From: Micromonospora yangpuensis
Lineage (GTDB): Bacteria; Actinomycetota; Actinomycetes; Mycobacteriales; Micromonosporaceae
Length of the DNA stretch: 64,000 nt
Assembly (NCBI RefSeq): GCF_900091615.1
Contig: NZ_FMIA01000002.1
Span: 4,216,001 to 4,280,000, forward strand
Reading direction: 5' to 3'
The notes under the pieces were generated by a model. That model was given only the letters and a program-made list of their open reading frames with translations. It ran no database searches and was not told the DNA's origin. Made by a program: the position numbers and the translations under genes. Shown here one piece after another: positions 1 to 64,000 of the stretch; the first letter of the stretch is position 1; every line of letters begins with the position of its first letter.

Positions 1-282
1 CATCGGATGGCAGGTCTCGGGGAGCTTGCGCAGCAGTTCCTGCCCGGTGCGGTCCAGGGACCGCTGGGCGGCTTCGGCGGCGCGGAAGTCGGCGAGTTGG
101 GTCGCGTGGGGTAGGTCGCCGTGCCACAGCAGGTGGGCGACCTCTTCCCAACTGCGGGAGGCGGCGAGGTCCTGCACGGCGTAGCCGCCGTAGGTAAGCG
201 AGTTGGTCTCGCTGATCACGGTGGAGATGGCGGTGGTGTCGACCACCACGCCGGTCAGGCCACGGCGGATGTCGGTGCTCAT
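1..282 (-). CDS. prpC: 2-methylcitrate synthase, N-terminal part (partial)
   Basis: This is the first 94 codons of a citrate synthase-family protein; the rest lies beyond the window start. The N-terminus begins MSTDIRRGLTGVVVDTTAIS and contains the 'Y-GGYAVQDLA' and 'EEVAHLLWHGDLP' segments typical of the family. Methylcitrate synthase condenses propionyl-CoA with oxaloacetate in the cytoplasm. The ATG (282-280) follows a GGAGGAA ribosome site about 10 bases upstream. It is the third gene after prpD and prpB, 48 bases downstream of prpB on the same strand. That context favours methylcitrate synthase over housekeeping citrate synthase, although the visible part alone cannot separate the two. 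Confidence 0.85.
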   Translation of the reverse strand, partial: MSTDIRRGLTGVVVDTTAISTVISETNSLTYGGYAVQDLAASRSWEEVAHLLWHGDLPHATQLADFRAAEAAQRSLDRTGQELLRKLPETCHPM

Positions 283-330
283 CGGTGTCGTTCCTCCGGG
301 ATGTCGGGACGCGCCGCGCCCGCGTGGTGG

Positions 331-1242
331 TCAGGCGTCGGGTGGCAGGGTGAAACCGGCGACATCGGCGTCGAAGCGGCTGTACTGGTCGTATTCGATG
401 ACCTCGTAGAGCCGGGAACGGGTCATCATCGTGTCGAGCAGCCCGGTGGCGGTGCCGTCGGCGGCGAGTCGACGCAGACCGGACTCGACCGCGCCCATCG
501 CCAGTCGCAGCGTGGTGACCGGATAGATGACGAGGTTGTAGCCGAGGTCGCGGAGTTGGTCGACGGTGAGGCTCGGGCCCTTGCCGAACTCGGTCATGTT
601 CGCCAGCAGCGGCACGTCGACGGCGGCCCGGAACGCGGCGAACTCCGCCTCGTCGGCCAGCGCCTCCGGGAAGATCGCGTCCGCTCCGGCGTCGACGTAC
701 GCCTGTGCCCGGGCGATCGCACCGTCCAGGCCCTCGACCGCACGCGCATCGGTGCGAGCCATGATCAGGAAACCGGGGTCCCGGCGCGCGGCCACGGCAG
801 CCCGCAGGCGACGCACCATGTCCTGCGGCGTGATCAGTGTCTTGCCGTCCAGGTGTCCGCAGCGTTTCGGGTTTACCTGGTCTTCCAGGTGGCAGCCGGC
901 CAGTCCGGCGTCCTCCAACCGTTGCACGGTGCGGGCCGCGTTCAGCGGTTCACCGAAGCCGGTGTCGGCGTCGACGAGCGCCGGCAGGTCGGTGCTGGCG
1001 GCGATGTCCGCGGCCCAGCCGGCGACCTCGGTCAGTGTGGTCAGGCCGATGTCGGGCAGCCCGGCTGCGGCCGACAACGCACCGCCGGAGACGTACACCC
1101 CGTCGAAGCCGGTCTGCTGCACGATCCGGGCGGTCAACGGGTTGAAGGCGCCCGGTAGCCGCAGCAGTTCGCCGCTGGCCAGGCCGGTGCGCAGCGCCGC
1201 GCGTTTGGCGGCGGCGCTGGTGCGCGCGTACAGGTAGGTCAT
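331..1242 (-). CDS. prpB: methylisocitrate lyase
   Basis: A 303-residue member of the isocitrate lyase/PEP mutase TIM-barrel family, the usual length for PrpB. It cleaves 2-methylisocitrate to pyruvate and succinate, the last step of the methylcitrate cycle. The catalytic-loop motif K-R-C-G-H is present ([11 protein letters not shown]), as are the metal-site region '[16 protein letters not shown]' and '[10 protein letters not shown]'. Its ATG overlaps the stop of prpD by four bases (ATGA), implying translational coupling. Position between prpD and prpC supports the assignment over other PEP mutase-family members. Confidence 0.95.
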
Positions 1243-2771
1243 CGGAAGATTCCTCCTGGCAGGGCGGCGTCGGCGTGCGTGATCGCCGCGTGGTCGACCG
1301 TGGGGAACAACGCCGGAAGTTCCTCACCGGTGAGGTCGGCGAGCCGGGCGGCGGCGTCGAGGAACTCCCGCTGGGCGTCGGCGGGGACCACGCCCTCGGC
1401 GAGGGTGGTGAACTTGCGGACATAGGCGGGGCGGTCGAAGGGACGCGCGCCGTCCGGGTGGGCGTCGGCCAGGGCGAGGGAGTCCGCCAGGACGGTGCCG
1501 TCGGTGAGGGTGATCTCCAGGCGTCCACCGAACGCCTTCTGCGTCGGGTCCGGGCTGTGGTAGCGGCGGGTCCACTCCGGATCCTCGACCGTGGTGATCT
1601 TGTGCCAGAGGGCGACGGTGTCGGGGCGACCGGCCCGGTGCGGGTCGTACGAGTCGACGTGGTGCCAGGCCCCGTCCTGCAGCGCCACGGCCAGGATGTA
1701 GGGGATGGAGTGGTCAAGGGTCTCCCGGCTCGCGGTCGGGTCGTACTTCTGTGGGTCGTTGGCCCCCGAGCCGATCACGTGGTGGGTGTGGTGGCTGGTG
1801 TGCAGAACGATCGAGTCGATCCGGTCCACCCCTGCGGCGGTGTCGATGCCGGGCAGCTTGTCGCGCATCGCGCGGGCGAGGTCGACGAGCGCCTGAGCCT
1901 GGTACTCGGCGGAGTGTTCCTTGGTGTAGGTGCGCAGGATGCCGCGCAGCGGATCCCCGGGAGCCGGTAGCGGCACGGTGTAGGTGGCGTCCGGGCCGCC
2001 GAGCAGCCAGGCGATGAATCCGTCCTCCCCCTCGTAGATGGGTGCCGGGGCACCCTCGCCGCGCATCGCACGGTCGACCGCCTCGATCGCGGCCTTGCCG
2101 GCGAACGCGGGGGCGAACGCCTTCCACGAAGAAATCTCGCCTTTGCGGGACTGGCGGGTGGCGGTGGTGGTGTGCACCGCCTGACCGATTGCCTGGTAGA
2201 CCACCTCGGTGGGCAGGCGCAGCAGCGCGCCCAGGCCGCAGGCCGTCGCCGCGCTCAGATGCGCCACGTGGTCGATCTTGTGCTTGTGCAGACAGATCCC
2301 GGTCACCAGGGCCACGTGCACCTCGTAGGCGACCAGCAGACCGCGCAGCAGGTCCGCACCGCCGGCACCGACGTGCTGGGCGACGGCGAGCAACGGCGGG
2401 ATGTTGTCCCCCGGATGGGAGTAGTCCGCCGCCAGGTAGGTGTCATGGAAGTCCAACTCCCGCACCGCGGTGCCGTTGGCCCAGGCCGCCCACTCCGGCG
2501 ACACCCGCAGCGCCGGATCGGCGCCGAAGACCGACGCCCCCGGGCCCGTCTTGTGCGGTCGGGCCTGTGTCCGGGCCACCGCGACCGGACGCCGGGACAG
2601 CGAGGCCATCGCCACCGCAGCGTTGTCGATCACCCGGTTGGCGACCATCGCCGCCGCGTCGGCATCCAGCGGAGCGGGCGCGGTGGCCACCTCGGCCAGC
2701 GCCCAGGCCAGTTGCCGGTCGCGGGGCAGCCGTTCCGCACTGGGCGATACGCGTACGACATGCTCGATCAA
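1239..2771 (-). CDS. prpD: 2-methylcitrate dehydratase
   Basis: A MmgE/PrpD-family protein that dehydrates 2-methylcitrate to 2-methyl-cis-aconitate in propionate catabolism. The family signatures '[19 protein letters not shown]', '[19 protein letters not shown]' and 'ILAVALQDG' are visible. The open frame extends upstream to 2873, but a TTG at 2771 with GAGGAG six bases before it gives the N-terminus (M)[17 protein letters not shown], which fits PrpD homologues and a length of 510 residues; the longer start would run into the regulatory boxes. It is the first gene of the prpD-prpB-prpC operon, divergent from the regulator at 2942. Confidence 0.93.
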
Positions 2772-2871
2772 CGGGATCTCCTCAGGCTCGGCGGTCACCC
2801 TGTCAGGCTCACCGACCGACAGGGCCGGCGTCGAGGCCCGGAAGATGCGTACTTTCCACCCCGGGAGCAGC

Positions 2872-2909
2872 AAAACTGCAATGTTTGCAAACTTTGCAAG
2901 TGTTATATT
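2872..2909. promoter_or_regulatory. RamB/PrpR-type operator cluster in the divergent prp promoter region
   Basis: Between prpD and the regulator lie three tightly packed half-sites: AAAACTGCAA (2872-2881), GTTTGCAAA (2883-2891) and ACTTTGCAAG (2891-2900). They match the TTTGCAAA-type sequences bound by the actinobacterial RamB/PrpR regulators of methylcitrate genes. A TATATT hexamer (2904-2909) next to the cluster could be the -10 box of the rightward regulator promoter, which would allow autoregulation as well as control of prpDBC. The binding itself is inferred. Confidence 0.75.
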
Positions 2910-2941
2910 CGCAGCTCCGGGGCACCGCGAGGAGGTGACGA

Positions 2942-4345
2942 GTGACGGCGGACAAGAAGCTCTACGCGTACGCCAAACTGCGCCGGCTCCGCCGCGAGCA
3001 GGGCCTCACCCAGGCCGAACTCGCCCGCCGCCTGGACATCTCCACCAGCTACCTCAACCAGATCGAGAACAGCCAACGCACGCTCACCGCGCCCATCCTG
3101 TTGCGCCTCGCCAAGGTCCTCGGCGTCGATCCGGAACACTTCGCCGACACCGATGCCGAGCGACTCGGCGCCGACGTGCGCACCGCGCTGGCCGACGAGG
3201 CGAGCGGCGTGAACATCGACCCGGTCGAGGTCGTCGAACTCGTCCGCGACTATCCGGCTGCCGCGCGCGCCCTGGTCGCCCTGCACCAGCGCTACCAGGA
3301 CGCCGCCGGACGGGTCGCCGCCCTCGCCGGACCCACCGGCAACCCGCCACTGCTCGGTGAGCCGCACGACGCGGTACGCGACTTCTTCTACGAGCACTAC
3401 AACCACTTCGACCCGCTGGACACCGCCGCCGAGCAGCTCGCCGGCCGACTACGACTGACGCCCGCCCGGGCAACCGAGACGCTCGGCCGACACCTGCGCG
3501 ACCAACACGGCGTCGGAGTGCTCGTCACGGCTCCCACCGCCGAGTCACGCCGGTATGACCCCGACAGTCGCGTGCTCCACCTGGCCGCCGACCACACCGA
3601 CGGCCAACGCGCCTTCCAGATGGCCACGCAGCTGGCATTCCTCGAACACGGCGACCGGATCGGCGAGCTGGCGGCCGGCCTCACCTCGCCGCCGGCAAAC
3701 GCGCTGGCCCGCATCGGCCTCGGCAACTACTACGCGGGCGCACTGCTGATGCCCTACACCGACATCCACCGCCAGGCCGAACAGCTGCGCTACGACGTCG
3801 AGCTGCTAGCCGGCCAGTACGGCGTCAGCTTCGAAACCGTCTGCCACCGGCTCAGCACCCTGCAACGACCGACCCGCCGTGGAGTGCCGTTCTCCTTCCT
3901 GCGCGTCGACCGCGCCGGGAACATCTCGAAACGACAGTCCGCGACCGACTTCCACTTCTCCCGCTTCGGCGGCACCTGCCCCCTGTGGATCATCTACGAG
4001 GCGTTCGCCGCCCCCGGACGGATCCTCACCCAGGTCGCCGAGATGCCCGACGGTAAACGCTACTTCTGGATCGCCCGCACCGTCACCCACGGCGGGCGCG
4101 GACACCACAGCCCGCGCAGCACCTTCGCCGTCGCCCTCGGCTGCGAACTACGCCACGCCCACCGGCTCGTCTACAGCGACGGCATCACCCTCGACGACCC
4201 CCGCACCGCCACCCCGATCGGCCTCGGCTGCCGCATCTGCGAACGCCGCGACTGCGCCCAACGCGCGCGACCGCCCGCCGCCGGCGGCCTACTCATCGAC
4301 GAGAACCGACGCACCGTCATCCCCTACGCGGTGGATCGCAGATAG
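2942..4345 (+). CDS. RamB/ScfR-type transcriptional regulator of the methylcitrate operon
   Basis: A 467-residue regulator of the short-chain fatty acyl regulator family (RamB, Rv1129c/PrpR). An XRE-type helix-turn-helix occupies about residues 10-65 ([20 protein letters not shown]). A central IrrE/DUF955-like region follows without an HExxH motif, so protease activity is not expected. The C-terminal DUF2083-like region has a Cys cluster, 'CRICERRDC'. The GTG start has GAGGAGG just upstream. Family members sense acyl-CoA intermediates and bind TTTGCAAA-type boxes, which occur 42-70 bases upstream here, so local activation of prpDBC and autoregulation are likely. Confidence 0.9.
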
Positions 4346-4379
4346 CAGGCTTCCGCCGTCTCCCCGAAGTGACCGTCCG

Positions 4380-4608
4380 CTACCCGGTGCGCTCCGGCCA
4401 CAACTCGGCGACCAGGCGGTGCGCGTCGCGGGCGATGGCGGTGCCGAGGTCGGGCACTGACCCGGACACACCGAGCACGTTGAGCGCCAACTCGGTGTAG
4501 CGGGCGGCCATCTGCTCCACCGACAGCGGCCCGTCCGGGCGATACCACCGCGCCACGCCACTACACATCTCCAGCAGCACCCGGCGCGCCACGTCCGGCG
4601 CCCGGAGG
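4380..4608 (-). pseudogene. TetR-family regulator, C-terminal remnant
   Basis: The minus-strand frame ending at 4380 reads as the C-terminal helices of a TetR/AcrR regulator of the fatty-acid/acyl-CoA type (ARRVLLEMCSGVARWYRPDG, then LSVEQMAARYTELALNVLG). No HTH domain is present. The similarity stops near 4600, where plus-strand acyl-CoA synthetase sequence begins. The frame nominally continues to 4658, but that extension is antisense to the other fragment. This is a stump left by a deletion or rearrangement. Confidence 0.7.
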
Positions 4609-4902
4609 TACCACCTCGGCCGGATCAAGAACATGATCCGCCGTAGTGGTAAGAACATCGCCGCCGCCGAGGTGGAGCATGTGCTGATGGAGCATCCTCG
4701 GGTGCGCCTCGCAGCGGTGGTGGGTGTGCCCGACGACCTGCGCGGCGAGGAGATCAGGGCCTACGTCGTGAGGGCCAGGGACTGCACCCGTTGCTCTTTG
4801 TATCGCCGATGGGCTACCCCAGATGCCACGGCGGATGCCTGCGCTACCTACAGCGCCCCCGTTTACCCCCCGAAAACCCAGCCGATCATTGACAATAAGT
4901 GA
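4609..4902 (+). pseudogene. acyl-CoA synthetase (AMP-dependent), C-terminal remnant
   Basis: Codons from 4609 give YHLGRIKNMIRRSGKNIAAA followed by EVEHVLMEHPRVRLAAVVGVPDDLRGEEI. This is the C-terminal hinge and lysine-loop region of ANL-superfamily acyl-CoA synthetases, normally 'GR-KDMIRRSGENI'. The homology ends near 4780 and the frame then runs through non-family sequence to a stop at 4902. The N-terminal roughly 400 residues are absent and the catalytic C-terminal lysine is not reached. It abuts a TetR stump in opposite orientation, so both genes were lost around a junction near 4600-4609. Confidence 0.72.
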
Positions 4903-5126
4903 CAAGCCAAGACTAGCGCCCGACACCCTTTCTGCACGTCAGAGCACATTCTTGGCAAGCAACGACAAGCCCGAGAATACTACTTTTCGCAACAAGTGGG
5001 TCAGAGCCCGACCAGCCGGGCCTCCAGGCCGGCGTACTCATCCCCAACGCCGCAGGCTCTTCTACCTGCGGCGCCTTGATGACCTGATCATCCGCTCTTC
5101 CGGCGCCTTCGGTTTCTCTGCAGGCC
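4903..5126. other. intergenic, with hairpin downstream of the DUF4304 gene
   Basis: No convincing gene. The sequence is visibly richer in A/T than the rest of the window. A perfect 9-bp stem (5048-5056 with 5065-5073, 8-base loop) lies about 54 bases beyond the stop of the leftward DUF4304 gene and is its probable transcription terminator. Confidence 0.5.
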
Positions 5127-5753
5127 TCATTGCCATTCGGCTGGCTGAGCGCGGCTGTTGGCGTATCCCCACACCGCTTTGGTGGGAATGGAGTGGTAAG
5201 TGCTCTGTGGTCTTTCGACGAACAGCAGGTGCCGCAGTTCCTCGATCGGACCCCATTCCGCCAGCAACCACGCCCGCAGCAGCCAGTCGCCGGGCCCGAG
5301 GACCTCTACGGTCTGGTCGAGAACGACCGCACGGTTCAGCAGGGGAAGAATCCGGGGCATCGTCTCGTCCAGACGCTGCCGCACCAGTGTGGACGCCTCG
5401 TACGCAGTGTCGTCGTCGGCGATCCGCCACTGGCCGCCAGCCGGCGATAGGCGGGTGAAGCCGAGCCGACGCCGCCAAATGCCGTTTTCGTGCCAGGGCA
5501 GCGCCGATTCGGAGCGTCCGTTCCGCTGCCGGTCCCACCCCCACTTGGGTGCCAGGACGAGGGCGACGTTGAGGTAGAAGACCTTCTCGTGCCTGCTCGA
5601 GTGCTCCGAGATCTGCACCTCGACGATCAACGCGTCACCATCAGGGGAGAACCGGCGGAAGACGAGCCCTCCCTCACCCTGCTCGAAGCCGTACCCGGCG
5701 AGCTGAGCCGCCAGATCCTCGACGAAGCCGTCAAACGACGTCTGCACGGACAT
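5127..5753 (-). CDS. DUF4304-like hypothetical protein
   Basis: A 208-residue soluble protein with no signal peptide or membrane segment. The N-terminal half (FDGFVEDLAAQLAGYGFEQG, 'VFRRFSPDGDALIVEVQ', 'KVFYLNVALVLAPKW') resembles DUF4304 proteins, which are common in bacteria, often near toxin-immunity or mobile genes, and of unknown function. ATG 5753 has GGAGGGAG upstream, preferred to an in-frame ATG at 5801. Codon use is less GC-biased than in neighbouring operons. It sits inside the decayed region between two gene stumps and the recombinase, so it may be element cargo. Confidence 0.65.
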   Translation of the reverse strand: MSVQTSFDGFVEDLAAQLAGYGFEQGEGGLVFRRFSPDGDALIVEVQISEHSSRHEKVFYLNVALVLAPKWGWDRQRNGRSESALPWHENGIWRRRLGFTRLSPAGGQWRIADDDTAYEASTLVRQRLDETMPRILPLLNRAVVLDQTVEVLGPGDWLLRAWLLAEWGPIEELRHLLFVERPQSTYHSIPTKAVWGYANSRAQPAEWQ

Positions 5754-5990
5754 CCGCAACTCCCTCCACGCTCGCCGCGACGGCGACGCGTAGATGACCA
5801 TCCTGCGGCGGCCAAGGCATCGCCGATGGCGCCGACGTCAATGACGATTCCATACTCGTCCGCAGTAGTGACCGAACGGTAAGCATCCCATGGTTTCTCG
5901 AACTGGCTGCGGCCACTCCACGAAAGGAGGCACTCATGACCCTCCCACTCGACTTCACGATTGCGGATTATCCCGCATCCCGGAGCGCCC
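5754..5990 (-). other. possible remnant of a small gene upstream of the DUF4304 gene
   Basis: One minus-strand frame here reads in a protein-like way (GRSQFEKPWDAYRSVTTADE, then YGIVIDVGAIGDALAAAGW). It then dissolves into an Arg/Gly-rich tail that overlaps the start of the DUF4304 gene. There is no clear ribosome site and no family I recognise. It could be the N-terminal part of a frameshifted gene or a chance frame. Confidence 0.25.
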
Positions 5991-6209
5991 ATGAATCAGT
6001 ACCAAACAGATTTCCCCGATGACCCGGACAACGAATACAATCACGTCGGCAACCGACAGAAGAGAATCGGAAAATATGCACCACCCACCGTGATCACCCC
6101 ATCTGATCCACCCACAATGAATCCGGCTGCCGCCCGTGTCCTTCTGCGGATAGTCCTCTCCGCATATCGGCGGCTGCCGCACCCCGACAGTGAGGAACGA
6201 CCACCATGA
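5991..6209 (+). CDS. small hypothetical protein coupled to the recombinase
   Basis: A 72-residue hydrophilic protein (MNQYQTDFPDDPDNEYNHVG...) with an acidic N-terminus and a short basic C-terminal segment 'AARVLLRIVLSAYRRLP'. ATG 5991 is preferred to an in-frame TTG at 5961 because a CGGAG site precedes it. Its stop overlaps the recombinase ATG by four bases (ATGA), so the two are probably co-translated. Small proteins in this position may act as directionality or accessory factors, but nothing in this sequence proves that. Confidence 0.55.
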   Translation: MNQYQTDFPDDPDNEYNHVGNRQKRIGKYAPPTVITPSDPPTMNPAAARVLLRIVLSAYRRLPHPDSEERPP

Positions 6210-7923
6210 ACTGGAACACCCATCGCTCCGGCGAACCGCCGGCCCGGATGCGTTTCGCCTTCTACGGGCGGGTCTCGACAGAGGACCAGCAGGACCCGGA
6301 AGCGTCACGGGCCTGGCAACTGTCCCGGTCACGAGCCCTGATCGAACCGGCCGGCGGACACGTGGTCGAGGAGTTCTTCGACGTCGGCCTGTCCCGCTCA
6401 CTACCCTGGAAACGGCGCCCTCAGGCAACCCGGCTCCTCGCGGCGCTGCGAGATCCCCGGCGAGGCTTCGAGGCGGTGGTGATCGGCGAGCCACAGCGCG
6501 CCTTCTACGGCAACCAGTTCGGGTTGACGTTTCCCCTGTTCGAGCACTATGCCGTCGGGCTGTGGGTGCCGGAGGTCGGTGGAGCCGTCGACCCGGGCAG
6601 CGACGCCCACGACCTCGTCATGGCCCTCTACGGCGGCATGAGCAAAGGCGAACGCAACCGCATCAAGGTCCGCGTCCGTAGCGCCATGGCCGCCCAAGCC
6701 GCAACCGAAGGCCGGTTCCTGGGCGGAAGCCCTACGGCTACCGCCTCGCCGACGCCGGCCCACACCCCAACCCCGCAAAAGCAGCCGACGGCCGACGGCT
6801 GCACCGCCTCGAACCCGACCCACTCACCGCAGACGTCGTCCGACGCATCTACACCGAGTACCTCGCCGGACACGGCTTCTTCGCCATCGCCGAAGGACTC
6901 ACCCGCGACGGCATCCTCTCCCCCTCGGCCTACGACCCGCGCCGCAACCCACACCGCACCACCACCGCGTGGAGCAAAAGCGCCGTCCGGGTCATCCTCA
7001 CCAACCCCCGCTACACCGGCAGGCAGGTCTGGAACAAGCAACGCAAGACCGAGATCCTCATCGACGTCGACGACGTCGCCCTCGGACACGAAACCAAACA
7101 ACGCTGGAACCCCAGCGACGAATGGATCCACTCCGCAGCCCTGGCCCACGAACCCCTCGTCAACGACGACACTTTCAACCGCGCCCAGACCCTGATCGCC
7201 GCCGCCGGCAGACGCCCCGACGGAATCAGGAAACCCCGGGCCAGCAGCCGCAACTACGTCCTGTCCGGCCTCCTGCACTGCGGCATCTGCAAACGCCGCA
7301 TGATCGGCAGCTTCAACAACGACCGCAACAACTACCGCTGCACCTACGCCGCCGAGTACGCCGACGCCAACCGCGTCGCCCACCCCCGCAGCGTCTACGT
7401 CCGCGAAGACCACATCCTCGAACAACTCGACCCGTGGCTCGCCAAGGTCCTCTCACCCGACCGACTCACCGACACCGTCCAGGCCATGACCGACGCCCAA
7501 CACGACGACACCGACCACCAGGCCATCGCCGCAGCCCGGGAAACCCTCGCCACCTGCACCACCCGACTCGACCGCTACCGCGCCGCCCTCGACACCGGCG
7601 CAGACCCCGCAGTCGTCACCCGATGGATCGCCGACGTCCAAGCCGAACAGGTAACCGCCGAAGCCGACCTACGCCGCCTCACCGGACGCCGCACCATGAA
7701 CCCCGACGAGATCCGCCACATCGTCAAGAGCCTGGGAAACATCACCAACGTGCTCCGCGACGCAGACCCCAAAGACAAGGCACGGATCTACCGCGAACTA
7801 GGGCTAACCCTGACCTACCGGCCAACCACCCGGATCGTGTCCGCTCAGGCAACCCCAAGTGGATCATGTACTAGTTTGTGTCCGAGGGGGGACTTGAACC
7901 CCCACGCCCTATACGGGCACTAG
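6206..7923 (+). pseudogene. large serine recombinase/integrase, frameshifted
   Basis: The first frame (6206 to about 6727) encodes the serine recombinase catalytic domain; the nucleophile is Ser24 in 'FYGRVSTEDQ', followed by 'YGGMSKGERNRIKVRVR'. Near 6726 the frame shifts by one base: the expected 'GRFLGG-KPYGYRLADAGP' continues only in the next frame. That frame carries the recombinase domain (PF07508-like), a zinc ribbon (LSGLLHCGICKRRM...YRC) and a coiled-coil segment, ending at 7923. The C-terminal codons 'CPRGDLNPHALYGH' are read from the antisense of a tRNA-Leu gene, as in integrases whose attachment site is that tRNA. A single-base deletion inactivates the gene unless it is a sequencing error or programmed shift. 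Confidence 0.85.
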
Positions 7924-7962
7924 CACCTCAAGCTAGCGCGTCTGCCATTCCGCCACCCGGAC
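7879..7962 (-). tRNA. tRNA-Leu (anticodon GAG)
   Basis: An 84-nt class II tRNA on the minus strand. The acceptor stem pairs GTCCGGG (5', 7962-7956) with CTCGGAC (3', 7886-7880). The anticodon stem CTAGC/GCTAG encloses loop TTGAGGT, giving anticodon GAG. A long variable arm and the T-arm 'GGGGTTCAAGTCCCCC' are present. CCA is not encoded. Its 3' half overlaps the 3' end of the serine recombinase on the opposite strand, marking it as the integration site. Confidence 0.95.
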
Positions 7963-8316
7963 CTACTCGCGCAGCCTACCCTGTCGGCGACAGGTGATTT
8001 CACCGCCTGTCGCCGGCCCCGGAAAGCCGCACGGGGCATTACTGTACACGTCCCGGTGTGGCCGCGCACATCGCCTTCAGGCCTTCCGGACGGTGTCGGA
8101 TCCGTCGTGCGCCCACGGCGCACCGGCACCGGTTCCGGCGCCCAATCGGGGTGCGTTCGTGGCCGAAGGCCTACCCGCCCGGACGCTGCGAGCGGGTCTA
8201 CCCCCGCCCGTTCACCGCCGACGAACAGGACGTCGTTGGCGACGTGGACGGCCATCGCCGGTAGCACGGGTGGGTTCCCCCGCCTCGTCAGATCACAGCC
8301 ACCGCGAGGCAGGTTC
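7963..8316. other. intergenic, no supported gene
   Basis: About 350 bases between the tRNA-Leu 5' end and the SDR operator region. Open frames here lack ribosome sites and family similarity. The tRNA promoter must lie at the left end, reading leftward. I see nothing else. Confidence 0.4.
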
Positions 8317-8352
8317 GCGACACAGTGTCGCAACCTTGACGACAGGTTGTCG
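8317..8352. promoter_or_regulatory. paired TetR-type operators upstream of the SDR gene
   Basis: A perfect 7-1-7 palindrome GCGACACAGTGTCGC (8317-8331) is followed by CGACAGGTTGTCG (8340-8352), a second copy of the same CGACA...TGTCG dyad. A TTGAC hexamer core (8336-8340) lies between and overlaps the second site. The spacing suits two repressor dimers blocking a promoter 20-55 bases upstream of the SDR start. The TetR gene at 9254 is the obvious candidate repressor. Confidence 0.7.
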
Positions 8353-8371
8353 CATAAGGCAGGGTGCGGGC

Positions 8372-9226
8372 ATGCAGAAGCTGATCGTGGTCACCGGTGC
8401 TTCCACCGGCCTGGGTGCCGCCACCGCCCGTGACCTGGCCCGCCGAGGTTTTCACGTACTGGCCGGTGTGCGACGCGATCGCGACGCCGACGCCATCCGC
8501 GCGGCCGGCGTCGAGCCGGTCATCCTCGACATCACCAACTCCGAGCAGGTGGCGGCGCTCGCCGCCCGGATCGGCAATGACCCGCGTACGTTGCATGCCC
8601 TGGTCAACAACGCGGGGATCCAGGTGAACGCGCCGGTCGAGGCACTGCCGATGGCGCAGTGGCGGTGGGTGTTCGAGGTCAACCTGTTCGGCCACGTCGC
8701 CGTCACCCAGGCACTCCTACCCCAGCTGCTGCACGGCAGGGGCCGCGTGATCAACATCAGCTCGATCGGTGGCAAGGCCGCCATGCCGACGTACGGGGCG
8801 TACGCCGGTGCGAAGTTCGCCCTGGAGGCGGTGAGCGACGCGCTACGGCGGGAGGTCGCGCCGCTGGGCGTACCGGTGGTCGTGATCGAGCCCGGCGGCG
8901 TCCGCACGAAGATGGCCGCCCGGGGGATCGCCACGGCCAACCAGCTGGCCGCCGAGATGACGCCGGAACACCACGCCCGGTACGGCAGCCTGGTCCAGGC
9001 GATCAACACGATGATGGACACGGGTACCTCCTCGGGCGTGACCGCCGACGCCGCCGCCCGGGTTATCGCGAAGGCCGTGACGGCCCACAGACCGCGTACC
9101 CGGTACACCATCGGCCGCGATGCCGCCCTGGTCATCGGCCTGACCCGGCTGCTCTCCGACCGGATGCTCGACCGCGTCATCGCCACCACCGTGCGCCGCC
9201 ACTACCCGAAGGCAGCCACCGGATGA
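8372..9226 (+). CDS. short-chain dehydrogenase/reductase (SDR)
   Basis: A 284-residue classical SDR. It has the NAD(P) motif TGASTGLG at the N-terminus (residues 8-15), 'NNAG', and the catalytic YxxxK in 'YGAYAGAK' preceded by the Ser of 'NISSIGGK'. 'EPGGVRTKM' matches the substrate-loop region. The substrate is unknown; the C-terminal region resembles oxidoreductases acting on lipophilic or carbonyl compounds. ATG 8372 is chosen because an upstream extension of the frame would run through the operators. A TetR gene follows 27 bases downstream on the same strand, so this looks like a two-gene, self-repressed unit induced by an unknown ligand. Confidence 0.9.
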   Translation: MQKLIVVTGASTGLGAATARDLARRGFHVLAGVRRDRDADAIRAAGVEPVILDITNSEQVAALAARIGNDPRTLHALVNNAGIQVNAPVEALPMAQWRWVFEVNLFGHVAVTQALLPQLLHGRGRVINISSIGGKAAMPTYGAYAGAKFALEAVSDALRREVAPLGVPVVVIEPGGVRTKMAARGIATANQLAAEMTPEHHARYGSLVQAINTMMDTGTSSGVTADAAARVIAKAVTAHRPRTRYTIGRDAALVIGLTRLLSDRMLDRVIATTVRRHYPKAATG

Positions 9227-9253
9227 CCCGCTGCCGTAGGGGAGGATGACCGG

Positions 9254-9877
9254 ATGCCGCGCATCCGGGGAGCCAGCATCGGCCAACACCACGAGCTGGT
9301 CTGGGCCGACCTCGCCGAGGCGATGCGGCAACTCCTGCTCGAACGCGACTACGACTCGATCACCATGGGCCACCTCGCGACCCGGGCCGGACTCGCCCGC
9401 AACACGCTCTACAACTACGCCCCCGACCAGACAGCGCTGACCCTGGCCCTGACCCAGCGGGTGGGCCAACCCACCGTCGAGCGGGTGGCCACCATCGCCG
9501 CACGGACCACCGACCCGGCCGCCCAGCGGCTGCGGGAGATCATCGAAACGGTCCTGACCGCCTTCCAGGACCAGGTCCTACAGCTGATGTTCCGCCCCGG
9601 CGTCGGTCCGTCCGACGACGCACCGAAGGGACCGGACAGCCCGTTCCACGCGATAGTCGTCGAAGTCGAAACCGTGGTACGCGACGGCATCGCACGCGGC
9701 GAGTTCCACGACGTCGGCGACGTGCACCTGACGGTGGAACTGCTCTCCGGCATCATGCGCGCGGGCGCGGAACGCATCGGCCGAGACTCGACCACCTACC
9801 CACCCACGCTCCACGCCGCGCGGGAACTCATCCTCGCCTCCCTCGGCTCCCGTCCGGACCAGCCCTGCGGGTCATAG
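9254..9877 (+). CDS. TetR-family transcriptional repressor
   Basis: A 207-residue TetR regulator. The N-terminal HTH is clear: 'AMRQLLLERDYDSITMGHLA' then 'TRAGLARNTLYNYAPDQTAL'. The C-terminal ligand domain is helical and not assignable to a subfamily. A GGGGAGG site precedes the ATG by about 8 bases. It is downstream of the SDR gene in the same orientation; the two dyads at 8317-8352 are its likely binding sites. Regulation of the SDR gene is inferred from this arrangement. Confidence 0.88.
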   Translation: MPRIRGASIGQHHELVWADLAEAMRQLLLERDYDSITMGHLATRAGLARNTLYNYAPDQTALTLALTQRVGQPTVERVATIAARTTDPAAQRLREIIETVLTAFQDQVLQLMFRPGVGPSDDAPKGPDSPFHAIVVEVETVVRDGIARGEFHDVGDVHLTVELLSGIMRAGAERIGRDSTTYPPTLHAARELILASLGSRPDQPCGS

Positions 9878-9922
9878 CCCGTACCCGCTGCGGAAACGGC
9901 GGTCCACTGCCCCGGCCGGGCG

Positions 9923-10247
9923 TCACGGGATCTCCCTGGCCGTCCGTGCCGGTACCGGCGTGACTCCGGCTGGTGGCGCGGCTCGACACCGGCCGGTCGT
10001 CGGGAGCAGTGGTTCCGCCAGGAGCAGGAGCAGCGCCAGGGCGGTCAGGGCCGCGCCGAGGAGGAAGCCGGCCCGGGCGTCGAAGGGTGCCAGCAGCAGC
10101 CCGCCGAGCAGCGCGCCCAGCGCCACCCCGACGTTGAACGCCGCGGAGTTCGCACCCGATGGGCAGGTTCTCCGTGGTGTTGAAGACGAACGCCGACAGG
10201 GCCAGTGCCACCAGGGCGGTTACCCGGCGCCAGAGGTCGGACCGCAT
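9923..10247 (-). pseudogene. MFS transporter with large internal deletion
   Basis: The ATG at 10247 opens a typical first membrane helix of a sugar-efflux/chloramphenicol-type MFS permease (MRSDLWRRVTALVALALSAF, 'VFNTTENLPIG'). Immediately after, in another frame, come the last helices (ANSAAFNVGVALGALLGGLL, 'AGFLLGAALTALALLLLLAEP'). About 300 codons between the first and the last few helices are missing and the frame is shifted, with the junction near 10152-10160. The product cannot be functional. Confidence 0.75.
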
Positions 10248-10462
10248 ACCCGAGAGACCCCTCTCGAAGGAAGGACTCACCCGACGTCCACCCAGTGGCC
10301 GCCGTCGAGCCCACGTCACACCAGACCAGCAGAGCGTCACCTGCCGACCCCGTACCCGGCCCATCCGCCCTGATCGGGCCGGTCGACCCCGGTTCCGGCA
10401 GGATCACCGGTGGCTCGCGGCTGCGGAGGACGGGTAGCGGGCGGAGGCGTTTCACCGGCAGC

Positions 10463-12478
10463 ATGGGTCGGGTGTCCCACCCCTCTCCCCTGACCGCCGC
10501 CCAACGTCGAGCGCTCGCCCTGCGTACCTCCGGTGACCTTGCCCAGGCGCGCGCCCTGTTGACCGACGTCATCGAGTCGGTTCGGCCCCGGTACGGAGGG
10601 GACCACGCCGAGGTGCTGAGCACCGCCCGGCTGCTGGCCCAACTGCACCGGGAGGCGGACGATCCGGCGGCGGCCCGGCGGGTCCTGGAGGAGGCGTTCG
10701 CCGACGGCGAGCGGATCCGGGACCTGGCGGACCCGCTGATGGTGGCCATCGCCTTCGATCTTGCCTCGGTCGCCGGGGAGCTGGGCAACCGGCACGAGGC
10801 CCGCCGCAACTACACCCGGGTGGCCACCCACGGGCCTGCCGCCTTCGGGACGGACCATCCACTGGTCCGGGCCGCCCGCGACTACCTCGGCGACGCCGCA
10901 CCGACCGTCCCGGTGAGCGACCCCGGTCCCCCACCGCCGGCGCTGCCCGAGCCGCCTCGGACCGCGCCCGGGTCCACTGTCGACTCCGGCGTCACGGCCG
11001 GTTCCGGGTCGCCGCAGGTCTCGTCGTCCTGGGCACCGCAACCCGGCACCGGGGCGTGGGCCGACGACCGGCTCAGCCCCGGCACGCCACCCCATCCGGC
11101 CACCGGACCTCAGGAGTCCTCCGGACCTCAGCCGCCCACCGAATCGCCGCCGCCCGCCGGACCGCTACCGCCTGCGGTACCGCCTCGGCCCTATCCGGTG
11201 CCGTCGCCCCCGACCGGCGCGACACCGGTACACGGCGCGGCGCTACCGATCTCCCGCCCGCCGACGATGCCGGCCGGGCCGGGCCGGACCGTCTCCGCAC
11301 CACCCGTCCCCGCACCCCCTGTTCCCGCACCGCCCGTCAACGCACCGCCCGTCAACGCACCGCCCGTCAACGCACCGCCGGTCCTCGCACCGCCCACCGG
11401 CACACCGTGGGTCAGCACGGACGCCGTCGCCGCGCCGCCCGTCAAGGCAGACGCCGTGGCCGCTCCACCCGTCGGCCCGGACGCCGTCGTCGCACCGCCA
11501 CCGCGTCCCGGCCCCGCACCGGGACCGGGCCAACCGCCGGTGGTCCGGCAGCCGGACTGGGACGATCCGACGGTCCAGGTGACACAGATCGGGCCGTTGC
11601 TGGCCGAGGAGCAGGGCCGGCCCGATGCCGCGTTCCCGGCTGCGGAGCAGACCGTCGCTCCGGTCAGTGGGATACCAGTTTCCGGGGAGCGGGTACCACC
11701 CCGGGAGGCGACCGGGCCGCCGTGGCACCGCTCCGCGCCCCGGCCGCCGATCGATCCGCCCGCTGCGACGACGCAGGCAGCACCGCCGGGCCCGGTACCG
11801 CACGGGCCAGCGGCACCACACGGGCCAGCGGCAGGGCACGATCCCGAACCCCGGGCGGGAGCCGGTGCGGCACCGGAGTCGCACCAGACGAAGATCGGCC
11901 CGGCATCAGACCGGGCGGCCGAGACACCGATGGTGGCCCCGCCGAGCCGGCAGGCCCCGGTGCCGTACCCGGGTGTGGCGCCGGTGGAGTCGTACCCGGG
12001 TTATTCGGCGGAGCCGGTGGCGGCGCAGGTGCCGGGGGGTCGCAGCCGGGCGATGGTGGTGCTGGCCGTGGCCGGGACGGTGCTCGCGGTGGCGGCGGTG
12101 GTCGGGGTGGGGGTGCTGGTCGTCGGTGGCGGGCCGGCGGCGGGTCCGCAGCCGGGCGCGGGGGCGTCGGTGGGCGCGCCGGTGACCAGCGGGCCGCCAC
12201 CGGAGGATCTCCGGTTACGTGACGATTCGACCACGATCACGATCACCTGGTCGGATCCGACCGACGGTACGGTGCCGTTCATGGTGGCCGGTGGCCGGTC
12301 CGGCAAGCCGCTCGGGGTGATGGCCACCGTGGACCCGGGTGAGACGACGTACACGGTGAACGGGCTGAACTCCAGGATGGACTACTGCTTCACGGTGCTC
12401 GCGGTGTACTCCACCGAGGCGTTCGCCACCTCGGGTCAGGTGTGCACCGAACGGCGCAGGACCAGCCCGCCGGGTTGA
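10463..12478 (+). CDS. TPR / proline-rich / fibronectin-III single-pass membrane protein
   Basis: A predicted 671-residue protein. Residues about 10-150 form TPR-like helical repeats (LTAAQRRALALRTSGDLAQA, 'ARLLAQLHREADDPAAARRVLEEA'). A long Pro/Ala-rich, low-complexity linker follows, including tandem 'APPVN' units. A hydrophobic segment (AMVVLAVAGTVLAVAAVVGV) then precedes a single fibronectin-III-like domain (ITITWSDPTDGTVPF ... 'YCFTVLAVYS'). The likely topology is TPR domain inside and Fn3 outside. ATG 10463 is chosen; GTG 10472 is an alternative and neither has a strong ribosome site. It heads the block leading to the MoxR/DUF58/transglutaminase-like genes. The function is unknown. Confidence 0.72.
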   Translation: MGRVSHPSPLTAAQRRALALRTSGDLAQARALLTDVIESVRPRYGGDHAEVLSTARLLAQLHREADDPAAARRVLEEAFADGERIRDLADPLMVAIAFDLASVAGELGNRHEARRNYTRVATHGPAAFGTDHPLVRAARDYLGDAAPTVPVSDPGPPPPALPEPPRTAPGSTVDSGVTAGSGSPQVSSSWAPQPGTGAWADDRLSPGTPPHPATGPQESSGPQPPTESPPPAGPLPPAVPPRPYPVPSPPTGATPVHGAALPISRPPTMPAGPGRTVSAPPVPAPPVPAPPVNAPPVNAPPVNAPPVLAPPTGTPWVSTDAVAAPPVKADAVAAPPVGPDAVVAPPPRPGPAPGPGQPPVVRQPDWDDPTVQVTQIGPLLAEEQGRPDAAFPAAEQTVAPVSGIPVSGERVPPREATGPPWHRSAPRPPIDPPAATTQAAPPGPVPHGPAAPHGPAAGHDPEPRAGAGAAPESHQTKIGPASDRAAETPMVAPPSRQAPVPYPGVAPVESYPGYSAEPVAAQVPGGRSRAMVVLAVAGTVLAVAAVVGVGVLVVGGGPAAGPQPGAGASVGAPVTSGPPPEDLRLRDDSTTITITWSDPTDGTVPFMVAGGRSGKPLGVMATVDPGETTYTVNGLNSRMDYCFTVLAVYSTEAFATSGQVCTERRRTSPPG

Positions 12479-12641
12479 CCGATCGCCGCGTCCGGGGTGT
12501 ACACGCAGGGTGTCCGGCGGCGGACGGTGCGGGTTTCCCCACTGTGGAGTGGGCCATATGATGGCACCCGGCTCCGGGCGGGTCGGACCGCCACCGGAGG
12601 CGTCATCCGCCACGACGCACGACACGGGAAGGCAGTCGGCT

Positions 12642-15266
12642 GTGGCCACGATCGACGAGAGCGAGAAGGCCGGGGCCGGCGGCTCACGGCCTGGCCGGCG
12701 ACTGCGCGGTGGCCTGGTGACCATCGGTACGGTGGGCGCTTTGCTCGCCGCGATGGGGCTGACCGTGTTGGGTCTGGGTGCCGCCGACAACGCGGTGGCC
12801 AGCTTCGACGCTTCCTCCTGGTTGTGGAGTTCGTCGCGCAGCGAACTGGCCCGGGTCAACGGGGTCACCGCCCGGGTGGACACCCGGATGGAGGTGCCCG
12901 ACGCCCGGCGGCATCCGGTGCAGGTCACCCAGACCGACCGGCAGCTGATCCTGCGGGACCTGCACACCGGCCAGGTCAGTTCGCTGGACCTGGCGACGTT
13001 GCAGATCACCGCGACCACGCCGACGACGCCGGGGCTGGGGGTCAGTGTCGCCCTGCACGAGGAGGCCGCGTTCGTGGTCGACGCCGTGCAGGGGGTGGTG
13101 CGGCAGCTCGACCCCCGATCGTTGACCCCGGTCGGGGAGCCGGTGCGGTTCCCGCCGGGGATCACCGGTGGCTCCTTCGACGGTGAGGGCCGGCTCTGGA
13201 TCGCGGTGCCGAGCGAGGGCACGGTGTCGGCGATCACCGCCGCGGAGTTACCCGCGACGCCGGGTGAGGCCGGTTCGGGGTTGAGCCCGAAGCAGGTGGC
13301 CAGCTACGACGTCGCCGAGGGCAGCCACGAGCTGGTGCTGTCCACCCTGGACGAGGGGGTCGCGGTGCTGGACCGGACCCGGGGTGAGCTGGTGACGGTG
13401 CGGGGTGGCAGGACCGAACGGGTCAGGTTGGAGTTGACCGGGGCGGGCACCCTGCCGGCGCGGACCAGCGGGCCGGTGGTGCCGGTCACCGTCGTGGGCG
13501 AGCGGCGGGTGCACGTGGTCGACGGGGCGCGGGTGCGGCAGTTCACGGTGCCGGGTCGGGGTGACCGGCTCAGTCCGGTGGTCGCCTGGTCCGGCCGGTT
13601 CTACGCCGCCGACGAGGCCACCGGGACGGTCTACTCCTTCGACGCCGACGGGCAGCTGGTGCAGACGGTGCGCACCCGGGGCATGTCCGGGCCGCTGGAG
13701 CTGGAGGTCCGGGAGAACCACCTGTTCATCAACGCACCGGAGTCGGCGCGGGCCCGGGTGGTCAACGACCGGCACGAGGTGCGTGAGGTCGACAAGTACG
13801 CCAACGACGTGCTCGGTGGGGATCCGCCGGAGGAGCCGCCGCCGCCCCCTCCGCCGCCGCCGAAGCCGAAGGTGGGCAAGCCGGGTGCGCCCCGGGACGT
13901 GACCGCCGCCGCCGGGAACGCCCAGGCCCGGGTGAGCTGGCGGCCGGCCGCGGCCAACGGCGCCGAGATCGTCCGGTACGTGGTGCGGGGTGGCGGCCAG
14001 CGGCTGGAGGTGGGTGCCAACCAGCGGGCGGTGGAGATCACCGGGTTGACCAACGGTGAGACGTACCGGTTCTCCGTGCACGCGGTCAACGCCAAGGGCG
14101 ACGGTCCGGACCGGGAGAGCAACCCGGTCACCCCGACCGCCGAGGTGCCCGATCCGCCGGCGGGTGTCAGCGCCCGGGAGCGGCCCGACGGTACGGTGCT
14201 GGTGACCTGGCCGGCGGCGGACGGGCAGGGCAACGTGATCGGGTCGTACACGGTGACCGCGACCTCGGCCGGGGCGAACGCCCCGGTGGGTACGGCGAAG
14301 AAGACGGAGCTGGTGGTGCCGGCCGGGGAGCTGGAGTACGGCACCCAGTACGCGTTCACGGTGGTGGCGGTGACCGAGCGGGGTGCCGGTTCGAAGGCGT
14401 CGCCGGTGAGCAACACGGTGGTGCCGTTCACCGCGCCGGGGCAGCCGGGTGAGCTGACCGCGTCGACGGTGCCGGACCGGCCGGGCACCGTCACGGCCCG
14501 CTGGTCGCCGGCGCCGGCCAACGGCCGGCCGGTGACCGGGTACCGGGTGGACGTGGCGGGTCGGCAGAGCGTGGTCACCGACCCGCAGGTCACCGTGGAC
14601 TCCCTCGGTGACGGCCAGAACGTGACGGTGACCGTGGCGGCGGTCAACGAGGCCGGCGAGGGACCGACGGCGACCACCACGGCCCGGACGGTGGCCGAGC
14701 CCCGGGTCACGGTGACGGGTACGTCGGCCACCGCCACCTCGGCCACGGTCAGCTTCACCGTGGACGCCGGCGGCGGGCAGGCCACCTGTTCGGTCAGCGC
14801 CCCGGGCACGGCGACGACGTCGGGGTCCTGCACGAAGCTGACAGTGCCGGAGCTGAAGCCGGGCACGGCGTACACGTTCACCGTCACGGCGTCGAACGCC
14901 GCGGGCAAGGGTACGGCCACCCGCAAGCAGAGCACTCCGGCCCTGTACGGCATCGCCACCTGCAAGAACGGCTCCGAGCCGGAGCAACGCGACTACTGCG
15001 ACAAGGATCGTGACGGGCGCAACGGCAACGAGGTCTTCGAGGTGCCCCGGCAGGACGACGACCGGCAGGCCGGCTGGGCCAAGCCTGGCACCCGGCTGAA
15101 GGCGTACTGCCGGAAGCAGGGCGAAGAGGTGTACGCCTACGTCTACAACAACGACAAACGCAGCACCTGGTGGGTGCAGGTCGAGTACCGGGGGAAGAAC
15201 TACATCCCGTGGGCCTGGCTCAACCTGGAGGGCGGCGACAAGATCAACGTGCTGCCCACCTGCTGA
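12642..15266 (+). CDS. beta-propeller and multi-fibronectin-III cell-surface protein
   Basis: About 874 residues from GTG 12642 (GGAAGG upstream); in-frame ATGs at 12558 and 12561 are alternatives. One N-terminal membrane segment (LVTIGTVGALLAAMGLTVLG) is followed by an extracellular region with propeller-like repeats ('VTQTDRQLILRDLHTGQVSSLDL', 'GEGRLWIAVPSEGTVS'). A poly-proline hinge (EEPPPPPPPPPKPK) leads to at least three Fn3 domains and a fourth Fn3-like module with Cys residues. The C-terminal roughly 110-residue domain is rich in Cys, Trp and Tyr ('STWWVQVEYRGKNYIPWAWLNL') and resembles an SH3-like fold. It is probably a wall-facing partner of the ATPase system encoded downstream, 26 bases before the MoxR gene. 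Confidence 0.75.
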   Translation: MATIDESEKAGAGGSRPGRRLRGGLVTIGTVGALLAAMGLTVLGLGAADNAVASFDASSWLWSSSRSELARVNGVTARVDTRMEVPDARRHPVQVTQTDRQLILRDLHTGQVSSLDLATLQITATTPTTPGLGVSVALHEEAAFVVDAVQGVVRQLDPRSLTPVGEPVRFPPGITGGSFDGEGRLWIAVPSEGTVSAITAAELPATPGEAGSGLSPKQVASYDVAEGSHELVLSTLDEGVAVLDRTRGELVTVRGGRTERVRLELTGAGTLPARTSGPVVPVTVVGERRVHVVDGARVRQFTVPGRGDRLSPVVAWSGRFYAADEATGTVYSFDADGQLVQTVRTRGMSGPLELEVRENHLFINAPESARARVVNDRHEVREVDKYANDVLGGDPPEEPPPPPPPPPKPKVGKPGAPRDVTAAAGNAQARVSWRPAAANGAEIVRYVVRGGGQRLEVGANQRAVEITGLTNGETYRFSVHAVNAKGDGPDRESNPVTPTAEVPDPPAGVSARERPDGTVLVTWPAADGQGNVIGSYTVTATSAGANAPVGTAKKTELVVPAGELEYGTQYAFTVVAVTERGAGSKASPVSNTVVPFTAPGQPGELTASTVPDRPGTVTARWSPAPANGRPVTGYRVDVAGRQSVVTDPQVTVDSLGDGQNVTVTVAAVNEAGEGPTATTTARTVAEPRVTVTGTSATATSATVSFTVDAGGGQATCSVSAPGTATTSGSCTKLTVPELKPGTAYTFTVTASNAAGKGTATRKQSTPALYGIATCKNGSEPEQRDYCDKDRDGRNGNEVFEVPRQDDDRQAGWAKPGTRLKAYCRKQGEEVYAYVYNNDKRSTWWVQVEYRGKNYIPWAWLNLEGGDKINVLPTC

Positions 15267-15291
15267 CGACCGAGGAGCCCTGACCCCAGAC

Positions 15292-16287
15292 GTGAACACG
15301 CACGAGCCGCTCGGTCAGCCGGAGGTGCAGGGCTTCGCCGCCCTGGCCGCCCGGCTGGCCGAGAACGTCAACTCGGTGGTGCTGGGCAAACCACAGGTGG
15401 TCCGGCTGGCGTTGACCGCCCTGTTCGCCCAGGGTCACGTGCTGCTGGAGGACGTACCCGGGGTGGGCAAGACGACCCTGGCCCGGGCGGTCGCCGCGAC
15501 CGTGCGCGGCGAGTGGCGGCGCATCCAGTTCACCCCGGACCTGCTCCCCTCCGACGTGGTCGGGGTGACCATCTTCAACCAGGCCACCCGGGGTTTCGAG
15601 TTCCACCCCGGCCCGGTCTTCGCCAACATCGTCATCGCCGACGAGATCAACCGGGCGTCGCCGAAGACCCAGTCGGCGCTGCTGGAGGTGATGGAGGAAC
15701 GCACCGTGACCGTCGACGGGGTGCGGCACCCGGTGCCGCAACCGTTCCTGGTGGTGGCCACCCAGAACCCGGTGGAGATGGACGGCACGTACCGGCTGCC
15801 CGAGGCGCAACTGGACCGGTTCCTGGTGAAGCTGTCGGTGGGCTACCCGGACGAGGCCGTCGAGGTGGAGGTGCTGCGGGGGGCCACCGTCCGCTCCCCC
15901 GAGGCGCTGACGGCGGTGACCGACACGGCCACCGTCGGGGAGATGGTCCGGATGGCCCGCCGGGTGCACATCGCCGAACCCCTCTACGCGTACGCGGTCC
16001 GGCTGGCCGCCGCGACCCGAACCCACCCGCACGTGCGGGTCGGGGTCAGCCCCCGGGGGGTGATCGCGTTGACCCGGGCCGCCTGCGCGTACGCCCTGAT
16101 CGACGGCCGGGGCTGGATCATGCCGGAGGACCTGAAGGCGCTCGTCGAACCGGTCTTCGCCCACCGGCTGCTGCTCACCCCCGAGGCGCAGGTGCGGGGC
16201 GTCAGCGCCGCAGAGGTGCTGCGGGAGGCGGTCGCCTCGGTGCCGGTGCCGCTGCCGTCGGGGCAGCCGGCCCCGTCGCGGAGCTGA
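15292..16287 (+). CDS. MoxR-family AAA+ ATPase
   Basis: A 331-residue cytoplasmic AAA+ ATPase of the MoxR type. Walker A is 'EDVPGVGKTTLA', Walker B is 'IVIADEINRASPKTQSALLE', and sensor 1 is 'VVATQNPVEMDGTYRLPEAQ', followed by 'LDRF'. The C-terminal AAA lid is complete. MoxR ATPases act as chaperones for metal insertion or protein-complex assembly, usually with vWA or DUF58 partners. The GTG start sits 26 bases after the propeller/Fn3 gene, and the DUF58 gene begins 9 bases after its stop, so these are one transcription unit. Confidence 0.93.
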   Translation: MNTHEPLGQPEVQGFAALAARLAENVNSVVLGKPQVVRLALTALFAQGHVLLEDVPGVGKTTLARAVAATVRGEWRRIQFTPDLLPSDVVGVTIFNQATRGFEFHPGPVFANIVIADEINRASPKTQSALLEVMEERTVTVDGVRHPVPQPFLVVATQNPVEMDGTYRLPEAQLDRFLVKLSVGYPDEAVEVEVLRGATVRSPEALTAVTDTATVGEMVRMARRVHIAEPLYAYAVRLAAATRTHPHVRVGVSPRGVIALTRAACAYALIDGRGWIMPEDLKALVEPVFAHRLLLTPEAQVRGVSAAEVLREAVASVPVPLPSGQPAPSRS

Positions 16288-16295
16288 CCGGCGGC

Positions 16296-17477
16296 GTGGG
16301 GATCACCGCCCGGGGTGCCGGGTTGCTCGTCGCTGCCGTCGCGCTGCTGGGCGTCGGCTTCCGGTTCGCGTACCCGGAGTTGACGGTGCTCGGCGCGGCG
16401 GCCGGCGCGGCCCTCGGGCACGCCCTGCTCACTGCGGCCTGGCGGCCCCGGCTGGTGGTACGCCGGCACGCCGACCCGGACCGGGTGGCCCGGGGCGAAC
16501 CGGCCCGCATGGCGGTGACCGTGGCCAACACCGGGCGGCTGCGGGCGGCGAACCTGGTGGCCGAGGACCGGTGCGGTGACCGGGTGGTGCCGGTGCCGCT
16601 GCTGCGGTTGCGCCCCGGCCGGGACACCCGGGTGGGCTACGACGTGCCGACCGGCCGGCGGGGGGTGGTGCCGGTGGGGCCGCTGCGGGTGACCCGACGC
16701 GACCCGCTCGGGCTGGTCTCGCTTACCCGCCCGTACGGCGACACCGTGCCGGTCTGGGTGTACCCGCGGGTGCATCCGCTGACCGCCGCGCCCACCGGTG
16801 CCGGGCGCAGCCTGGACGGCCGGGTCGACGCGGTACCGCAGGGTTCGATCACCTTCGACTCACTGCGGGAGTACGTGATCGGCGACGAGTTGCGGCGGGT
16901 GCACTGGCGCACCAGCGCCCGGGTCGGTGAGCTGATGGTCCGGGAGAACGTCGACACCAGCCTGCCCCGCATCGTGGTGGTGCTGGACAACCGGGCACCG
17001 GCCCATCCCGACCTGGTCGACGGGGTGGCCGAGTCGTTCGAGGCCGCCTGTGAGGCCGCCGCCTCGGTGGTCACCGCGGCGGTGCGGGCCGACCTGCCGG
17101 TGGTCCTGCTGCTGGTGGCCCCGGACGCGACCGTACTGCCGACGCCGGCCGACGATCGCGGACCCACCGGCGGCGGACCGCTGGACCTGCTGGCCGCCGC
17201 CGACCTCGACCGGGGCGACGGCGCGGCGGGGCTGCGGACCGCCACCGCCCGGCTGCGCCAGGAACGTCTCGGCGACACCCTGGTCTTCCTCACCGGCCCC
17301 GGCGGCCGGGCCGACCTGGGGTTGGTCGGGGCGTTGCGCGGCGGCTACCGGTCGGTGGTGGTGGGGGTGCTCGGTGTCGGGCAGCCGACGGCGGCCTCGG
17401 CGACCGGCCCGCTGCTGATCGAGGCCGCCGACGCCGCCCGGTTCGCCGCCGAGTGGGACCGGATCCGCCGATGGTGA
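16296..17477 (+). CDS. DUF58 domain-containing protein
   Basis: A 393-residue protein with two N-terminal hydrophobic stretches (GAGLLVAAVALLGVGFRF, 'LTVLGAAAGAALGHALL'), a beta-rich region ('RRGVVPVGPLRVTRRDPLGL'), and the DUF58 core 'FDSLREYVIGDELRRVHWRT' then 'SARVGELMVRE'. A vWA-like domain follows (RIVVVLDNRAPAHPDLVDGV). DUF58 proteins are the standard partners of MoxR ATPases. GTG 16296 is the first in-frame start after the MoxR stop. Its own stop overlaps the next start (ATGGTGA), so translation of the transglutaminase-like gene is coupled. Confidence 0.9.
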   Translation: MGITARGAGLLVAAVALLGVGFRFAYPELTVLGAAAGAALGHALLTAAWRPRLVVRRHADPDRVARGEPARMAVTVANTGRLRAANLVAEDRCGDRVVPVPLLRLRPGRDTRVGYDVPTGRRGVVPVGPLRVTRRDPLGLVSLTRPYGDTVPVWVYPRVHPLTAAPTGAGRSLDGRVDAVPQGSITFDSLREYVIGDELRRVHWRTSARVGELMVRENVDTSLPRIVVVLDNRAPAHPDLVDGVAESFEAACEAAASVVTAAVRADLPVVLLLVAPDATVLPTPADDRGPTGGGPLDLLAAADLDRGDGAAGLRTATARLRQERLGDTLVFLTGPGGRADLGLVGALRGGYRSVVVGVLGVGQPTAASATGPLLIEAADAARFAAEWDRIRRW

Positions 17478-19714
17478 CCGGCACCGCGCTGGCCCGTGGC
17501 CTGCGGGCGACGGTGTTGCCGCTGGTCCTGGTCGCCATGGTCGGCCTCGCCGGGGTGGTGCTCGGCCGGGTCTACGCCGGGCCGCTGCTGACCCGGCTGA
17601 TCCTCGGCGCGGGCATCGGGGCGGTGCTGGTCAGCCTCGCCGCCCGCCGGCTGCGGTCCTGGCTGGTCGCCCCGCTGTCGGTGCTGGCCCTGGCCGTCTT
17701 CACCGCCTGGTCGTTGCGCCTGGCCGCCGGGCACGCCGAGGTGCCCGGTGGGCTGGCCGAGGTGAGCCTCGACGCGGCCCGCAACGGCATCCCCCGGCTG
17801 TTGACCGCGATGATCCCGGTGGAACCGGCCCCGGACACCGTGCTGGTGCCCCTGGTCGCCGCCTGGCTGGCCGGGTTGACCGGCGCGGAGGTGGCGCTAC
17901 GTGCCGGCCGGGTGCTGCTCGGCTACCTGCCGCCGGCGCTGCTCTTCGCCGGGGCGGTGTACGTGGTGGGCCCCAACGCCGACGCGGCGGTCTGGCCGAC
18001 CGTGGCGTTCACCGCCGTCGCCGCCGTCGGCCTGGCCGTACCCGGTGGCCGGGCCACGCCGACCACCGGGGTGGCCGCCACCGGATCGGACGACGGGATC
18101 CGCGCGGCGGTGCGGGCCCGGCTCGCGGTCACCTCGGCCGCCGGGGTGGCGGCGGTGGTCGCGGCCACCGCGCTGCTCGGCCCGGCGGTCGCCGCCCTGG
18201 TCGACCGGCGGCCGGTGGACCCCCGCCGGTACGTGGAACCGCCCCGGGTGGAGTCGCTCGACGAGAACCCGCTGATCCGGATCTCCGGATGGGCGTTGAA
18301 CCCGCAGCAGCGGCTGCTGGAGGTCCGCACGACTACTCCGACGACCCGGGAGGTCCGGGTCCGGTTGGCCGTGCTCAGCGACTACGACGGGGTGACCTGG
18401 CGGGTCGGCGCGACCTACCGCAACGCCGGGCGGATCCTGCCGGTCACCGACCCGGCCGTGCACAGCATCGTCGAACCGGTCCGGCAGGAGATCACCGTGG
18501 TGGACCTCACCGGCCGGTTGCTGCCGGCCGTGGCCACCCCGCGAGAGGTCACCGGGGCGCGGGTGGCCTACGACCCGGCGACCGGCACGCTGATCCGACC
18601 GGAGGGCCTCAGCGCCGGGCTGCGGTACACGGTGGAATCGGCCCGGGAACGTCCGGACGCGAACCTGCTCGGCCCGGCGCAGGTGCCCGCGGGCGACGAG
18701 GTGGCCCGGGTGCTGCGGGTCGCCGACGGGGCACCGGAGCCGTTGACCCGGCTGGCCGGCCAGTTGGCCGAGGAGAACAGCGCACCGTACGCCCGCGCGG
18801 CGGCCATCGAACGGTTCCTGGCCGAGCACTACCGGGTGGTGGCGGACGCCCCGAGCGGGCACGCGTACCCGAATCTGGCCTTCTTCCTGTTCGGGCCCCG
18901 CGACGGCGGCGGGCAGCGCGGTACCTCCGAGCAGTTCGCCGCCGCGTTCGCGGTGCTGGGCCGGCTGACCGGGCTGCCGACCCGGGTGGTGGTGGGTTTC
19001 CGGTCCACCGGCGACGGTCCGGTCCGGGCCGCCGACGCGATCGCCTGGCCGGAGGTGCTCTTCGACGGCCTCGGCTGGGTGCCGTTCGACCCGATGCCCC
19101 GCCCCGACGACGAGCCGCGTCCGGTGGAGCCCGACGTCCGCCCGCAGCCGGAGGAGACCCCGCCGCCGGACGTGCCGGAGCCGTCCCTGGCGCCGACCCC
19201 GACCCCACCGCCGGTGGCCGCACCGGGAGCCGACGACACCACCGGTGGCGTACCGGTGCCGGTGCTGGTCGCCGGCGGCGTGGGTGCCCTGTCGGCGGTG
19301 CTGGCGGGCCTGCTGCTGGTGCTGCTCGTGCTGCGGCGGGCCCAGCGGCGGACCCGGCTGGGCCATGGCGACCCGGCGCAGCGGATCACCGGGGCGTTCC
19401 GGGAGGTCACCGACGCGCTGCGGTTGGCCGGCCAGCCGGCCGGCGGCGACCTGGCCGCCACCGAGGTCGCCGCGCACGCCCGCCGGGTCGCCGCGCGGGT
19501 CCCGGTCGCAGCCGGCACGTCACCGCCGTCCGTGGACGAGCTGGCCGAACTGCTCAACCGGACGGCCTTCGCCCCCGGCACCGCGACCGAGGCGCAGGCC
19601 GACCGGGCGGCGACGGTGGCCGGCGGGTACGTCGACGCGCTGCGCGCGGCCCGCCCGTGGTGGCGGCGCCTGCTCTGGTCGGTGCACCCCGGCCCGCTGC
19701 GCTGGCATCGGTAG
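17471..19714 (+). CDS. TgpA-like membrane transglutaminase-fold protein, catalytic residues lost
   Basis: A 747-residue TgpA/DUF3488-type protein: about six to seven N-terminal membrane helices, a large extracellular transglutaminase-like domain, a Pro-rich linker, one more membrane helix (VPVLVAGGVGALSAVLAGLL) and a cytoplasmic DUF4129-like tail. Active relatives have 'GYCEQFA' and 'DAHAW'. Here the corresponding motifs read GTSEQFA (Ser486 in place of Cys) and 'DAIAW' (Ile524 in place of His), with 'GWVPFDP' conserved. Catalysis by the classical Cys-His-Asp triad is therefore impossible. It overlaps the DUF58 gene and ends the five-gene block. The start could instead be GTG 17474. Confidence 0.88.
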   Translation: MVTGTALARGLRATVLPLVLVAMVGLAGVVLGRVYAGPLLTRLILGAGIGAVLVSLAARRLRSWLVAPLSVLALAVFTAWSLRLAAGHAEVPGGLAEVSLDAARNGIPRLLTAMIPVEPAPDTVLVPLVAAWLAGLTGAEVALRAGRVLLGYLPPALLFAGAVYVVGPNADAAVWPTVAFTAVAAVGLAVPGGRATPTTGVAATGSDDGIRAAVRARLAVTSAAGVAAVVAATALLGPAVAALVDRRPVDPRRYVEPPRVESLDENPLIRISGWALNPQQRLLEVRTTTPTTREVRVRLAVLSDYDGVTWRVGATYRNAGRILPVTDPAVHSIVEPVRQEITVVDLTGRLLPAVATPREVTGARVAYDPATGTLIRPEGLSAGLRYTVESARERPDANLLGPAQVPAGDEVARVLRVADGAPEPLTRLAGQLAEENSAPYARAAAIERFLAEHYRVVADAPSGHAYPNLAFFLFGPRDGGGQRGTSEQFAAAFAVLGRLTGLPTRVVVGFRSTGDGPVRAADAIAWPEVLFDGLGWVPFDPMPRPDDEPRPVEPDVRPQPEETPPPDVPEPSLAPTPTPPPVAAPGADDTTGGVPVPVLVAGGVGALSAVLAGLLLVLLVLRRAQRRTRLGHGDPAQRITGAFREVTDALRLAGQPAGGDLAATEVAAHARRVAARVPVAAGTSPPSVDELAELLNRTAFAPGTATEAQADRAATVAGGYVDALRAARPWWRRLLWSVHPGPLRWHR

Positions 19715-19821
19715 CCGACCCGCCGGCCGCCGCGCCCGGTTACCGGCGAACCGGTCCCGACCGCCCCGCGCGGGTGCTAGGACGGACGGGTGGCATCCGG
19801 TCGGTGGTGGGGACCGCCGCC

Positions 19822-21033
19822 GTGACGACCGGATCGGGCGGTCCCGTCGCGGCGGCCGGTGCGACGACCCGGGCGACCTTCCTGGAGCTCTTCTTCGATC
19901 TGGTCTTCGTCTTCGCGCTCACCCGGATCTCCGCCCGCGCCTTCTCCGACCTGGCCCTGGAGACCGGCGGCAACGTGGGCTGGGCCCCGGTCACCGGTGG
20001 CGGGAAGACGCTGCTGCTCCTGCTCGCCCTCTGGTCGGTCTGGCAGGGCACCGCCTGGACCACCAGCCGCTACGACCCGTACCACAGCTGGCTGCAGACC
20101 ATGGTGATCGTCGCGTTGGTCTGCAGCATGGTGATGGGGGTGGCCATCCCGCACGCCTTCAGCGCCACCGGGTTGGCTTTCGCCGTCGCCTACGTGGCCG
20201 CCCAGCTGTCCCGGCCGTTGATCCTGCTGCTGGCGGTGCGGGTACGCCGGTACCGGGGCCTGAAGCTGCGGATGCTGATCGGCTACGGGTGCTGCGCGGT
20301 GCCGTGGATCGTCGGCGCGCTGCTGCCGGTGCCGTGGCGGGTGATCCTCTGGGCGGCGGCCCTGGCGGCCGAGTACCTGTGGTCCCGGCTGGGCTGGCCG
20401 GTGCCGGGCCTGGGCCGGTCGACGACCAACCGGTGGCAGGTCGTCGGGGAGCATCTGGCCGAGCGGTACCAACAGTTCTTCCTCATCGCCCTCGGCGAGA
20501 CGGTGCTGGTCACCGGCCTGGCCTACAGCGGCGGCAATTACGACCTGCCGCGGACCGCCGCCTTCGCGGCGGCGCTGGTGACCTCGGTGCTGCTGTGGCG
20601 GATCTACTTCCAGCGGGCCGGTCAGATCCTGGCCGAGGCGGTGTCGAAGGCCGCCCACCCGGCCACCATCGGCCGGTCGGCGGCCGACACCCACCTGCTG
20701 ATGGTGATCGGGGTGGTGGCCACCGCGATCGGCTACGAGTTGAGCATCGAGCATCCGTTGGAACGCGCCGAGACGGCCTGGGTGGTGCTGATCGTCGGCG
20801 GGCCGGTGCTGTTCCTGCTCGCCCGGGCCCGCTTCGAGTACGAGGTCTTCGGCCGGGTGTCGCCGGCCCGGTGGGTCGCCGCCCTGGCCCTGGTGGCGCT
20901 ACTGCCCCTGCTGCTGCGTGCCCGGCCGCTGCTGTCCAGCGCGGTGACCGCCGCCGTACTGCTCGCGGTGGCCCTCGCCGACGCCCGCCGAGCCCGGGGC
21001 GCGCCACCGGAGCGGGCGGCCCCACCGTTCTGA
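19822..21033 (+). CDS. low-temperature-requirement A (LtrA) family membrane protein
   Basis: About 403 residues with roughly ten hydrophobic helices and the LtrA signature at the N-terminus, 'RATFLELFFDLVFVFALTRI'. Later blocks 'HLAERYQQFFLIALGETVLV' and 'LWRIYFQRAG' also match the family. LtrA was named from a Listeria cold-growth mutant; its biochemical role is unknown. GTG 19822 is chosen (GGGGA about 9 bases upstream); GTG 19804 or 19807 would add a few residues. It stands 108 bases after the preceding operon on the same strand and converges with the PAP2 gene. Confidence 0.85.
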   Translation: MTTGSGGPVAAAGATTRATFLELFFDLVFVFALTRISARAFSDLALETGGNVGWAPVTGGGKTLLLLLALWSVWQGTAWTTSRYDPYHSWLQTMVIVALVCSMVMGVAIPHAFSATGLAFAVAYVAAQLSRPLILLLAVRVRRYRGLKLRMLIGYGCCAVPWIVGALLPVPWRVILWAAALAAEYLWSRLGWPVPGLGRSTTNRWQVVGEHLAERYQQFFLIALGETVLVTGLAYSGGNYDLPRTAAFAAALVTSVLLWRIYFQRAGQILAEAVSKAAHPATIGRSAADTHLLMVIGVVATAIGYELSIEHPLERAETAWVVLIVGGPVLFLLARARFEYEVFGRVSPARWVAALALVALLPLLLRARPLLSSAVTAAVLLAVALADARRARGAPPERAAPPF

Positions 21034-21056
21034 GCCGGCCCCGGGTGGGTCGCCGG

Positions 21057-21944
21057 TCAGCCCTTGTGTCGGGGAACCAGCCGGTGCACGACGACCAGCA
21101 CCAGCGCCGTCACCACGGCCATCGTGCCGACGATCCCGGCGGCGCTGCCGGCGTAGCCGACGAACAGCGGCCGGCGGGTCAACTCGCCGACGGCGACCCG
21201 GGGCAGGTCCACCAGCCAGGCCAGGGCGAGCGCCGACACGCCGATCGCCACCAGACCGATCACGCCGAGCACCGCCGTGGCGACCCGGTGCGCGTCCTCG
21301 GCGCTGATCTGGGCCTGTTCCCGTTGGGTGATCAGCAGCAGCAGACCGGCCAGCGCCGCCCAGACCCCCACGACCAGGTAGGCCGCCACGGCGTCGCTGG
21401 GACGGTGCCAACCGGCGGAGAGGGTGGCCACCCCGGCGGTCGCCGCGTACCCGGCGGCGAGGAACGCCCCGAGGACCCGGACCTTGGGCGGCAGGACCAG
21501 CATCAGCGCCATCGCCACCGACGCCGCCACGGTGGTGTGACCACTGGGCAGGCTGTTGCCGACGAAGGCACGTTCCGGGTCGACGCCGAAGTCCGGGCGG
21601 GGCAGTCCGTACTTGAGCAGTTGCGTGGTGACGTTGGCACCGGCGATGAGCAGGGTGGCGGTGATGGCCAACGCGACCCGGCCACGGATCAACGCGATGA
21701 ACCCGATGACCGCGGTGGCCGCCAGCAGGGACACCACCGACATGGCGTTGAGGATCCGGTCCACCGGCCCCTCGATGCGGTCCTGGCCGATCCGGTTGCC
21801 GGTCAACGCCACCGTGTCTATCCACTGACCGAGCTGGGTGTGCACGGCCAGCCGCCAGACCACGACGAAGGCCACCGCCTGCGCTAGGGCCAACACGACC
21901 AACCAGACCGCGGTCCAACCCCTAGCCGTCTCTCGCACCCGCAC
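21057..21944 (-). CDS. PAP2-family membrane phosphatase
   Basis: A roughly 295-residue multi-pass membrane protein with all three type-2 phosphatidic acid phosphatase motifs: KYGLPRPDFG (KxxxxxxRP-type), 'SLPSGHTT' and 'SAGWHRPSD'. Such enzymes dephosphorylate lipid phosphates, including undecaprenyl pyrophosphate, on the outer face of the membrane. A C-terminal extension adds two or three more helices beyond the usual six. GTG 21944 is a reasonable start; GTG 21962 or 21938 are alternatives. It is divergent from the DUF3159 gene. Confidence 0.88.
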   Translation of the reverse strand: MRVRETARGWTAVWLVVLALAQAVAFVVVWRLAVHTQLGQWIDTVALTGNRIGQDRIEGPVDRILNAMSVVSLLAATAVIGFIALIRGRVALAITATLLIAGANVTTQLLKYGLPRPDFGVDPERAFVGNSLPSGHTTVAASVAMALMLVLPPKVRVLGAFLAAGYAATAGVATLSAGWHRPSDAVAAYLVVGVWAALAGLLLLITQREQAQISAEDAHRVATAVLGVIGLVAIGVSALALAWLVDLPRVAVGELTRRPLFVGYAGSAAGIVGTMAVVTALVLVVVHRLVPRHKG

Positions 21945-22031
21945 ACCGTAACGGCACGACACCGCCGGCCGTTCGTTGGCCCGCCGGCACGTTCGGTGTT
22001 TAGGTGGGTGCGACCACCGAGGAGGGTGACG

Positions 22032-22793
22032 GTGACCGGTACACCGCAGCGGGATCGACCCGAATCCCTGGCGGATCTGCTCGGCGGCCGCCGGGGCGCG
22101 CTCGACGCGACCCTGCCCGCGGTGGCGTTCGCGCTCGGCTGGGTGCTCAGTGGCCGGTCACTCGGTGGTGCGGTGGCCGCCGCCGTGCTGACCGGCACGG
22201 CGGTGGCCGGGTGGCGGCTGCGCCGCGGCGACCGGCCCCGCTCGGTGCTGATCGGCCTGCTCGCCGTCTGCGTGGCCGCGCTGATCGCGGTACGCACCGG
22301 CCGGGCCACCGACTTCTTCCTCGTCCAACTGCTGTCCAACGCCGCCAGCGCGCTGGTCTGGGTGGTCAGCATCGTGGTGCGCTGGCCGCTGCTCGGGGTG
22401 ATCGTCGGCGTGCTGTTGGGCCAGCGGGGCAGCTGGCGTCGGGATCCGGCGCTGCTGCGCGCGTACGGCCGGGGCAGTGCGGTGTGGGCGGCGACCTACC
22501 TGCTGCGGTTGCTGGTCCTCGTGCCGTTGTGGCTCAGCGGCCAGGTGCTCGCCCTGGTCGTGGCCCGGGTCGCGTTGACCTGGCCGGTGGTGGCCGCGGC
22601 GTTGGCGGTGAGCTGGCTGGTGATCCGCCGATCGCTGCCGGCCGGACATCCGGGGCTGCGCCACCCGGTGACGCCGGACGGGACCGGGCTGGACGCCGAC
22701 GACGGCCGGGGCTCGGCGGCCTCCGGCGGACACTCGACGGCCTCCGGCGGACATAGGGAGAGGCCGCCACGGGGGGAGCGGCCTCTCCGGTGA
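22032..22793 (+). CDS. DUF3159 membrane protein
   Basis: A 253-residue actinobacterial membrane protein with about five to six helices and the DUF3159 core (ESLADLLGGRRGALDATLPA, 'GRATDFFLVQLLSNA', 'RGSAVWAATYLLRLLV'). The family is of unknown function and often lies near trk or tRNA-modification genes. GTG 22032 has GGAGG six bases upstream. The C-terminus carries a short duplicated 'ASGGH' segment arising from repeated DNA. A strong hairpin overlaps the last codons. Confidence 0.82.
   Translation: MTGTPQRDRPESLADLLGGRRGALDATLPAVAFALGWVLSGRSLGGAVAAAVLTGTAVAGWRLRRGDRPRSVLIGLLAVCVAALIAVRTGRATDFFLVQLLSNAASALVWVVSIVVRWPLLGVIVGVLLGQRGSWRRDPALLRAYGRGSAVWAATYLLRLLVLVPLWLSGQVLALVVARVALTWPVVAAALAVSWLVIRRSLPAGHPGLRHPVTPDGTGLDADDGRGSAASGGHSTASGGHRERPPRGERPLR
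22757..22788 (+). terminator. terminator hairpin overlapping the 3' end of the DUF3159 gene
   Basis: Perfect 11-bp stem (22757-22767 with 22778-22788) around a 10-base G-rich loop. It covers the final codons of the DUF3159 gene, whose stop is at 22793. There is no T-run, as is usual in high-GC actinobacteria. Confidence 0.7.
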
Positions 22794-23018
22794 TGTACGT
22801 TACTCCGTCGCGGGCTGTCCCGCCGTCCCGCAGCGCCCGGTTTTCTCCGGTCGTCGCGGAATTTTCTCTGGTTCTCGCGGATTGCTGCGCTGGTGTGCTG
22901 TGTGGTGGGCCGACCGAACCGCTGCGTTGGCCGGACGGCCGGCCCACCACGGCCTGACCGTGGGAATCAGGCCGCTCGCCGACCGGATGTCGTCCATCCC
23001 CGGACCCGGTCGGCGCCT

Positions 23019-23048
23019 CCGGGTGGACGGACGCCGCCGTCCACCCGG
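23019..23048 (-). terminator. terminator hairpin after the GH48 gene
   Basis: Perfect 12-bp stem (23019-23030 with 23037-23048) with a 6-base loop, starting 9 bases beyond the leftward GH48 stop. The rest of the 22794-23057 interval has no supported gene. Confidence 0.8.
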
Positions 23049-23057
23049 AGAGCTGGA

Positions 23058-25961
23058 TCACCCGTTCGGGAACAGGTTTCCGTAGTCGGCGTAGGCCATG
23101 GCCACGTCGGCCTGGGCCCAGAACCGGTGGTAGTTGAACGTCGGTTCCGGCCCACCGTCGAGGTACGCCTGCACCTTCGGCCAGTCCGGGTCGGACTTGT
23201 AGAAGGACCGGATGTCGAGGAAGCTCTTGCCGGCGGTGATCGGGTCACCGTTGGGCATGGTGCCCGTCCAGCCCGGCGGGACGTAGAGGCCCTGACCGGT
23301 CGAGGCGTTGTAGGTGTCGTCGAAGCGCTGGTAGTCGCCACGCTTCTCCGGCCTCGACACGCCCTTGGCGTCGCTGGCCGCGTGCAGCGCGTCCAGCAGC
23401 CCCTTGGCGGTGGTCTTGGCCGCCGTGTTGCCCGACTTGGCCGCGTACGCGATCAGGGTCCGGGCGTAGGCCGCGGCGACGCCGACGTCCTGGCCCTTCA
23501 CCGTGACCTCGACGTGCAGGTTGGTGTTCGGCTGCGGGTTGGTCGGGTTCCAGTTGTTGGGCTGGCCGGTCCACTTCATGTCCGACGGGATGGACCAGTT
23601 GGTGCCCAGCGTGGTGTTGGCGATGGCCCACGGCGCCCACTTGTCCAGCAGCGCCTTGGCCTTGGCGTTGCCGGTCTGCAGGTACAGCTCCGCGATCCGC
23701 TGCATCGACCAGACCTGCATGCCGAACCACTGGTTCGACGGCGGGTCCTCGTACACCGGGTCGACGTCGTAGAACATGCCGTAGAAGGTGGCGGTGCCGG
23801 CCGGGGGCTGGCCGTAGTTGCCGCCCCAGCTGTTGGTCGCGCCACCGGCGATGCCGCCCTCGGCCGACTGCAGCCAGGTGTAGAACTCCAGCTGCCGCTC
23901 GAAGCTCTTGGTCCAGTCCGCCGCCGCGGTCGGCGACTTCGGGGCCAGCTCCGGGGTGTTGGTGAGCGCCCAGGCCGCGAACGGGTTCTGGTAGCCGAAG
24001 TGGCTGTGACTGGAGCCGATCCGCCACGACCAGTTCTGGTTGGCCTCGTACGCGCCACCCCAGGCGTAGTACCAGGACATCAGGTAGTGCGCGGAGTCCT
24101 TGCCGTTGGCGGCCGGGCAGGCGGTGGCCCCGACACAGTTGCCGATCTTCTTGAAGTACTTGTCGAACATGGCGTACCGCAGGTAGTCGCCCATCTTGGC
24201 GGCCTTGGCCACGGTGGCGGCCACGTCGGCCTGCTTGTTCTGCGCCTTGGCCCAGGTCAGCGCCCAGTACGCGGCCTGCACGGCGCGGGCGTCGGCGTCC
24301 GGGGCGTTGGTGTACTTCCACTGCTTGGCCGGGGCGTTGGCCTCCTTGACGAACAGGTCCAGGTAGCCGTTGCGCCCGCCGTGGGCGAAGGTGTCGCAGG
24401 AGGGCTGCGGGATGGTCTCCCACACCGACTCCTGGGCGCCGCGCTGGAAGGTGTTGATGTACGCCGGGCGGGTGGTGCCGTCGCCGCACCGGCCGAAGCC
24501 GTAGACGTTGTCCACGTCCAGCAGCCAGTGCATGCCGTAGATGTCACCGGTGCCGTAGGTGGACTGCAGCTCGCTGCGCAGCGGGTCCTTGCCGACCGGG
24601 ACGTTGGCCTCCAGGGCCGACGGGTACCGGTTGGGCAGCGGGTGCTCGGCGGCGTACTGGGCGTCCCCGGCCGAGCCGGCGGTGGCCTGGTCGGCGTGCG
24701 ACGGGATGATGTACTTCTCCATCACCGTCCAGGCGTTGTTGAACGGCGCCCAGTTCTGGGTGACCCGGCCGTAGTGGGCCTCCAGCCACAGCCAGAAGCT
24801 GAACGCCTCGGAGGTGGTCTCGTGGCCGTGGTCGGGGGCCTCCACGATGAGCGTCTCGATCGAGTGGTACGGCACGCCCTCGGGGCTGAAGTACCCCGAG
24901 TTCTTGATCTTGCCGTACTGCTCCAGGAACCGCTCGGTGTAGACGTTGTCCCCGCCACCGGGTACGTCGTTGTCGATCTCGGTGGCGGTGATGGCCAGCG
25001 GGGCGTACCCGGTGGCCGAGGCGGTGATCGTGGCGGTGCCACCCACGGTGTCGGCGTCCTCGGCGGCGGCGACCGTGACGTTGGCCCCGGTGCTCCAGTT
25101 CGCCGTGGTCAGCGTCACCGACGTCGGGGAGACGGTGATGTCGCTGTCACCGGTACGGGTCAGGGTGACCGGCACGTTGCCCGCCGGCGCGCCACTGAGC
25201 TTGAGGTTGACCGAGGCGGTGCCGCCCTCGTTGACGCTCACCGAGGAGGGGGTGGCCACCAGCCGCGGCCCGGAGGCGGGGCTGACGGTGAACGCCTTCT
25301 CCGACACCGCGCTCAGGTTGGCGTTGTCGTAGGCCTTGGCCTGGACGGTGTACGCCCCGGCCGGCAGGTCCTCCAGGGTGTAGGCGTACGGCGCGGTGGT
25401 GTCGGTGTTGACCAGCAGGCCGTTGCGGTAGAACTCGACCTTGCTGATCGTGCCGTCCTCGTCGGCGGCGGTGGCCGTCAGCGGCACGTCCGCCGGGGCC
25501 ACGAACGGCCCGGCCGGCACGGTGAGGTTGACCGTCGGCGGCTTCTGCGCGGCGCCGCCGCAGGTGACCCCGTTGACCGAGAAGGAGGTCGGCTTCGGGT
25601 TGCTGCCGGTGTGGGAGCCGTTGAAGCCGATGCTGGTCGAGGCGCCGGTGGCCAGGTTGCCGTTGTAGGACTCGTTGGTCGCGGTCACCTCGTTGCCGGA
25701 CTGGCTGAACCTGGCCGACCAGCCCTGGACGACCCGCTGGCCGCCGGGGAAGGCGAACTTCAGGGTCCACCCGTTGATCGGGTCGCCGAGGTTCTTGATG
25801 GTGACGTTGGCGGTGAAGCCGTTGCTCCAGTCGCTGGTGGCGTAGACCACGTCGCAGGCGGGGGCGGCCTGCGCGGCGCCGGCGGGCAGGGTCACCCCGC
25901 CGACGACCAGCGCGGCGGCGGCGAGCATCGCCAGGGGGCGACGTCTTGCCTTGAGTCTCAT
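23058..25961 (-). CDS. secreted GH48 exo-cellulase with N-terminal CBM2
   Basis: A 967-residue secreted reducing-end cellobiohydrolase. Residues 1-32 are a Sec signal (cleavage near AQA-AP). A cellulose-binding CBM2 covers about 33-135 (CDVVYATSDWSNGF to 'NGVTC', with the terminal Cys pair). A Big/Ig-like module spans about 140-228, and a Calx-beta-like module about 232-332 ('SVNEGGTASVNLKLSGAP'). The GH48 catalytic domain runs from about 338 to the end, with the general-acid motif HETTSEAF at 380-387 and repeated Trp-rich substrate sites. Two CebR-like operators lie 236-351 bases upstream, implying cellobiose induction. A strong terminator follows. Confidence 0.95.
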   Translation of the reverse strand: MRLKARRRPLAMLAAAALVVGGVTLPAGAAQAAPACDVVYATSDWSNGFTANVTIKNLGDPINGWTLKFAFPGGQRVVQGWSARFSQSGNEVTATNESYNGNLATGASTSIGFNGSHTGSNPKPTSFSVNGVTCGGAAQKPPTVNLTVPAGPFVAPADVPLTATAADEDGTISKVEFYRNGLLVNTDTTAPYAYTLEDLPAGAYTVQAKAYDNANLSAVSEKAFTVSPASGPRLVATPSSVSVNEGGTASVNLKLSGAPAGNVPVTLTRTGDSDITVSPTSVTLTTANWSTGANVTVAAAEDADTVGGTATITASATGYAPLAITATEIDNDVPGGGDNVYTERFLEQYGKIKNSGYFSPEGVPYHSIETLIVEAPDHGHETTSEAFSFWLWLEAHYGRVTQNWAPFNNAWTVMEKYIIPSHADQATAGSAGDAQYAAEHPLPNRYPSALEANVPVGKDPLRSELQSTYGTGDIYGMHWLLDVDNVYGFGRCGDGTTRPAYINTFQRGAQESVWETIPQPSCDTFAHGGRNGYLDLFVKEANAPAKQWKYTNAPDADARAVQAAYWALTWAKAQNKQADVAATVAKAAKMGDYLRYAMFDKYFKKIGNCVGATACPAANGKDSAHYLMSWYYAWGGAYEANQNWSWRIGSSHSHFGYQNPFAAWALTNTPELAPKSPTAAADWTKSFERQLEFYTWLQSAEGGIAGGATNSWGGNYGQPPAGTATFYGMFYDVDPVYEDPPSNQWFGMQVWSMQRIAELYLQTGNAKAKALLDKWAPWAIANTTLGTNWSIPSDMKWTGQPNNWNPTNPQPNTNLHVEVTVKGQDVGVAAAYARTLIAYAAKSGNTAAKTTAKGLLDALHAASDAKGVSRPEKRGDYQRFDDTYNASTGQGLYVPPGWTGTMPNGDPITAGKSFLDIRSFYKSDPDWPKVQAYLDGGPEPTFNYHRFWAQADVAMAYADYGNLFPNG

Positions 25962-26196
25962 GTGCGCGGTGTCTCCTCGGGCCGAGCCGGGGCGAATCCC
26001 GGCGGAGCGCCTCCACGCGTGGTGTCGTACGCGGGGGGACGGAGGCGCCCGGAATGGTGGTCACCCGGCGGCTGGGCCGGGCTCGGGGATCGGGGGATCC
26101 CCGCTCGGGTGCCGTACCGGTCGGCAGACCGGGTGCCCTCGGCGACCCACGTTCGCGCGTACTGGCTCCGCGACGCGGTAGTTCGACAGTCTCGCA

Positions 26197-26312
26197 TGGA
26201 AGCGCTCCCACCGACAAGAGAAACACCCATAGATGTTTCGATCTCGTGTAGGGGGTTTCACAAACCCGTGACGGGCGTTACAGTCGCTGCATCGCCGATG
26301 GGAGCGCTTCCA
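26197..26312. promoter_or_regulatory. two CebR-type operators upstream of the GH48 gene
   Basis: TGGAAGCGCTCCCA (26197-26210) and TGGGAGCGCTTCCA (26299-26312) each differ by one base from the 14-bp palindrome TGGGAGCGCTCCCA bound by CebR/CelR, the LacI-family cellobiose-responsive repressors of Streptomyces and Thermobifida. They are 89 bases apart, which could allow looping. The interval to the GH48 ATG (about 235 bases) implies a long leader or a promoter between the first box and the gene. Confidence 0.85.
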
Positions 26313-26810
26313 TCGACGGAGATGGTAAGTAACGTTTGCTGGGGACCGTCCTCGGACGATCCCCGACATCAGCCCGAGGGCTGACGGCGGGCCAGCCCGG
26401 ACGCCGCCGCCAGCCGATGCCCACCGGCATGGAGGGAGGTGGAAACAGAGCCACTCGCGTGGCCCGGCTCCCGCGCAAACGCACGCAGATCCCACAGTCA
26501 TCCGTGCGTGTGCTGTACCACCGCTGGGGACGGGGGTTGCCCTCCCCCGTCCCCACACTAACCCCCCGTATCCGACGGGAAAAGAGGCCGACGGGACAGG
26601 CATCCGCCACCCGGCCGGCCTCGCTCGCTGTACCGGCGCACCCGACCGACCTCGGCCGCCTCCGGCAGTACCCCGCGCCGGACGCCTCGACCTCGGCAGA
26701 CGCCGTCGACTGGCTCCACCCCTTCCCCGCCCGGCCGCCGACTGCGGGTCGATCCGCCGCCACCTGAGCGGCCGACCGCACGCGGTGCCGCGGGCCGGCC
26801 GCGCCTACCC
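26313..26810. other. long non-coding spacer between GH48 and GH1 with hairpin
   Basis: About 500 bases without a convincing gene; open frames lack ribosome sites and family similarity. A perfect 11-bp stem (26526-26536 with 26544-26554, 7-base loop) could insulate the divergent promoters or mark a small untranslated transcript. Apart from the CebR-type boxes at its two ends I see no other regulatory sites. Confidence 0.45.
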
Positions 26811-26829
26811 TATTCTGGGAGCGCTCCCG
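26811..26829 (+). promoter_or_regulatory. CebR-type operator overlapping the GH1 promoter
   Basis: TGGGAGCGCTCCCG (26816-26829) is a one-mismatch CebR box. It directly follows and overlaps a possible -10 element TATTCT (26811-26816), so bound repressor would block initiation. The GH1 ATG lies 41 bases beyond the box. Confidence 0.8.
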
Positions 26830-26869
26830 GTCGTCGGTGGCAGGCAACCTGCTGTGAGGAGAACGCAGA

Positions 26870-28360
26870 ATGTCGAGACTCACCCGGCGGCGCCTGCTCC
26901 AACGCGCCGCTTCGTCCCCCGCACCCACCGGTGCGACCGGCACCCCGCTGGGTGCCGCGGCCGCCATGACGGCCGGCGCCACCGTGGCCAGTGCGGTCGC
27001 CGCACCCGAGGGCGGGAGCGACCCGGCCGCCGAGCCGCGGACGGCGCTGCGCTTCCCGACCGGCTTCGGCTGGGGCGCGGCCACCTCCGCGTACCAGATC
27101 GAGGGGGCGGCGAAGGAGGACGGCCGGGGCGAGTCGATCTGGGACACCTTCAGCCGTACCCCGGGACGGACCAGCAACGGTGACACCGGTGAGATCGCCG
27201 CCGACCACTACCACCGCTGGGCCGAAGACCTGGACCTGATGCGCGACCTCGGGTTGGACAGCTACCGGTTCTCCATCTCCTGGCCCCGGATCCAGCCCGA
27301 CGGCACCGGCCAGCCCAACCAGCGTGGCCTGGACTTCTACCGCCGGCTCGCCGACGGACTGCGGGAGCGGGGCATCGCCCCGATGGCCACCCTGTTCCAC
27401 TGGGACCTGCCGCAGGCGCTGCAGAACAACGGCGGTTGGGAGTCCCGCGACACCGTCGAACGCTTCGCCGACTACGCCGACATCGTCTTCCGGGCCCTCG
27501 GCGAGCGGATCCCGGTCTGGCTCACCGTCAACGAACCCAAGACCGTGGTGCAGAACGGCTACCTGCGCGGCCACCACGCGCCCGGCCGACAGGACCCGGA
27601 CGCGGCCTACCTGGTCGCCCACCACCTGCAGCTGGCGCACGGTCGGGCCGTGCAGGCGTTCCGGGCCACCGGCCAGCCGGGCCGCATCGGCCCCGCGCTC
27701 AACCTGCACCCCTGCTACCCCGCCGACGACTCCCCCGCCGCCGCCGCGGCGACCCGGCTCTACGACGGATACGAGAACCGCCTCTACCTCGACTCGGTGC
27801 TCACCGGCAGCTACCCCGCCGACGTGCTGGCCGACCTTGGCCCGCAGAGCCGGCTGGCCAGGGGCATCGTCGACGGTGACCTGGCGGTGATCTCCGCAGC
27901 GGTCGACCTGCTCGCGGTGCAGTACTACACCCCGATCTACGTCACCGCCGACGGCGGCACCGAGCAGCGCTGGCCCACCTCGGTCGCGGCCTGGCAGCAG
28001 ATCTACCCCGACGGCATGTTCGACATGCTGACCCGGGTGACCCGCGACTACGGGCCGATCCCGCTCACCATCACCGAGAACGGGCTGCCCACCGCCGACA
28101 TCCTGGCCGCCGACGGCACCGTCGAGGACACCGGACGGGTGGAGTTCCTGCGCGACCACCTGACCGCCGTGCACCGGGCCCTCGCCGCCGGAGTGCCGCT
28201 GGAGAGCTACCACGTCTGGTCGCTGATGGACAACTTCGAGTGGGAGGTCGGCTACGACCAGCGCTTCGGCCTGGTCTACGTGGACTACGCCACCCAGCGC
28301 CGGATCCTCAAGCGCAGCGCCCACTGGTACCGGCAGGTCATCCGGGACAACGGCTTCTGA
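26870..28360 (+). CDS. Tat-exported GH1 beta-glucosidase
   Basis: A 496-residue family GH1 beta-glucosidase that should hydrolyse cellobiose and short cello-oligosaccharides. The acid/base is Glu222 in 'TVNEPK' and the nucleophile is Glu403 in 'ITENG'. The N-terminal signature 'FGWGAATSAYQIEGA' is also present. Unlike most actinobacterial GH1 enzymes, which are cytoplasmic, it begins with a twin-arginine-type signal (TRRRLLQRA, then an Ala-rich segment to about residue 45), so export of the folded enzyme is likely. It is divergent from the GH48 cellulase and shares CebR-like control. Together they would convert cellulose to cellobiose and then glucose outside the cell. Confidence 0.93.
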   Translation: MSRLTRRRLLQRAASSPAPTGATGTPLGAAAAMTAGATVASAVAAPEGGSDPAAEPRTALRFPTGFGWGAATSAYQIEGAAKEDGRGESIWDTFSRTPGRTSNGDTGEIAADHYHRWAEDLDLMRDLGLDSYRFSISWPRIQPDGTGQPNQRGLDFYRRLADGLRERGIAPMATLFHWDLPQALQNNGGWESRDTVERFADYADIVFRALGERIPVWLTVNEPKTVVQNGYLRGHHAPGRQDPDAAYLVAHHLQLAHGRAVQAFRATGQPGRIGPALNLHPCYPADDSPAAAAATRLYDGYENRLYLDSVLTGSYPADVLADLGPQSRLARGIVDGDLAVISAAVDLLAVQYYTPIYVTADGGTEQRWPTSVAAWQQIYPDGMFDMLTRVTRDYGPIPLTITENGLPTADILAADGTVEDTGRVEFLRDHLTAVHRALAAGVPLESYHVWSLMDNFEWEVGYDQRFGLVYVDYATQRRILKRSAHWYRQVIRDNGF

Positions 28361-28377
28361 CCGCCGGCCGGCCGTGC

Positions 28378-28405
28378 GGTGGCCCCGGTCCGCACCGGGG
28401 CCACC
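28378..28405. terminator. bidirectional terminator between GH1 and the Roadblock gene
   Basis: Perfect 11-bp stem (28378-28388 with 28395-28405), 6-base loop, placed between the convergent GH1 (stop 28360) and Roadblock (stop 28418) genes, so it probably serves both. Confidence 0.8.
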
Positions 28406-28417
28406 CAGCCCGCCCGA

Positions 28418-28843
28418 TCAGCGCGGCAGGGCCTGCTGGAGCTCGGCGCGCAGCGCCGGGGTCAACATCTCCCCGGTCTGCTTGACCAGCCGGGCCATCT
28501 CGTAGCCGACCACCCCGATGTCGGCGTCACCGGCGGCGAGGGTGGCCAGGATCGAGCCGTCCCGGATCTGCATGACCAGGAAGTAACCCCGGCCCATCTC
28601 GACCACCGTCTGCTTGACGATGTCACCGTCGAACATCTGCGCCGCACCGGCGGTGATGCTCATCAGACCGGAGGTCACCGCGGCGAGCTTGTCGGCGTGG
28701 TCACGGGGCAGGTGGTCGGAGATCGCGACCAGCAGGCCGTCGGAGGAGACCACCACGGCGTGCGCCACGCCCGGCACACGCTCGGCAAACGCGCTGACCA
28801 GCCAACTCAGGTCCCGAGCCTCCTGGCTCAACGTGGTTGTCAC
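28418..28843 (-). CDS. Roadblock/LC7 domain protein (CvnB-like)
   Basis: A 141-residue Roadblock/LC7 protein with the family core '[20 protein letters not shown]', '[14 protein letters not shown]', and '[20 protein letters not shown]'. In actinobacterial conservons this protein partners a sensor kinase (CvnA), a DUF742 protein (CvnC) and a small GTPase (CvnD). Its GTG start overlaps the kinase stop (GTGA), so the two are translationally coupled. No DUF742 or GTPase gene follows; a terminator comes next, so the set is incomplete here. Confidence 0.92.
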
Positions 28844-31461
28844 TGTGCTCCCCCTTCACTGCGCACACCCGCCGGCGGCATGATCATTTCAGTGGTCTCC
28901 TCGTTCTCGGCCTGTCGTACGCCACTGTAGAAGCGCGACAGCATCCCGCCCACGGCCTCCGGGTCCGGCTCGTGCCGCGGCGCGGCCTCCACCGGCCGGG
29001 CCGGTTGGGTGACCGCGGAGAGCTGCGCCATCGGTACCCGCACCGGCAGACCGCGCGCGTTGGTGCCGCCGGTCACCGGCCGCTCCGGTGGCGCGGCCGC
29101 CGGCCCGGTCCCCGGAGTCGGACCCTGCCGCGACCACCAGCCGCTGTCGGGGGTCCGCCGGGCCTGCGGGGCGAGCACGTCCTCGGCGCGCACCGACCGG
29201 GCCGGCATGGCCCGCTCCGCCGCCGGACGGGCCGGTCGCGGCACCGTCGTCGGGCGGGGCCGTCGCCCCGCCACCGGCAACTCCGCCGTGCCACCGGCCA
29301 CACCGTTGCCCGCCTGCGGCAGGCCGACCGCACCGTTACCGGCCTGGGGTAGGCCGGCCACACCGTTACCGACGGCCGCCGGCACGCCGACCGCGCCGTT
29401 GCCGGCCGCCTGGCGGGGCAGCATCCGCGGCACCGTCGGCGGGTCCAGCTCCATCGCCTCGACCGGGGCGAGCAGGGCCCCCGGCAGCCGCATCCGGGCC
29501 ACCAGACCGGACGACTCCCCGAGGTGCAGTCGCACCTCGACGCCGTGCCGGGCCGCCAGGTGGCTGACCACGAACAGACCCATCCGCTCGGAGGCGGCCA
29601 CGTCGGCCGCCGGCGGGCTGGCCAGGATCGCGTTCGCCTCGGCCAACGCGGTCGGGCTCATCCCGAGACCCCGGTCCACGATGTCGATCAGCGCGCCGTC
29701 GCCGTCGTTCCACGCGGTGACCACCACCATGGTGTCCGGCCGGGAGAACGCCGTGGCGTTCTCCAGCAACTCGGCCAGCAGGTGCACCAGGTCCCCGATC
29801 ACGTGCCCGACCAGCTGCAGGTCCGCCACGGAGTCGTGCCGGATCCGCTGATACTGCTCGATCTCGGCGCTCGCGGCCAGCAGGACCGCGCCGAGCCCGA
29901 CCGGCCGGTTCCACCGCCGGGTCGACTCGGTACCGGCCAACACCAGCAGGCTCTCGTCGTTACGGCGCATCCGGGCGGCGAGGTGGTCCAGCTTGAACAG
30001 GTTCTCCAGCTGGTCCGGGTCGGCCTCCTCCCGCTCCAGGTCGTCCAGGAGCTTCAGCTGCCGTTCCACCAGCACCTGGCTCCGACGGGCCAGGTTGACG
30101 AACATCGCGTTGACGTTACGCCGCATGGTGGCCTGCTCGACGGCGACGCTGACCGCGCTGCGGTGCACCGCGACGAACGCCTCGGCCAGCTCACCGATCT
30201 CGTCCAGGGAACGCACCACCGCCGGGGCGACCTCGATCTCGGGCACCCCGCCGCTGACCGTCCGGAGCCGGTCCAGCGCGTCCGGCAGCTCGACCTGGGC
30301 GATCCGCAGGGCCTGTCCGCGCAGCTGGCGCATGGACCGGGCGATGGAGCGGCCGATCAGCACCGAGGTCAGGACCGCCGCGCCGAGCACGATGGCGATC
30401 GCGCCGGCGACCAGCAGGGTACGACGCAGCTGGCCGCTGCTGGCCCCGTCGGCCTGGACCACCGCGTCCTCGAGCACCTCGGCCAGCACCTGACCGAGCA
30501 GCTCCTGCCGCTGTTCGCTGGCCGTCCACCACTGCAGGGCGGGCAGGACGATCGGCTCCGCACCGCCGGTCGGCAGACCCTGCTCCTCCAGCACGGTGGC
30601 CGCGGCGAAGGCGGGGTTCACCGAGGCCTGGTCGTAGCGGGCGATCTGGGCGTTGTTCGCGGCGACCCGGAAGGCACCCAGGGCGGTGAGCTGCTGCGCC
30701 CGCAGGTCGGTCAGGATGACCTGGTCCTCCAGCCCGTACTCGCCGGCCCGGGCCGCCTCGAAGAGCTGGGAGCTGACCCGGGAGGACAGCTCCTTGACCC
30801 GGGCCAGCTGCACGTAGCGCAGCACGGCGTCGGTGAGCACCGACTCCCCCTCACCGGGCGAGGGCTCGGCGAGCAGGTTGAGCAGCGAGTCGATGGCGCG
30901 GTGGTAGTTGCTGAGGATGGTGTCGCTGCTCAGCACGGCCGCCGGCACCGCAGCCCGGATGAAGACCACCTGGTCGGTGGCCTCCTGCACCTGCGAGTAC
31001 GTCACCTGCCAGGACGCGTCGGCGTCGAGCAGGGGCTCCGCCGCCCGCCGCAGGTCGGCCAGGGCCCGGTCGGTGTTCTCCTGCAACGGCCGCAACGCGG
31101 CACTGGCCTGCTCACCGCTGTAGCGGCGCTCCGCGGCCCGCAGCTCGGCCAGCTCACCGGAGGTCCGGTCGCGTTCCTGCTGCAGCGCGTGCACCGCGGC
31201 GTTGATCTCGCGGCCGATGCCTACCTGCGCCGCGAAATCACTCAGCGTGGTGGTCTGTCCGATCAGATTGGCGGTCTGCACGCTGGCCAGCACCAGGAAC
31301 GCCAACGAGGGGATGATCAGCACCGCGGCGAGCTTGGTGCCCATCCGCCAGTCCTTCAACCGCAGCGCAGACCGCCGTCGGTGGGGTACGACCCGCACGT
31401 CGAACCTGCGCCGGCGATGGCTCGACACCCCGCCGGGATTCGAGTCGGGACGTGTGCCCAC
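28840..31461 (-). CDS. nitrate/nitrite-sensor-type membrane histidine kinase (CvnA-like)
   Basis: An 873-residue membrane protein. A first membrane helix ([20 protein letters not shown]) is followed by a large extracellular NIT-type helical sensor region, then a second helix ('[21 protein letters not shown]') and a HAMP region. Next come the conserved '[20 protein letters not shown]' and '[20 protein letters not shown]' segments and a HATPase_c domain with 'LLENATAFS' and 'DRGLGM'. The C-terminal tail is long, Pro/Gly-rich and contains repeated '[10 protein letters not shown]' units. GTG 31461 is chosen because AGGAGG lies six bases upstream. This architecture is typical of conservon kinases, whose catalytic activity is uncertain. 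Confidence 0.9.
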
Positions 31462-31558
31462 TCTGCCTCCTTGATCCCCGCGCACGCCGATCCCCGGCGG
31501 GCGGGGTCCATCCAACCAGGCCTGTGAGCTGTGTCAACGCCCTGGGTTAAGGAAGACT

Positions 31559-32971
31559 TCAGGAAGCAGCCCCCGAGGGTGCGGAAGCTGGCACGGTCGG
31601 TGGATCCGACTCGTCCGTCCGGCCGATGTCGACCGGTTGCGCAGCGTCACCAAAGCGTCCCGACGCCGCCAACGCGGCACCACTGGCGCCGATCTCCGGA
31701 TCGGGTTGGTGGCGTACCGTCCGGGGCGCGAGCGTCGCGGCGAAAGCCCGCCGCCACCAGGGCGAAGCCGCCACCGCACCGCCACCCAGCACCACCTCGA
31801 CCCGGCTGTCCACCGTGGACTCCAGCACCGCCAGGTCCTCGGCGACCAGGTCACAGAGGCCCCGCATCAGCCCGGCCAGCAGCTCGACGCCGGTGGTGCC
31901 GAAGCTGATCCCGCTCAACTGCCCGGAACCGGCCGGTGCCAGACCCGGCGGCCGGTCGCCGCCGAGGCGCGGGTCCGCCGCCGGTCCACCGTCGAACGGC
32001 ACCCGGTCCAACGCGGCCGCCAACTCCGCGCCGCGAGGCAGCCGCAGCTCCCGATCGGCCCAGGCGAAGAGGTTGCCGCCACAGGAGTACGCCGCGCCGG
32101 TCACCACGTGCCCGTGGTCCACCCGGTACCGCCACAGCTGCTCGGGCAGCGGAGGCAGCGGCGCACCGGCCGGCACCGGCTGGATCAACCGGACCGCGGC
32201 CGAGGTGCCGACGGTCACCGCCGCCCGGCTCTCGTCGACGCAACCGGACCCGACGTTGGACGCCGCGCCGTCGCCCACCGGCGCGTGCCACGAGACGTCG
32301 GCCAGGTCCGGCCAGCGGCGGGCGTGCTCCGGACGCAGCCGGCCCCGCCAGTCCATGTCGGCCAGGTGAGGCAGCTCACCCGGGCGGACCCCGGCCAGCT
32401 CGCACGCCTCGGCGTCCCAGTCCAGGGTGCGCAGATCGAGCAGCCCGGTGCCGGAGGCCTGCGAGATCGACATCGGCATCTCGTCGAGCAGCGCACCGAG
32501 GACGTACTCGACGAGCCCGGCGAAGCGGGTCACCGGGGTGTCGGTCCGCGCCCGCAGCCAGGGCAGCCGCATCGACCAGTAACAGCGGTGCCACCAGGTG
32601 CCGGTGCGCTGGTGGAAGGCGTCGGCATCGGCCGGGCCCGGCGCACCCGGCGCCGGCACGGCCCGGGTGTCCAGCCAGGTCAGCACCGGCCCGAGCGGCT
32701 CACCCCGGGCGTCCAGCGGCACCACCGAATGCCACTGGGCGCAGGTGGCCACCATGGTCACCCCGCGCAGGTGCCCGCCGGCTGCCAACTCGTCGAGGCA
32801 CTCGACCAGGCCGGTCAGGTACTGCCGACCGTCCAGGGTGCCGGTGCCGTCGTCGTGGGTGCTCAGCCGCATCCTGCGGCGGGCCAGGGCACCGGAGACG
32901 AGGTCGCCGTCGGCGTCCAGCACCAGGCCCCGCACCGACGAGGTGCCCAGATCGAGAGCGAGAATCTTCAT
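31559..32971 (-). CDS. FGGY-family carbohydrate kinase
   Basis: A 470-residue FGGY kinase with the N-terminal phosphate motif 'ALDLGTSSVRGLVLDADG', the central 'WLDTRA', and the C-terminal adenosine-site region 'VEVVLGGGAVAASPWWRRAFA'. The closest familiar type is the gluconokinase/xylulokinase group, but the sugar cannot be assigned from sequence alone. No transporter or isomerase gene is adjacent. ATG 32971 is on the minus strand about 100 bases from the divergent trp leader, so the promoters share a short intergenic region. Confidence 0.85.
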   Translation of the reverse strand: MKILALDLGTSSVRGLVLDADGDLVSGALARRRMRLSTHDDGTGTLDGRQYLTGLVECLDELAAGGHLRGVTMVATCAQWHSVVPLDARGEPLGPVLTWLDTRAVPAPGAPGPADADAFHQRTGTWWHRCYWSMRLPWLRARTDTPVTRFAGLVEYVLGALLDEMPMSISQASGTGLLDLRTLDWDAEACELAGVRPGELPHLADMDWRGRLRPEHARRWPDLADVSWHAPVGDGAASNVGSGCVDESRAAVTVGTSAAVRLIQPVPAGAPLPPLPEQLWRYRVDHGHVVTGAAYSCGGNLFAWADRELRLPRGAELAAALDRVPFDGGPAADPRLGGDRPPGLAPAGSGQLSGISFGTTGVELLAGLMRGLCDLVAEDLAVLESTVDSRVEVVLGGGAVAASPWWRRAFAATLAPRTVRHQPDPEIGASGAALAASGRFGDAAQPVDIGRTDESDPPTVPASAPSGAAS

Positions 32972-33036
32972 CGCGGCTCACGGTACCCAACGGGGCCGGT
33001 GTCGTACCCCGATCGGCCACCGGTACCGACGACCGC

Positions 33037-33066
33037 TTCCGGTGCCTGGGTGCGGCGGCGTAGGGT
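33037..33066 (+). promoter_or_regulatory. putative trp leader promoter
   Basis: TTCCGG (33037-33042) and TAGGGT (33061-33066) are separated by 18 bases. Initiation 6-7 bases after the -10 box would fall at or next to the leader ATG (33073), giving a leaderless or nearly leaderless leader peptide. This is prediction by position only. Confidence 0.45.
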
Positions 33067-33072
33067 GTCGGC

Positions 33073-33132
33073 ATGCTCGCGCCGTTGTCCTTCTGGTGGC
33101 CCGCCGACCCGGCGGCCAGCACCCGCGCGTAG
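33073..33132 (+). CDS. trpL: trp operon leader peptide with tandem Trp codons
   Basis: A 19-codon frame encoding MLAPLSFWWPADPAASTRA, with two adjacent Trp codons (33094-33099) and a TAG stop, 90 bases upstream of trpEG. Tandem Trp codons in a short frame directly ahead of anthranilate synthase, overlapping mutually exclusive stem-loops, are the hallmark of ribosome-mediated trp attenuation. Comparable WW- or WWW-containing leaders precede fused trpE genes in Streptomyces. It has no ribosome site and is probably translated from the extreme 5' end of the transcript. Confidence 0.88.
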   Translation: MLAPLSFWWPADPAASTRA

Positions 33133-33164
33133 CTTCCCGACGCGGCCGCCGACGAGGCGGCCGC
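33097..33164 (+). promoter_or_regulatory. trp attenuator with alternative hairpins
   Basis: Three mutually exclusive pairings can be drawn. Segment 1 with 2: 33097-33105 with 33111-33118, 8 bp with one bulge, starting in the second Trp codon. Segment 2 with 3: 33111-33117 with 33144-33150, 7 bp perfect (GGCGGCC/GGCCGCC), the antiterminator. Segment 3 with 4: 33142-33150 with 33156-33164, 9 bp perfect, the terminator. Ribosome stalling at the Trp codons would free segment 2 to pair with 3 and allow read-through into trpEG. The terminator lacks a U-run, as expected at this GC content. Confidence 0.82.
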
Positions 33165-33222
33165 CGGTCCTCCCCGGCTCCCGGGCCGCCCCGGAAGCGG
33201 CAGCCGAGCCCGAGGAGAACCG

Positions 33223-35145
33223 ATGTCCTGCCTGTCCGACCTGCTCGACGCCGTCGCCGACGGCCGCGACCCCGGACCCTTCGCGCTGCTGCACCGGGCC
33301 GGCACCGAGCACCTGGAACTGTTCACCGGCACGCTGCGCACGGTCGACCGGCTCGCCGACATCCCGCTGCCCGACGACGCCGCCGGCCCCCGCACGTTGG
33401 CCCTGGTGCCGTACCGGCAGATCACCGAACGCGGGTTCGCCTGCGTCGACGACGAGCTGCCGCTGGAGTGCCTGGTCATCGAGGAGGAGCAGCGGATCCC
33501 GGCGGCGCTGGCCCGCGGCGTGCTGCCGGCGGGTCCGGTGGTCACCGGCGGCGCCGCGTTCGACAGCACCGACGAGGAGTACGCCGCCGCGGTGGACCGG
33601 GTACTGGCCGACGAGATCGGCCGGGGCGAGGGGGCGAACTTCGTCATCCACCGGACCCTGCGGGCCCGGGTGGAGGGGTCGGTGCTGGTGGCGGCGCTGG
33701 CCGCGCTGCGCCGGCTGCTGCTGGCCGAACGCGGCGCGTACTGGACCTTCGTGGTGCACACCGGCACCCGCACGCTGGTCGGGGCGAGCCCGGAGCGGCA
33801 CGTGAGCGTCGACGACGGCCTGGTGATGATGAACCCGATCAGCGGCACGTTCCGGCACACCGGGGCCGACGCCGACCGGGACGCGCTGCTGCGGTTCCTG
33901 CACGACCCCAAGGAGGTCGAGGAGCTGTACATGGTCCTCGACGAGGAGCTGAAGATGATGGCCCGGGTCGCCGAACGCGGCGGGCAGGTCGTCGGCCCGT
34001 ACCTCAAGGAGATGGCCCACCTGGCGCACACCGAGTACCTGCTGGCCGGGCGGGGTTCCCTGGACGTGCGCGAGGTGCTGCGCGAGACGATGTTCGCCCC
34101 CACCGTCACCGGCAGCCCGATGGAGAACGCCTGCCGGGTGATCGCCCGCCACGAACGCACCGGCCGCCGCTACTACGCCGGCGTGCTGGCCCTGCTCGGT
34201 CGCGACGACGCCGGCCGGCAGACCCTCGACGCGCCGATCCTGATCCGTACCGCCGAACTCTCCGCCGACGGTGACCTGCGGGTGAAGGTCGGCGCGACCC
34301 TGGTGCGGCACTCCACCGCCGACGGCGAGGTGGCCGAGACCCACGCCAAGGCCGCCGGGGTGCTGGCCGCGTTGGGCCTCGGGCCGCAGGCCCCCGACCA
34401 CGGCCCCCGACCGCCGGTCCGGCTCGCCGACGACCCCGAGGTACGCGCCGCGCTCGCCGCCCGCAACGCGCCACTGGCCCGGTTCTGGCTGGACCAGCGT
34501 CCCCCGGGCAGCACGGTGCTGCCCGGCCTGGTCGGCCGGCGGGCGCTGATCGTGGACGCCGAGGACACCTTCACCGGCATGCTCGCCCACCAGCTCGCCG
34601 CCCTCGGACTCGCCGTCGAGACCCGACCGTGGCACCGGCCCGGCCCCCTCGACGAGCACGACCTGGTGATCGTGGGTCCCGGACCGGGCGACCCCGCCGG
34701 CGACGAGCCGAAGATGGTGGCGCTGCGCCGGTTGCTGACCGGGCTGCTGGCCACCGGCCGGCCCACCCTGGCGGTCTGCCTGGGCCACCAGGTGCTGGCC
34801 GGGCTGCTCGGCCTGCCGCTGCACCGGCGACGGACGCCGTACCAGGGGTTGCAGCGGCGGGTACGGCTCTTCGGCGTGCCACGCCGGGTGGGTTTCTACT
34901 CGACGTTCACCGCCCTGGCCGACGTCGACCGGCTGCCCACCGGGTACGGCCCGGTGGAGCTGGCCCGCGACGACGCCGACGGCGCGGTGCACGCGCTGCG
35001 CGGGCCGGGCTTCGCGGGGGTGCAGTTCCACCCGGAGTCGGTGCTCAGCCCGGACGGCTTGGCGGTCCTGGCCGATCTGCTCGGGCACCTACTGGACCGG
35101 CCGGACCGGACGTTGGCCGGGCATGGTTTCCCGGAGCGGGGGTAG
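33223..35145 (+). CDS. trpEG: fused anthranilate synthase (TrpE-TrpG)
   Basis: A 640-residue fusion of the chorismate-binding TrpE domain (about 1-400; 'NPISGTFRHTG', 'EELKMMARV', 'TGSPMENACRVI') and a class I glutamine amidotransferase (about 430-630). The amidotransferase nucleophile is Cys519 in 'AVCLGHQ', with His603 and Glu605 in 'QFHPES'. It converts chorismate and glutamine to anthranilate. The same architecture occurs in PhzE of phenazine pathways, but no other phz genes are nearby, and the Trp leader and attenuator upstream argue for tryptophan supply. It converges with wrbA across a terminator. No other trp genes are adjacent. Confidence 0.9.
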   Translation: MSCLSDLLDAVADGRDPGPFALLHRAGTEHLELFTGTLRTVDRLADIPLPDDAAGPRTLALVPYRQITERGFACVDDELPLECLVIEEEQRIPAALARGVLPAGPVVTGGAAFDSTDEEYAAAVDRVLADEIGRGEGANFVIHRTLRARVEGSVLVAALAALRRLLLAERGAYWTFVVHTGTRTLVGASPERHVSVDDGLVMMNPISGTFRHTGADADRDALLRFLHDPKEVEELYMVLDEELKMMARVAERGGQVVGPYLKEMAHLAHTEYLLAGRGSLDVREVLRETMFAPTVTGSPMENACRVIARHERTGRRYYAGVLALLGRDDAGRQTLDAPILIRTAELSADGDLRVKVGATLVRHSTADGEVAETHAKAAGVLAALGLGPQAPDHGPRPPVRLADDPEVRAALAARNAPLARFWLDQRPPGSTVLPGLVGRRALIVDAEDTFTGMLAHQLAALGLAVETRPWHRPGPLDEHDLVIVGPGPGDPAGDEPKMVALRRLLTGLLATGRPTLAVCLGHQVLAGLLGLPLHRRRTPYQGLQRRVRLFGVPRRVGFYSTFTALADVDRLPTGYGPVELARDDADGAVHALRGPGFAGVQFHPESVLSPDGLAVLADLLGHLLDRPDRTLAGHGFPERG

Positions 35146-35163
35146 GAACCGTGACGCCCGGGG

Positions 35164-35191
35164 CCGGGCGGATTCGAGAGCCTCCGCCCGG
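35164..35191. terminator. bidirectional terminator between trpEG and wrbA
   Basis: Perfect 9-bp stem (35164-35172 with 35183-35191) with a 10-base loop lies 19 bases after the trpEG stop and 15 bases from the convergent wrbA stop, so it can serve both genes. Confidence 0.75.
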
Positions 35192-35205
35192 TCCCGGGTC
35201 CACGC

Positions 35206-35826
35206 TCAGCCGGCGGCCAGGCCGGCGCGCAGCGCGGTGCCGATCCGCACCGCCCGCTTCGCGGTCAACGCGGTGGCCGCGAGCGCCACGTGGTCCGGCG
35301 GCACCTCCCCGTTGTTGCTGGTGTGCGAGGCGCCGTACGGGTTGCCGGCGACGAACTGGCTGGGGTCGGTGTAGCCGGGGGTGACCACCACACCGCCCCA
35401 GTGGTAGAAGACGTTGAAGAGCGCCAGCAGGGTGGACTCCTGCCCGCCGTGCGAGGTCGCCGTGGAGGTGAACCCGGAGTAGACCTTGTCAGCCAGCGCG
35501 CCCCGGGCCCAGAGCGGGCCGGTGGTGTCGATGAACTGCTTGAGCTGCGCGGCGATCATCCCGTACCGGGTCGGCGACCCCATGATCACCACGTCGGCCC
35601 AGTCCAGGTCGTCGGGCTCGGCCTCCATCACGTCCTGGGTCTCCAGGCGGTGCGCCTGCCAGCCGGAGTTGGCCCGGATCGCCTCGTCGGGGGCGAGCTC
35701 GCGGACCTTGCGCAGGCGAACCTCGGCCCCGGCCTCACCGGCGGCCTCGCAGGCAGCCTGGGCCATCTGGTACGTGATCCCGGTGGCGCTGTAGTAGATC
35801 ACCGCGACTTTGGTCTGGCCGTCCAT
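35206..35826 (-). CDS. wrbA: WrbA-type NAD(P)H:quinone oxidoreductase (flavodoxin fold)
   Basis: A 206-residue flavodoxin-like protein with the FMN phosphate loop 'YYSATGITYQMA', and 'GSPTRYGMIAAQLKQFID' and 'FTSTATSHGGQESTLL' as in WrbA. It reduces quinones by two electrons with NAD(P)H, limiting redox cycling. The length is typical. It is transcribed alone, convergent with trpEG; the E. coli name (Trp repressor-binding) is historical, so adjacency to a trp gene is probably coincidental. Confidence 0.92.
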   Translation of the reverse strand: MDGQTKVAVIYYSATGITYQMAQAACEAAGEAGAEVRLRKVRELAPDEAIRANSGWQAHRLETQDVMEAEPDDLDWADVVIMGSPTRYGMIAAQLKQFIDTTGPLWARGALADKVYSGFTSTATSHGGQESTLLALFNVFYHWGGVVVTPGYTDPSQFVAGNPYGASHTSNNGEVPPDHVALAATALTAKRAVRIGTALRAGLAAG

Positions 35827-35943
35827 CAGGTAGTCCTCCCTGTTTTGTGGATCAACTCCGGCGACTACCCGTTACTTGCGTCGTCAAACACCGCGGGGAA
35901 ATCCCTGGACAGCGCCCCACCCCCGGCTGGCATCCTCGGCGAC

Positions 35944-36432
35944 ATGCAGATCCGGGACGCGACCCCCGACGACTGGCCCTCGATCTGGCCCTTCCTGCGC
36001 GAGATCGTGGCCGCCGGCGAGACGTACACCTACCCGCGCGACATCACCGAGCAGCGGGCGCGACAGATCTGGCTGCCCGCCCCACCGGGACGCACCGTGG
36101 CCGCCGTCGGGGCCGACGGCACCGTGGTCGGCTCGGCCAAGCTGGGCCCCAACCAGCTCGGCCCCGGCTCCCACGTCGCCAACGCCAGCTTCATGGTCGC
36201 CCCCCACGCCGCCGGGCGGGGCGTCGGCCGGGCCCTGGGCCGGCACGTGCTCGACCTGGCCCGCGCCGAGGGCTACCGGGCGATGCAGTTCAACGCGGTG
36301 GTGGCGAGCAACCACCGGGCGGTGGCGCTGTGGCGCTCGCTCGGCTTCGCCGTCGTCGGCCGGGTACCGGAGGCCTTCCGGCACCCCACCGAGGGCTACG
36401 TCGACCTGCTGGTCATGCACCAGCGGCTCTGA
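35944..36432 (+). CDS. GNAT-family N-acetyltransferase
   Basis: A 162-residue GNAT protein. The acetyl-CoA-binding motif A is 'VAPHAAGRGVGRALGRHVLD' and motif B follows with 'NHRAVALWRSLGFAVVGRVP'. The fold is complete; the acceptor is unknown, although the C-terminal 'GYVDLLVMHQRL' resembles phosphinothricin-type acetyltransferases. ATG 35944 is the natural start. It is divergent from wrbA with about 117 bases between. Confidence 0.88.
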   Translation: MQIRDATPDDWPSIWPFLREIVAAGETYTYPRDITEQRARQIWLPAPPGRTVAAVGADGTVVGSAKLGPNQLGPGSHVANASFMVAPHAAGRGVGRALGRHVLDLARAEGYRAMQFNAVVASNHRAVALWRSLGFAVVGRVPEAFRHPTEGYVDLLVMHQRL

Positions 36433-36503
36433 ACCGACCGGCCCGTTGGCCGGGCGTGTCGGGGCGCGCCGGGCCGGTCGGGGGTGCGCGGTAGCCTGGC
36501 CCG

Positions 36504-37094
36504 GTGATGCTGCCCCTGCCCGCCGGCGAGTTCCAGGCGTACCTGTTCGACTGCGACGGCACCATCGTCGACTCGATGCCCCAGCACTACGCCGCCTGGC
36601 AGCAGACGCTCGACGAGTGGGGCTACGCCCTGTCGGAGGAGCTGTTCTACGCCTGGGCCGGCCGCCCCAACGCCGACATCATCGCCGAGCTGAACCAACG
36701 CCACGGCCTGACCATGCCCCTGGCGGAGGTGGTCGCCCGGCGGGAGGCCCTCTTCCACGAGCTGCTGCCCACCGCCACCGGCATCCCCGGCGTGCTGGCG
36801 CACATCGACGACGCGCACGGGCGGATCCCGTTCGCGGTGGTCTCCGGCAGTACCCGGCCGGCCGTCACCGCCTCCCTCGACGCGCTCGGCATCCTCGACC
36901 GCTTCGACGTGCTGGTCTGCGCCGGCGACTACACCCGGGCCAAGCCCGACCCGGAGCCCTTCCTGCGCGCCGCCGAGCTGCTCGGCGTACCCCCGCAGGA
37001 CTGTCTGGTCTTCGAGGACGCCGACCTGGGCATCGCCGCCGCCGAGGCGGCCGGGATGGCCGTGGTGCGGGTGCCGCAGCCCCGCCGGGGCTGA
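36504..37094 (+). CDS. HAD-family hydrolase, beta-phosphoglucomutase-like
   Basis: A 196-residue HAD phosphatase or mutase with motif I 'LFDCDGTIVDSMPQHYAAW', motif II 'VVSGSTRP', motif III Lys in 'RAKPDPEPFL' and motif IV 'VFEDADLGIAAAEAAGM'. The small alpha-helical cap is of the beta-PGM/YqaB type, so it probably dephosphorylates a sugar phosphate. GTG 36504 is immediately followed by ATG 36507; either may be used. The next 247 bases contain no supported gene. Confidence 0.88.
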   Translation: MMLPLPAGEFQAYLFDCDGTIVDSMPQHYAAWQQTLDEWGYALSEELFYAWAGRPNADIIAELNQRHGLTMPLAEVVARREALFHELLPTATGIPGVLAHIDDAHGRIPFAVVSGSTRPAVTASLDALGILDRFDVLVCAGDYTRAKPDPEPFLRAAELLGVPPQDCLVFEDADLGIAAAEAAGMAVVRVPQPRRG

Positions 37095-37341
37095 CCCCCG
37101 CACGCCGCGCGCTTGCTCAAGATATCCGCAAGGTGTCCGGAGTACGGTTCCCGGTCGGCCCGGAAAGCGCCATCCTGATGGGTGCCGGTGCTCGCCACCG
37201 CGTTGCTGGACCTGACCGGGGGATCGCGCTGGGCCGCCAACGACGCTGGCACAGCGCGATCAGGGGGTGCGGCGGCTTCCGGCCGGGTGTCGGTGCCCGT
37301 GCCTATGCTGCGGTCGACCACCGGCGGAAGGCGGCATCCTC

Positions 37342-38502
37342 GTGGCACCCGTTTCGACTGCGCTGACCCGCGCCGAGGCGCTCGCGCTGCGGATGGCCGC
37401 GCTCCGGCTGCGCCCGCACCCCACCGCCGCCCCGTTGGCCACGGTGGCCGAGGTGGTGGAGTGGTTCGGTGCCATGCAGGCGCAGGACCTGGCCAGCGGC
37501 ATGTGGTCGCTGGGCGTACGACTGCCGGGGTCGACCCACGCGGACGTGCACGCCGCGCTCGAGCGCCGGGAGGCGCTGCGGACCTGGCCGATGCGCGGCA
37601 CCATCCACCTGGTGCCGGCCCGCGACGCCCGCTGGCTGCTGGAGCTGACCGGGGTACGGGCCCTGGCCGGCGCGGCCCGCCGGCGCGCGTTCCTCGGGCT
37701 GTCGGAGGCCGAGGCGGACCGGGCCGCCGACGTGCTGGGCGGCGTCCTGGCCGGCGGCGGCCGACTGACCCGCACCGAGTGCGTGGCCGCGCTGGTCGCC
37801 GCCGGCATCGACGGCGCGGGCCAACGCGGCTACCACCTCCTCTGGTACGCGGCCCAGCGCGGCGTCACCTGCATCGCCCCCAACGTCGGCAGCGAGCAGA
37901 CGTTCGCGCTGCTCGACGAGTGGGCGCCGGGCCAACGTCAGCTCGACCGGGACGAGGCGCTGGCCACCCTGGCGCTGCGTTACTTCCGGGGCCACGGCCC
38001 CACCACGCGGCAGGACTTCGCCGGCTGGACCGGGCTGACCGCCGCCGACGCCAAGCGGGCCATCGCCGCCGCCGGCGACGAGCTGACCACGGTCGACCTC
38101 GACGGCGTGCCTGCGGTGCTGTCCGCGCCGCTGACCGACACGCCCCACACACCGGCCGACGCGCCCGGCACCCCGGTTGACACGCCCCACCTACCGGCCG
38201 ACGACGTGCTGGCCCTGCCCGGCTTCGACGAGTACCTGCTCGGCTTCAAGGACCGGGCACTCATGCTCGACCCGGAGCACCGGCAGGCCATCGTTCCCGG
38301 CGGCAACGGCGTCTTCCAGGCCACCGTCGTCGTCGGCGGCCGGGTGGTCGGCACCTGGAAGCGCAGCCTGACCAAGACCCGGGTCACCCTGACCGTGCAC
38401 CCTCTCGTCGATCTCACGGCGGCCCGCCGCGAGCAGGTGGAACGGGCCCTCAGCCGGTACGCCGACTTCCTCGCCCTGCCACCCCGGGTGACCTGGGCCT
38501 GA
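37342..38502 (+). CDS. winged-helix protein of the AlkZ-like (HTH_42) DNA glycosylase family
   Basis: A 386-residue protein of the winged-helix HTH_42 family. Characteristic blocks are 'LATVAEVVEWFGAMQAQDLA', 'RTWPMRGTIHLVPARDARWLL' and 'DLDGVPAVLSAPL' with 'FDEYLLGFKDR'. Related proteins such as E. coli YcaQ and Streptomyces AlkZ are glycosylases that excise bulky alkyl adducts or unhook crosslinks, using a Gln-x-Gln or Gln-x-Asp motif; here Q46-A-Q48 fits that motif. An acidic low-complexity insertion (TPHTPADAPGTPVDTPHLPA) precedes the last domain. GTG 37342 has GGAAGG upstream. The stop codon lies inside the first unit of a 41-bp tandem repeat. Confidence 0.75.
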   Translation: MAPVSTALTRAEALALRMAALRLRPHPTAAPLATVAEVVEWFGAMQAQDLASGMWSLGVRLPGSTHADVHAALERREALRTWPMRGTIHLVPARDARWLLELTGVRALAGAARRRAFLGLSEAEADRAADVLGGVLAGGGRLTRTECVAALVAAGIDGAGQRGYHLLWYAAQRGVTCIAPNVGSEQTFALLDEWAPGQRQLDRDEALATLALRYFRGHGPTTRQDFAGWTGLTAADAKRAIAAAGDELTTVDLDGVPAVLSAPLTDTPHTPADAPGTPVDTPHLPADDVLALPGFDEYLLGFKDRALMLDPEHRQAIVPGGNGVFQATVVVGGRVVGTWKRSLTKTRVTLTVHPLVDLTAARREQVERALSRYADFLALPPRVTWA

Positions 38503-38804
38503 CCCCGCCGACGCGGACGGCCCGACCCCACCCGACGGGCTGACCCCGCCAACGCGGACAGCCCGACCCCGCCCGACGGGCTGACCCCGCCGACGCGGAC
38601 AGCCCGACCCCGCCCGACGGGCTGACCCCGCCGACGCGGACAGCCCGACCCCACCCGACGGGCTGACCCCGCCAACGCGGACAGCCCGACCCCACCCGAC
38701 GGGCTGACCCCGCCAACGCGGACAGCCCGACCCCACCCGACGGGCTGACCCCGCCAACGCGAACAGCCCGACCCCACCCGACGGGCTGACCCCGCCGACG
38801 CGGA
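38499..38804. repeat. 41-bp tandem repeat array (7.5 units)
   Basis: Units of exactly 41 bases start at 38499, 38540, 38581, 38622, 38663, 38704, 38745 and 38786 (the last is 19 bases only). Copies differ by one to three substitutions, mostly A/G. Each unit contains an inverted repeat, CAGCCCG and CGGGCTG separated by 11 bases, so transcripts would form a string of hairpins. The first unit includes the TGA of the preceding gene. There are no spacers, so this is not a CRISPR array; a minisatellite or multi-hairpin terminator is more likely. Confidence 0.92.
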
Positions 38805-38857
38805 TGGGTGGGGCAGGCTGGACAGCCCGCCCCACCCGTCAGCGGTTCGTGGGTGTG

Positions 38858-38901
38858 AGAAGGGGACCCTTCTCTACCGAAAGCGTTAACAAGGGGCCCT
38901 T
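38858..38901. repeat. GGGGCCC-type double palindrome, probable dispersed intergenic element
   Basis: Two short palindromes, AGAAGGG-GA-CCCTTCT (38858-38873) and AAGGG-G-CCCTT (38891-38901), flank TACCGAAAGCGTTAAC. The arrangement resembles the small palindromic intergenic elements of Micromonosporaceae genomes (recalled, not searched). It lies just before the stop of the leftward ABC transporter ATPase gene, where it could also terminate transcription. Confidence 0.6.
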
Positions 38902-38903
38902 CC

Positions 38904-40106
38904 TTACAGGGCGCCGGCGGCTCGGCCCTCGTGCAGGGTGAGGTTGCGCCCGTCGGCCGGGTTGAACAGGTGGATCTTCTCCAGGTTGAACCAGACCCGG
39001 TGGTCCTGCCCCTCGGCCACCGTCGACTCCGCCGACAGCCGGGTGACCAGGTTCGAGCCGCCACCGGCGAAGTCGGCGGCACCGGCGTCGGCGGCCAGCT
39101 CCTCCAGTTCGGCGGCGGTGGCCTTCTCCCCCTCGACGGTGAAGTAGACGTACTTGTCCGAGCCCATGGATTCGACGATGTCGACAGGCGCGGTGAACTC
39201 CACCCCCCGGCGGCGGGTCTCGTCGTCGATCAGGCCGGCGTCCTCGAAGTGCTCCGGGCGGATGCCGAGGATCAGCTCGCGCGGCGCGTCGGCGCCCTCC
39301 AGCTCGCGGCGGATCCGGTCGCCGATCGGCACGTCACCCAGGGCGGTCCGTAGCGTGCCGTCGTCGACCGCGGCGTGCAGGAAGTTCATCGACGGTGAGC
39401 CGATGAACCCGGCGACGAAGAGGTTGCGCGGGTTGTCGTACAACTCCTGCGGGGGGCCGACCTGCTGGATCGCGCCGCCGCGCATGATCACCACGCGGTC
39501 GCCGAGGGTCATCGCCTCGGTCTGGTCGTGGGTGACGTAGACGGTGGTGGTGCCGAGCTGCTTCTGCAGCCGGGACACCACGGTACGCATCTGCACCCGC
39601 AGCTTGGCGTCCAGGTTGGACAGCGGCTCGTCCATCAGGAACGCCTTGGGTTTGCGGACGATCGCCCGGCCCATCGCCACCCGCTGCCGCTGGCCGCCGG
39701 AGAGGTTGGCCGGTTTGCGGTCCAGCAGCGCGGTCAGCTCCAGGACCTTCGCCGCCTCCTCGACCTTGGCGTCGATCTCCTGCTTGTCGAGCTTGGCCAG
39801 CCGCAGCGGGAAGGCCATGTTCTCCCGCACGGTCATGTTCGGGTACAGCGCGTACGACTGGAACACCATGGCGATGTCCCGATCCCGGGGGGCCTTGTCG
39901 TTTACCCGTTGCCCGGCGATGCGCAGCTCACCGGAGCTGATGTCCTCCAACCCGGCGATCATGTTCAGGGTGGTGGACTTGCCGCAGCCGGAGGGGCCGA
40001 CCAGGATGACGAACTCACCGTCGGCGATCTCGAGGTCCACGTCGGACACCGCCGTGGTCCCGTCCGGGAACTTCTTGCTCACCTTGTCCAGCACGATGTC
40101 AGCCAT
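38904..40106 (-). CDS. trehalose/maltose-type ABC transporter ATP-binding protein (SugC/MsmX-like)
   Basis: A 400-residue ABC ATPase of the MalK/UgpC/MsmK class. Walker A is 'GPSGCGKST', the signature is 'LSGGQRQRVAMGRAI', Walker B is 'AFLMDEPLSNLDAKL', and the H-loop is 'VTHD'. A C-terminal OB-fold (TOBE-like) regulatory domain follows. ATG 40106 is used; the frame is open three codons further. It is the last gene of a binding protein-permease-permease-ATPase operon, and these ATPases can serve more than one importer. The order and sequences resemble mycobacterial lpqY-sugA-sugB-sugC. Confidence 0.92.
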   Translation of the reverse strand: MADIVLDKVSKKFPDGTTAVSDVDLEIADGEFVILVGPSGCGKSTTLNMIAGLEDISSGELRIAGQRVNDKAPRDRDIAMVFQSYALYPNMTVRENMAFPLRLAKLDKQEIDAKVEEAAKVLELTALLDRKPANLSGGQRQRVAMGRAIVRKPKAFLMDEPLSNLDAKLRVQMRTVVSRLQKQLGTTTVYVTHDQTEAMTLGDRVVIMRGGAIQQVGPPQELYDNPRNLFVAGFIGSPSMNFLHAAVDDGTLRTALGDVPIGDRIRRELEGADAPRELILGIRPEHFEDAGLIDDETRRRGVEFTAPVDIVESMGSDKYVYFTVEGEKATAAELEELAADAGAADFAGGGSNLVTRLSAESTVAEGQDHRVWFNLEKIHLFNPADGRNLTLHEGRAAGAL

Positions 40107-40115
40107 GAGTACCAC

Positions 40116-40949
40116 CTATCCCTTGACAGCGCCGGAGGTCAGGCCGGAGACGATGCGGCGCTGGAAGAAGAGCACGAACAGGATGATCGGAACGGTGATC
40201 ACCACGGCGGCCGCGCAGATCGCCCCGGTGGGGTCCTCGAACTGCGACTCGCCGGTGAAGAACGACAGCGCCACCGGCACCGTGCGGGCCCGCTCGGTGG
40301 AGGTAAGCGTGATGGCGAAGAGGAAGTCGTTCCAGCAGAAGATGAAGACCAGGATCGCCGTGGTGAACAGCCCCGGCGCGGCCAGCGGGGCGATGACCCG
40401 CCGGAACGCCTGCGCCTGGGTGGCGCCGTCCATCTTCGCCGCCTTCTCCAGGTCCCACGGGATCTGCTTGAAGAACGCCGACAGCGTGTAGATCGCCAGC
40501 GGCAGGGCGAAGGTGATGTACGGCAGGATCAGCCCCGGCCAGGTGTCGAAGAGGCCGAGCTGCCGCTCGATCTCGAACAGCGGCGACACCAGCGACACCT
40601 GCGGGAACATCGCGATCAGCAGGGAGACGCCGACGAGCAGTTTCTTGCCGGGGAAGTCCAGCCGGCTGATCGCGTACGCGGCCATCGCGCCGAGCACCAC
40701 CGCGATCGCGGTGGCGATCAGGGCGATGCCAATCGAGTTGATCAGGGCCCGGACGAACTGGTCGGTGGCGAAGATCGACCGGTAGTTCTCCAGCGTCCAT
40801 TCCCGGGGGATGAAGTTGCCGTCGGTGAGCGTCGCCGGTGTCTTGAACGACAGCGAGGCGATCCAGAGCACCGGGACCAGGGCGAAGACCACGACGATGG
40901 CGTCCATCAGACCCCAGCGCAGCTTGGCCCGCGTGGTGGTGTCGGCCAT
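40116..40949 (-). CDS. sugar ABC transporter permease, SugB-like
   Basis: A 277-residue MalG-type permease with six membrane helices and the EAA loop '[20 protein letters not shown]' that contacts the ATPase. It ends 10 bases before the ATPase gene and starts one base from the other permease stop, so it is in one operon. With the LpqY-like lipoprotein and SugA-like permease, it would import trehalose or a related disaccharide. Confidence 0.92.
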
Positions 40950-40950
40950 G

Positions 40951-41964
40951 TCAGCGCCTCTCCCCGTCGTCGCTGCCGGGGGCAGCGGTACCGAACAGCT
41001 TCACGAAGACGAACGCGATGATCGCCACGGTGATGAAGATCAGCACCGACATCGTCGACCCGATGCCGAGGTTCAGGCCCCGGATCAGGTTGTTGTAGGC
41101 CAGCATCGACACCGACGAGGTGTCGTTGCTGCCGGCGGTCAGCACGAAGATGTTGTCGAAGACCCGGAACGCGTCCAGGGTGCGGAACAGCAGGGCGACC
41201 AGGATCGCCGGCTTCATCACCGGCAGCATCACCTTGGTGAACCGCTGCCAGGCGGTGGCCCCGTCGGTGGAGGCCGCCTTGAGCAGGTCCTCGGGCACCA
41301 GGGCCAGACCCGCCATCAGCAGCAGCGCCATGAACGGGGTGGTCTTCCAGATCTCTGCCAGCATGATGATCGCCAGCGCGCTGCCCCGCTCGGTGAGCGG
41401 CGCGCTGCCGTCGAAGAGGTTGGCCAGGTATCCGGTGCCCGGCGTCCAGGCGTACCGCCAGGAGAAGGCCGCCACCACCGTGACGATCCCGTACGGGATC
41501 AGCGCCGCGGTCCGGACGATGCCCCGGCCGACCAGCGTCCGGTGCATGATCAACGCCAGCCCCATGCCGAGCACCAGCTCGACGGCGACGGTGACCACGG
41601 TGATCAGCATGGTCACCCCGAACGCCGTCCACCAGAACTCGTTGGTCAGCACGGTGACGTAGTTCTCCAGCCCGATGAACTCCCGCTCGTCGGGGAAGCG
41701 CAGGTCGAAACGCTGCAGCGACAGCCACACCGAGTACAGGATCGGGTAGGCGGTCACCAGCACCATGACCAGCGCGGCCGGGGCGCAGAGCAACCAACCG
41801 AGCCGGCGTTCGGCCCGCTTGTTCTCGCTCAGCGGGGCCCGGTCGCGTCGGCGTTTGCGCGGCGGTGGGGCGAAGGGGTGCCGCCCGGTGGGCGTACCCC
41901 CGGTGGTGTCGCTCTCGGCGGTGGCGGCGGCCTGCGCGCCGGCCGGCGTGGCGGGCACGCTCAT
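40951..41964 (-). CDS. sugar ABC transporter permease, SugA-like
   Basis: A 337-residue MalF-type permease. A long cytoplasmic N-terminal extension rich in Ala, Arg and Pro (about 50 residues) precedes six to seven helices. The EAA loop '[20 protein letters not shown]' is intact. The ATG overlaps the stop of the upstream binding-protein gene by four bases, showing coupled translation. Confidence 0.92.
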
Positions 41965-43250
41965 GGCAGCACCCCTCTCGACACCAGGGCGTCGGCGATG
42001 GCCTCACGCAGTTCCTTGGCGGTCTGCTCGGGCCGGATCCCCGACGGCGGCGACAGGTAGGCCGACATGACCGTGGAGATGTTCTGGTAGGCCGGGGTCA
42101 GCGGCCGGGTCGCCGGCTCCTGCAGCTCCTCCAGGATGGTCTCCTTCATCGGGTACGCCTCGTCCATCTCCGGGTCGTCGTAGATCGCCTCGATGGTCGG
42201 CGGCACGCCGTCGTTGATCGCGGAGAACTTCTGGTTCTCCTCGTTGCGCAGGCACTTGGCGGCCTCGAACGACTCCTGCGGGTACCGCGAGTACGCGCTG
42301 ACGGCGAGGTTGTACCCGCCGACGGTGACCTTGCTGGGGGTGCCCGGGTCGACACCGGGGAAGCGGGCCCAGCCGACCTGCTCGGCCAACTGCGGGTTCG
42401 CCTCCTGCAACGCCGGATACACGAACGGCCAGTTGAGCTGGAACGCACCGTTTCCGGACTGGAACTCCAACCGGACCGGGTCCTCGGTGGCGTTGCTGAA
42501 CGACGGGGAGGTCACCCCGGAGGTGGCGAAGCGCTGCAGGGTCTCCAGGGCCCGGACGGCACCGGCGTCCATCACCGCCTCGGTGCCGTCCTCGCTGAGG
42601 ATGCGGCCACCGGCGCTCTCGGCCAGGGTGTTGTAGAGCACGACCAGCCCCTCGTACTGGGCGCCCATGGTGAGCACCTGGTACGGCTGGCCCTGGCTCT
42701 TGAGCTCCTGGGCCATCTTGATCATCTCGTCGAAGGTGGTCGGCGGCTGCTGCACCAGGTCCTTGCGGTACCACAGCAGCTGCACGTTGGTGTTCTTCGG
42801 CGCGCCGTACAGTCGGTCCTCGTAGCTGGCGGTCGCCAGCGGCCCGGCGAGGGTGCCCTGCTCCACCTCGGTACGGTCCGACCCGGTCCACTCCCGGATC
42901 CAGTTCGCGCTGGCGAACTCCTGGGTCCAGGTCACGTCGAGCCCGAGCACGTCCATGCCGGTGTCCTCGGCGGCGAGCCGGCGGACCATCTGCACCCGCT
43001 GGTCGTCGGCCTCGCGTGGCAACGTCCGGTAGACGATCCGGTACCGTCCCTGCGCTTCGGCGTTGCAGTTGTCGACGACCTGTTGCAGGTTCTGTTCGGG
43101 CCCGTAGTACAGGTTGATCGTGGGAACTCCACCGGTGTCGTCCGAGCCGCACGCGGCCAGCGGTCCCAGCAGTGCCAACGCCGCCGTCGCGGCAACCACC
43201 CGTACCCGTGGCCGACGCCGATGTCGCGCCTGGTCAGCGTGTGTCGTCAT
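41961..43250 (-). CDS. LpqY-like trehalose-binding lipoprotein
   Basis: A 429-residue extracellular solute-binding lipoprotein. The basic N-terminus (HRRRPRVR) and hydrophobic core lead to the lipobox 'LGPLAACG', with the lipidated Cys at residue 34. The mature protein matches LpqY-type binding proteins ('TINLYYGPEQNLQQVVDNCN', 'DVTWTQEFASANW', 'APKNTNVQLLWYRKDLV'), which capture trehalose released from wall glycolipid turnover in mycobacteria. It is the first gene of the lpqY-sugABC-like operon. The 240 bases upstream carry its promoter, with no operator I recognise. Confidence 0.9.
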   Translation of the reverse strand: MTTHADQARHRRRPRVRVVAATAALALLGPLAACGSDDTGGVPTINLYYGPEQNLQQVVDNCNAEAQGRYRIVYRTLPREADDQRVQMVRRLAAEDTGMDVLGLDVTWTQEFASANWIREWTGSDRTEVEQGTLAGPLATASYEDRLYGAPKNTNVQLLWYRKDLVQQPPTTFDEMIKMAQELKSQGQPYQVLTMGAQYEGLVVLYNTLAESAGGRILSEDGTEAVMDAGAVRALETLQRFATSGVTSPSFSNATEDPVRLEFQSGNGAFQLNWPFVYPALQEANPQLAEQVGWARFPGVDPGTPSKVTVGGYNLAVSAYSRYPQESFEAAKCLRNEENQKFSAINDGVPPTIEAIYDDPEMDEAYPMKETILEELQEPATRPLTPAYQNISTVMSAYLSPPSGIRPEQTAKELREAIADALVSRGVLP

Positions 43251-43491
43251 CCGCCCCTCCCCTCATGTGCTACGGCGAGAGCCGGGGAGGGGGTCCGTGC
43301 CCCGGCGCACGGCGAGACGGACGGCGGCCGTACCGATCCGATCCGGCCCGGCCCCGGGCGTTTCGTGGCGCTAACACTGCCCGACCTGCGAAGCAGCGAA
43401 ACCTGATATCTGGTCCGGTCCGAAAAATACTGACATTTACCCTAAGGTTATCGCCGCTGTGGACCGGCCGGGGTCACCGTAGGCTCAGGGG

Positions 43492-44070
43492 ATGGACGCG
43501 ACCTTCTTCTTCGACCCGGCCTGCCCCTGGACCTGGCGGGCCTCCCGCTGGCTGGTCCGGGTCGCCGACGCCCGGGACCTGACCATCCAGTGGCGTGCCT
43601 TCAGCCTCGCCATCCTCAACGATGGTCAGGTTCCGCCGGCCTTCGCCGAGATGATGGCCGCCTCCAGCCGGGCCCTGCGGCTGGTCGAGGCGCTGCGGGC
43701 GGCCGACCGCAACAACGACATCGGCCGCTTCTACACCGAGCTCGGCACCCGCACCCACGACGCCGAGGAGCCGCTGTCGGACAAGACCGTGACGGCGGCG
43801 GTGGAGGCGGCCGGGGTCCAGGACGCGGCGGCGGCCCTCGACGACGAGCGGTGGGACCGGGCGGTCCGGGAGTCGCACGACCTGGCGTACGCCTCGGCCG
43901 GCCCGGACATCGGCGCGCCGGTGCTGATGGTCGCGGGTGTGGAGCGGGGCATCCACGGTCCGATCCTCACCGAGGTTCCGGAGACCGCAGACGCCCTGAC
44001 GATCTGGGACTCGATGCTGCCCCTGCTGCGGATCCCGGCCTTCCACGAGATCAAACGCGGCCGCCGCTGA
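43492..44070 (+). CDS. DsbA-family thioredoxin-fold protein (mycothiol nitroreductase-like)
   Basis: A 192-residue cytoplasmic DsbA-fold protein (thioredoxin fold with helical insert). The active-site segment is 'FFDPACPWTWRASRWL'. It resembles the mycothiol-dependent reductase Rv2466c, whose motif is CPWC, but here the second Cys is Thr (CPWT), leaving a single Cys that could work through mycothiol mixed disulfides. The cis-Pro region 'DIGAPVLMVAG' is intact. ATG 43492. A strong terminator hairpin follows 7 bases after the stop. Confidence 0.85.
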   Translation: MDATFFFDPACPWTWRASRWLVRVADARDLTIQWRAFSLAILNDGQVPPAFAEMMAASSRALRLVEALRAADRNNDIGRFYTELGTRTHDAEEPLSDKTVTAAVEAAGVQDAAAALDDERWDRAVRESHDLAYASAGPDIGAPVLMVAGVERGIHGPILTEVPETADALTIWDSMLPLLRIPAFHEIKRGRR

Positions 44071-44077
44071 CCGCCCC

Positions 44078-44109
44078 GGTGGCGGACGGCGATGCGACCG
44101 TCCGCCACC
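44078..44109 (+). terminator. terminator after the DsbA-like gene
   Basis: Perfect 12-bp stem (44078-44089 with 44098-44109), 8-base loop. It isolates the DsbA-like gene from the toxin-antitoxin pair. The remaining bases up to 44270 hold no complete gene. Confidence 0.8.
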
Positions 44110-44270
44110 TACAGGGCTGACGTGGGAGTGCCTGCCACCGCCCATTCGGACCTGCACTGTGGCGGGGCACCTGCGTCCCCCGAGTCACGGGCAGCAGATC
44201 AACGGAACCCGCCTGCGGTTGGTGGAGATGCTGGCCACGACGGTCGTGCCGCACCCTGCCGCAGCGCGAG

Positions 44271-44462
44271 GTGGTCTACCGTAAGAACGTGGACAACGTG
44301 TTTTCGATCGACTACGAACCGGTCCGACAGCGGTTCCCGTGGGTCGGGCTGGTCAACACCGGTGAACATGATCTCTCGGGACGCTACCGAGACATCATGG
44401 CCGAGGCACAGCGCGACCGCGCGATCGTCGAAGCGATCGATTCGATCCGACGTAGCGCATGA
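44271..44462 (+). CDS. putative antitoxin of the PIN toxin pair
   Basis: A 63-residue protein from GTG 44271 (GTG 44289 is an alternative). The segment 'VRQRFPWVGLVNTGEHDLSG' then 'RYRDIMAEAQRD' resembles the C-terminal toxin-binding tail of ribbon-helix-helix VapB-type antitoxins. No DNA-binding N-terminal domain is visible upstream in this frame, and another frame there is also open, so the gene may be N-terminally truncated or frameshifted. Its stop overlaps the PIN gene start (ATGA), the usual antitoxin-toxin arrangement. Confidence 0.6.
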   Translation: MVYRKNVDNVFSIDYEPVRQRFPWVGLVNTGEHDLSGRYRDIMAEAQRDRAIVEAIDSIRRSA

Positions 44463-44905
44463 GGCAGCTGCTCTGCGACTCGGGGCCGCTGATCGCCACC
44501 TTCGACCGGGGCGACCGCCATCACGCCGCCGCCACCCGGCTGCTCGCCGAGTGGCCAGGACAGCTCCTCATCCCGGAGCCGGTGCTCGGCGAGACCTGCA
44601 ACTTTCTGCGTAATCATGTCCGTGGCGGACCGGCGCTGGAGTTGCAGTTCCTGGAGGCTGTCACCCGCAGCGGTCCGGACTACACAGTGATCGTGCCCAC
44701 CGAGGACGACCGACGTCGAGCAGCCGAGCTGGTTCGCCAGCTCGTCACGGCACCCCTCGGCTACGTCGACGCGACGGTCATCGCGTTGGCCGAGCGGCTC
44801 AGTGTGCCAGACATCGCCACGGTCGACTTCAAGTTCGTCGGCATGGCCAGTCGGGTCAGCACCGTCAAGTCCCTGCGCTGGGTGCTTCAGGAAGGTTGGT
44901 CGTAA
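44459..44905 (+). CDS. PIN-domain ribonuclease toxin (VapC-like)
   Basis: A 148-residue PIN-domain protein. The acidic metal-binding residues are present: Asp in 'LLCDSGPLIATFD', Glu in 'PEPVLGETCNFL', Asp in 'GYVDATVIALAERL' and Asp in 'ATVDFKFV'. VapC toxins cleave tRNA or rRNA until neutralised by VapB. Translation is coupled to the small gene upstream. It ends 16 bases from the convergent DUF5753 gene. Confidence 0.88.
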   Translation: MRQLLCDSGPLIATFDRGDRHHAAATRLLAEWPGQLLIPEPVLGETCNFLRNHVRGGPALELQFLEAVTRSGPDYTVIVPTEDDRRRAAELVRQLVTAPLGYVDATVIALAERLSVPDIATVDFKFVGMASRVSTVKSLRWVLQEGWS

Positions 44906-44921
44906 CGGAGGTCGGCCAGGC

Positions 44922-45740
44922 TCAGGGGTTTGGCGCTGTCGAGTCGACGCGGCTCGGTAGGGCGTGGGATGGGATCCTCGTGCCGGTCGGCTCCGGCTCG
45001 CCCTCACCTGCGCCGTGGTGGACGTCTTCCAGGATCGTCGTGATGAGTCGGGCGGACTGGGCCTCGTCCAGCGCCAGGGCGTCGAGGCTGGCCCAGATCC
45101 GTTCGTACGCCGCCACCTCGCCCGGCCGGTCGAGGTAGAGCGCGCCGGTGAGGGCCTCGCGGTAGATGACGGGTGGTGCCGGTTCCACCCGGTTGCCGGG
45201 CGGGAAGCCCAGCAGCACGAACCCGCCCGCGACGGTACCGGCGTGCGGGCCGGCGGCCAGCGGCAGCACCCGGATCGACACGGTCGGCTGCCGGCTCACG
45301 GCCAGCAGATGCCGAAGCTGGCCGGCCATCGCCGCCGGGCCACCGACGGGACGCAACAGCACCTCCTCGGCGAGCACCGCCTCGAAGCGGGGCGGCGCGG
45401 GCAACCGCCGCCGCAGCAGCCCCTGCCGACCCAGCCGCGCCTCGACCAGCCGATCCCGCTCACCGTCCGGACGATGCTGGCAGGCGACCGCCGCGTACTC
45501 CCGGGTCTGCAGCAGCGCGGGAACCAACGCCGGCTGGTACTCGCGCAGCCGGCCGGCGGTGGCCTCCAGGGCCGCGTACAGGTCGAACCAGTCGGGGACC
45601 GCCCCGCCGTAGGCGTGCCACCAGCCCTTGGCACTCGTCTCCCCGGCCAGGCACCAGGCCCGACACCGCCTTCGCCACCTGTGAGACCCACTTCCACCGC
45701 CTGGCCACGTGCCCTCCCCGGTTAGCTGATCGCAACGCAA
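44922..45740 (-). pseudogene. XRE/DUF5753-family regulator lacking its HTH domain
   Basis: The C-terminal DUF5753 domain is well preserved ('SAKGWWHAYGGAVPDWFDLYAAL', 'YQPALVPALLQTREYAA', 'LRPVGGPAAMAGQLRHLLAV', 'GFVLLGFP'). Intact members are about 280 residues with an N-terminal XRE helix-turn-helix of about 70 residues. Here the first 35 codons are a non-homologous Arg/Trp-rich segment and no HTH is found in any frame upstream. The usual partner, a small DUF397 protein, is also missing. It is a truncated remnant, or a protein that works without DNA binding. Confidence 0.65.
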
Positions 45741-45823
45741 GAACCTTACCGCACCTATAAAGCCTGTAAAGACATACGGGGGATGCTTTACGACTCCTTT
45801 GAACCGGGTGTTTCGCTGGCGGC

Positions 45824-46060
45824 ATGCCGTACGCCCAGCCGCTGTGGCGCCAGATCAGGGACGATCTCCGCGCAAAGATCAAGGCTGGCATCTACCCGCC
45901 CGGCAGCAAGCTTCCCTCCACTCGACTTCTGGCCGAGGAGTACGAGACGAGTCACATGACCGTCCGCCGCGCACTCGACTCGATGATCGAACACGACGAA
46001 CTCATCGGGCGGATGGGCCTCGGTGTCTTCGTGACCGAGGCCCGCGACCAAGACCCATAG
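45824..46060 (+). CDS. short GntR-family transcriptional regulator
   Basis: A 78-residue protein that is essentially one GntR winged-helix domain: 'LWRQIRDDLRAKIKAGIYPP', 'GSKLPSTRLLAEEYETSHMT', 'VRRALDSMIEHDELI'. Most GntR proteins carry a C-terminal effector domain; this one ends right after the wing, as in small YtrA-like regulators, and may respond through oligomerisation only. It is divergent from the DUF5753 remnant. The A/T-rich spacer 45745-45800 probably holds its promoter. Confidence 0.85.
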   Translation: MPYAQPLWRQIRDDLRAKIKAGIYPPGSKLPSTRLLAEEYETSHMTVRRALDSMIEHDELIGRMGLGVFVTEARDQDP

Positions 46061-46158
46061 GAGCAGCCGGCCGTACGGCAACCCCGGCGGCACGGCTGTG
46101 CTGGGCCGGCGACGATGCCGGGCCAGCGCGGCGCCGGTCCGGCCGGCATGATGGTGCG

Positions 46159-46863
46159 ATGATCGCCCGTTTCAAGGACCTCTGCCTGGACGCCACCGAC
46201 CCGTACGCGCTGGGTGCCTTCTGGGCCCGGGTGCTCGACGGCGAACTGGCGGACCTCGGTGACGGGGACGTCCGGGTCGACCCGGGTACGGCCGGCGCGG
46301 GCGCGGAGTCCATCTGGGTCAACGCGGTGCCGGAGCCGCGTACCGGCAAGACCCGGGTCCACCTCGACCTGCGGCTGGCCGGGGCCGGCCCGGACGTCCT
46401 GCTGGCCGCCGGTGCCCGGCTGGTACGCGAGCCGGACTCGGAGATCGACTGGTGGGTGCTGGCCGACCCGGACGGCAACCTGTTCTGTGCCTTCGCCGCC
46501 CGCGAGGGTCAGCCGCCCGGCCCGTTCGAGCTGGTCGTGGACGCGGCCGACGCGGCCGGACAGGCCGCCTGGTGGGCCGGGGTGCTCGGCGGTCGGATCG
46601 AGGCCAGCGAGAAGGGCCCCGCCTCGGTGGTCGGCGGGGCCGGCTTCCCGTGGGACTTCCTGGTCTTCGACCCGGTGCCGGAGCGCAAGACCGTCAAGAA
46701 CCGGATGCACTGGGACGTCGATCTGCTGGAGCCCACGCCCGCCGCCCTGATCCGGGCCGGCGCGACGCTGCTGCGCGAGCCGGACACCGAGATCGGATGG
46801 TGGATCCTGGCCGACCCGGAGGGCAACGAGTTCTGTGCCTTCGGACCTGATTCCAATCAGTGA
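46159..46863 (+). CDS. two-domain VOC (glyoxalase-like) protein
   Basis: A 234-residue protein made of two glyoxalase/bleomycin-resistance-like (VOC) modules, each ending in a near-identical block: 'DWWVLADPDGNLFCAFA' in the first and 'GWWILADPEGNEFCAFG' in the second. Each also has 'TGKTRVHLDL' or 'TVKNRMHWDVDLLEP'. Metal-ligand His and Glu positions are present, but the substrate is unknown. ATG 46159 is the first start fitting the domain; the open frame upstream overlaps the GntR gene. Confidence 0.87.
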   Translation: MIARFKDLCLDATDPYALGAFWARVLDGELADLGDGDVRVDPGTAGAGAESIWVNAVPEPRTGKTRVHLDLRLAGAGPDVLLAAGARLVREPDSEIDWWVLADPDGNLFCAFAAREGQPPGPFELVVDAADAAGQAAWWAGVLGGRIEASEKGPASVVGGAGFPWDFLVFDPVPERKTVKNRMHWDVDLLEPTPAALIRAGATLLREPDTEIGWWILADPEGNEFCAFGPDSNQ

Positions 46864-47052
46864 CCACGCGGAGGTTCCGAGTCACCGCCGGGTGCACTAG
46901 CGTCTCTTGCCAAGCGCCGCAGCGGGCGCATCGCCGTCGACGTCGATCCGCCTCCGGCCGTCCCCAGCTCCGCCCGATCGGCTGGTAATCCCGGGATCCC
47001 CCTCCTACCGCCTCACCGGTTGGGCAGGATCGTTCCACGAGGAGGTGCCGTC

Positions 47053-47484
47053 GTGCAGGACACCCGCGCTCTCGCCCTGACATTCGAGGTGAGCGGCCTG
47101 CCCCCGGTCAAGACCGAAGCCCTGTCCATCTTCGCCGCCGGCCACCGCCAGGCGACGAGGGTCCGGACCCTCCTCCAGGCGGCCCTGGTGGCGGCCCAGC
47201 GTACCGGCTGGACGTCGCTGCCCGGGCCGGTCGAGGTGGACCTGACCCTGCGCTGTCCACCCGGGCACCGCACCTCCGACGCCAGCGGACTGCTGGGCGG
47301 GGTCTGCGCGGTGCTCCAGGACAAGAAGCGGGTGTCCAGCATCGGCCTGACCCATCTCGGGGTCCTGGTCGACGTCGCCCTCTACGACGACGACCGGCAG
47401 ATCCGCCGGCTGTCGTACACCGAGGAGCCGGCCGAGGACTTCTCGTACCAGGTCCGGGTAGCCGCCGTACCCACGGCGGTGTGA
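47053..47484 (+). CDS. conserved hypothetical, RusA-like fold suspected
   Basis: A 143-residue acidic/basic mixed protein from GTG 47053 with GAGGAGG upstream. The pattern 'VSGLPPVKTEALSIFAAGHR' followed by 'DASGLLGGVCAVLQDKKRV' and 'VALYDDDRQIRRLSY' recalls the layout of RusA-type Holliday junction resolvases (an N-terminal beta strand, a central D-x-x-x-L-x-D segment, a late DD-Q). The similarity is weak and could be misleading. Its last codons and stop fall inside a three-copy hairpin repeat. Confidence 0.6.
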   Translation: MQDTRALALTFEVSGLPPVKTEALSIFAAGHRQATRVRTLLQAALVAAQRTGWTSLPGPVEVDLTLRCPPGHRTSDASGLLGGVCAVLQDKKRVSSIGLTHLGVLVDVALYDDDRQIRRLSYTEEPAEDFSYQVRVAAVPTAV

Positions 47485-47544
47485 GGCATCGCCGCCGTAC
47501 CCACGGCGGTGTGAGCATCGCCGCCGTATCCACGGTGGTTTGAC
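47461..47544. repeat. three tandem hairpin units after the gene at 47053
   Basis: Three near-identical units of 29-30 bases (hairpins at 47462-47479, 47492-47509 and 47521-47538). Each contains CCGCCGTACCCACGGCGG, or the variant with T and GGTGG, forming a 7-bp stem with a 4-base loop. The first encodes the C-terminus of the upstream gene. They probably act as tandem terminators. Confidence 0.8.
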
Positions 47545-47590
47545 CGACGGTCGCGGTGGGGTACCGCGGACGCCGACGAAGGGAGCGCCG

Positions 47591-47872
47591 ATGTCGGAGC
47601 CACATGTCACGCTCGATCCGAGCGGGCTCGACCCCGTGCAGCGCAAGCTGCGCGGCCCGCTGGAGGATCAGCTGACCTCGGCCCTGCAGGCGGCGACCGG
47701 TCGCGTCCGCGCCAGCTACGCCGGCGAGCCGGTCGAGCAGGTGTGCCAACGGCTGCTCGACGAGACCCGCTCCGGCCTGCACCCCGACATCGCGGCCGGC
47801 TTCACCCCGGACATGGACGAGTTCTGCCGCGTCGCGGTGGCGATCGTCCGGGGTGAGGTCGGCCAGCCCTGA
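47591..47872 (+). CDS. small conserved hypothetical protein
   Basis: A 93-residue acidic soluble protein (MSEPHVTLDPSGLDPVQRKL...) with no signal peptide or membrane helix and predicted mostly helical. I do not recognise a family. ATG 47591 is preceded by GGGAG. It converges with a HAD gene. Confidence 0.65.
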   Translation: MSEPHVTLDPSGLDPVQRKLRGPLEDQLTSALQAATGRVRASYAGEPVEQVCQRLLDETRSGLHPDIAAGFTPDMDEFCRVAVAIVRGEVGQP

Positions 47873-47891
47873 CCGGCGTGCCGGTGACCGC

Positions 47892-48617
47892 TCAGAAGTG
47901 CCGGGTCAGGTCGGTGAAGGCGCCCAGGTGCAGCACTCCGGCGTCGGCCGGGTCCAGCACGTCGTGCTCCAACACCCAGGTGTAGGTGTTGGGGATGAAC
48001 ACCGCGTTCAGCCCGGCGGCCCGCGCGGGCAGGATGTCGGACCTCGGGGAGTTGCCGATCATCCAGGCCCGCACCGGGTCGAAGCCGTGCTCCCGGGTCA
48101 GCCACCGGTAGGTCGCCGCGTCCTTCTCGGCGACCACGTGGGTGGCGCGGAAGTGGTGCGCCAGGCCGGACGCCTCGATCTTGCGGCGCTGCTCGGTGTC
48201 GTCGCCCTTGGTGAGCAGCAGCAGGTCGTGCCGGCCGGCCAGGTCGGTAAGCGTGTCGGCGACCCCCGGGATCAGCTCGACCTGCCGCTGTTCGAGCGCC
48301 CACGCCAGGCCCTCGATCTCCTGCCGTTCCCGGTCGCTGGCCGGCCGGGCACGCAACCGCTCCATGCACTCCCGCAGACTGTTCAGGAACACCCGGCTGC
48401 CGTAGCCGTGGGTGACGACGTTTGCCCGTTCGATGTCGTCGAGGATGTGCCGGATCTCGACCCGGTCCAGCGTCGGGTGGTCCAGCCAGTCGAGGAAGTC
48501 GTCGATCACCCGCTCGAAGAGGACGTTGTTCTCCCAGAGGGTGTCGTCGGCGTCGAAGACCAGCACCTGCCCGACCGTCCGCTCACCGCCCCCACCGCCG
48601 CTGTCGTGGCCCGTCAT
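47892..48617 (-). CDS. HAD-superfamily hydrolase
   Basis: A 241-residue HAD phosphatase with motif I 'LVFDADDTLWENN', motif II Thr in 'LLLLTKGDD', motif III Lys in 'VVAEKD' and motif IV 'MIGNSPRSDILPARAAGL'. 'DADDTLW' and a mid-sized helical cap resemble YjjG/phosphoglycolate-type phosphatases. The substrate is unknown. Its ATG overlaps the stop of the truncated TetR gene upstream (ATGA), implying they were once an operon. Confidence 0.88.
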   Translation of the reverse strand: MTGHDSGGGGGERTVGQVLVFDADDTLWENNVLFERVIDDFLDWLDHPTLDRVEIRHILDDIERANVVTHGYGSRVFLNSLRECMERLRARPASDRERQEIEGLAWALEQRQVELIPGVADTLTDLAGRHDLLLLTKGDDTEQRRKIEASGLAHHFRATHVVAEKDAATYRWLTREHGFDPVRAWMIGNSPRSDILPARAAGLNAVFIPNTYTWVLEHDVLDPADAGVLHLGAFTDLTRHF

Positions 48618-49318
48618 GCGTCCTCCCCCGTCGTCGGTTCCGGCTGACGAGGGTACGGAACCGACGGCGGAGACGGCACACCGGTTTCTGGTCGGGCCGG
48701 CGGTGGCGTGCCGAACAACCCGGCCATGATCAGGGTCTCCCGCTGGTCCTGCCGGTCCGGCCGGAGCCGGCCACCCCGGGTGAGCATCACCATGCCGTGC
48801 AGGACGCTCCAGCCGACCTCGGCCAGCGCCTCCGGGTCCCGCCCGGCGGCCAGCGGGGTGAGCGCCGAGCGGAGTTCGGCGAAGACCGCGTGCAGCGCGG
48901 GTGGCCCCTCCGGCACGCCGAACGGCAGCTCCGCGGTGAGCAGGAACATCGCGTCGTAGACCTGCGGGTGGGCGTAGGCGAAGTCGAGGTACCGCTGCAC
49001 CACCCGCGACCAGGCCACCACCGGCCCGTCCCGCTCCACCGCCGGCGGCGGCTCAGCGGACGGCTCGGGCCCGGCCGGCGGGCAGGACGGGGCCGGCGGC
49101 GGCTCGGACCCGGCCGGCGGCTCAGCCGGGGTTCGGGCCTCGGTCAGACTCCGGGCCAGTTCGGCGAAGCCGTCGACGGCGACCGCTGCCACGATCGCCT
49201 CCCGGCCGCTGAAGTGCTGGTAGATCGTCACCTGGGAGCAGCCCAGCCGGTCGGCCAGCCGCCGGGTGGTGACCCCCTCCCAGCCTTCGGACTCGGCCAG
49301 TTCCCGGGCGGCGTCGAT
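48614..49318 (-). pseudogene. TetR-family regulator missing its N-terminus
   Basis: The minus-strand frame contains most of the TetR HTH ('AARELAESEGWEGVTTRRLA', 'DRLGCSQVTIYQHFSGREAI') and a full C-terminal TetR_C-like domain ('DGPVVAWSRVVQRYLDFAYA', 'GMVMLTRGGRLRPD'), with a Pro-rich insertion. The start and the first 10-20 residues are gone: at about 49318 the sequence becomes that of an L,D-transpeptidase gene. Translation could begin at GTG 49231, but that would leave out helix 2 of the HTH. Confidence 0.75.
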
Positions 49319-49946
49319 GGTGCAGGAAGATGCCGCTGCCGGCGTTCGGCACCGGCTTCGCGACGTTCGGCGGCATGTTGTAGGTGATCACCGCGAAGTG
49401 GGTGTACGCCGGCACCTCCTTCCACAGCGCCTCGCTGTAGCCACCCGGGTTCGTGGCGGTGTGCTGGAAGGTGTTGTACGCCGGCGACTTCGGGTTCTCG
49501 TTCCACCAGTCGTTGGTGACCAACCGGTGGTACGGGTACCGCACGCCCGGGTCGGCCGAGATGCCGTACATCGTCGGACCGACCGAGTAGACCCCGGTCG
49601 GGGTGGTCGCCACCCCCTCGACGTGGTTGTCGCTGAAGCCCTTGGACCCGATCCGGGCCGGCAACGCTGCGGTGACGGGGGTCCAGCGGCCCCGGATCCG
49701 CTCGAAGGTCTCCAGGGTGGCGTGGGTGGTCGCGTACCCGTTGCCCGCCACGACCACGACCTGCCGGGTCTGGCTCGGCAGGGTGGTCAGCCGGTCGGCC
49801 CGGTTGGCCGGCGTCGGGTCGCCGCGCTTGTCCGACGGGGCGACGGCCGCCCCACCGGCGGACCGGGTCGCGCCGGCGGTGGTCGCGGCACCGGCGGGTA
49901 CGACCGCTCCGACGGCCGCGCCGAGGATCAACGTCCTTCGTTTCAT
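49319..49946 (-). pseudogene. secreted L,D-transpeptidase-like protein, 3'-truncated
   Basis: ATG 49946 starts a secreted protein (MKRRTLILGAAVGAVVPAGA, Sec/Tat-like signal). Its mature part matches L,D-transpeptidase/ErfK-type wall enzymes ('VEGVATTPTGVYSV', 'AYTHFAVITYNMPPNVAKPV', 'GSGIFLH'). The frame then runs straight into the TetR gene in the wrong phase, so the catalytic His/Cys region that normally follows the 'IFLH' block is absent. A deletion joins the two genes at about 49318. Confidence 0.7.
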
Positions 49947-50337
49947 TCCGGAGATCCTGGCACCCGCCGGGCCCCGACGGAAGCCACCACCCGGCAACGG
50001 GTCAGGACCGGGGCCGCAACTCCCCGGTCCTGACCCGCGACGCTCCGGCGCGGCGGCGGATCCCGCCGCCGACACGGCCCGGCGGGGCGTGGCACGCCGC
50101 CCACGCCGGGTCCCGACGCCGGGTCGGACCGCTCGCACTCAGCTCCACGGTGCCCGCGCCGGAGGTCGACACGCCCTCGGCCGGCCCCCCGTAGGCCGGC
50201 CGTGACGCGGGCATCACGCTAGATCCACCGCGGCCCGCCGGACAAGGTGACCGGTGCCGCCGACGGTGCCGATTCGCGGTATGGGGCGAAACCGGCGTAC
50301 GGGCGTAACGGGACCGCCACCGGCAGCGCTGTTCGGG
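49947..50337. other. intergenic, with strong hairpin
   Basis: No supported gene in these 390 bases. A perfect 16-bp stem (49998-50013 with 50022-50037, 8-base loop) lies about 300 bases beyond the GH63 stop and 52 bases upstream of the broken L,D-transpeptidase start. It should terminate leftward transcription coming from the GH63 gene. Confidence 0.7.
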
Positions 50338-53058
50338 TCAGCGCCGCAGGGTGAGGATGAGGTCGAGGACCAGGGCGGTCCAGCCGGTCTGGTGCCAGGC
50401 GCCCAGCCCCGCCCCGTTGTCACCGTGGAAGTACTCGGGGAAGGCGATCAGGTCCCGCCAGTCCGGGTGGGTCTGGAAGAGCTGACAGGCGCCGTAGATC
50501 GGCCGGCGTCCCCAGCCGTCGCGGGTGAACAGCGAGATCAGCCGGGCCGACAGGTCGTCGGCGATCTCGTCCAGCGACCGTTGCGTCCCGGACCGGGTCG
50601 GGTACTCCACCCGCAGGTCGTCACCGAAGAACGCCGCGTAGTCCCGCAGGGCGCTTACCAGCAGGAAGTTGGTGGGCATCCAGATCGGCCCGCGCCAGTT
50701 GGAGTTGCCGCCGAAGAGTCCGCTGGTGGACTCGGCCGGCTCGTAGCCGACGCTGAACTCCAACCCGCCGAGGGTCACCGAGAACGGCTTGTCCAGGTGG
50801 GCCCGGGAGAGCGTGCGCAGGCCGTACTCGCTGAGGAACTCGTCGGGGTCCAGCATCCGGGCGAGCAGCCGGACGACCTGGTCGGGGCCGACCATGGAGA
50901 GCAGCCGCTGCTGACGGCCGTCCGGACCGATCCGCCGGGCGTCCATCACGTGGGCGTACTCCGGACGGTTGGTGAGGAACCACCGGATCCGGGCCCCCAG
51001 CTCCGGCAACCTGTCCAGGGTGCCGGCGGTGAGCCGGGTGGTGGCGGCCAACGGCAGCAGCCCGACCACCGAGCGGACCCGCAGCGGGACCTGGCTGCCG
51101 TCGGCCAGCCGCAGCACGTCGTAGAAGAACTCGTCCTCGGCGTCCCAGAGCCCCTGGGAGTACGCGGCGGCGGCGATGTAGACGAAGTGCTCGAAGAACT
51201 TGCAGGCGGTGTCCACCCAGGTCCGGTCCTGCTCGGCCAGGACGATGGCGATGTCCAGCAGGTTGAGGGCGTACATCGCCATCCAGCCGGTGCCGTCGGA
51301 CTGCTCCAGCACCCCGGCCACCGGCAGCGCCGCCGAACGGTCGAACGGGCCGACGTTGTCCAGTCCGAGGAAGCCACCCTCGAAGACGTTGTTGCCGCCG
51401 GTGTCCTTGCGGTTGACCCACCAGGTGAAGTTGAGCAGCAACTTGTGCATCACCCGGGCCAGGAACGCGTGGTCGGTGGAGCCGTCGATCTCGAAGACCT
51501 TCAGCGCCGCCCAGGCGTGCACCGGCGGGTTCACGTCGCCGAACGCCCACTCGTACGCCGGGATCTGCCCGTTGGGGTGCAGGTACCACTCGCGCAGCAG
51601 GAGCAGGATCTGCTCCTTGGCGAAGCCCGGGTCGACCCGGGCGATGCTGACACAGTGGAACGCCAGGTCCCAGGCGGCGTACCAGGGGTACTCCCAGGGG
51701 TCGGGCATGGAGATGACGTCGAAGCTGGTCATGTGCCACCAGGCGCTGTTGCGCCCGTGCCGGCGGCCCGCCGGGGGCGGCGCGGCCCCCGGATCGCCGG
51801 AGAGCCAGCGGGTGACGTCGAAGTGGTAGAACTGCTTGCCCCACATCAGCCCGGCGATGGCCTGCCGGGCGACCAGCGCCTCGTCGGGGGTGGCCGTGGC
51901 CGGGACGACCCCGGCGAAGTAGTGGTTCGCCTCGGCCCGGCGGGCCCACACCGTGGCGTCGAACCCGTCGCCCAGGTCGAGCGCCGGCGCCGCGCCGGTG
52001 GCCGGAGGCGGGGCGGTACGGGTGAGCCGCAACCTGATCTGCCGCCGCTCGCCGGCGGGCACCTGCAGGACGTAGTGCAGGGCGCCCTTGGTGCCCTCCC
52101 GGGCCGGGTTGACCGTGGCCGCGCCGTTGACCACGTGGTCGTTGATGCCGTCCTTGGGGTACTTCGAGCGGCCGGGCAGCCCCCAGAGCCGCTCGGTGTT
52201 GGAGTCGTTGTCGCAGAGCAGCGGGACCGGCTCGCCGTCGCCGGCCAGCACCAGCTGACCGAGGACGTGGTGCTGGCCGACCAGGCGGGCCGGGGTGGCC
52301 GGGCCGGCCGGGCCCCGGGAACTGGCCCGTTTGCGGCCCCGGAAGGCCGGCTCGCCGACCAGTCGGGGCACCCGGTCGCTGCCGGGCAGTCCCCACGCCC
52401 AGGTGTTGCGGAACCAGAGGCTGGGCAGCACGTGCAGGGTCGCCGCCCGGTCACCCTGGTTGGCCACGGTGACCGTCATGCACAGGTCGGTCGGGGAGGC
52501 CTTGGCGTAGTCGACGGTCACCGCCCAGTACCGGTCGTCGTCGAAGATGCCGGTGTCGACCAGCTCGTACTCGGTGTCGTCGCGGCCCCGCGTCGCGTTC
52601 ACCGAGACCAGCTCGTCGTAGGGGAAGGCGGCCTGCGGGTAGTGGTAGCGCCAGCGCATCCAGGAGTGGGTGGGGGTGGAGTCCTCGTACCACCAGTAGT
52701 CCTTGGCGTCCTCGCCGTGGTTGCCGCCGTCACCGCCGAGGCCGAACATCCGCTCCTTGAGGATCGGATCCTCGCCGTTCCACAACGCCAGGCCGAAGCA
52801 GAACGTCTGCCGGTCGTCGCAGACGCCTGCCATGCCGTCCTCGTTCCACCGGTAGGCTCGGGAACGCGCGTGGTCGTGGGGGAAGTAGTCCCAGGCCGTG
52901 CCGTGTTCGCTGTAGTCCTCCCGTACCGTCCCCCACGCACGTTCGGACAGATAGGGACCCCATGCGCGCCAGGCCTGTTCACCCGAGTCGGCCTGGGCGA
53001 GCCGGAGCCGTTCGGCATCGGGGGGCGTCTCACGGGAAGCCGACACGTCAGTGAACAT
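50338..53058 (-). CDS. GH63-type glucosidase (MGH1-like)
   Basis: About 906 residues from ATG 53058 (an in-frame ATG at 53103 is possible). It is a large cytoplasmic (alpha/alpha)6-barrel glycosidase of the GH63/mannosylglycerate hydrolase-like group: 'SEHGTAWDYFPHDHARSRAY', 'WHMTSFDVISMPDPWEYPW', 'LHPNGQIPAYEWAFGDVNPP', 'GGNSNWRGPIWMPTNFL'. Such enzymes remove glucose or glucosylglycerate-type units; the actual substrate is not known. No signal peptide. It is divergent from a glycogen debranching enzyme with about 87 bases between the starts, so a shared promoter region and a role in alpha-glucan metabolism are likely. Confidence 0.85.
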   Translation of the reverse strand: MFTDVSASRETPPDAERLRLAQADSGEQAWRAWGPYLSERAWGTVREDYSEHGTAWDYFPHDHARSRAYRWNEDGMAGVCDDRQTFCFGLALWNGEDPILKERMFGLGGDGGNHGEDAKDYWWYEDSTPTHSWMRWRYHYPQAAFPYDELVSVNATRGRDDTEYELVDTGIFDDDRYWAVTVDYAKASPTDLCMTVTVANQGDRAATLHVLPSLWFRNTWAWGLPGSDRVPRLVGEPAFRGRKRASSRGPAGPATPARLVGQHHVLGQLVLAGDGEPVPLLCDNDSNTERLWGLPGRSKYPKDGINDHVVNGAATVNPAREGTKGALHYVLQVPAGERRQIRLRLTRTAPPPATGAAPALDLGDGFDATVWARRAEANHYFAGVVPATATPDEALVARQAIAGLMWGKQFYHFDVTRWLSGDPGAAPPPAGRRHGRNSAWWHMTSFDVISMPDPWEYPWYAAWDLAFHCVSIARVDPGFAKEQILLLLREWYLHPNGQIPAYEWAFGDVNPPVHAWAALKVFEIDGSTDHAFLARVMHKLLLNFTWWVNRKDTGGNNVFEGGFLGLDNVGPFDRSAALPVAGVLEQSDGTGWMAMYALNLLDIAIVLAEQDRTWVDTACKFFEHFVYIAAAAYSQGLWDAEDEFFYDVLRLADGSQVPLRVRSVVGLLPLAATTRLTAGTLDRLPELGARIRWFLTNRPEYAHVMDARRIGPDGRQQRLLSMVGPDQVVRLLARMLDPDEFLSEYGLRTLSRAHLDKPFSVTLGGLEFSVGYEPAESTSGLFGGNSNWRGPIWMPTNFLLVSALRDYAAFFGDDLRVEYPTRSGTQRSLDEIADDLSARLISLFTRDGWGRRPIYGACQLFQTHPDWRDLIAFPEYFHGDNGAGLGAWHQTGWTALVLDLILTLRR

Positions 53059-53145
53059 CTGCCTATCTTCGGTGCCGTTGGTGTCCTTGACCACAGCGGC
53101 CATTCTCGTCGTGGCGTGTTACACCTCGCCGCCGGTGGAGGAAAG

Positions 53146-55092
53146 TTGATCGACATCAGTTTCGGGCCCCAGGTCTGTGGTGACGTGACGACCGGCGGCG
53201 CGAGCCGCGAGTGGTTGGTCACCGACGGGGTCGGCGGGTACGCCATGGGCACCGTCAGCGGGTTGCGGACCCGCCGCTACCACGGCCTGCTGGTGGTGGC
53301 CGGTGACACCCCGGCGACCCGCAACGTCGGTCTGGTGAGCCTGGACCCGGCGGTGCTGCTGCCCTCCGGTGCGCAGGTCCGCCTCGGCGCGCACGAGTGG
53401 TCCTCGGGTGAGGTCGACCCGCGCGGCTTCGAGCTGCTGGAGCACTTCGCGCTGATCGACGGCGTGCCCCGGTGGCGCTGGCGGATCGGCGCGACGGTGA
53501 TCGAGCGGGAGGTGGCGATGCTGCCCGGCCGCTCCTGCGTGGCCGTGGTGCACCGGTTGGTCGCCGGCGGCCCGGTCCAGCTGGACCTGGCCGCCGTCTG
53601 CACCTGGCGCGACGCCCACGGCGAACGCCGGTCCGACGGCCCGGACCTGCGGGTGGAGCCGGTCGGGCAGGGCGCGGTGGTCGAGGGGGCGTTCCGGCTC
53701 GCCGGTCCGGGCTGGAGCCCGCAGGGGCAGTGGTGGCTCGGGGTGCACCACCGCGAGGAAGCCACCCGGGGCCTGCACCCGGACGAGGACCTCTGGTACG
53801 CGGGGCGGTTCTCCGGCGCGCTGGAGCGTCCCGGCGACACCGTCTCGGTGCTGGCCTGGGCCGACCAGCTCGACGTCGAGCCGATGCCGGCCACCGACGT
53901 GGTGGCCGCCGCCCGGCGGCGCAACCGGCAGGTGGTGGCGGCCGCGAAGCCGGTCGACGACACCACCGCGACGCTGGCCCTGGCCGCCGACGCGTTCGTG
54001 GTCCGCACCGCCGCCGCGCCGGTCGAGGTGGTCGCCGGGTACCCGTGGTTCGGTGCCTGGTCGCGGGACACGATGATCTCCTACGAGGGGCTGTTCCTCT
54101 GCACCGGCCGGGCCGACGAGGGGCGCGAGCTGTTGCGTTCGTACGCGGCGACGCTGTCGGAGGGGATGCTCGCCAACACCGCCGACACCGGCCGGGTGGA
54201 GTACAACACGGTCGACGCCACGCTGTGGTTCCTGCACGCGGTCAGCCGGCACGTCACCGTCACCGGGGACACCGACCTCGGCGACGAGCTGCTGCCGGCG
54301 CTGCACTCGGTGGTCGGGGCCCACCTCGCCGGCACCCGGTACGGCATCGTCGTCGACCCGGCCGACGCGCTGCTCACCGCAGGTGCCCCGGGTGCCGCGC
54401 TGACCTGGATGGACGCCCGGGTGTACGGGGTGCCGGTGACCCCGCGGATCGGCAAGCCCGTCGAGGTCAACGCCCTGTGGGTCAACGGTTTGGCCGGGTT
54501 GGCGGAGCTGACCGAGCTGGCCGGGCAGGACGCGACCGAGCTGTGGCGGCTGCACGGGCGGGCGCTGGCCTCGTTCCGGCAGCGCTTCCCGGCACCGGAG
54601 CTGGGCTGGCTGCACGACGTGGTGGACGCGCCCGCGCCCGCGTACCCGTTGGGAGGTGCCGCGCACCACGACGACGACCTGCTCCGGCCCAACCAGCTGC
54701 TGGCCTGGTCGCTGCCGTACGCGCCGCTGGAGCCGGACCCGCAGACGCTGCGGCGGGTGGCCGACGGCCTGCTCACCCCGCTGGGGCCGCGCAGCCTCTC
54801 GCCGGACTCCCCCGGCTTCGCCGGCCGGCACCGGGGCGGGCCGGCCGACCGGGACGGCGCGTACCACCAGGGCACCGTCTGGCCGTGGCTTACCGGTCCG
54901 TACGCCGACGCCTGCCGGCGGGCCGGGATCGACGTCGACGACCTGTTCACCGGCATCGACGGGCACCTGCGCGAGTACGGGCTGGGTTCGGTGAGCGAGA
55001 CCGCCGACGGGCTGGCCCCGCACCGGGGCACCGGCTGCCCGTTCCAGGCCTGGTCGGTGGCGGAAACGCTGCGAGTCCGACGGATCGGATAG
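53146..55092 (+). CDS. glycogen debranching enzyme (amylo-alpha-1,6-glucosidase)
   Basis: A 648-residue protein with an N-terminal GDE_N domain ('ISFGPQVCGDVTTGGASREW', 'LVTDGVGGYAMGTVSGLRTR', 'RYHGLLV') and a C-terminal GDE_C (alpha/alpha)6-barrel ('GYPWFGAWSRDTMISYEGLF', 'RVEYNTVDATLWFLHAV', 'GAYHQGTVWPWLTGPY'). It removes alpha-1,6-linked glucose at branch points of glycogen. The TTG start (53146) is supported by GGAGGAAAG directly before it and by the conserved N-terminus. A GT4 glycosyltransferase follows on the same strand after 144 bases. Confidence 0.9.
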   Translation: MIDISFGPQVCGDVTTGGASREWLVTDGVGGYAMGTVSGLRTRRYHGLLVVAGDTPATRNVGLVSLDPAVLLPSGAQVRLGAHEWSSGEVDPRGFELLEHFALIDGVPRWRWRIGATVIEREVAMLPGRSCVAVVHRLVAGGPVQLDLAAVCTWRDAHGERRSDGPDLRVEPVGQGAVVEGAFRLAGPGWSPQGQWWLGVHHREEATRGLHPDEDLWYAGRFSGALERPGDTVSVLAWADQLDVEPMPATDVVAAARRRNRQVVAAAKPVDDTTATLALAADAFVVRTAAAPVEVVAGYPWFGAWSRDTMISYEGLFLCTGRADEGRELLRSYAATLSEGMLANTADTGRVEYNTVDATLWFLHAVSRHVTVTGDTDLGDELLPALHSVVGAHLAGTRYGIVVDPADALLTAGAPGAALTWMDARVYGVPVTPRIGKPVEVNALWVNGLAGLAELTELAGQDATELWRLHGRALASFRQRFPAPELGWLHDVVDAPAPAYPLGGAAHHDDDLLRPNQLLAWSLPYAPLEPDPQTLRRVADGLLTPLGPRSLSPDSPGFAGRHRGGPADRDGAYHQGTVWPWLTGPYADACRRAGIDVDDLFTGIDGHLREYGLGSVSETADGLAPHRGTGCPFQAWSVAETLRVRRIG

Positions 55093-55236
55093 GGGCGCTT
55101 TACACGACCGCAACGGCGGCGTCGCCAGCGGTTATCCGGGCCGCGAAAGGATGGGGGCATTCCACCCGGCCGAGTTGGCCGGCACCCGGTACGGGGTGCC
55201 GGCCCGGCCGCCACGGGACAACTCCAAGGGGGCCGC

Positions 55237-56565
55237 ATGTCACCGGACGCCGACGTGATCGACATCCACCCCAACCGCCGGCAGCGCATCCTGATGCTCT
55301 CCTGGGAGTACCCTCCGCTGCTGGTCGGCGGCCTCGGCCGGCACGTGCACGCCCTCTCCGTGGCGCTGGTCGCCGCCGGGCACGACGTCACCGTGGTCAC
55401 CCGGCACACCGAGGGCGCACCCATCGAGGAGTACGCCGACGGGGTACGCATCGTGCGCGCCGCCGAGGACCCGGTCACCTTCCCACTGGCCACCAGCAGC
55501 CTGCTGGCCTGGACGATGGCCTTCAACCACACCCTGACCCGGGCCGCCCTGCGCGCCACCGAAGCCGACAGCTACGACGTCGTGCACGCCCACGACTGGC
55601 TGGTCGCGCACACCGCGATCACCCTGGCCGAACACCTGGACCTGCCGCTGGTCACCACGATCCACGCCACCGAGGCCGGCCGGCACCAGGGCTGGCTGCC
55701 CGAGGAGATGAACCGCACCATCCACGGCGTCGAGCACTGGCTCAGCACCGCCTCCGGCCGGGTGATCGCCTGCTCCGGGTACATGCGCGAGCAGGTGACG
55801 ACCCTGTTCGGGGTGCCGGCCGAACGGATCGACGTGGTGGCCAACGGGGTGGACGACCGGGCCTGGCGGGCCCGCCCCCGCGCCGTCGCCTCGGCCCGGG
55901 CCCGGTTCGCCGGCGAGGGGCCACTGATCGGGTACGCCGGCCGCCTGGTCTACGAGAAGGGCGTGCAGCACCTCGTGGACGCCGTGGCGCAGTTGCGCGG
56001 CCGGCACCCGGGACTGCGGCTGCTGATCGCCGGCGACGGGCCCTACCGGGGCGAGTTGGAGGAGCGGACGCAGCGGCTCGGCCTGGGCGGCAACGTGCAC
56101 TTCGCCGGGTTCCTCGACAACACCCAGCTACCGGCGGTCCTCGGCGCCACCGACGCGACCGTCGTACCCAGCCTCTACGAGCCGTTCGGCATGGTGGCCC
56201 TGGAGGCTGCGGCGGCCGGCGCGCCGCTGGCGGTGGCCCGCACCGGTGGGCTGGCCGAGATCGTCGAGCCCGGCGTCACCGGCGTCACCTTCCCGCACAG
56301 CGACCCGTCGGCCCTGGCCGGCGCGGTCGACCAGCTCCTCGGCGACGAGGTCTTCGCCCGCCGGGTCGCCCGCCAGGCCCGCCGCATGGTGGGCCAGCGC
56401 TACGGCTGGGCCACCATCGCCGCGAACACCGCGCAGACGTACGCCGTCGCCCGCCGCGAGCACGGCACCACCCAGGCCCGGCGGGTCGCCGAGCTGCCCT
56501 CGCCCCGCCGGGCACCGGTCATCCCGACCGGCAACCTGCTCGCCGTCGGTGGCGCCGCCTGCTGA
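55237..56565 (+). CDS. GT4-family glycosyltransferase, glycogen synthase-like
   Basis: A 442-residue GT-B fold enzyme. The N-terminal domain has the acceptor-loop signature 'LMLSWEYPPLLVGGLGRHVH' seen in bacterial glycogen/starch synthase-like GT4 enzymes. The C-terminal domain has 'GYAGRLVYEKGVQHLV' and the E-x7-E donor motif 'EPFGMVALEAAAAGAPL'. It probably builds alpha-1,4-glucan or maltose-1-phosphate from ADP- or UDP-glucose, in line with the debranching enzyme upstream. Donor and product are inferred. The C-terminal 40 residues are low-complexity. Confidence 0.85.
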   Translation: MSPDADVIDIHPNRRQRILMLSWEYPPLLVGGLGRHVHALSVALVAAGHDVTVVTRHTEGAPIEEYADGVRIVRAAEDPVTFPLATSSLLAWTMAFNHTLTRAALRATEADSYDVVHAHDWLVAHTAITLAEHLDLPLVTTIHATEAGRHQGWLPEEMNRTIHGVEHWLSTASGRVIACSGYMREQVTTLFGVPAERIDVVANGVDDRAWRARPRAVASARARFAGEGPLIGYAGRLVYEKGVQHLVDAVAQLRGRHPGLRLLIAGDGPYRGELEERTQRLGLGGNVHFAGFLDNTQLPAVLGATDATVVPSLYEPFGMVALEAAAAGAPLAVARTGGLAEIVEPGVTGVTFPHSDPSALAGAVDQLLGDEVFARRVARQARRMVGQRYGWATIAANTAQTYAVARREHGTTQARRVAELPSPRRAPVIPTGNLLAVGGAAC

Positions 56566-56650
56566 ACTCCGCACGCCGGCCGGCCGCTGCCGGCACGATG
56601 GCCCAGCGGCTGCGGCCTGGCCTGCGGGTCGCGGCAGCTACCCTCGACGG

Positions 56651-57229
56651 GTGGAACCGGAACGGTACGACGACACCGACCGACTGCGCGTCTCCGACCG
56701 GGAGCGGGAGGAGGTCGTGCAGCTGCTCGGTCAGGCGGCCGCCGAGGGCCGGCTCACCCTCGACGAGTACGCCGACCGGGTGGGCGAGGCGCACGCCTCG
56801 CTGACCAGGGGCGAGTTGACCCGGGTGACCCGGAACCTGCCCGACGCCCCGGGCCGGGCCGTCGCCCGCCCGGCCGACGTGGCCACGGAACGGCTGCTGG
56901 CGGTCTTCGGCAGCGAGGTACGCAAGGGCGCCTGGGCGTTGCCGGAGCATATCGAGGCCCGCGCGATCTTCGGCGACTGCCGCATCGAGCTGCACGAGAC
57001 CGAGCTGCACCGGCGGGTCATTACGATCAACGCCGAGGCGATCTTCGGCAGCGTCACCGTCGTGGTGCCGGAGGGCACCGACGTCCGGCTGACCGGCTCG
57101 GCCGTCTTCGGCTCCAAGCAGTCCAAGCTGTCCGGGCCAATCATCCCCGGCGGCCCGGTGATCGAGGTACGCGCCCGGGTGATCTTCGGCGACGTGACCA
57201 TCCGCCCACCGCGTCGACGCTGGTGGTGA
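56651..57229 (+). CDS. DUF1707 / LiaF-like C-terminal domain protein
   Basis: A 192-residue protein. The N-terminal DUF1707 module (DTDRLRVSDREREEVVQLLG, 'AAAEGRLTLDEYADRV') is followed by a beta-helical, LiaF/YvqF-like region ('AIFGDCRIELHETELHRRVI', 'NAEAIFGSVTVVVPEGTDVR', 'SAVFGSKQSK'), found in cell-envelope stress proteins. No membrane helix, so it is probably cytoplasmic and membrane-associated. GTG 56651 is the only reasonable start. A PknB-like kinase gene follows 38 bases later and may be co-transcribed. Confidence 0.85.
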   Translation: MEPERYDDTDRLRVSDREREEVVQLLGQAAAEGRLTLDEYADRVGEAHASLTRGELTRVTRNLPDAPGRAVARPADVATERLLAVFGSEVRKGAWALPEHIEARAIFGDCRIELHETELHRRVITINAEAIFGSVTVVVPEGTDVRLTGSAVFGSKQSKLSGPIIPGGPVIEVRARVIFGDVTIRPPRRRWW

Positions 57230-57267
57230 CCCTGGTTATGGTGTACGACACGTAGCCGAGGGAGTTC

Positions 57268-59163
57268 GTGGTGCAGCAGGAGCTGATCGCCGGTCGGTAC
57301 CGGCTGTTGGACCTGGTCGGCTCCGGCGGCATGGGACGGGTGTGGCGGGCCCGTGACGAGATGCTGCACCGCGACGTGGCGCTGAAGGAGATCATCCCGC
57401 CGGTCTGGCTGGCCGAGGCCGAACGCGACGAGATCCGCCTGCGTACGCTGCGGGAGGCCCGCACCGCGGCCCGCCTCGACCACCCCAACGTGGTCCGGAT
57501 CTACGACGCGCTTGTCGACCGGGACAGCCAGTGGCTGGTCATGGAGTACGTTCCGTCCCGCTCGGTGCAGCAGATCATCGCCGCCGACGGGCCGCTCAGT
57601 CCGCCGCACGCCGCGCGGATCGGCCTGGCGGTGCTGACCGCGCTGCGGGTCGCCCACGCCGCCGGGGTGCTACACCGCGACGTCAAGCCGCACAACGTGC
57701 TGGTCACCGAGGGCGGCCGAGTGGTGTTGACCGATTTCGGCCTGGCCACCTTCGTCGGCGGGGACGCCGCGATGACCGGCCCCGGCATGGTGCTCGGCTC
57801 CCCGCAGTACGTCGCCCCGGAGCGGGCCCGCACCGGCGCGTCCGACCCGCGCAGCGACCTGTGGTCGCTGGGCGCGACGCTCTACGCGGCGGTCGAGGGC
57901 CGATCGCCGTACGCCCGCGCCAGCGCGATGGCCACGTTGAGCGCGCTGGCGGTCGAGCCACCCGACCCGCCCCACCGGGCCGGCCCACTGGAACCGGTAC
58001 TGGCCGGGCTGCTGCGGCGTGATCCGGCCCGGCGACTCAACGCCGCCGAGGTGGAACCGATGCTGCGCGCCGTGGCCGACGGCGAACCGGCCTCGCCCGG
58101 CCCGCCGCCCTCCGGGCCGCCCGCGCCGACCTCCGAGCCGGCATGGGCGGCGCGATCCGGCACGCCCGTCGAGCCGCGGTGGGCCGCCGATGACCGGACG
58201 GCCGGGACCACGGTCAGCAACCCGACGCCCGCGCGGCGGCGGGCGACGGTCGCGGTGGTGGCGGCCGTCGTGTTGCTGGCCGGGGCCGGTGGCGCGGTGG
58301 CGTTGAGCCGAGCCGGGAACGGGCCGGCCGGGCCGGATCCGGTGGCCGGCCCGCCGCCGACGGCCACGGCTCCGGCCGCACCGACGGCGTTCGCCTGTGC
58401 CGGCCCCCCACCGGCCGGTGCGACGCCGGTCCGGCCGATCCCCCCACCGGACGGGGAACTCGCCCTGATCGCCGGCTGGACCTGGCACCTCGACCCGACC
58501 GGTTTCCGGATCGCCGTACCGGTCGGCTGGCTGCGCTGGACCGAGGAACCCGACCGACCGGCCACCACGAGCGCCCCGACCCAGCCCGCCGACACCGAGG
58601 GTCCCGCACGGACACCGTCCGCGGTGGCCTCCGCGCGACCGGTAGCCGCCACCGCCGCCGGACAACCGGCAAACCCCACCGCCCTCGGCCGACCGGCCGC
58701 CGCCACCGCGGAAGAACCGGCAACCACCACCGCCCTCGGCCGACCGGCCGCCGCCGGGTCCGCGCGATCGGTTGCCGCAGTGGATCCGGCCCGGGCCGGC
58801 ACGACGCCGGTGACCTGTTTCCGGGAGCCGGGTGGGTCGCGGCTGCTCAGCATCACCCCGGGGGCGGCACCGGCCGACCCGGTGCGATACTGGCGGGCCG
58901 AGGAACGCCGGTTGACCCAGGCCGGCCTGCTGCGTGACTACGAACAGATCGACATCTCCGGGCTGGACCTGTTCGCCGGTGGCGCACTGTGGGAGTGCCG
59001 CTGGCGCGACGCGCGCGGCGAGCAGGTGCACTCGTCGCGGCTGTTGGTCACCGTCTCCACCGGGCGGGCCTACACGGTCGCCTGGCAGACCAATGAATTC
59101 GACTGGCAGGTGAACACGCCGTACCTCCTGATGATCCGGCAGAGCTTCCGCCCCACCCCCTAG
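57268..59163 (+). CDS. membrane serine/threonine protein kinase (PknB-like)
   Basis: A 631-residue kinase. The catalytic domain (about 9-270) has the Gly-rich loop 'VGSGGMGRVW', ATP Lys40, 'HRDVKPHNV' (136-144), 'DFG' (156-158) and the P+1 loop 'GSPQYVAPE'. A juxtamembrane linker, one membrane helix ('ATVAVVAAVVLLAGAGGAVAL', about 325-345) and an extracellular domain follow. The outer part starts with repeats of 'TALGRPAAA' type and ends in a folded domain ('ERRLTQAGLLRDYEQIDISG', 'WECRWRDARGEQVHSSRLLV'). It has no PASTA repeats, so its ligand differs from that of PknB. GTG 57268 has GAGGGA upstream. Confidence 0.92.
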   Translation: MVQQELIAGRYRLLDLVGSGGMGRVWRARDEMLHRDVALKEIIPPVWLAEAERDEIRLRTLREARTAARLDHPNVVRIYDALVDRDSQWLVMEYVPSRSVQQIIAADGPLSPPHAARIGLAVLTALRVAHAAGVLHRDVKPHNVLVTEGGRVVLTDFGLATFVGGDAAMTGPGMVLGSPQYVAPERARTGASDPRSDLWSLGATLYAAVEGRSPYARASAMATLSALAVEPPDPPHRAGPLEPVLAGLLRRDPARRLNAAEVEPMLRAVADGEPASPGPPPSGPPAPTSEPAWAARSGTPVEPRWAADDRTAGTTVSNPTPARRRATVAVVAAVVLLAGAGGAVALSRAGNGPAGPDPVAGPPPTATAPAAPTAFACAGPPPAGATPVRPIPPPDGELALIAGWTWHLDPTGFRIAVPVGWLRWTEEPDRPATTSAPTQPADTEGPARTPSAVASARPVAATAAGQPANPTALGRPAAATAEEPATTTALGRPAAAGSARSVAAVDPARAGTTPVTCFREPGGSRLLSITPGAAPADPVRYWRAEERRLTQAGLLRDYEQIDISGLDLFAGGALWECRWRDARGEQVHSSRLLVTVSTGRAYTVAWQTNEFDWQVNTPYLLMIRQSFRPTP

Positions 59164-59239
59164 CAACGCGGCACCCCACCCCACCCCACCCACCCCCGCC
59201 TCCCTCCCCCACCCCCGCCAAGGCGGGTGTCGAAGTGAA

Positions 59240-59284
59240 TCTTGGACACTTACCGTTCTATTTGGACGGTAAGTGTCCAAGATC
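59240..59284. repeat. perfect 18-bp inverted repeat downstream of the kinase gene
   Basis: Arms 59240-59257 and 59267-59284 are exact complements around a 9-base loop (TCTATTTGG). The core TTGGACACTTACCGT is A/T-rich compared with all flanking DNA. It could be a terminator for the kinase gene (77 bases downstream) or the terminus of a small mobile element. Confidence 0.85.
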
Positions 59285-59667
59285 TGAACCCCGACCGGGT
59301 ACGAAGGGAGAGCAAGGCGTATCAGTCGCGGGAGGGGGCGGGAGCGGGGGCGTTCAACGGGTCGGAGTTGGTGCTGGTGACCGGGAACCCGTCGAGCCGG
59401 CGAGGCGTCGAGAGCAGGCAGGTGATTGGACGAAAGTGGCCCCTGAGGGCGCGACACCCTGCCTATCGCAGATGCCTCACAAGCCCGCAAAAAGCGCAGT
59501 TTGGTGCAAGATGGTTCGGTCAGATCCTTCAGCCCGGCCGGAGCCTGAGCGGACCCGACCGAGGCTTACCGGAGTCGTCCATCCTGGACCCGAGCGATCC
59601 CCCTCGACGTCGACCCGACACTGTGGCGTAGGTTGTGGATCAAGCTTTTTGGGGAGGGTGACGCGAG
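59285..59667. other. non-coding region of unusual composition
   Basis: About 380 bases between the inverted repeat and the DUF457 gene. An open frame (59242-59631) has no ribosome site or family match and begins inside the inverted repeat, so I do not call it. The composition is more mixed than in flanking genes, with short A/T stretches near 59490-59520, where the plus strand has AAAAAGCGCAG. Confidence 0.4.
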
Positions 59668-60477
59668 ATGATGGGACCGTCCCACGCGCTGTCCGGCGCG
59701 GCGGTGTGGCTGGCCGGCTCGTGGGGGCTGTACCAGTTCGCCGACTACGAGCAGTCGCCGCTCGCGCTCGCCGTCGGGACCGCGGTCTGCGCCGGTGGCG
59801 CGCTCTTTCCCGACCTGGACCTCTCCGGCAAGGTCACCCGCAACCAGGGCGGCGCGACCGTCGCCCGGACCTTCGGCGTGGTCAGCCTCTTCGCCGCCGA
59901 GGTGATGGAGAAGATCTCGCTGGGCGTCTACTACGCCACCAAGTTGAGCAAGGATCCCAAGCGCAACAACGGCCACCGTACGCTTACCCACACCATCCCG
60001 TTCACCGTCCTGGTCGGCTGGGGCACCACCTGGCTCTGCGCCACGTACGGCAAGTGGGCCGTGATCGGGATCCTGTTCTTCATGATCGGTCTGGCCCTGC
60101 GCGGGTTGTTCGACAAGTGGGCCGAACGGGCCGGCTGGGTGATCGTGACCCTGGTGTCGGCCGCCGCCGCCTGGTTCACCTTCGCCAACCTCCCCGGTGA
60201 CCGGGGGTATCCGCTGCTCGGGCTGGCGATGGGGGTGGGCTGTTTCGTGCACATCCTCGGCGACATGATCACCCGGGCCGGGGTGCCGATCCTCTGGCCG
60301 ATCCCGATCAAGCGTCGGATGTGGACGCCGATCCGGCTGCCGAGCAAATTCGCCCTGCGTACCGGCAGCAAGACCGAGACGGTCGTGCTGCGTTCGATCA
60401 TGACTGTCGTCGTGGTGCTCTCCGCGATCGGCCTGGTCGCCCCCTCGGTGCTGGAGCGGTTCACCACCGAGCTGTGA
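59668..60477 (+). CDS. YdjM/DUF457 membrane-bound metal-dependent hydrolase
   Basis: A 269-residue membrane protein with about five helices and the family's His/Asp motifs: 'GPSHALSGAAVW' at the N-terminus, 'LFPDLD', 'GHRTLTHTIPF' and 'FVHILGDMIT'. Members (E. coli YdjM) are predicted membrane-embedded metal-dependent hydrolases of unknown substrate; in E. coli the gene is SOS-controlled. GGGGAGGG lies upstream of ATG 59668. A 32-bp perfect palindrome follows. Confidence 0.85.
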   Translation: MMGPSHALSGAAVWLAGSWGLYQFADYEQSPLALAVGTAVCAGGALFPDLDLSGKVTRNQGGATVARTFGVVSLFAAEVMEKISLGVYYATKLSKDPKRNNGHRTLTHTIPFTVLVGWGTTWLCATYGKWAVIGILFFMIGLALRGLFDKWAERAGWVIVTLVSAAAAWFTFANLPGDRGYPLLGLAMGVGCFVHILGDMITRAGVPILWPIPIKRRMWTPIRLPSKFALRTGSKTETVVLRSIMTVVVVLSAIGLVAPSVLERFTTEL

Positions 60478-60538
60478 CCCCCGCCCGGCCCGCGCCGGGA
60501 CGCACCGGGACACGCCGCCCCTGGTCGGGAGGTGTCCT

Positions 60539-60570
60539 ACCGGTCGACGGAGCCGGCTCCGTCGACCGGT
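60539..60570. terminator. 32-bp perfect palindrome after the DUF457 gene
   Basis: The 32 bases are exactly self-complementary with no loop (centre between 60554 and 60555, GAGCC/GGCTC). In RNA it would form a strong hairpin 62 bases downstream of the DUF457 stop and act as a terminator. Confidence 0.75.
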
Positions 60571-60624
60571 TGCGAACATCCGTCATCCGCTATTGACGTC
60601 CCGGTAACACGTGGCCTAGTTTCT

Positions 60625-60651
60625 GTCGAAACGCTTCGACGAACCGCTTCG
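60625..60651 (+). promoter_or_regulatory. two tandem LacI-type operators upstream of the lacI-like gene
   Basis: GTCGAAACGCTTCGAC (60625-60640) and CGAACCGCTTCG (60640-60651) are two adjoining imperfect dyads with the LacI-family central CG and TCGAA...TTCGA arms. They end 59 bases upstream of the regulator ATG. They differ from the CebR-type boxes at 26197-26829, so a different LacI protein, most likely the adjacent one, binds here. Confidence 0.75.
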
Positions 60652-60710
60652 ACAGGTGGTCCGGGGCCGGCCCGACCGGGCCGGTGGCGGGGCGGACCGG
60701 GAGGTGCGCG

Positions 60711-61802
60711 ATGGCGAACATGCAGGATGTCGCCCGTCTCGCCCAGGTCTCGGTCAGCACCGTGTCGTACGTGCTCACCGGCGCCCGCCCGATCTCCGCG
60801 GCCACCCGGGAGAAGGTCCGCGCCGCCATGGCCGAGCTGGGTTACCAGCCGCACGCGATGGCTCGGGGGCTGGCCAGCCGGCGCAGCCGGATCCTCGGGC
60901 TGCTGCTGCCGATCGACGAGCGCGGCCTCGGGGCGACCGAGACGGCCTTCGTCACCGGCGCCGCGACCGCGGCCAGCGCGGCCGGCTACCACCTGGTGCT
61001 CTCCCCCGTCGACGCCGGTGACCTCGACGGGCTGCGCCAGCTGGCCAGTCAGCGGATGCTCGACGGGGTGCTGCTGATGGAGGTGCAGCTCGACGACCCA
61101 CGGGTCGGGGTCCTGCGCTCAGCCGGCGTCCCGGTGGTGCTGATCGGGCGTACCGCCGACACCACCGGCCTGTCGTACGTCGACATCGACTTCGACCGTA
61201 CGGTGCACGACGCCGTCGGGTACCTGGCCGACCTCGGGCACCGGCGCATCGTCTACGTCAACCACTCGGCCACCGCGATCGCCGAGGGCTACGGTCCGGC
61301 ACTGCGCTCCCGGGACGCCTTCGCCACCGCGACGGCCGGTCGCCGCATCGAGCCGGTGATGATCCCGGCCGAGGACAGCCCGGGCGGTGGCCGGGCGGCG
61401 CTGGCCAGCGCCTTCGACCGGGCCCCCGACCTCACCGCCGTGCTGGCCATGAACGAGAGCGCGGTCTTCGGCATCCTCGGTGGGCTCGCCGCGCACGGCC
61501 GTACGGTCCCCGACGACGTCTCGGTGGTCTCGATGGTCACCTCGCCGCAGGTGGCCGAGTTGGCCACCCCCGCACTGACCACGATGACCTCACCGGGCAC
61601 GGCGGTGGGGCGGATCGCCGTCGAGCAGCTGCTGCGCCACCTCGGTGCCGGGAGCACCGACAGCGCCGGGAGCACCGGGAGCACCGACAGCGCCGAGATC
61701 CACCAGCAGTTGCTGCCCTGCACCTTGGAGGTCCGCGGCTCCACCGGACCACCACCGACCCTGACACCCGCACCGACCGGCCGGCGCAGCGCGCACCCAT
61801 GA
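60711..61802 (+). CDS. LacI-family transcriptional regulator
   Basis: A 363-residue LacI regulator. The N-terminal HTH is 'MQDVARLAQVSVSTVSYVLT' then 'GARPISAATREKVRAAMAEL'. The hinge 'NPHAMARGLAS'-type segment reads 'QPHAMARGLASRRSRILGL'. A periplasmic-binding-type effector domain covers about 65-330. The C-terminal tail has tandem 'GSTDSAGSTGSTDSA' units. ATG 60711 has GGGAGG upstream. It is followed after 82 bases by a sugar-binding protein and permease genes and probably represses them and itself through the dyads at 60625-60651. Confidence 0.92.
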   Translation: MANMQDVARLAQVSVSTVSYVLTGARPISAATREKVRAAMAELGYQPHAMARGLASRRSRILGLLLPIDERGLGATETAFVTGAATAASAAGYHLVLSPVDAGDLDGLRQLASQRMLDGVLLMEVQLDDPRVGVLRSAGVPVVLIGRTADTTGLSYVDIDFDRTVHDAVGYLADLGHRRIVYVNHSATAIAEGYGPALRSRDAFATATAGRRIEPVMIPAEDSPGGGRAALASAFDRAPDLTAVLAMNESAVFGILGGLAAHGRTVPDDVSVVSMVTSPQVAELATPALTTMTSPGTAVGRIAVEQLLRHLGAGSTDSAGSTGSTDSAEIHQQLLPCTLEVRGSTGPPPTLTPAPTGRRSAHP

Positions 61803-61884
61803 CGACCGGGCCCGCGCCGCGACGCGACGACGGGCCAGCGCCGCACCGACCCGACCCGACCCGACACCCACGAGGAGAATGCTG

Positions 61885-63183
61885 ATGCGACGACTGCGTA
61901 CCCTCGCCGCGATGGTGGCGCTGGCCACCCTGACGGCCGGCACCCTCACCGCCTGCGGTGGTGACGACGACGCCGGCGACGCCAACGTGCTCAAGCTCTG
62001 GCACTACGAGGGCGAGAACAGCGCGATGAGCATCGCCTGGGACCGGGCGATCGAGGTGTTCAAGGACGAACACCCCGGCGTCGAGGTCCGCTTCGAGCGC
62101 AAGGCGTTCGAACAGATCCAGCAGAACGCGGCGATGATCATCAACTCGTCCGAGGGCCCGGACGTGATGGAGTACAACAAGGGCAACGCCACCTCGGGAC
62201 TGCTGTCCAAGCAGGGCCTGCTCACCGACCTGACGGCCGAGGCGACCGAACGGGGTTGGGACAAGGCCCTCAGCCCCAGTCTGCAGACCACCGCCCGGTA
62301 CGACGACAAGGGCGTGATGGGCTCCGGCAACTGGTACGGGGTGCCGAACTACGGCGAGTACGTGATGGTCTACTACAACAAGGACCTCTTCGCCGAACAC
62401 CAGGTGGCGGTGCCGACCACCCTCGCCGAGCTGACCGCGGCGATGGACACCTTCGTCGCCAAGGGCATCGTGCCGCTGGGCACCGCCGGCGCCGAGTACC
62501 CGGCCGGGCAGCTGTTCTACCAGCTCGCGCTCGCCGGAGCCGACCGTTCCTTCGTCGACGACTACCAGCTCTACCGCAACCCGGTCGACTTCGGCAGCGG
62601 CCCGCTGCGCGACGGTGCGCAGACCTTCGCCGACTGGGTCCGCAAGGGTTACGTCGCCAAGGACTCGGCCAGCGCCAAGGCCGAGGACATGGGCACCGCG
62701 TTCATCGCCGGGAAGACCCCGATGATCGTCTCCGGCAGTTGGTGGTTCGGCCGGTTCGCCACCGAGATGAAGGCCGACTGGGACACCTTCCTGTTCCCCG
62801 GCAACACCCTGCACGCCGGTTCGTCGGGCAACCTGTGGGTGGTGCCGGCCACCAGTAAGGCCAAGGACCTGGCGTACGACTTCATCGACATCACCATGCG
62901 ACCGGAGATCCAGGCGCTGATCGGCAACAACGGCGGCGTCCCGGTTGCCGGCGACCCGGCGACCATCACCGACGCCAGGGGCCGCAAGCTGGTGGAGAGC
63001 TTCAACGCCGTCAGCGCCGCCGACGGGCTGGCCTTCTATCCGGACTGGCCGGTGCCCGGCTACTACGACGTGCTGGTCTCCGGCTTCCAGAGCCTGATCA
63101 ACCAGTCGAAGTCCCCGGCCGAGGTGCTCGACGCCATCGCGAAGCCGTACGCCGAGGGCGTGGCGGAGATCCGACGCGGCTGA
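61885..63183 (+). CDS. sugar ABC transporter substrate-binding lipoprotein
   Basis: A 432-residue family 1 solute-binding lipoprotein. The signal sequence ends in lipobox 'LTAGTLTACGG', with Cys24. The mature region has 'VLKLWHYEGENSAMSIAWDR', 'SEGPDVMEYNKGNATSGLLS' and 'IVSGSWWFGRFATEMKADWD', matching oligosaccharide-binding proteins. ATG 61885 is seven bases after GAGGAG; ATG 61879 is too close to it. The sugar is unknown; LacI control suggests an inducible di- or oligosaccharide. Confidence 0.92.
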   Translation: MRRLRTLAAMVALATLTAGTLTACGGDDDAGDANVLKLWHYEGENSAMSIAWDRAIEVFKDEHPGVEVRFERKAFEQIQQNAAMIINSSEGPDVMEYNKGNATSGLLSKQGLLTDLTAEATERGWDKALSPSLQTTARYDDKGVMGSGNWYGVPNYGEYVMVYYNKDLFAEHQVAVPTTLAELTAAMDTFVAKGIVPLGTAGAEYPAGQLFYQLALAGADRSFVDDYQLYRNPVDFGSGPLRDGAQTFADWVRKGYVAKDSASAKAEDMGTAFIAGKTPMIVSGSWWFGRFATEMKADWDTFLFPGNTLHAGSSGNLWVVPATSKAKDLAYDFIDITMRPEIQALIGNNGGVPVAGDPATITDARGRKLVESFNAVSAADGLAFYPDWPVPGYYDVLVSGFQSLINQSKSPAEVLDAIAKPYAEGVAEIRRG

Positions 63184-63190
63184 CCGACCA

Positions 63191-63221
63191 CGGGCGGGCG
63201 GGCCGACGGCTCGCCCGCCCG
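63191..63221 (+). promoter_or_regulatory. intercistronic stem-loop between binding protein and permease
   Basis: Perfect 10-bp stem (63191-63200 with 63212-63221), 11-base loop, between the binding-protein stop and the permease start. Such structures after binding-protein genes commonly limit downstream expression or stabilise the upstream message, giving excess binding protein over permease. Confidence 0.65.
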
Positions 63222-63238
63222 GCACCGGAGGGACCCTG

Positions 63239-64000
63239 ATGGCCGTACCCCGATCCCCCGTCGCGCCGGAGAGGCGCCCGCCACGTCGCGGCACCGCCCG
63301 CCGGGGCCGCGACGGCACGTACTGGCTCTACCTGATCCCCGGCGCGGTGTTGTTCGCGCTGGTCATCGGTGGCCCGTTGCTGTTCACCGGTTACCTGTCG
63401 CTCACCCGCTGGTCGGGCATCGGCGACCCGAGTTTCGTGGGCCTGGAGAACTACCGGCGGCTCCTCGACGACCAGGTGTTCTGGTTGTCGTTCCGCAACA
63501 CCCTGTCGATGATCGTGGCGATGGTGCTGGTCCCCACCGCACTCGGGCTGCTGCTGGCCACCGTCCTGTTCGACACCATCGGCCGACGGTTCCGGCCGCG
63601 TACCGCCGCCGCCCTGCGGGCCGCGTTCTACCTGCCCCAGGTCCTGCCGGTGGTGGTCGCCGGCATCGTGTGGGGGTGGATCCTGCGCCCCGACGGGGCG
63701 CTCAACGGGCTGCTCACCGCGGTCGGCCTGGACGGGCTGCGCCACGACTGGCTGGGTGACCCGGACACCGCCCTGCCGGCGGTGCTGGGGGTGATGATCT
63801 GGGTGCAGATCGGCTACCCGGTGGTGGTCTTCATGGCCGCGTTGCAGCGGGTCGACCCCGAGCTGTACGAGGCGGCGGAGCTGGACGGGGCCGGCTGGTG
63901 GCACCGGTTCCGGGCGATCACCCTGCCGCAGATCCGGCCGGAGACCTTCGTGGTGGCACTCACCTGCACGATCGCCGCGATGAAGGTGTTCGGCCCGATC
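63239..64000 (+). CDS. sugar ABC transporter permease, MalF-type (partial)
   Basis: The first 254 codons of a MalF-like permease, cut by the window end. An Arg/Pro-rich cytoplasmic N-terminus precedes the first helix ('YWLYLIPGAVLFALVIGGPL'), 'FVGLENYRRLLDD', and the start of the EAA loop 'YEAAELDGAGWWHRFRAI'. GGAGGGA precedes ATG 63239. It is part of the LacI-controlled importer; a second permease should follow beyond the window. Confidence 0.9.
   Translation, partial: MAVPRSPVAPERRPPRRGTARRGRDGTYWLYLIPGAVLFALVIGGPLLFTGYLSLTRWSGIGDPSFVGLENYRRLLDDQVFWLSFRNTLSMIVAMVLVPTALGLLLATVLFDTIGRRFRPRTAAALRAAFYLPQVLPVVVAGIVWGWILRPDGALNGLLTAVGLDGLRHDWLGDPDTALPAVLGVMIWVQIGYPVVVFMAALQRVDPELYEAAELDGAGWWHRFRAITLPQIRPETFVVALTCTIAAMKVFGPI

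Follow-up and report, generated by a model that had tools for sequence, protein, structure and literature searches.

A five-gene Micromonospora block with a catalytically dead TgpA-like protein and its relation to the bifidobacterial PFNA operon

MoxR ATPases are described as chaperones working with partner proteins in other systems (e.g. PMC12067865, PMC7159879), and the closest described relatives of the locus considered here are gene clusters built around them. In the MoxR Proper (MRP) cluster, MoxR is followed by DUF58 and a transglutaminase-like gene (e.g. PMC12067865). The PFNA operon, presented in the PFNA papers as specific to gut bifidobacteria and as a sensor of host immunity that includes a transglutaminase, has the order pkb2-fn3-aaa-atp-duf58-tgm and in some species also carries prpC, a hypothetical gene and fha, with prpC and fha lying downstream in those species only. 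The same papers report adhesion, binding of TNF-alpha by an FN3 fragment and phosphorylation of MoxR by Pkb2, while co-transcription is reported there for B. longum GT15 only, the tgm product of which is deposited as AIW43405.1 (PMC10688814). According to a 2025 review, the mycobacterial moxR operon resembles PFNA (PMC12067865). In the MoxR-vWA-beta-propeller ternary conflict systems, described mostly from other phyla, it is the vWA protein itself that carries the propeller, by fusion (Kaur et al. 2020, PMC7159879).

The window analysed here is a stretch of 64,000 nucleotides from Micromonospora yangpuensis, in which a five-gene block (10463..19714, + strand) encodes, in this order, TPR-TM-Fn3, TM-propeller-4xFn3, MoxR, DUF58 and TgpA-like proteins. 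Domain and fold searches confirmed this make-up, which a sequence-only reading had proposed. Gene 1 (10463..12478, +; 671 aa) combines TPRs, a proline-rich linker, a TM segment and an Fn3-like tail. Its TPR region (10499..10714, +) matches Pfam TPR_12 at residues 99-166 of P0001 (E 3e-13), weaker Pfam TPR models extending to residue 170 of P0001, and the TM segment with the C-terminal Fn3-like domain (12035..12412, +) was placed from the sequence, its fn3 score of 24.3 bits being slightly below the Pfam cut-off of 25. Gene 2 (12510..15266, +; 918 aa) begins with hydrophobic helices at residues 72-99 (12723..12806, +), the presumed membrane anchor, which rest on a predicted model with pLDDT <50 there and on a conserved hydrophobic stretch. 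They are followed by a presumably extracytoplasmic beta-propeller (residues 100-432; 12807..13805, +), four Fn3 domains (residues 458-812; 13881..14945, +; Pfam fn3, four stretches, E 2e-38) and a conserved Cys-containing C-terminal domain (residues 813-918; 14946..15263, +), which aligns in 12 loci, has pLDDT <50 in the model and is reported under no Pfam family. A fold search with the whole protein returned mainly Fn3-bearing chains, some of them with propellers (ROS1, Sevenless), and the propeller assignment was taken from a second look after that search. Gene 3 (15292..16287, +) is a MoxR AAA+ ATPase with Walker A and Walker B sequences, gene 4 (16296..17477, +) a DUF58 protein with a hydrophobic N-terminus and a conserved GDxLRRVHW-type motif, and gene 5 (17471..19714, +) a TgpA-like membrane protein in which a TgpA_N membrane domain (E 4e-15) and Transglut_core (E 6e-16) are recognized by Pfam.

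The order MoxR, DUF58, TgpA-like is that of the MRP cluster, and an intact MoxR-DUF58-TgpA block of this kind has three genes homologous to those of the window. As described in the 2025 review, the mycobacterial moxR operon also has MoxR adjoining DUF58, but with a vWA membrane protein downstream and neither an Fn3 protein nor a TgpA in that description (PMC12067865); in our class-level search, a TgpA match was found in 0 of the 16 listed genomes of family f2, which belongs to the order of the window organism. The ternary conflict systems share with the window the joint occurrence of a MoxR ATPase and a propeller (PMC7159879). In the window, however, the propeller lies in the separate, membrane-anchored gene 2 and DUF58 is gene 4, and the gene 3 product scores 37.6 bits against bpMoxR versus 211.9 against AAA_3. 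Membership in the conflict systems was rejected because the propeller is not fused to a vWA partner.

The outer domain of the TgpA-like protein had been read as catalytically dead, and comparison with a solved homologue bears this out. Catalytic positions were placed by alignment to 6g49, the solved TgpA ectodomain from Pseudomonas, in which Cys, His and Asp form the catalytic triad; the ectodomains are homologous (E 0.001 for the window protein, 2e-10 with a profile of PFNA-type TgpA). Where a TgpA transglutaminase or protease requires Cys-His-Asp, the window protein has Ser486 (codon 18926..18928, +), Ile524 (19040..19042, +) and Asp540 (19088..19090, +), so that Cys and His are replaced and only the third position is retained. 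The substitution is not peculiar to the window. A TgpA frame is present in 74 related loci, three of which are cut before the catalytic site, and in the 71 readable ones the Cys site is Ser in 70, Thr in one and Cys in none. At the His position, which is the third residue of a DAxAW motif, most of these loci have Tyr, Ile, Phe, Leu or Val, while L035 has His, and the Asp position is sometimes Asn or His. Residues around the Cys site (GT-EQFAA; G484, T485, E487, Q488, F489 and A490) are invariant in 24 sequences, and since Cys is absent, the site has been retained, though not as a thiol site. The window genome also supplies an internal control, namely, a MoxR-DUF58-TgpA copy with intact C-H-D near C2:4563 kb (C2:4560.8-4565.7 kb) that has the motifs GFCQQYA, HAW and FDATP and shares a DUF3040 neighbour with the intact locus L127. 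The predicted model of the window ectodomain is poor (mean pLDDT 60, mostly <50 through the core), and a structural reading of the dead pocket was therefore set aside, nothing being drawn from that model.

The five genes had been proposed to form one set, which would fail if homologues of the Fn3 genes usually lay apart from the MoxR block. We scanned for relatives of gene 2 with one genome per species and kept the best 80 of the 137 loci obtained. All of these 80 are from Micromonosporaceae (60 Micromonospora, 10 Paractinoplanes, 4 Salinispora, 3 Actinoplanes, 2 Winogradskya and 1 Jidongwangia), and gene order and strand are as in the window in 80/80 for the genes present. All five genes occur in 73, and the other seven lack outer genes only, at contig ends. 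In the 63 measurable loci, MoxR is preceded by a gap of 4-40 bases; the value of ~2.7 kb obtained in the remaining 17 is taken as a measuring fault, the match passing the stop before the true start. Across the class, the propeller has matches in 65 of 196 genomes, and at least 38 of the 50 matches with ≥100 bits, some of which share a genome, lie within 10 kb of a TgpA match (25 pairs on the same strand, 13 on opposite strands). Among the remaining 12, a contig end is less than 400 bases from the start of three, TgpA is 10.9 kb away from one and 14 kb away from another, and the remainder includes several copies in the many-copy family f16; in the 14-kb case (L119, L239), EccC, EccD and WXG100-like genes stand between the propeller gene and TgpA. 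Homologues of the propeller/Fn3 gene are thus usually near the block; the neighbourhood search did not refute the five genes as one set, and their conservation as neighbours is supported.

To place the block within the class, the window TgpA was used as a query, giving matches in 144 of 196 genomes. From 53 of these 144 we picked 60 places by hand, each with up to 19 kb of DNA and mostly the best match per genome to the Cys-less query, spread over families; the Cys-site residue marks 33 of these TgpA loci as Cys-less and 27 as intact. An Fn3/propeller gene was found in 29/33 Cys-less versus 0/27 Cys-bearing loci (28/33 with narrow profiles, the broader propeller profile adding one and still giving 0/27 for the intact loci), and a kinase match, with one query, in 20/33 versus 0/27. 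All 27 intact loci were without an Fn3, propeller, kinase or EccC-like match within the locus DNA. Several of them adjoin mraZ and rsmH (both by Pfam in L127 and L175, mraZ alone in L153). Four Cys-less loci (L119, L144, L146 and L176) showed no Fn3/propeller partner within their locus DNA of up to 19 kb, the partner of L119 being the one 14 kb off. His is also lost in 25 of the 33 Cys-less loci and kept in eight, of which L146-L148 have Ser-His-Glu and the other five are PFNA-type loci where Asp takes the place of Cys; Cys-less copies without Ser have Asp, Ala, Gly, Thr, Gln or Glu there. In a MoxR tree, which is independent of the TgpA sequence, a single branch separates the two kinds (57 rows, SH-aLRT 99), and the same is true with 14 Bifidobacteriaceae added (71 rows, SH-aLRT 100) and in a DUF58 tree (73 rows, SH-aLRT 99). 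These were quick trees without bootstrap, leaving out loci with no usable MoxR (L125, L147, L155, L157 and L172) or DUF58 (L147, L155 and L157). Because one branch parts the two kinds, the association of dead TgpA with Fn3/propeller proteins rests on one origin followed by long retention and not on repeated gains; an independent-pairs test found one pair (p 1), and the counts above are not independent events, since the pairing arose once on the trees. On this evidence, the Cys-less blocks are one apparently ancient lineage of single origin, apart from the intact MRP-type block with its Cys and His. Loss of the DUF58 MIDAS motif was considered as a further mark of the dead lineage and discarded, DxSxS being present at the aligned site in no row of either kind.

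Bifidobacteriaceae genomes were recognized by a Bifidobacterium 16S primer site, on which their identification rests; the site was found in 0/394 genomes of the class sample and in 24/396 of the order of G091, these 24 belonging to two genera of one family. A profile of PFNA-type TgpA matched 22 of these 24. Of 21 primer-identified genomes with a PFNA-type TgpA, 20 have Ser and one has Gly at the Cys site, 0/21 have His at the His site and 18 have Tyr at the Asp site. A separate transglutaminase-fold protein with intact C-H-D is present in five of the 21 genomes and in G667. All 14 loci examined of the 21 have kinase, Fn3 frame, MoxR, DUF58 and TgpA in this order, with Fn3 frames of 1799-2194 codons from stop to stop and a PP2C match in seven. 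One long open frame contains both the Fn3 and the MoxR match in L228. The core is the same in other PFNA-type loci (L136, L137, L139, L166-L170), which differ in the kinase, PP2C, FHA or RDD genes that accompany it. The N-terminal 450 residues of six PFNA-type Fn3 proteins match the propeller profile along its whole length (355 columns; probability 99.3, E 7e-21) and also with a propeller profile made from Micromonosporaceae only (probability 92.5, E 5e-7). A profile of these six N-termini in turn matched 14/14 Bifidobacteriaceae Fn3 frames N-terminally (E 6e-75 to 3e-54), whereas the propeller profile alone matched none of the 14 at E 1. A bifidobacterial propeller is therefore a two-step inference, the link running through the PFNA-type relatives.

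The window block and PFNA thus have in common the one-strand order fn3-MoxR-DUF58-TgpA, a dead TgpA, an Fn3 protein with an N-terminal domain that is propeller-like via relatives, and MoxR and DUF58 in one Cys-less lineage, whose split from the intact kind is one change. They differ in that gene 1 of the window encodes a TPR-TM-Fn3 protein without a kinase domain instead of the pkb2 kinase, and that neither a prpC phosphatase nor an FHA gene lies directly downstream of the window block. Furthermore, the window Fn3 protein has 918 aa and four Fn3 domains, whereas the PFNA-type protein of L166 is ~2000 aa long and contains an Ig/cadherin stretch that the window protein lacks. By its MoxR and DUF58, the Bifidobacterium PFNA operon belongs to the same class-wide lineage as the window block, and the predicted inactivity of the PFNA tgm product corrects how this operon has been portrayed in print.

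A variable position is that of gene 1. As the whole TPR protein is proline-rich, only its TM-Fn3 tail and TPR region were used as queries. Among the 60 loci, the tail matches the same-genus locus L118 and protein C-termini in ten further loci (L119-L123, L134, L144, L150, L151 and L152; E 3e-26 to 6e-6), the matches to kinase tails including those in L120 (6e-25) and L119 (8e-25). L125 adds a match to a non-kinase frame (6e-7), and Fn3 proteins of L170 (6e-5) and L123 (6e-4) are matched more weakly. By Pfam, the tail-matching proteins of L119, L120 and L150 have a kinase domain and that of L122 a weak one; the tail-matching loci L134, L144, L151 and L152 match the kinase query, these eight of the ten loci being those covered by the kinase check. 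The TPR part matches L118 only among the 60 loci, and the tail has no match in the Bifidobacteriaceae frames. Given that its TM-Fn3 tail matches kinase tails near related blocks, the TPR protein appears to sit in a kinase slot, with a different cytoplasmic domain. The pairing of the block with Fn3 proteins, claimed from the window alone, stands in a modified form: the arrangement extends across the class and includes PFNA, and the TPR gene appears to occupy a variable slot.

The initial observation holds: the window contains a five-gene block with a dead TgpA and an Fn3/propeller partner. Our comparisons, which are of sequences, show that the putative propeller/Fn3 protein, MoxR, DUF58 and the dead TgpA relative have been kept together across many families, and they show a further predicted module member, in which a cytoplasmic domain (TPR in the window, kinase in several relatives) is carried on a related TM-Fn3 tail. 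The five genes had been suggested to form an ATP-driven machine that assembles or positions wall-facing Fn3 proteins, and not an enzyme pathway. The reading as one non-enzymatic system is supported, an enzyme pathway being unlikely because Cys is missing from the outer TgpA domain in all sampled members of the lineage; the putative machine may also assemble or position the Fn3 protein. We put at roughly one half the probability that the five genes represent, in Micromonosporaceae, an old actinobacterial module working without catalysis as a device that MoxR drives and that acts on a propeller protein anchored in the membrane, the mechanism of which we infer. In such a device, MoxR, docked via DUF58, would use ATP to reshape the pseudo-TgpA across the membrane, and the dead transglutaminase fold might act as a pocket where the propeller/Fn3 protein, or a strand that it presents, is bound and let go in the wall space. 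The TPR or kinase protein would gate the device from inside, and the device would move or assemble, not cut or cross-link.

A more specific role is suggested by type VII secretion (ESX/WXG100) genes near several relatives: the propeller protein and the MoxR device could be an accessory acting as a wall-side adaptor or gate for EccC-driven export, with lineages such as Micromonospora keeping the module unlinked or reusing it. EccC-like genes occur in 8/33 Cys-less versus 0/27 intact loci, the three queries being drawn from three of the eight. Beside the block of L119 are EccD, an EccC that passes the NCBIfam cut-off with 688.9 bits and a WXG100-like gene that, at 24.8 bits, falls short of the Pfam cut-off, and an EccC-like gene is directly upstream of the propeller gene in L133-L135 and L152, with FHA in L133 and L152. 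A small gene upstream of L133 is WXG100-like by eye only. EccC-like and WXG100 genes also follow the PFNA-type operon in L136 and lie ~10 kb beyond TgpA in the genome of L166, and in G033 and G084 the propeller gene adjoins an EccC-like gene, with one small frame between them in G084. However, type VII (ESX/Ess) genes that adjoin the block in these relatives do not do so in the window: neither EccC nor WXG100 genes are near its block, and the genome's own EccC-type genes (C2:0.80 and 6.14 Mb) and WXG100 genes (0.53 and 3.65 Mb) are elsewhere on C2. Moreover, L133, L136, L152 and L168 score below the NCBIfam EccC/EssC cut-offs, even though EccC/EssC are their best families, no EccC-like gene was found in 25 of the 33 Cys-less loci (up to 19 kb each), and in the three Bifidobacteriaceae genomes examined the WXG100 genes are away from the PFNA operon. 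We therefore consider this specific role unlikely. Among the titles and abstract openings listed in searches of the open literature, which excludes subscription papers and preprints, none ties the gene set to type VII secretion or to a dead triad.

The function published for PFNA offers another explanation, in which the Fn3 protein is a surface sensor or adhesin for external ligands, signalling falls to the kinase or TPR protein, and MoxR acts as a chaperone in maturation. The adhesion, TNF-alpha and Pkb2 results of the PFNA papers speak for it, as do the architecture and ancestry common to both loci. Yet members of the lineage occur in Micromonospora, Salinispora, relatives of Actinoplanes and many further families, which makes host cytokines unlikely as a general ligand, and the retention of a dead TgpA fold is left unexplained; we judge this explanation improbable. 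Residual catalysis by the Cys-less TgpA through Ser or another residue could be argued from the Ser that is near-invariant in Micromonosporaceae and common in Bifidobacteriaceae, and from the eight class-wide loci that keep His, but it is very improbable in view of the loss of His in the window, in the other 25 Cys-less loci and in all 21 Bifidobacteriaceae copies, and of the various residues that occupy the Cys site in other copies. That the five genes are mere neighbours without a common function is scarcely credible, their order being kept in all of the best 80 of 137 loci and, for four of the five slots, in 14/14 Bifidobacteriaceae loci.

Returning to the proposed non-enzymatic module, its occurrence in Micromonospora, Salinispora and many families turns the host-specific PFNA story into a general question about an envelope machine, which can be studied outside bifidobacteria in free-living actinobacteria, with type VII secretion as one testable context. 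The live and dead copies within one genome (C2:4563 kb and the window) should be informative on what MoxR and DUF58 do when their partner cannot catalyse. More tentatively, and on balance doubtfully, the lineage could be viewed as an actinobacterium-wide, transglutaminase-dead MoxR device with an eight-bladed membrane-anchored propeller as its steady partner, serving type VII secretion-like export on the side facing the wall, PFNA being one branch whose tgm encodes no transglutaminase.

Regarding the surroundings of the block, a tRNA-linked element was considered upstream, but the one 22-base direct repeat in 3900-8300, at 82%, was not accepted as an attachment site. Downstream are LtrA (19804-21033, +), PAP2 (-) and DUF3159. 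LtrA was not counted as a sixth member, since its distance beyond TgpA varies among relatives: LtrA relatives occur in 25 of the 80 related loci, those shown lying ~0.4 to 5 kb beyond TgpA.

Immediately beyond the five-gene block, 89 bases past the end of the gene for the TgpA-like protein and on the same strand, lies an LtrA-family membrane gene (19804–21033, + strand). LtrA relatives are found, in varying positions, in 25 of the 80 related loci (the best 80 of the 137 relatives of gene 2, the propeller–Fn3 gene). Farther downstream, a GH48 cellulase with CBM2 and bacterial Ig domains is encoded on the minus strand (23058–25961) and is neighboured by a GH1-family gene on the plus strand (26870–28360). 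At the other end of the window, PEP mutase-family and MmgE/PrpD genes adjoin a ScfR-type regulator (331–4345), and these genes likely represent a methylcitrate-cycle set. Across 4001–8000, the GC content drops to 0.66, and this fall, together with a resolvase-domain gene (6206–7195) and a tRNA-Leu(gag) gene (7878–7962, − strand) located within the same stretch, suggests an integrated element. Direct repeats across 3900–8300 amount to a single weak one of 22 bases.

In the class search with the TgpA of the window, a match is absent from all 16 listed genomes of family f2, which belongs to the window's order; 32 further genomes beyond the listing also lack one. A Micromonospora-like copy with 77% identity is present in a record named Nonomuraea sp. 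TT08I-71 (P0066), which is perhaps mislabelled. In family f16 (L143, L145 and L147–L149; genomes G049, G085 and G177), the propeller and TgpA occur many times in each genome; some copies are divergent in orientation, and one, at locus L147, contains PKD domains. The triad sites in loci L146–L148 are Ser-His-Glu, and L146 and L148 make up a separate branch in the MoxR tree.

Among the genomes assigned to Bifidobacteriaceae by 16S primer, G667, G756, G676, G422, G584 and G729 carry a distinct protein of the transglutaminase fold in which C-H-D is intact; G667 has this protein, and a search there for a PFNA-type copy found none. In the Bifidobacteriaceae locus L228, a single long open frame spans both the Fn3 and MoxR matches, reflecting either a fusion or a frame overlap. 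Finally, at locus L240 (G091), an EccC-like gene is followed by WXG100 genes of 97 and 142 aa, a 99-aa gene and a 1210-aa protein, the last being a candidate secreted substrate.
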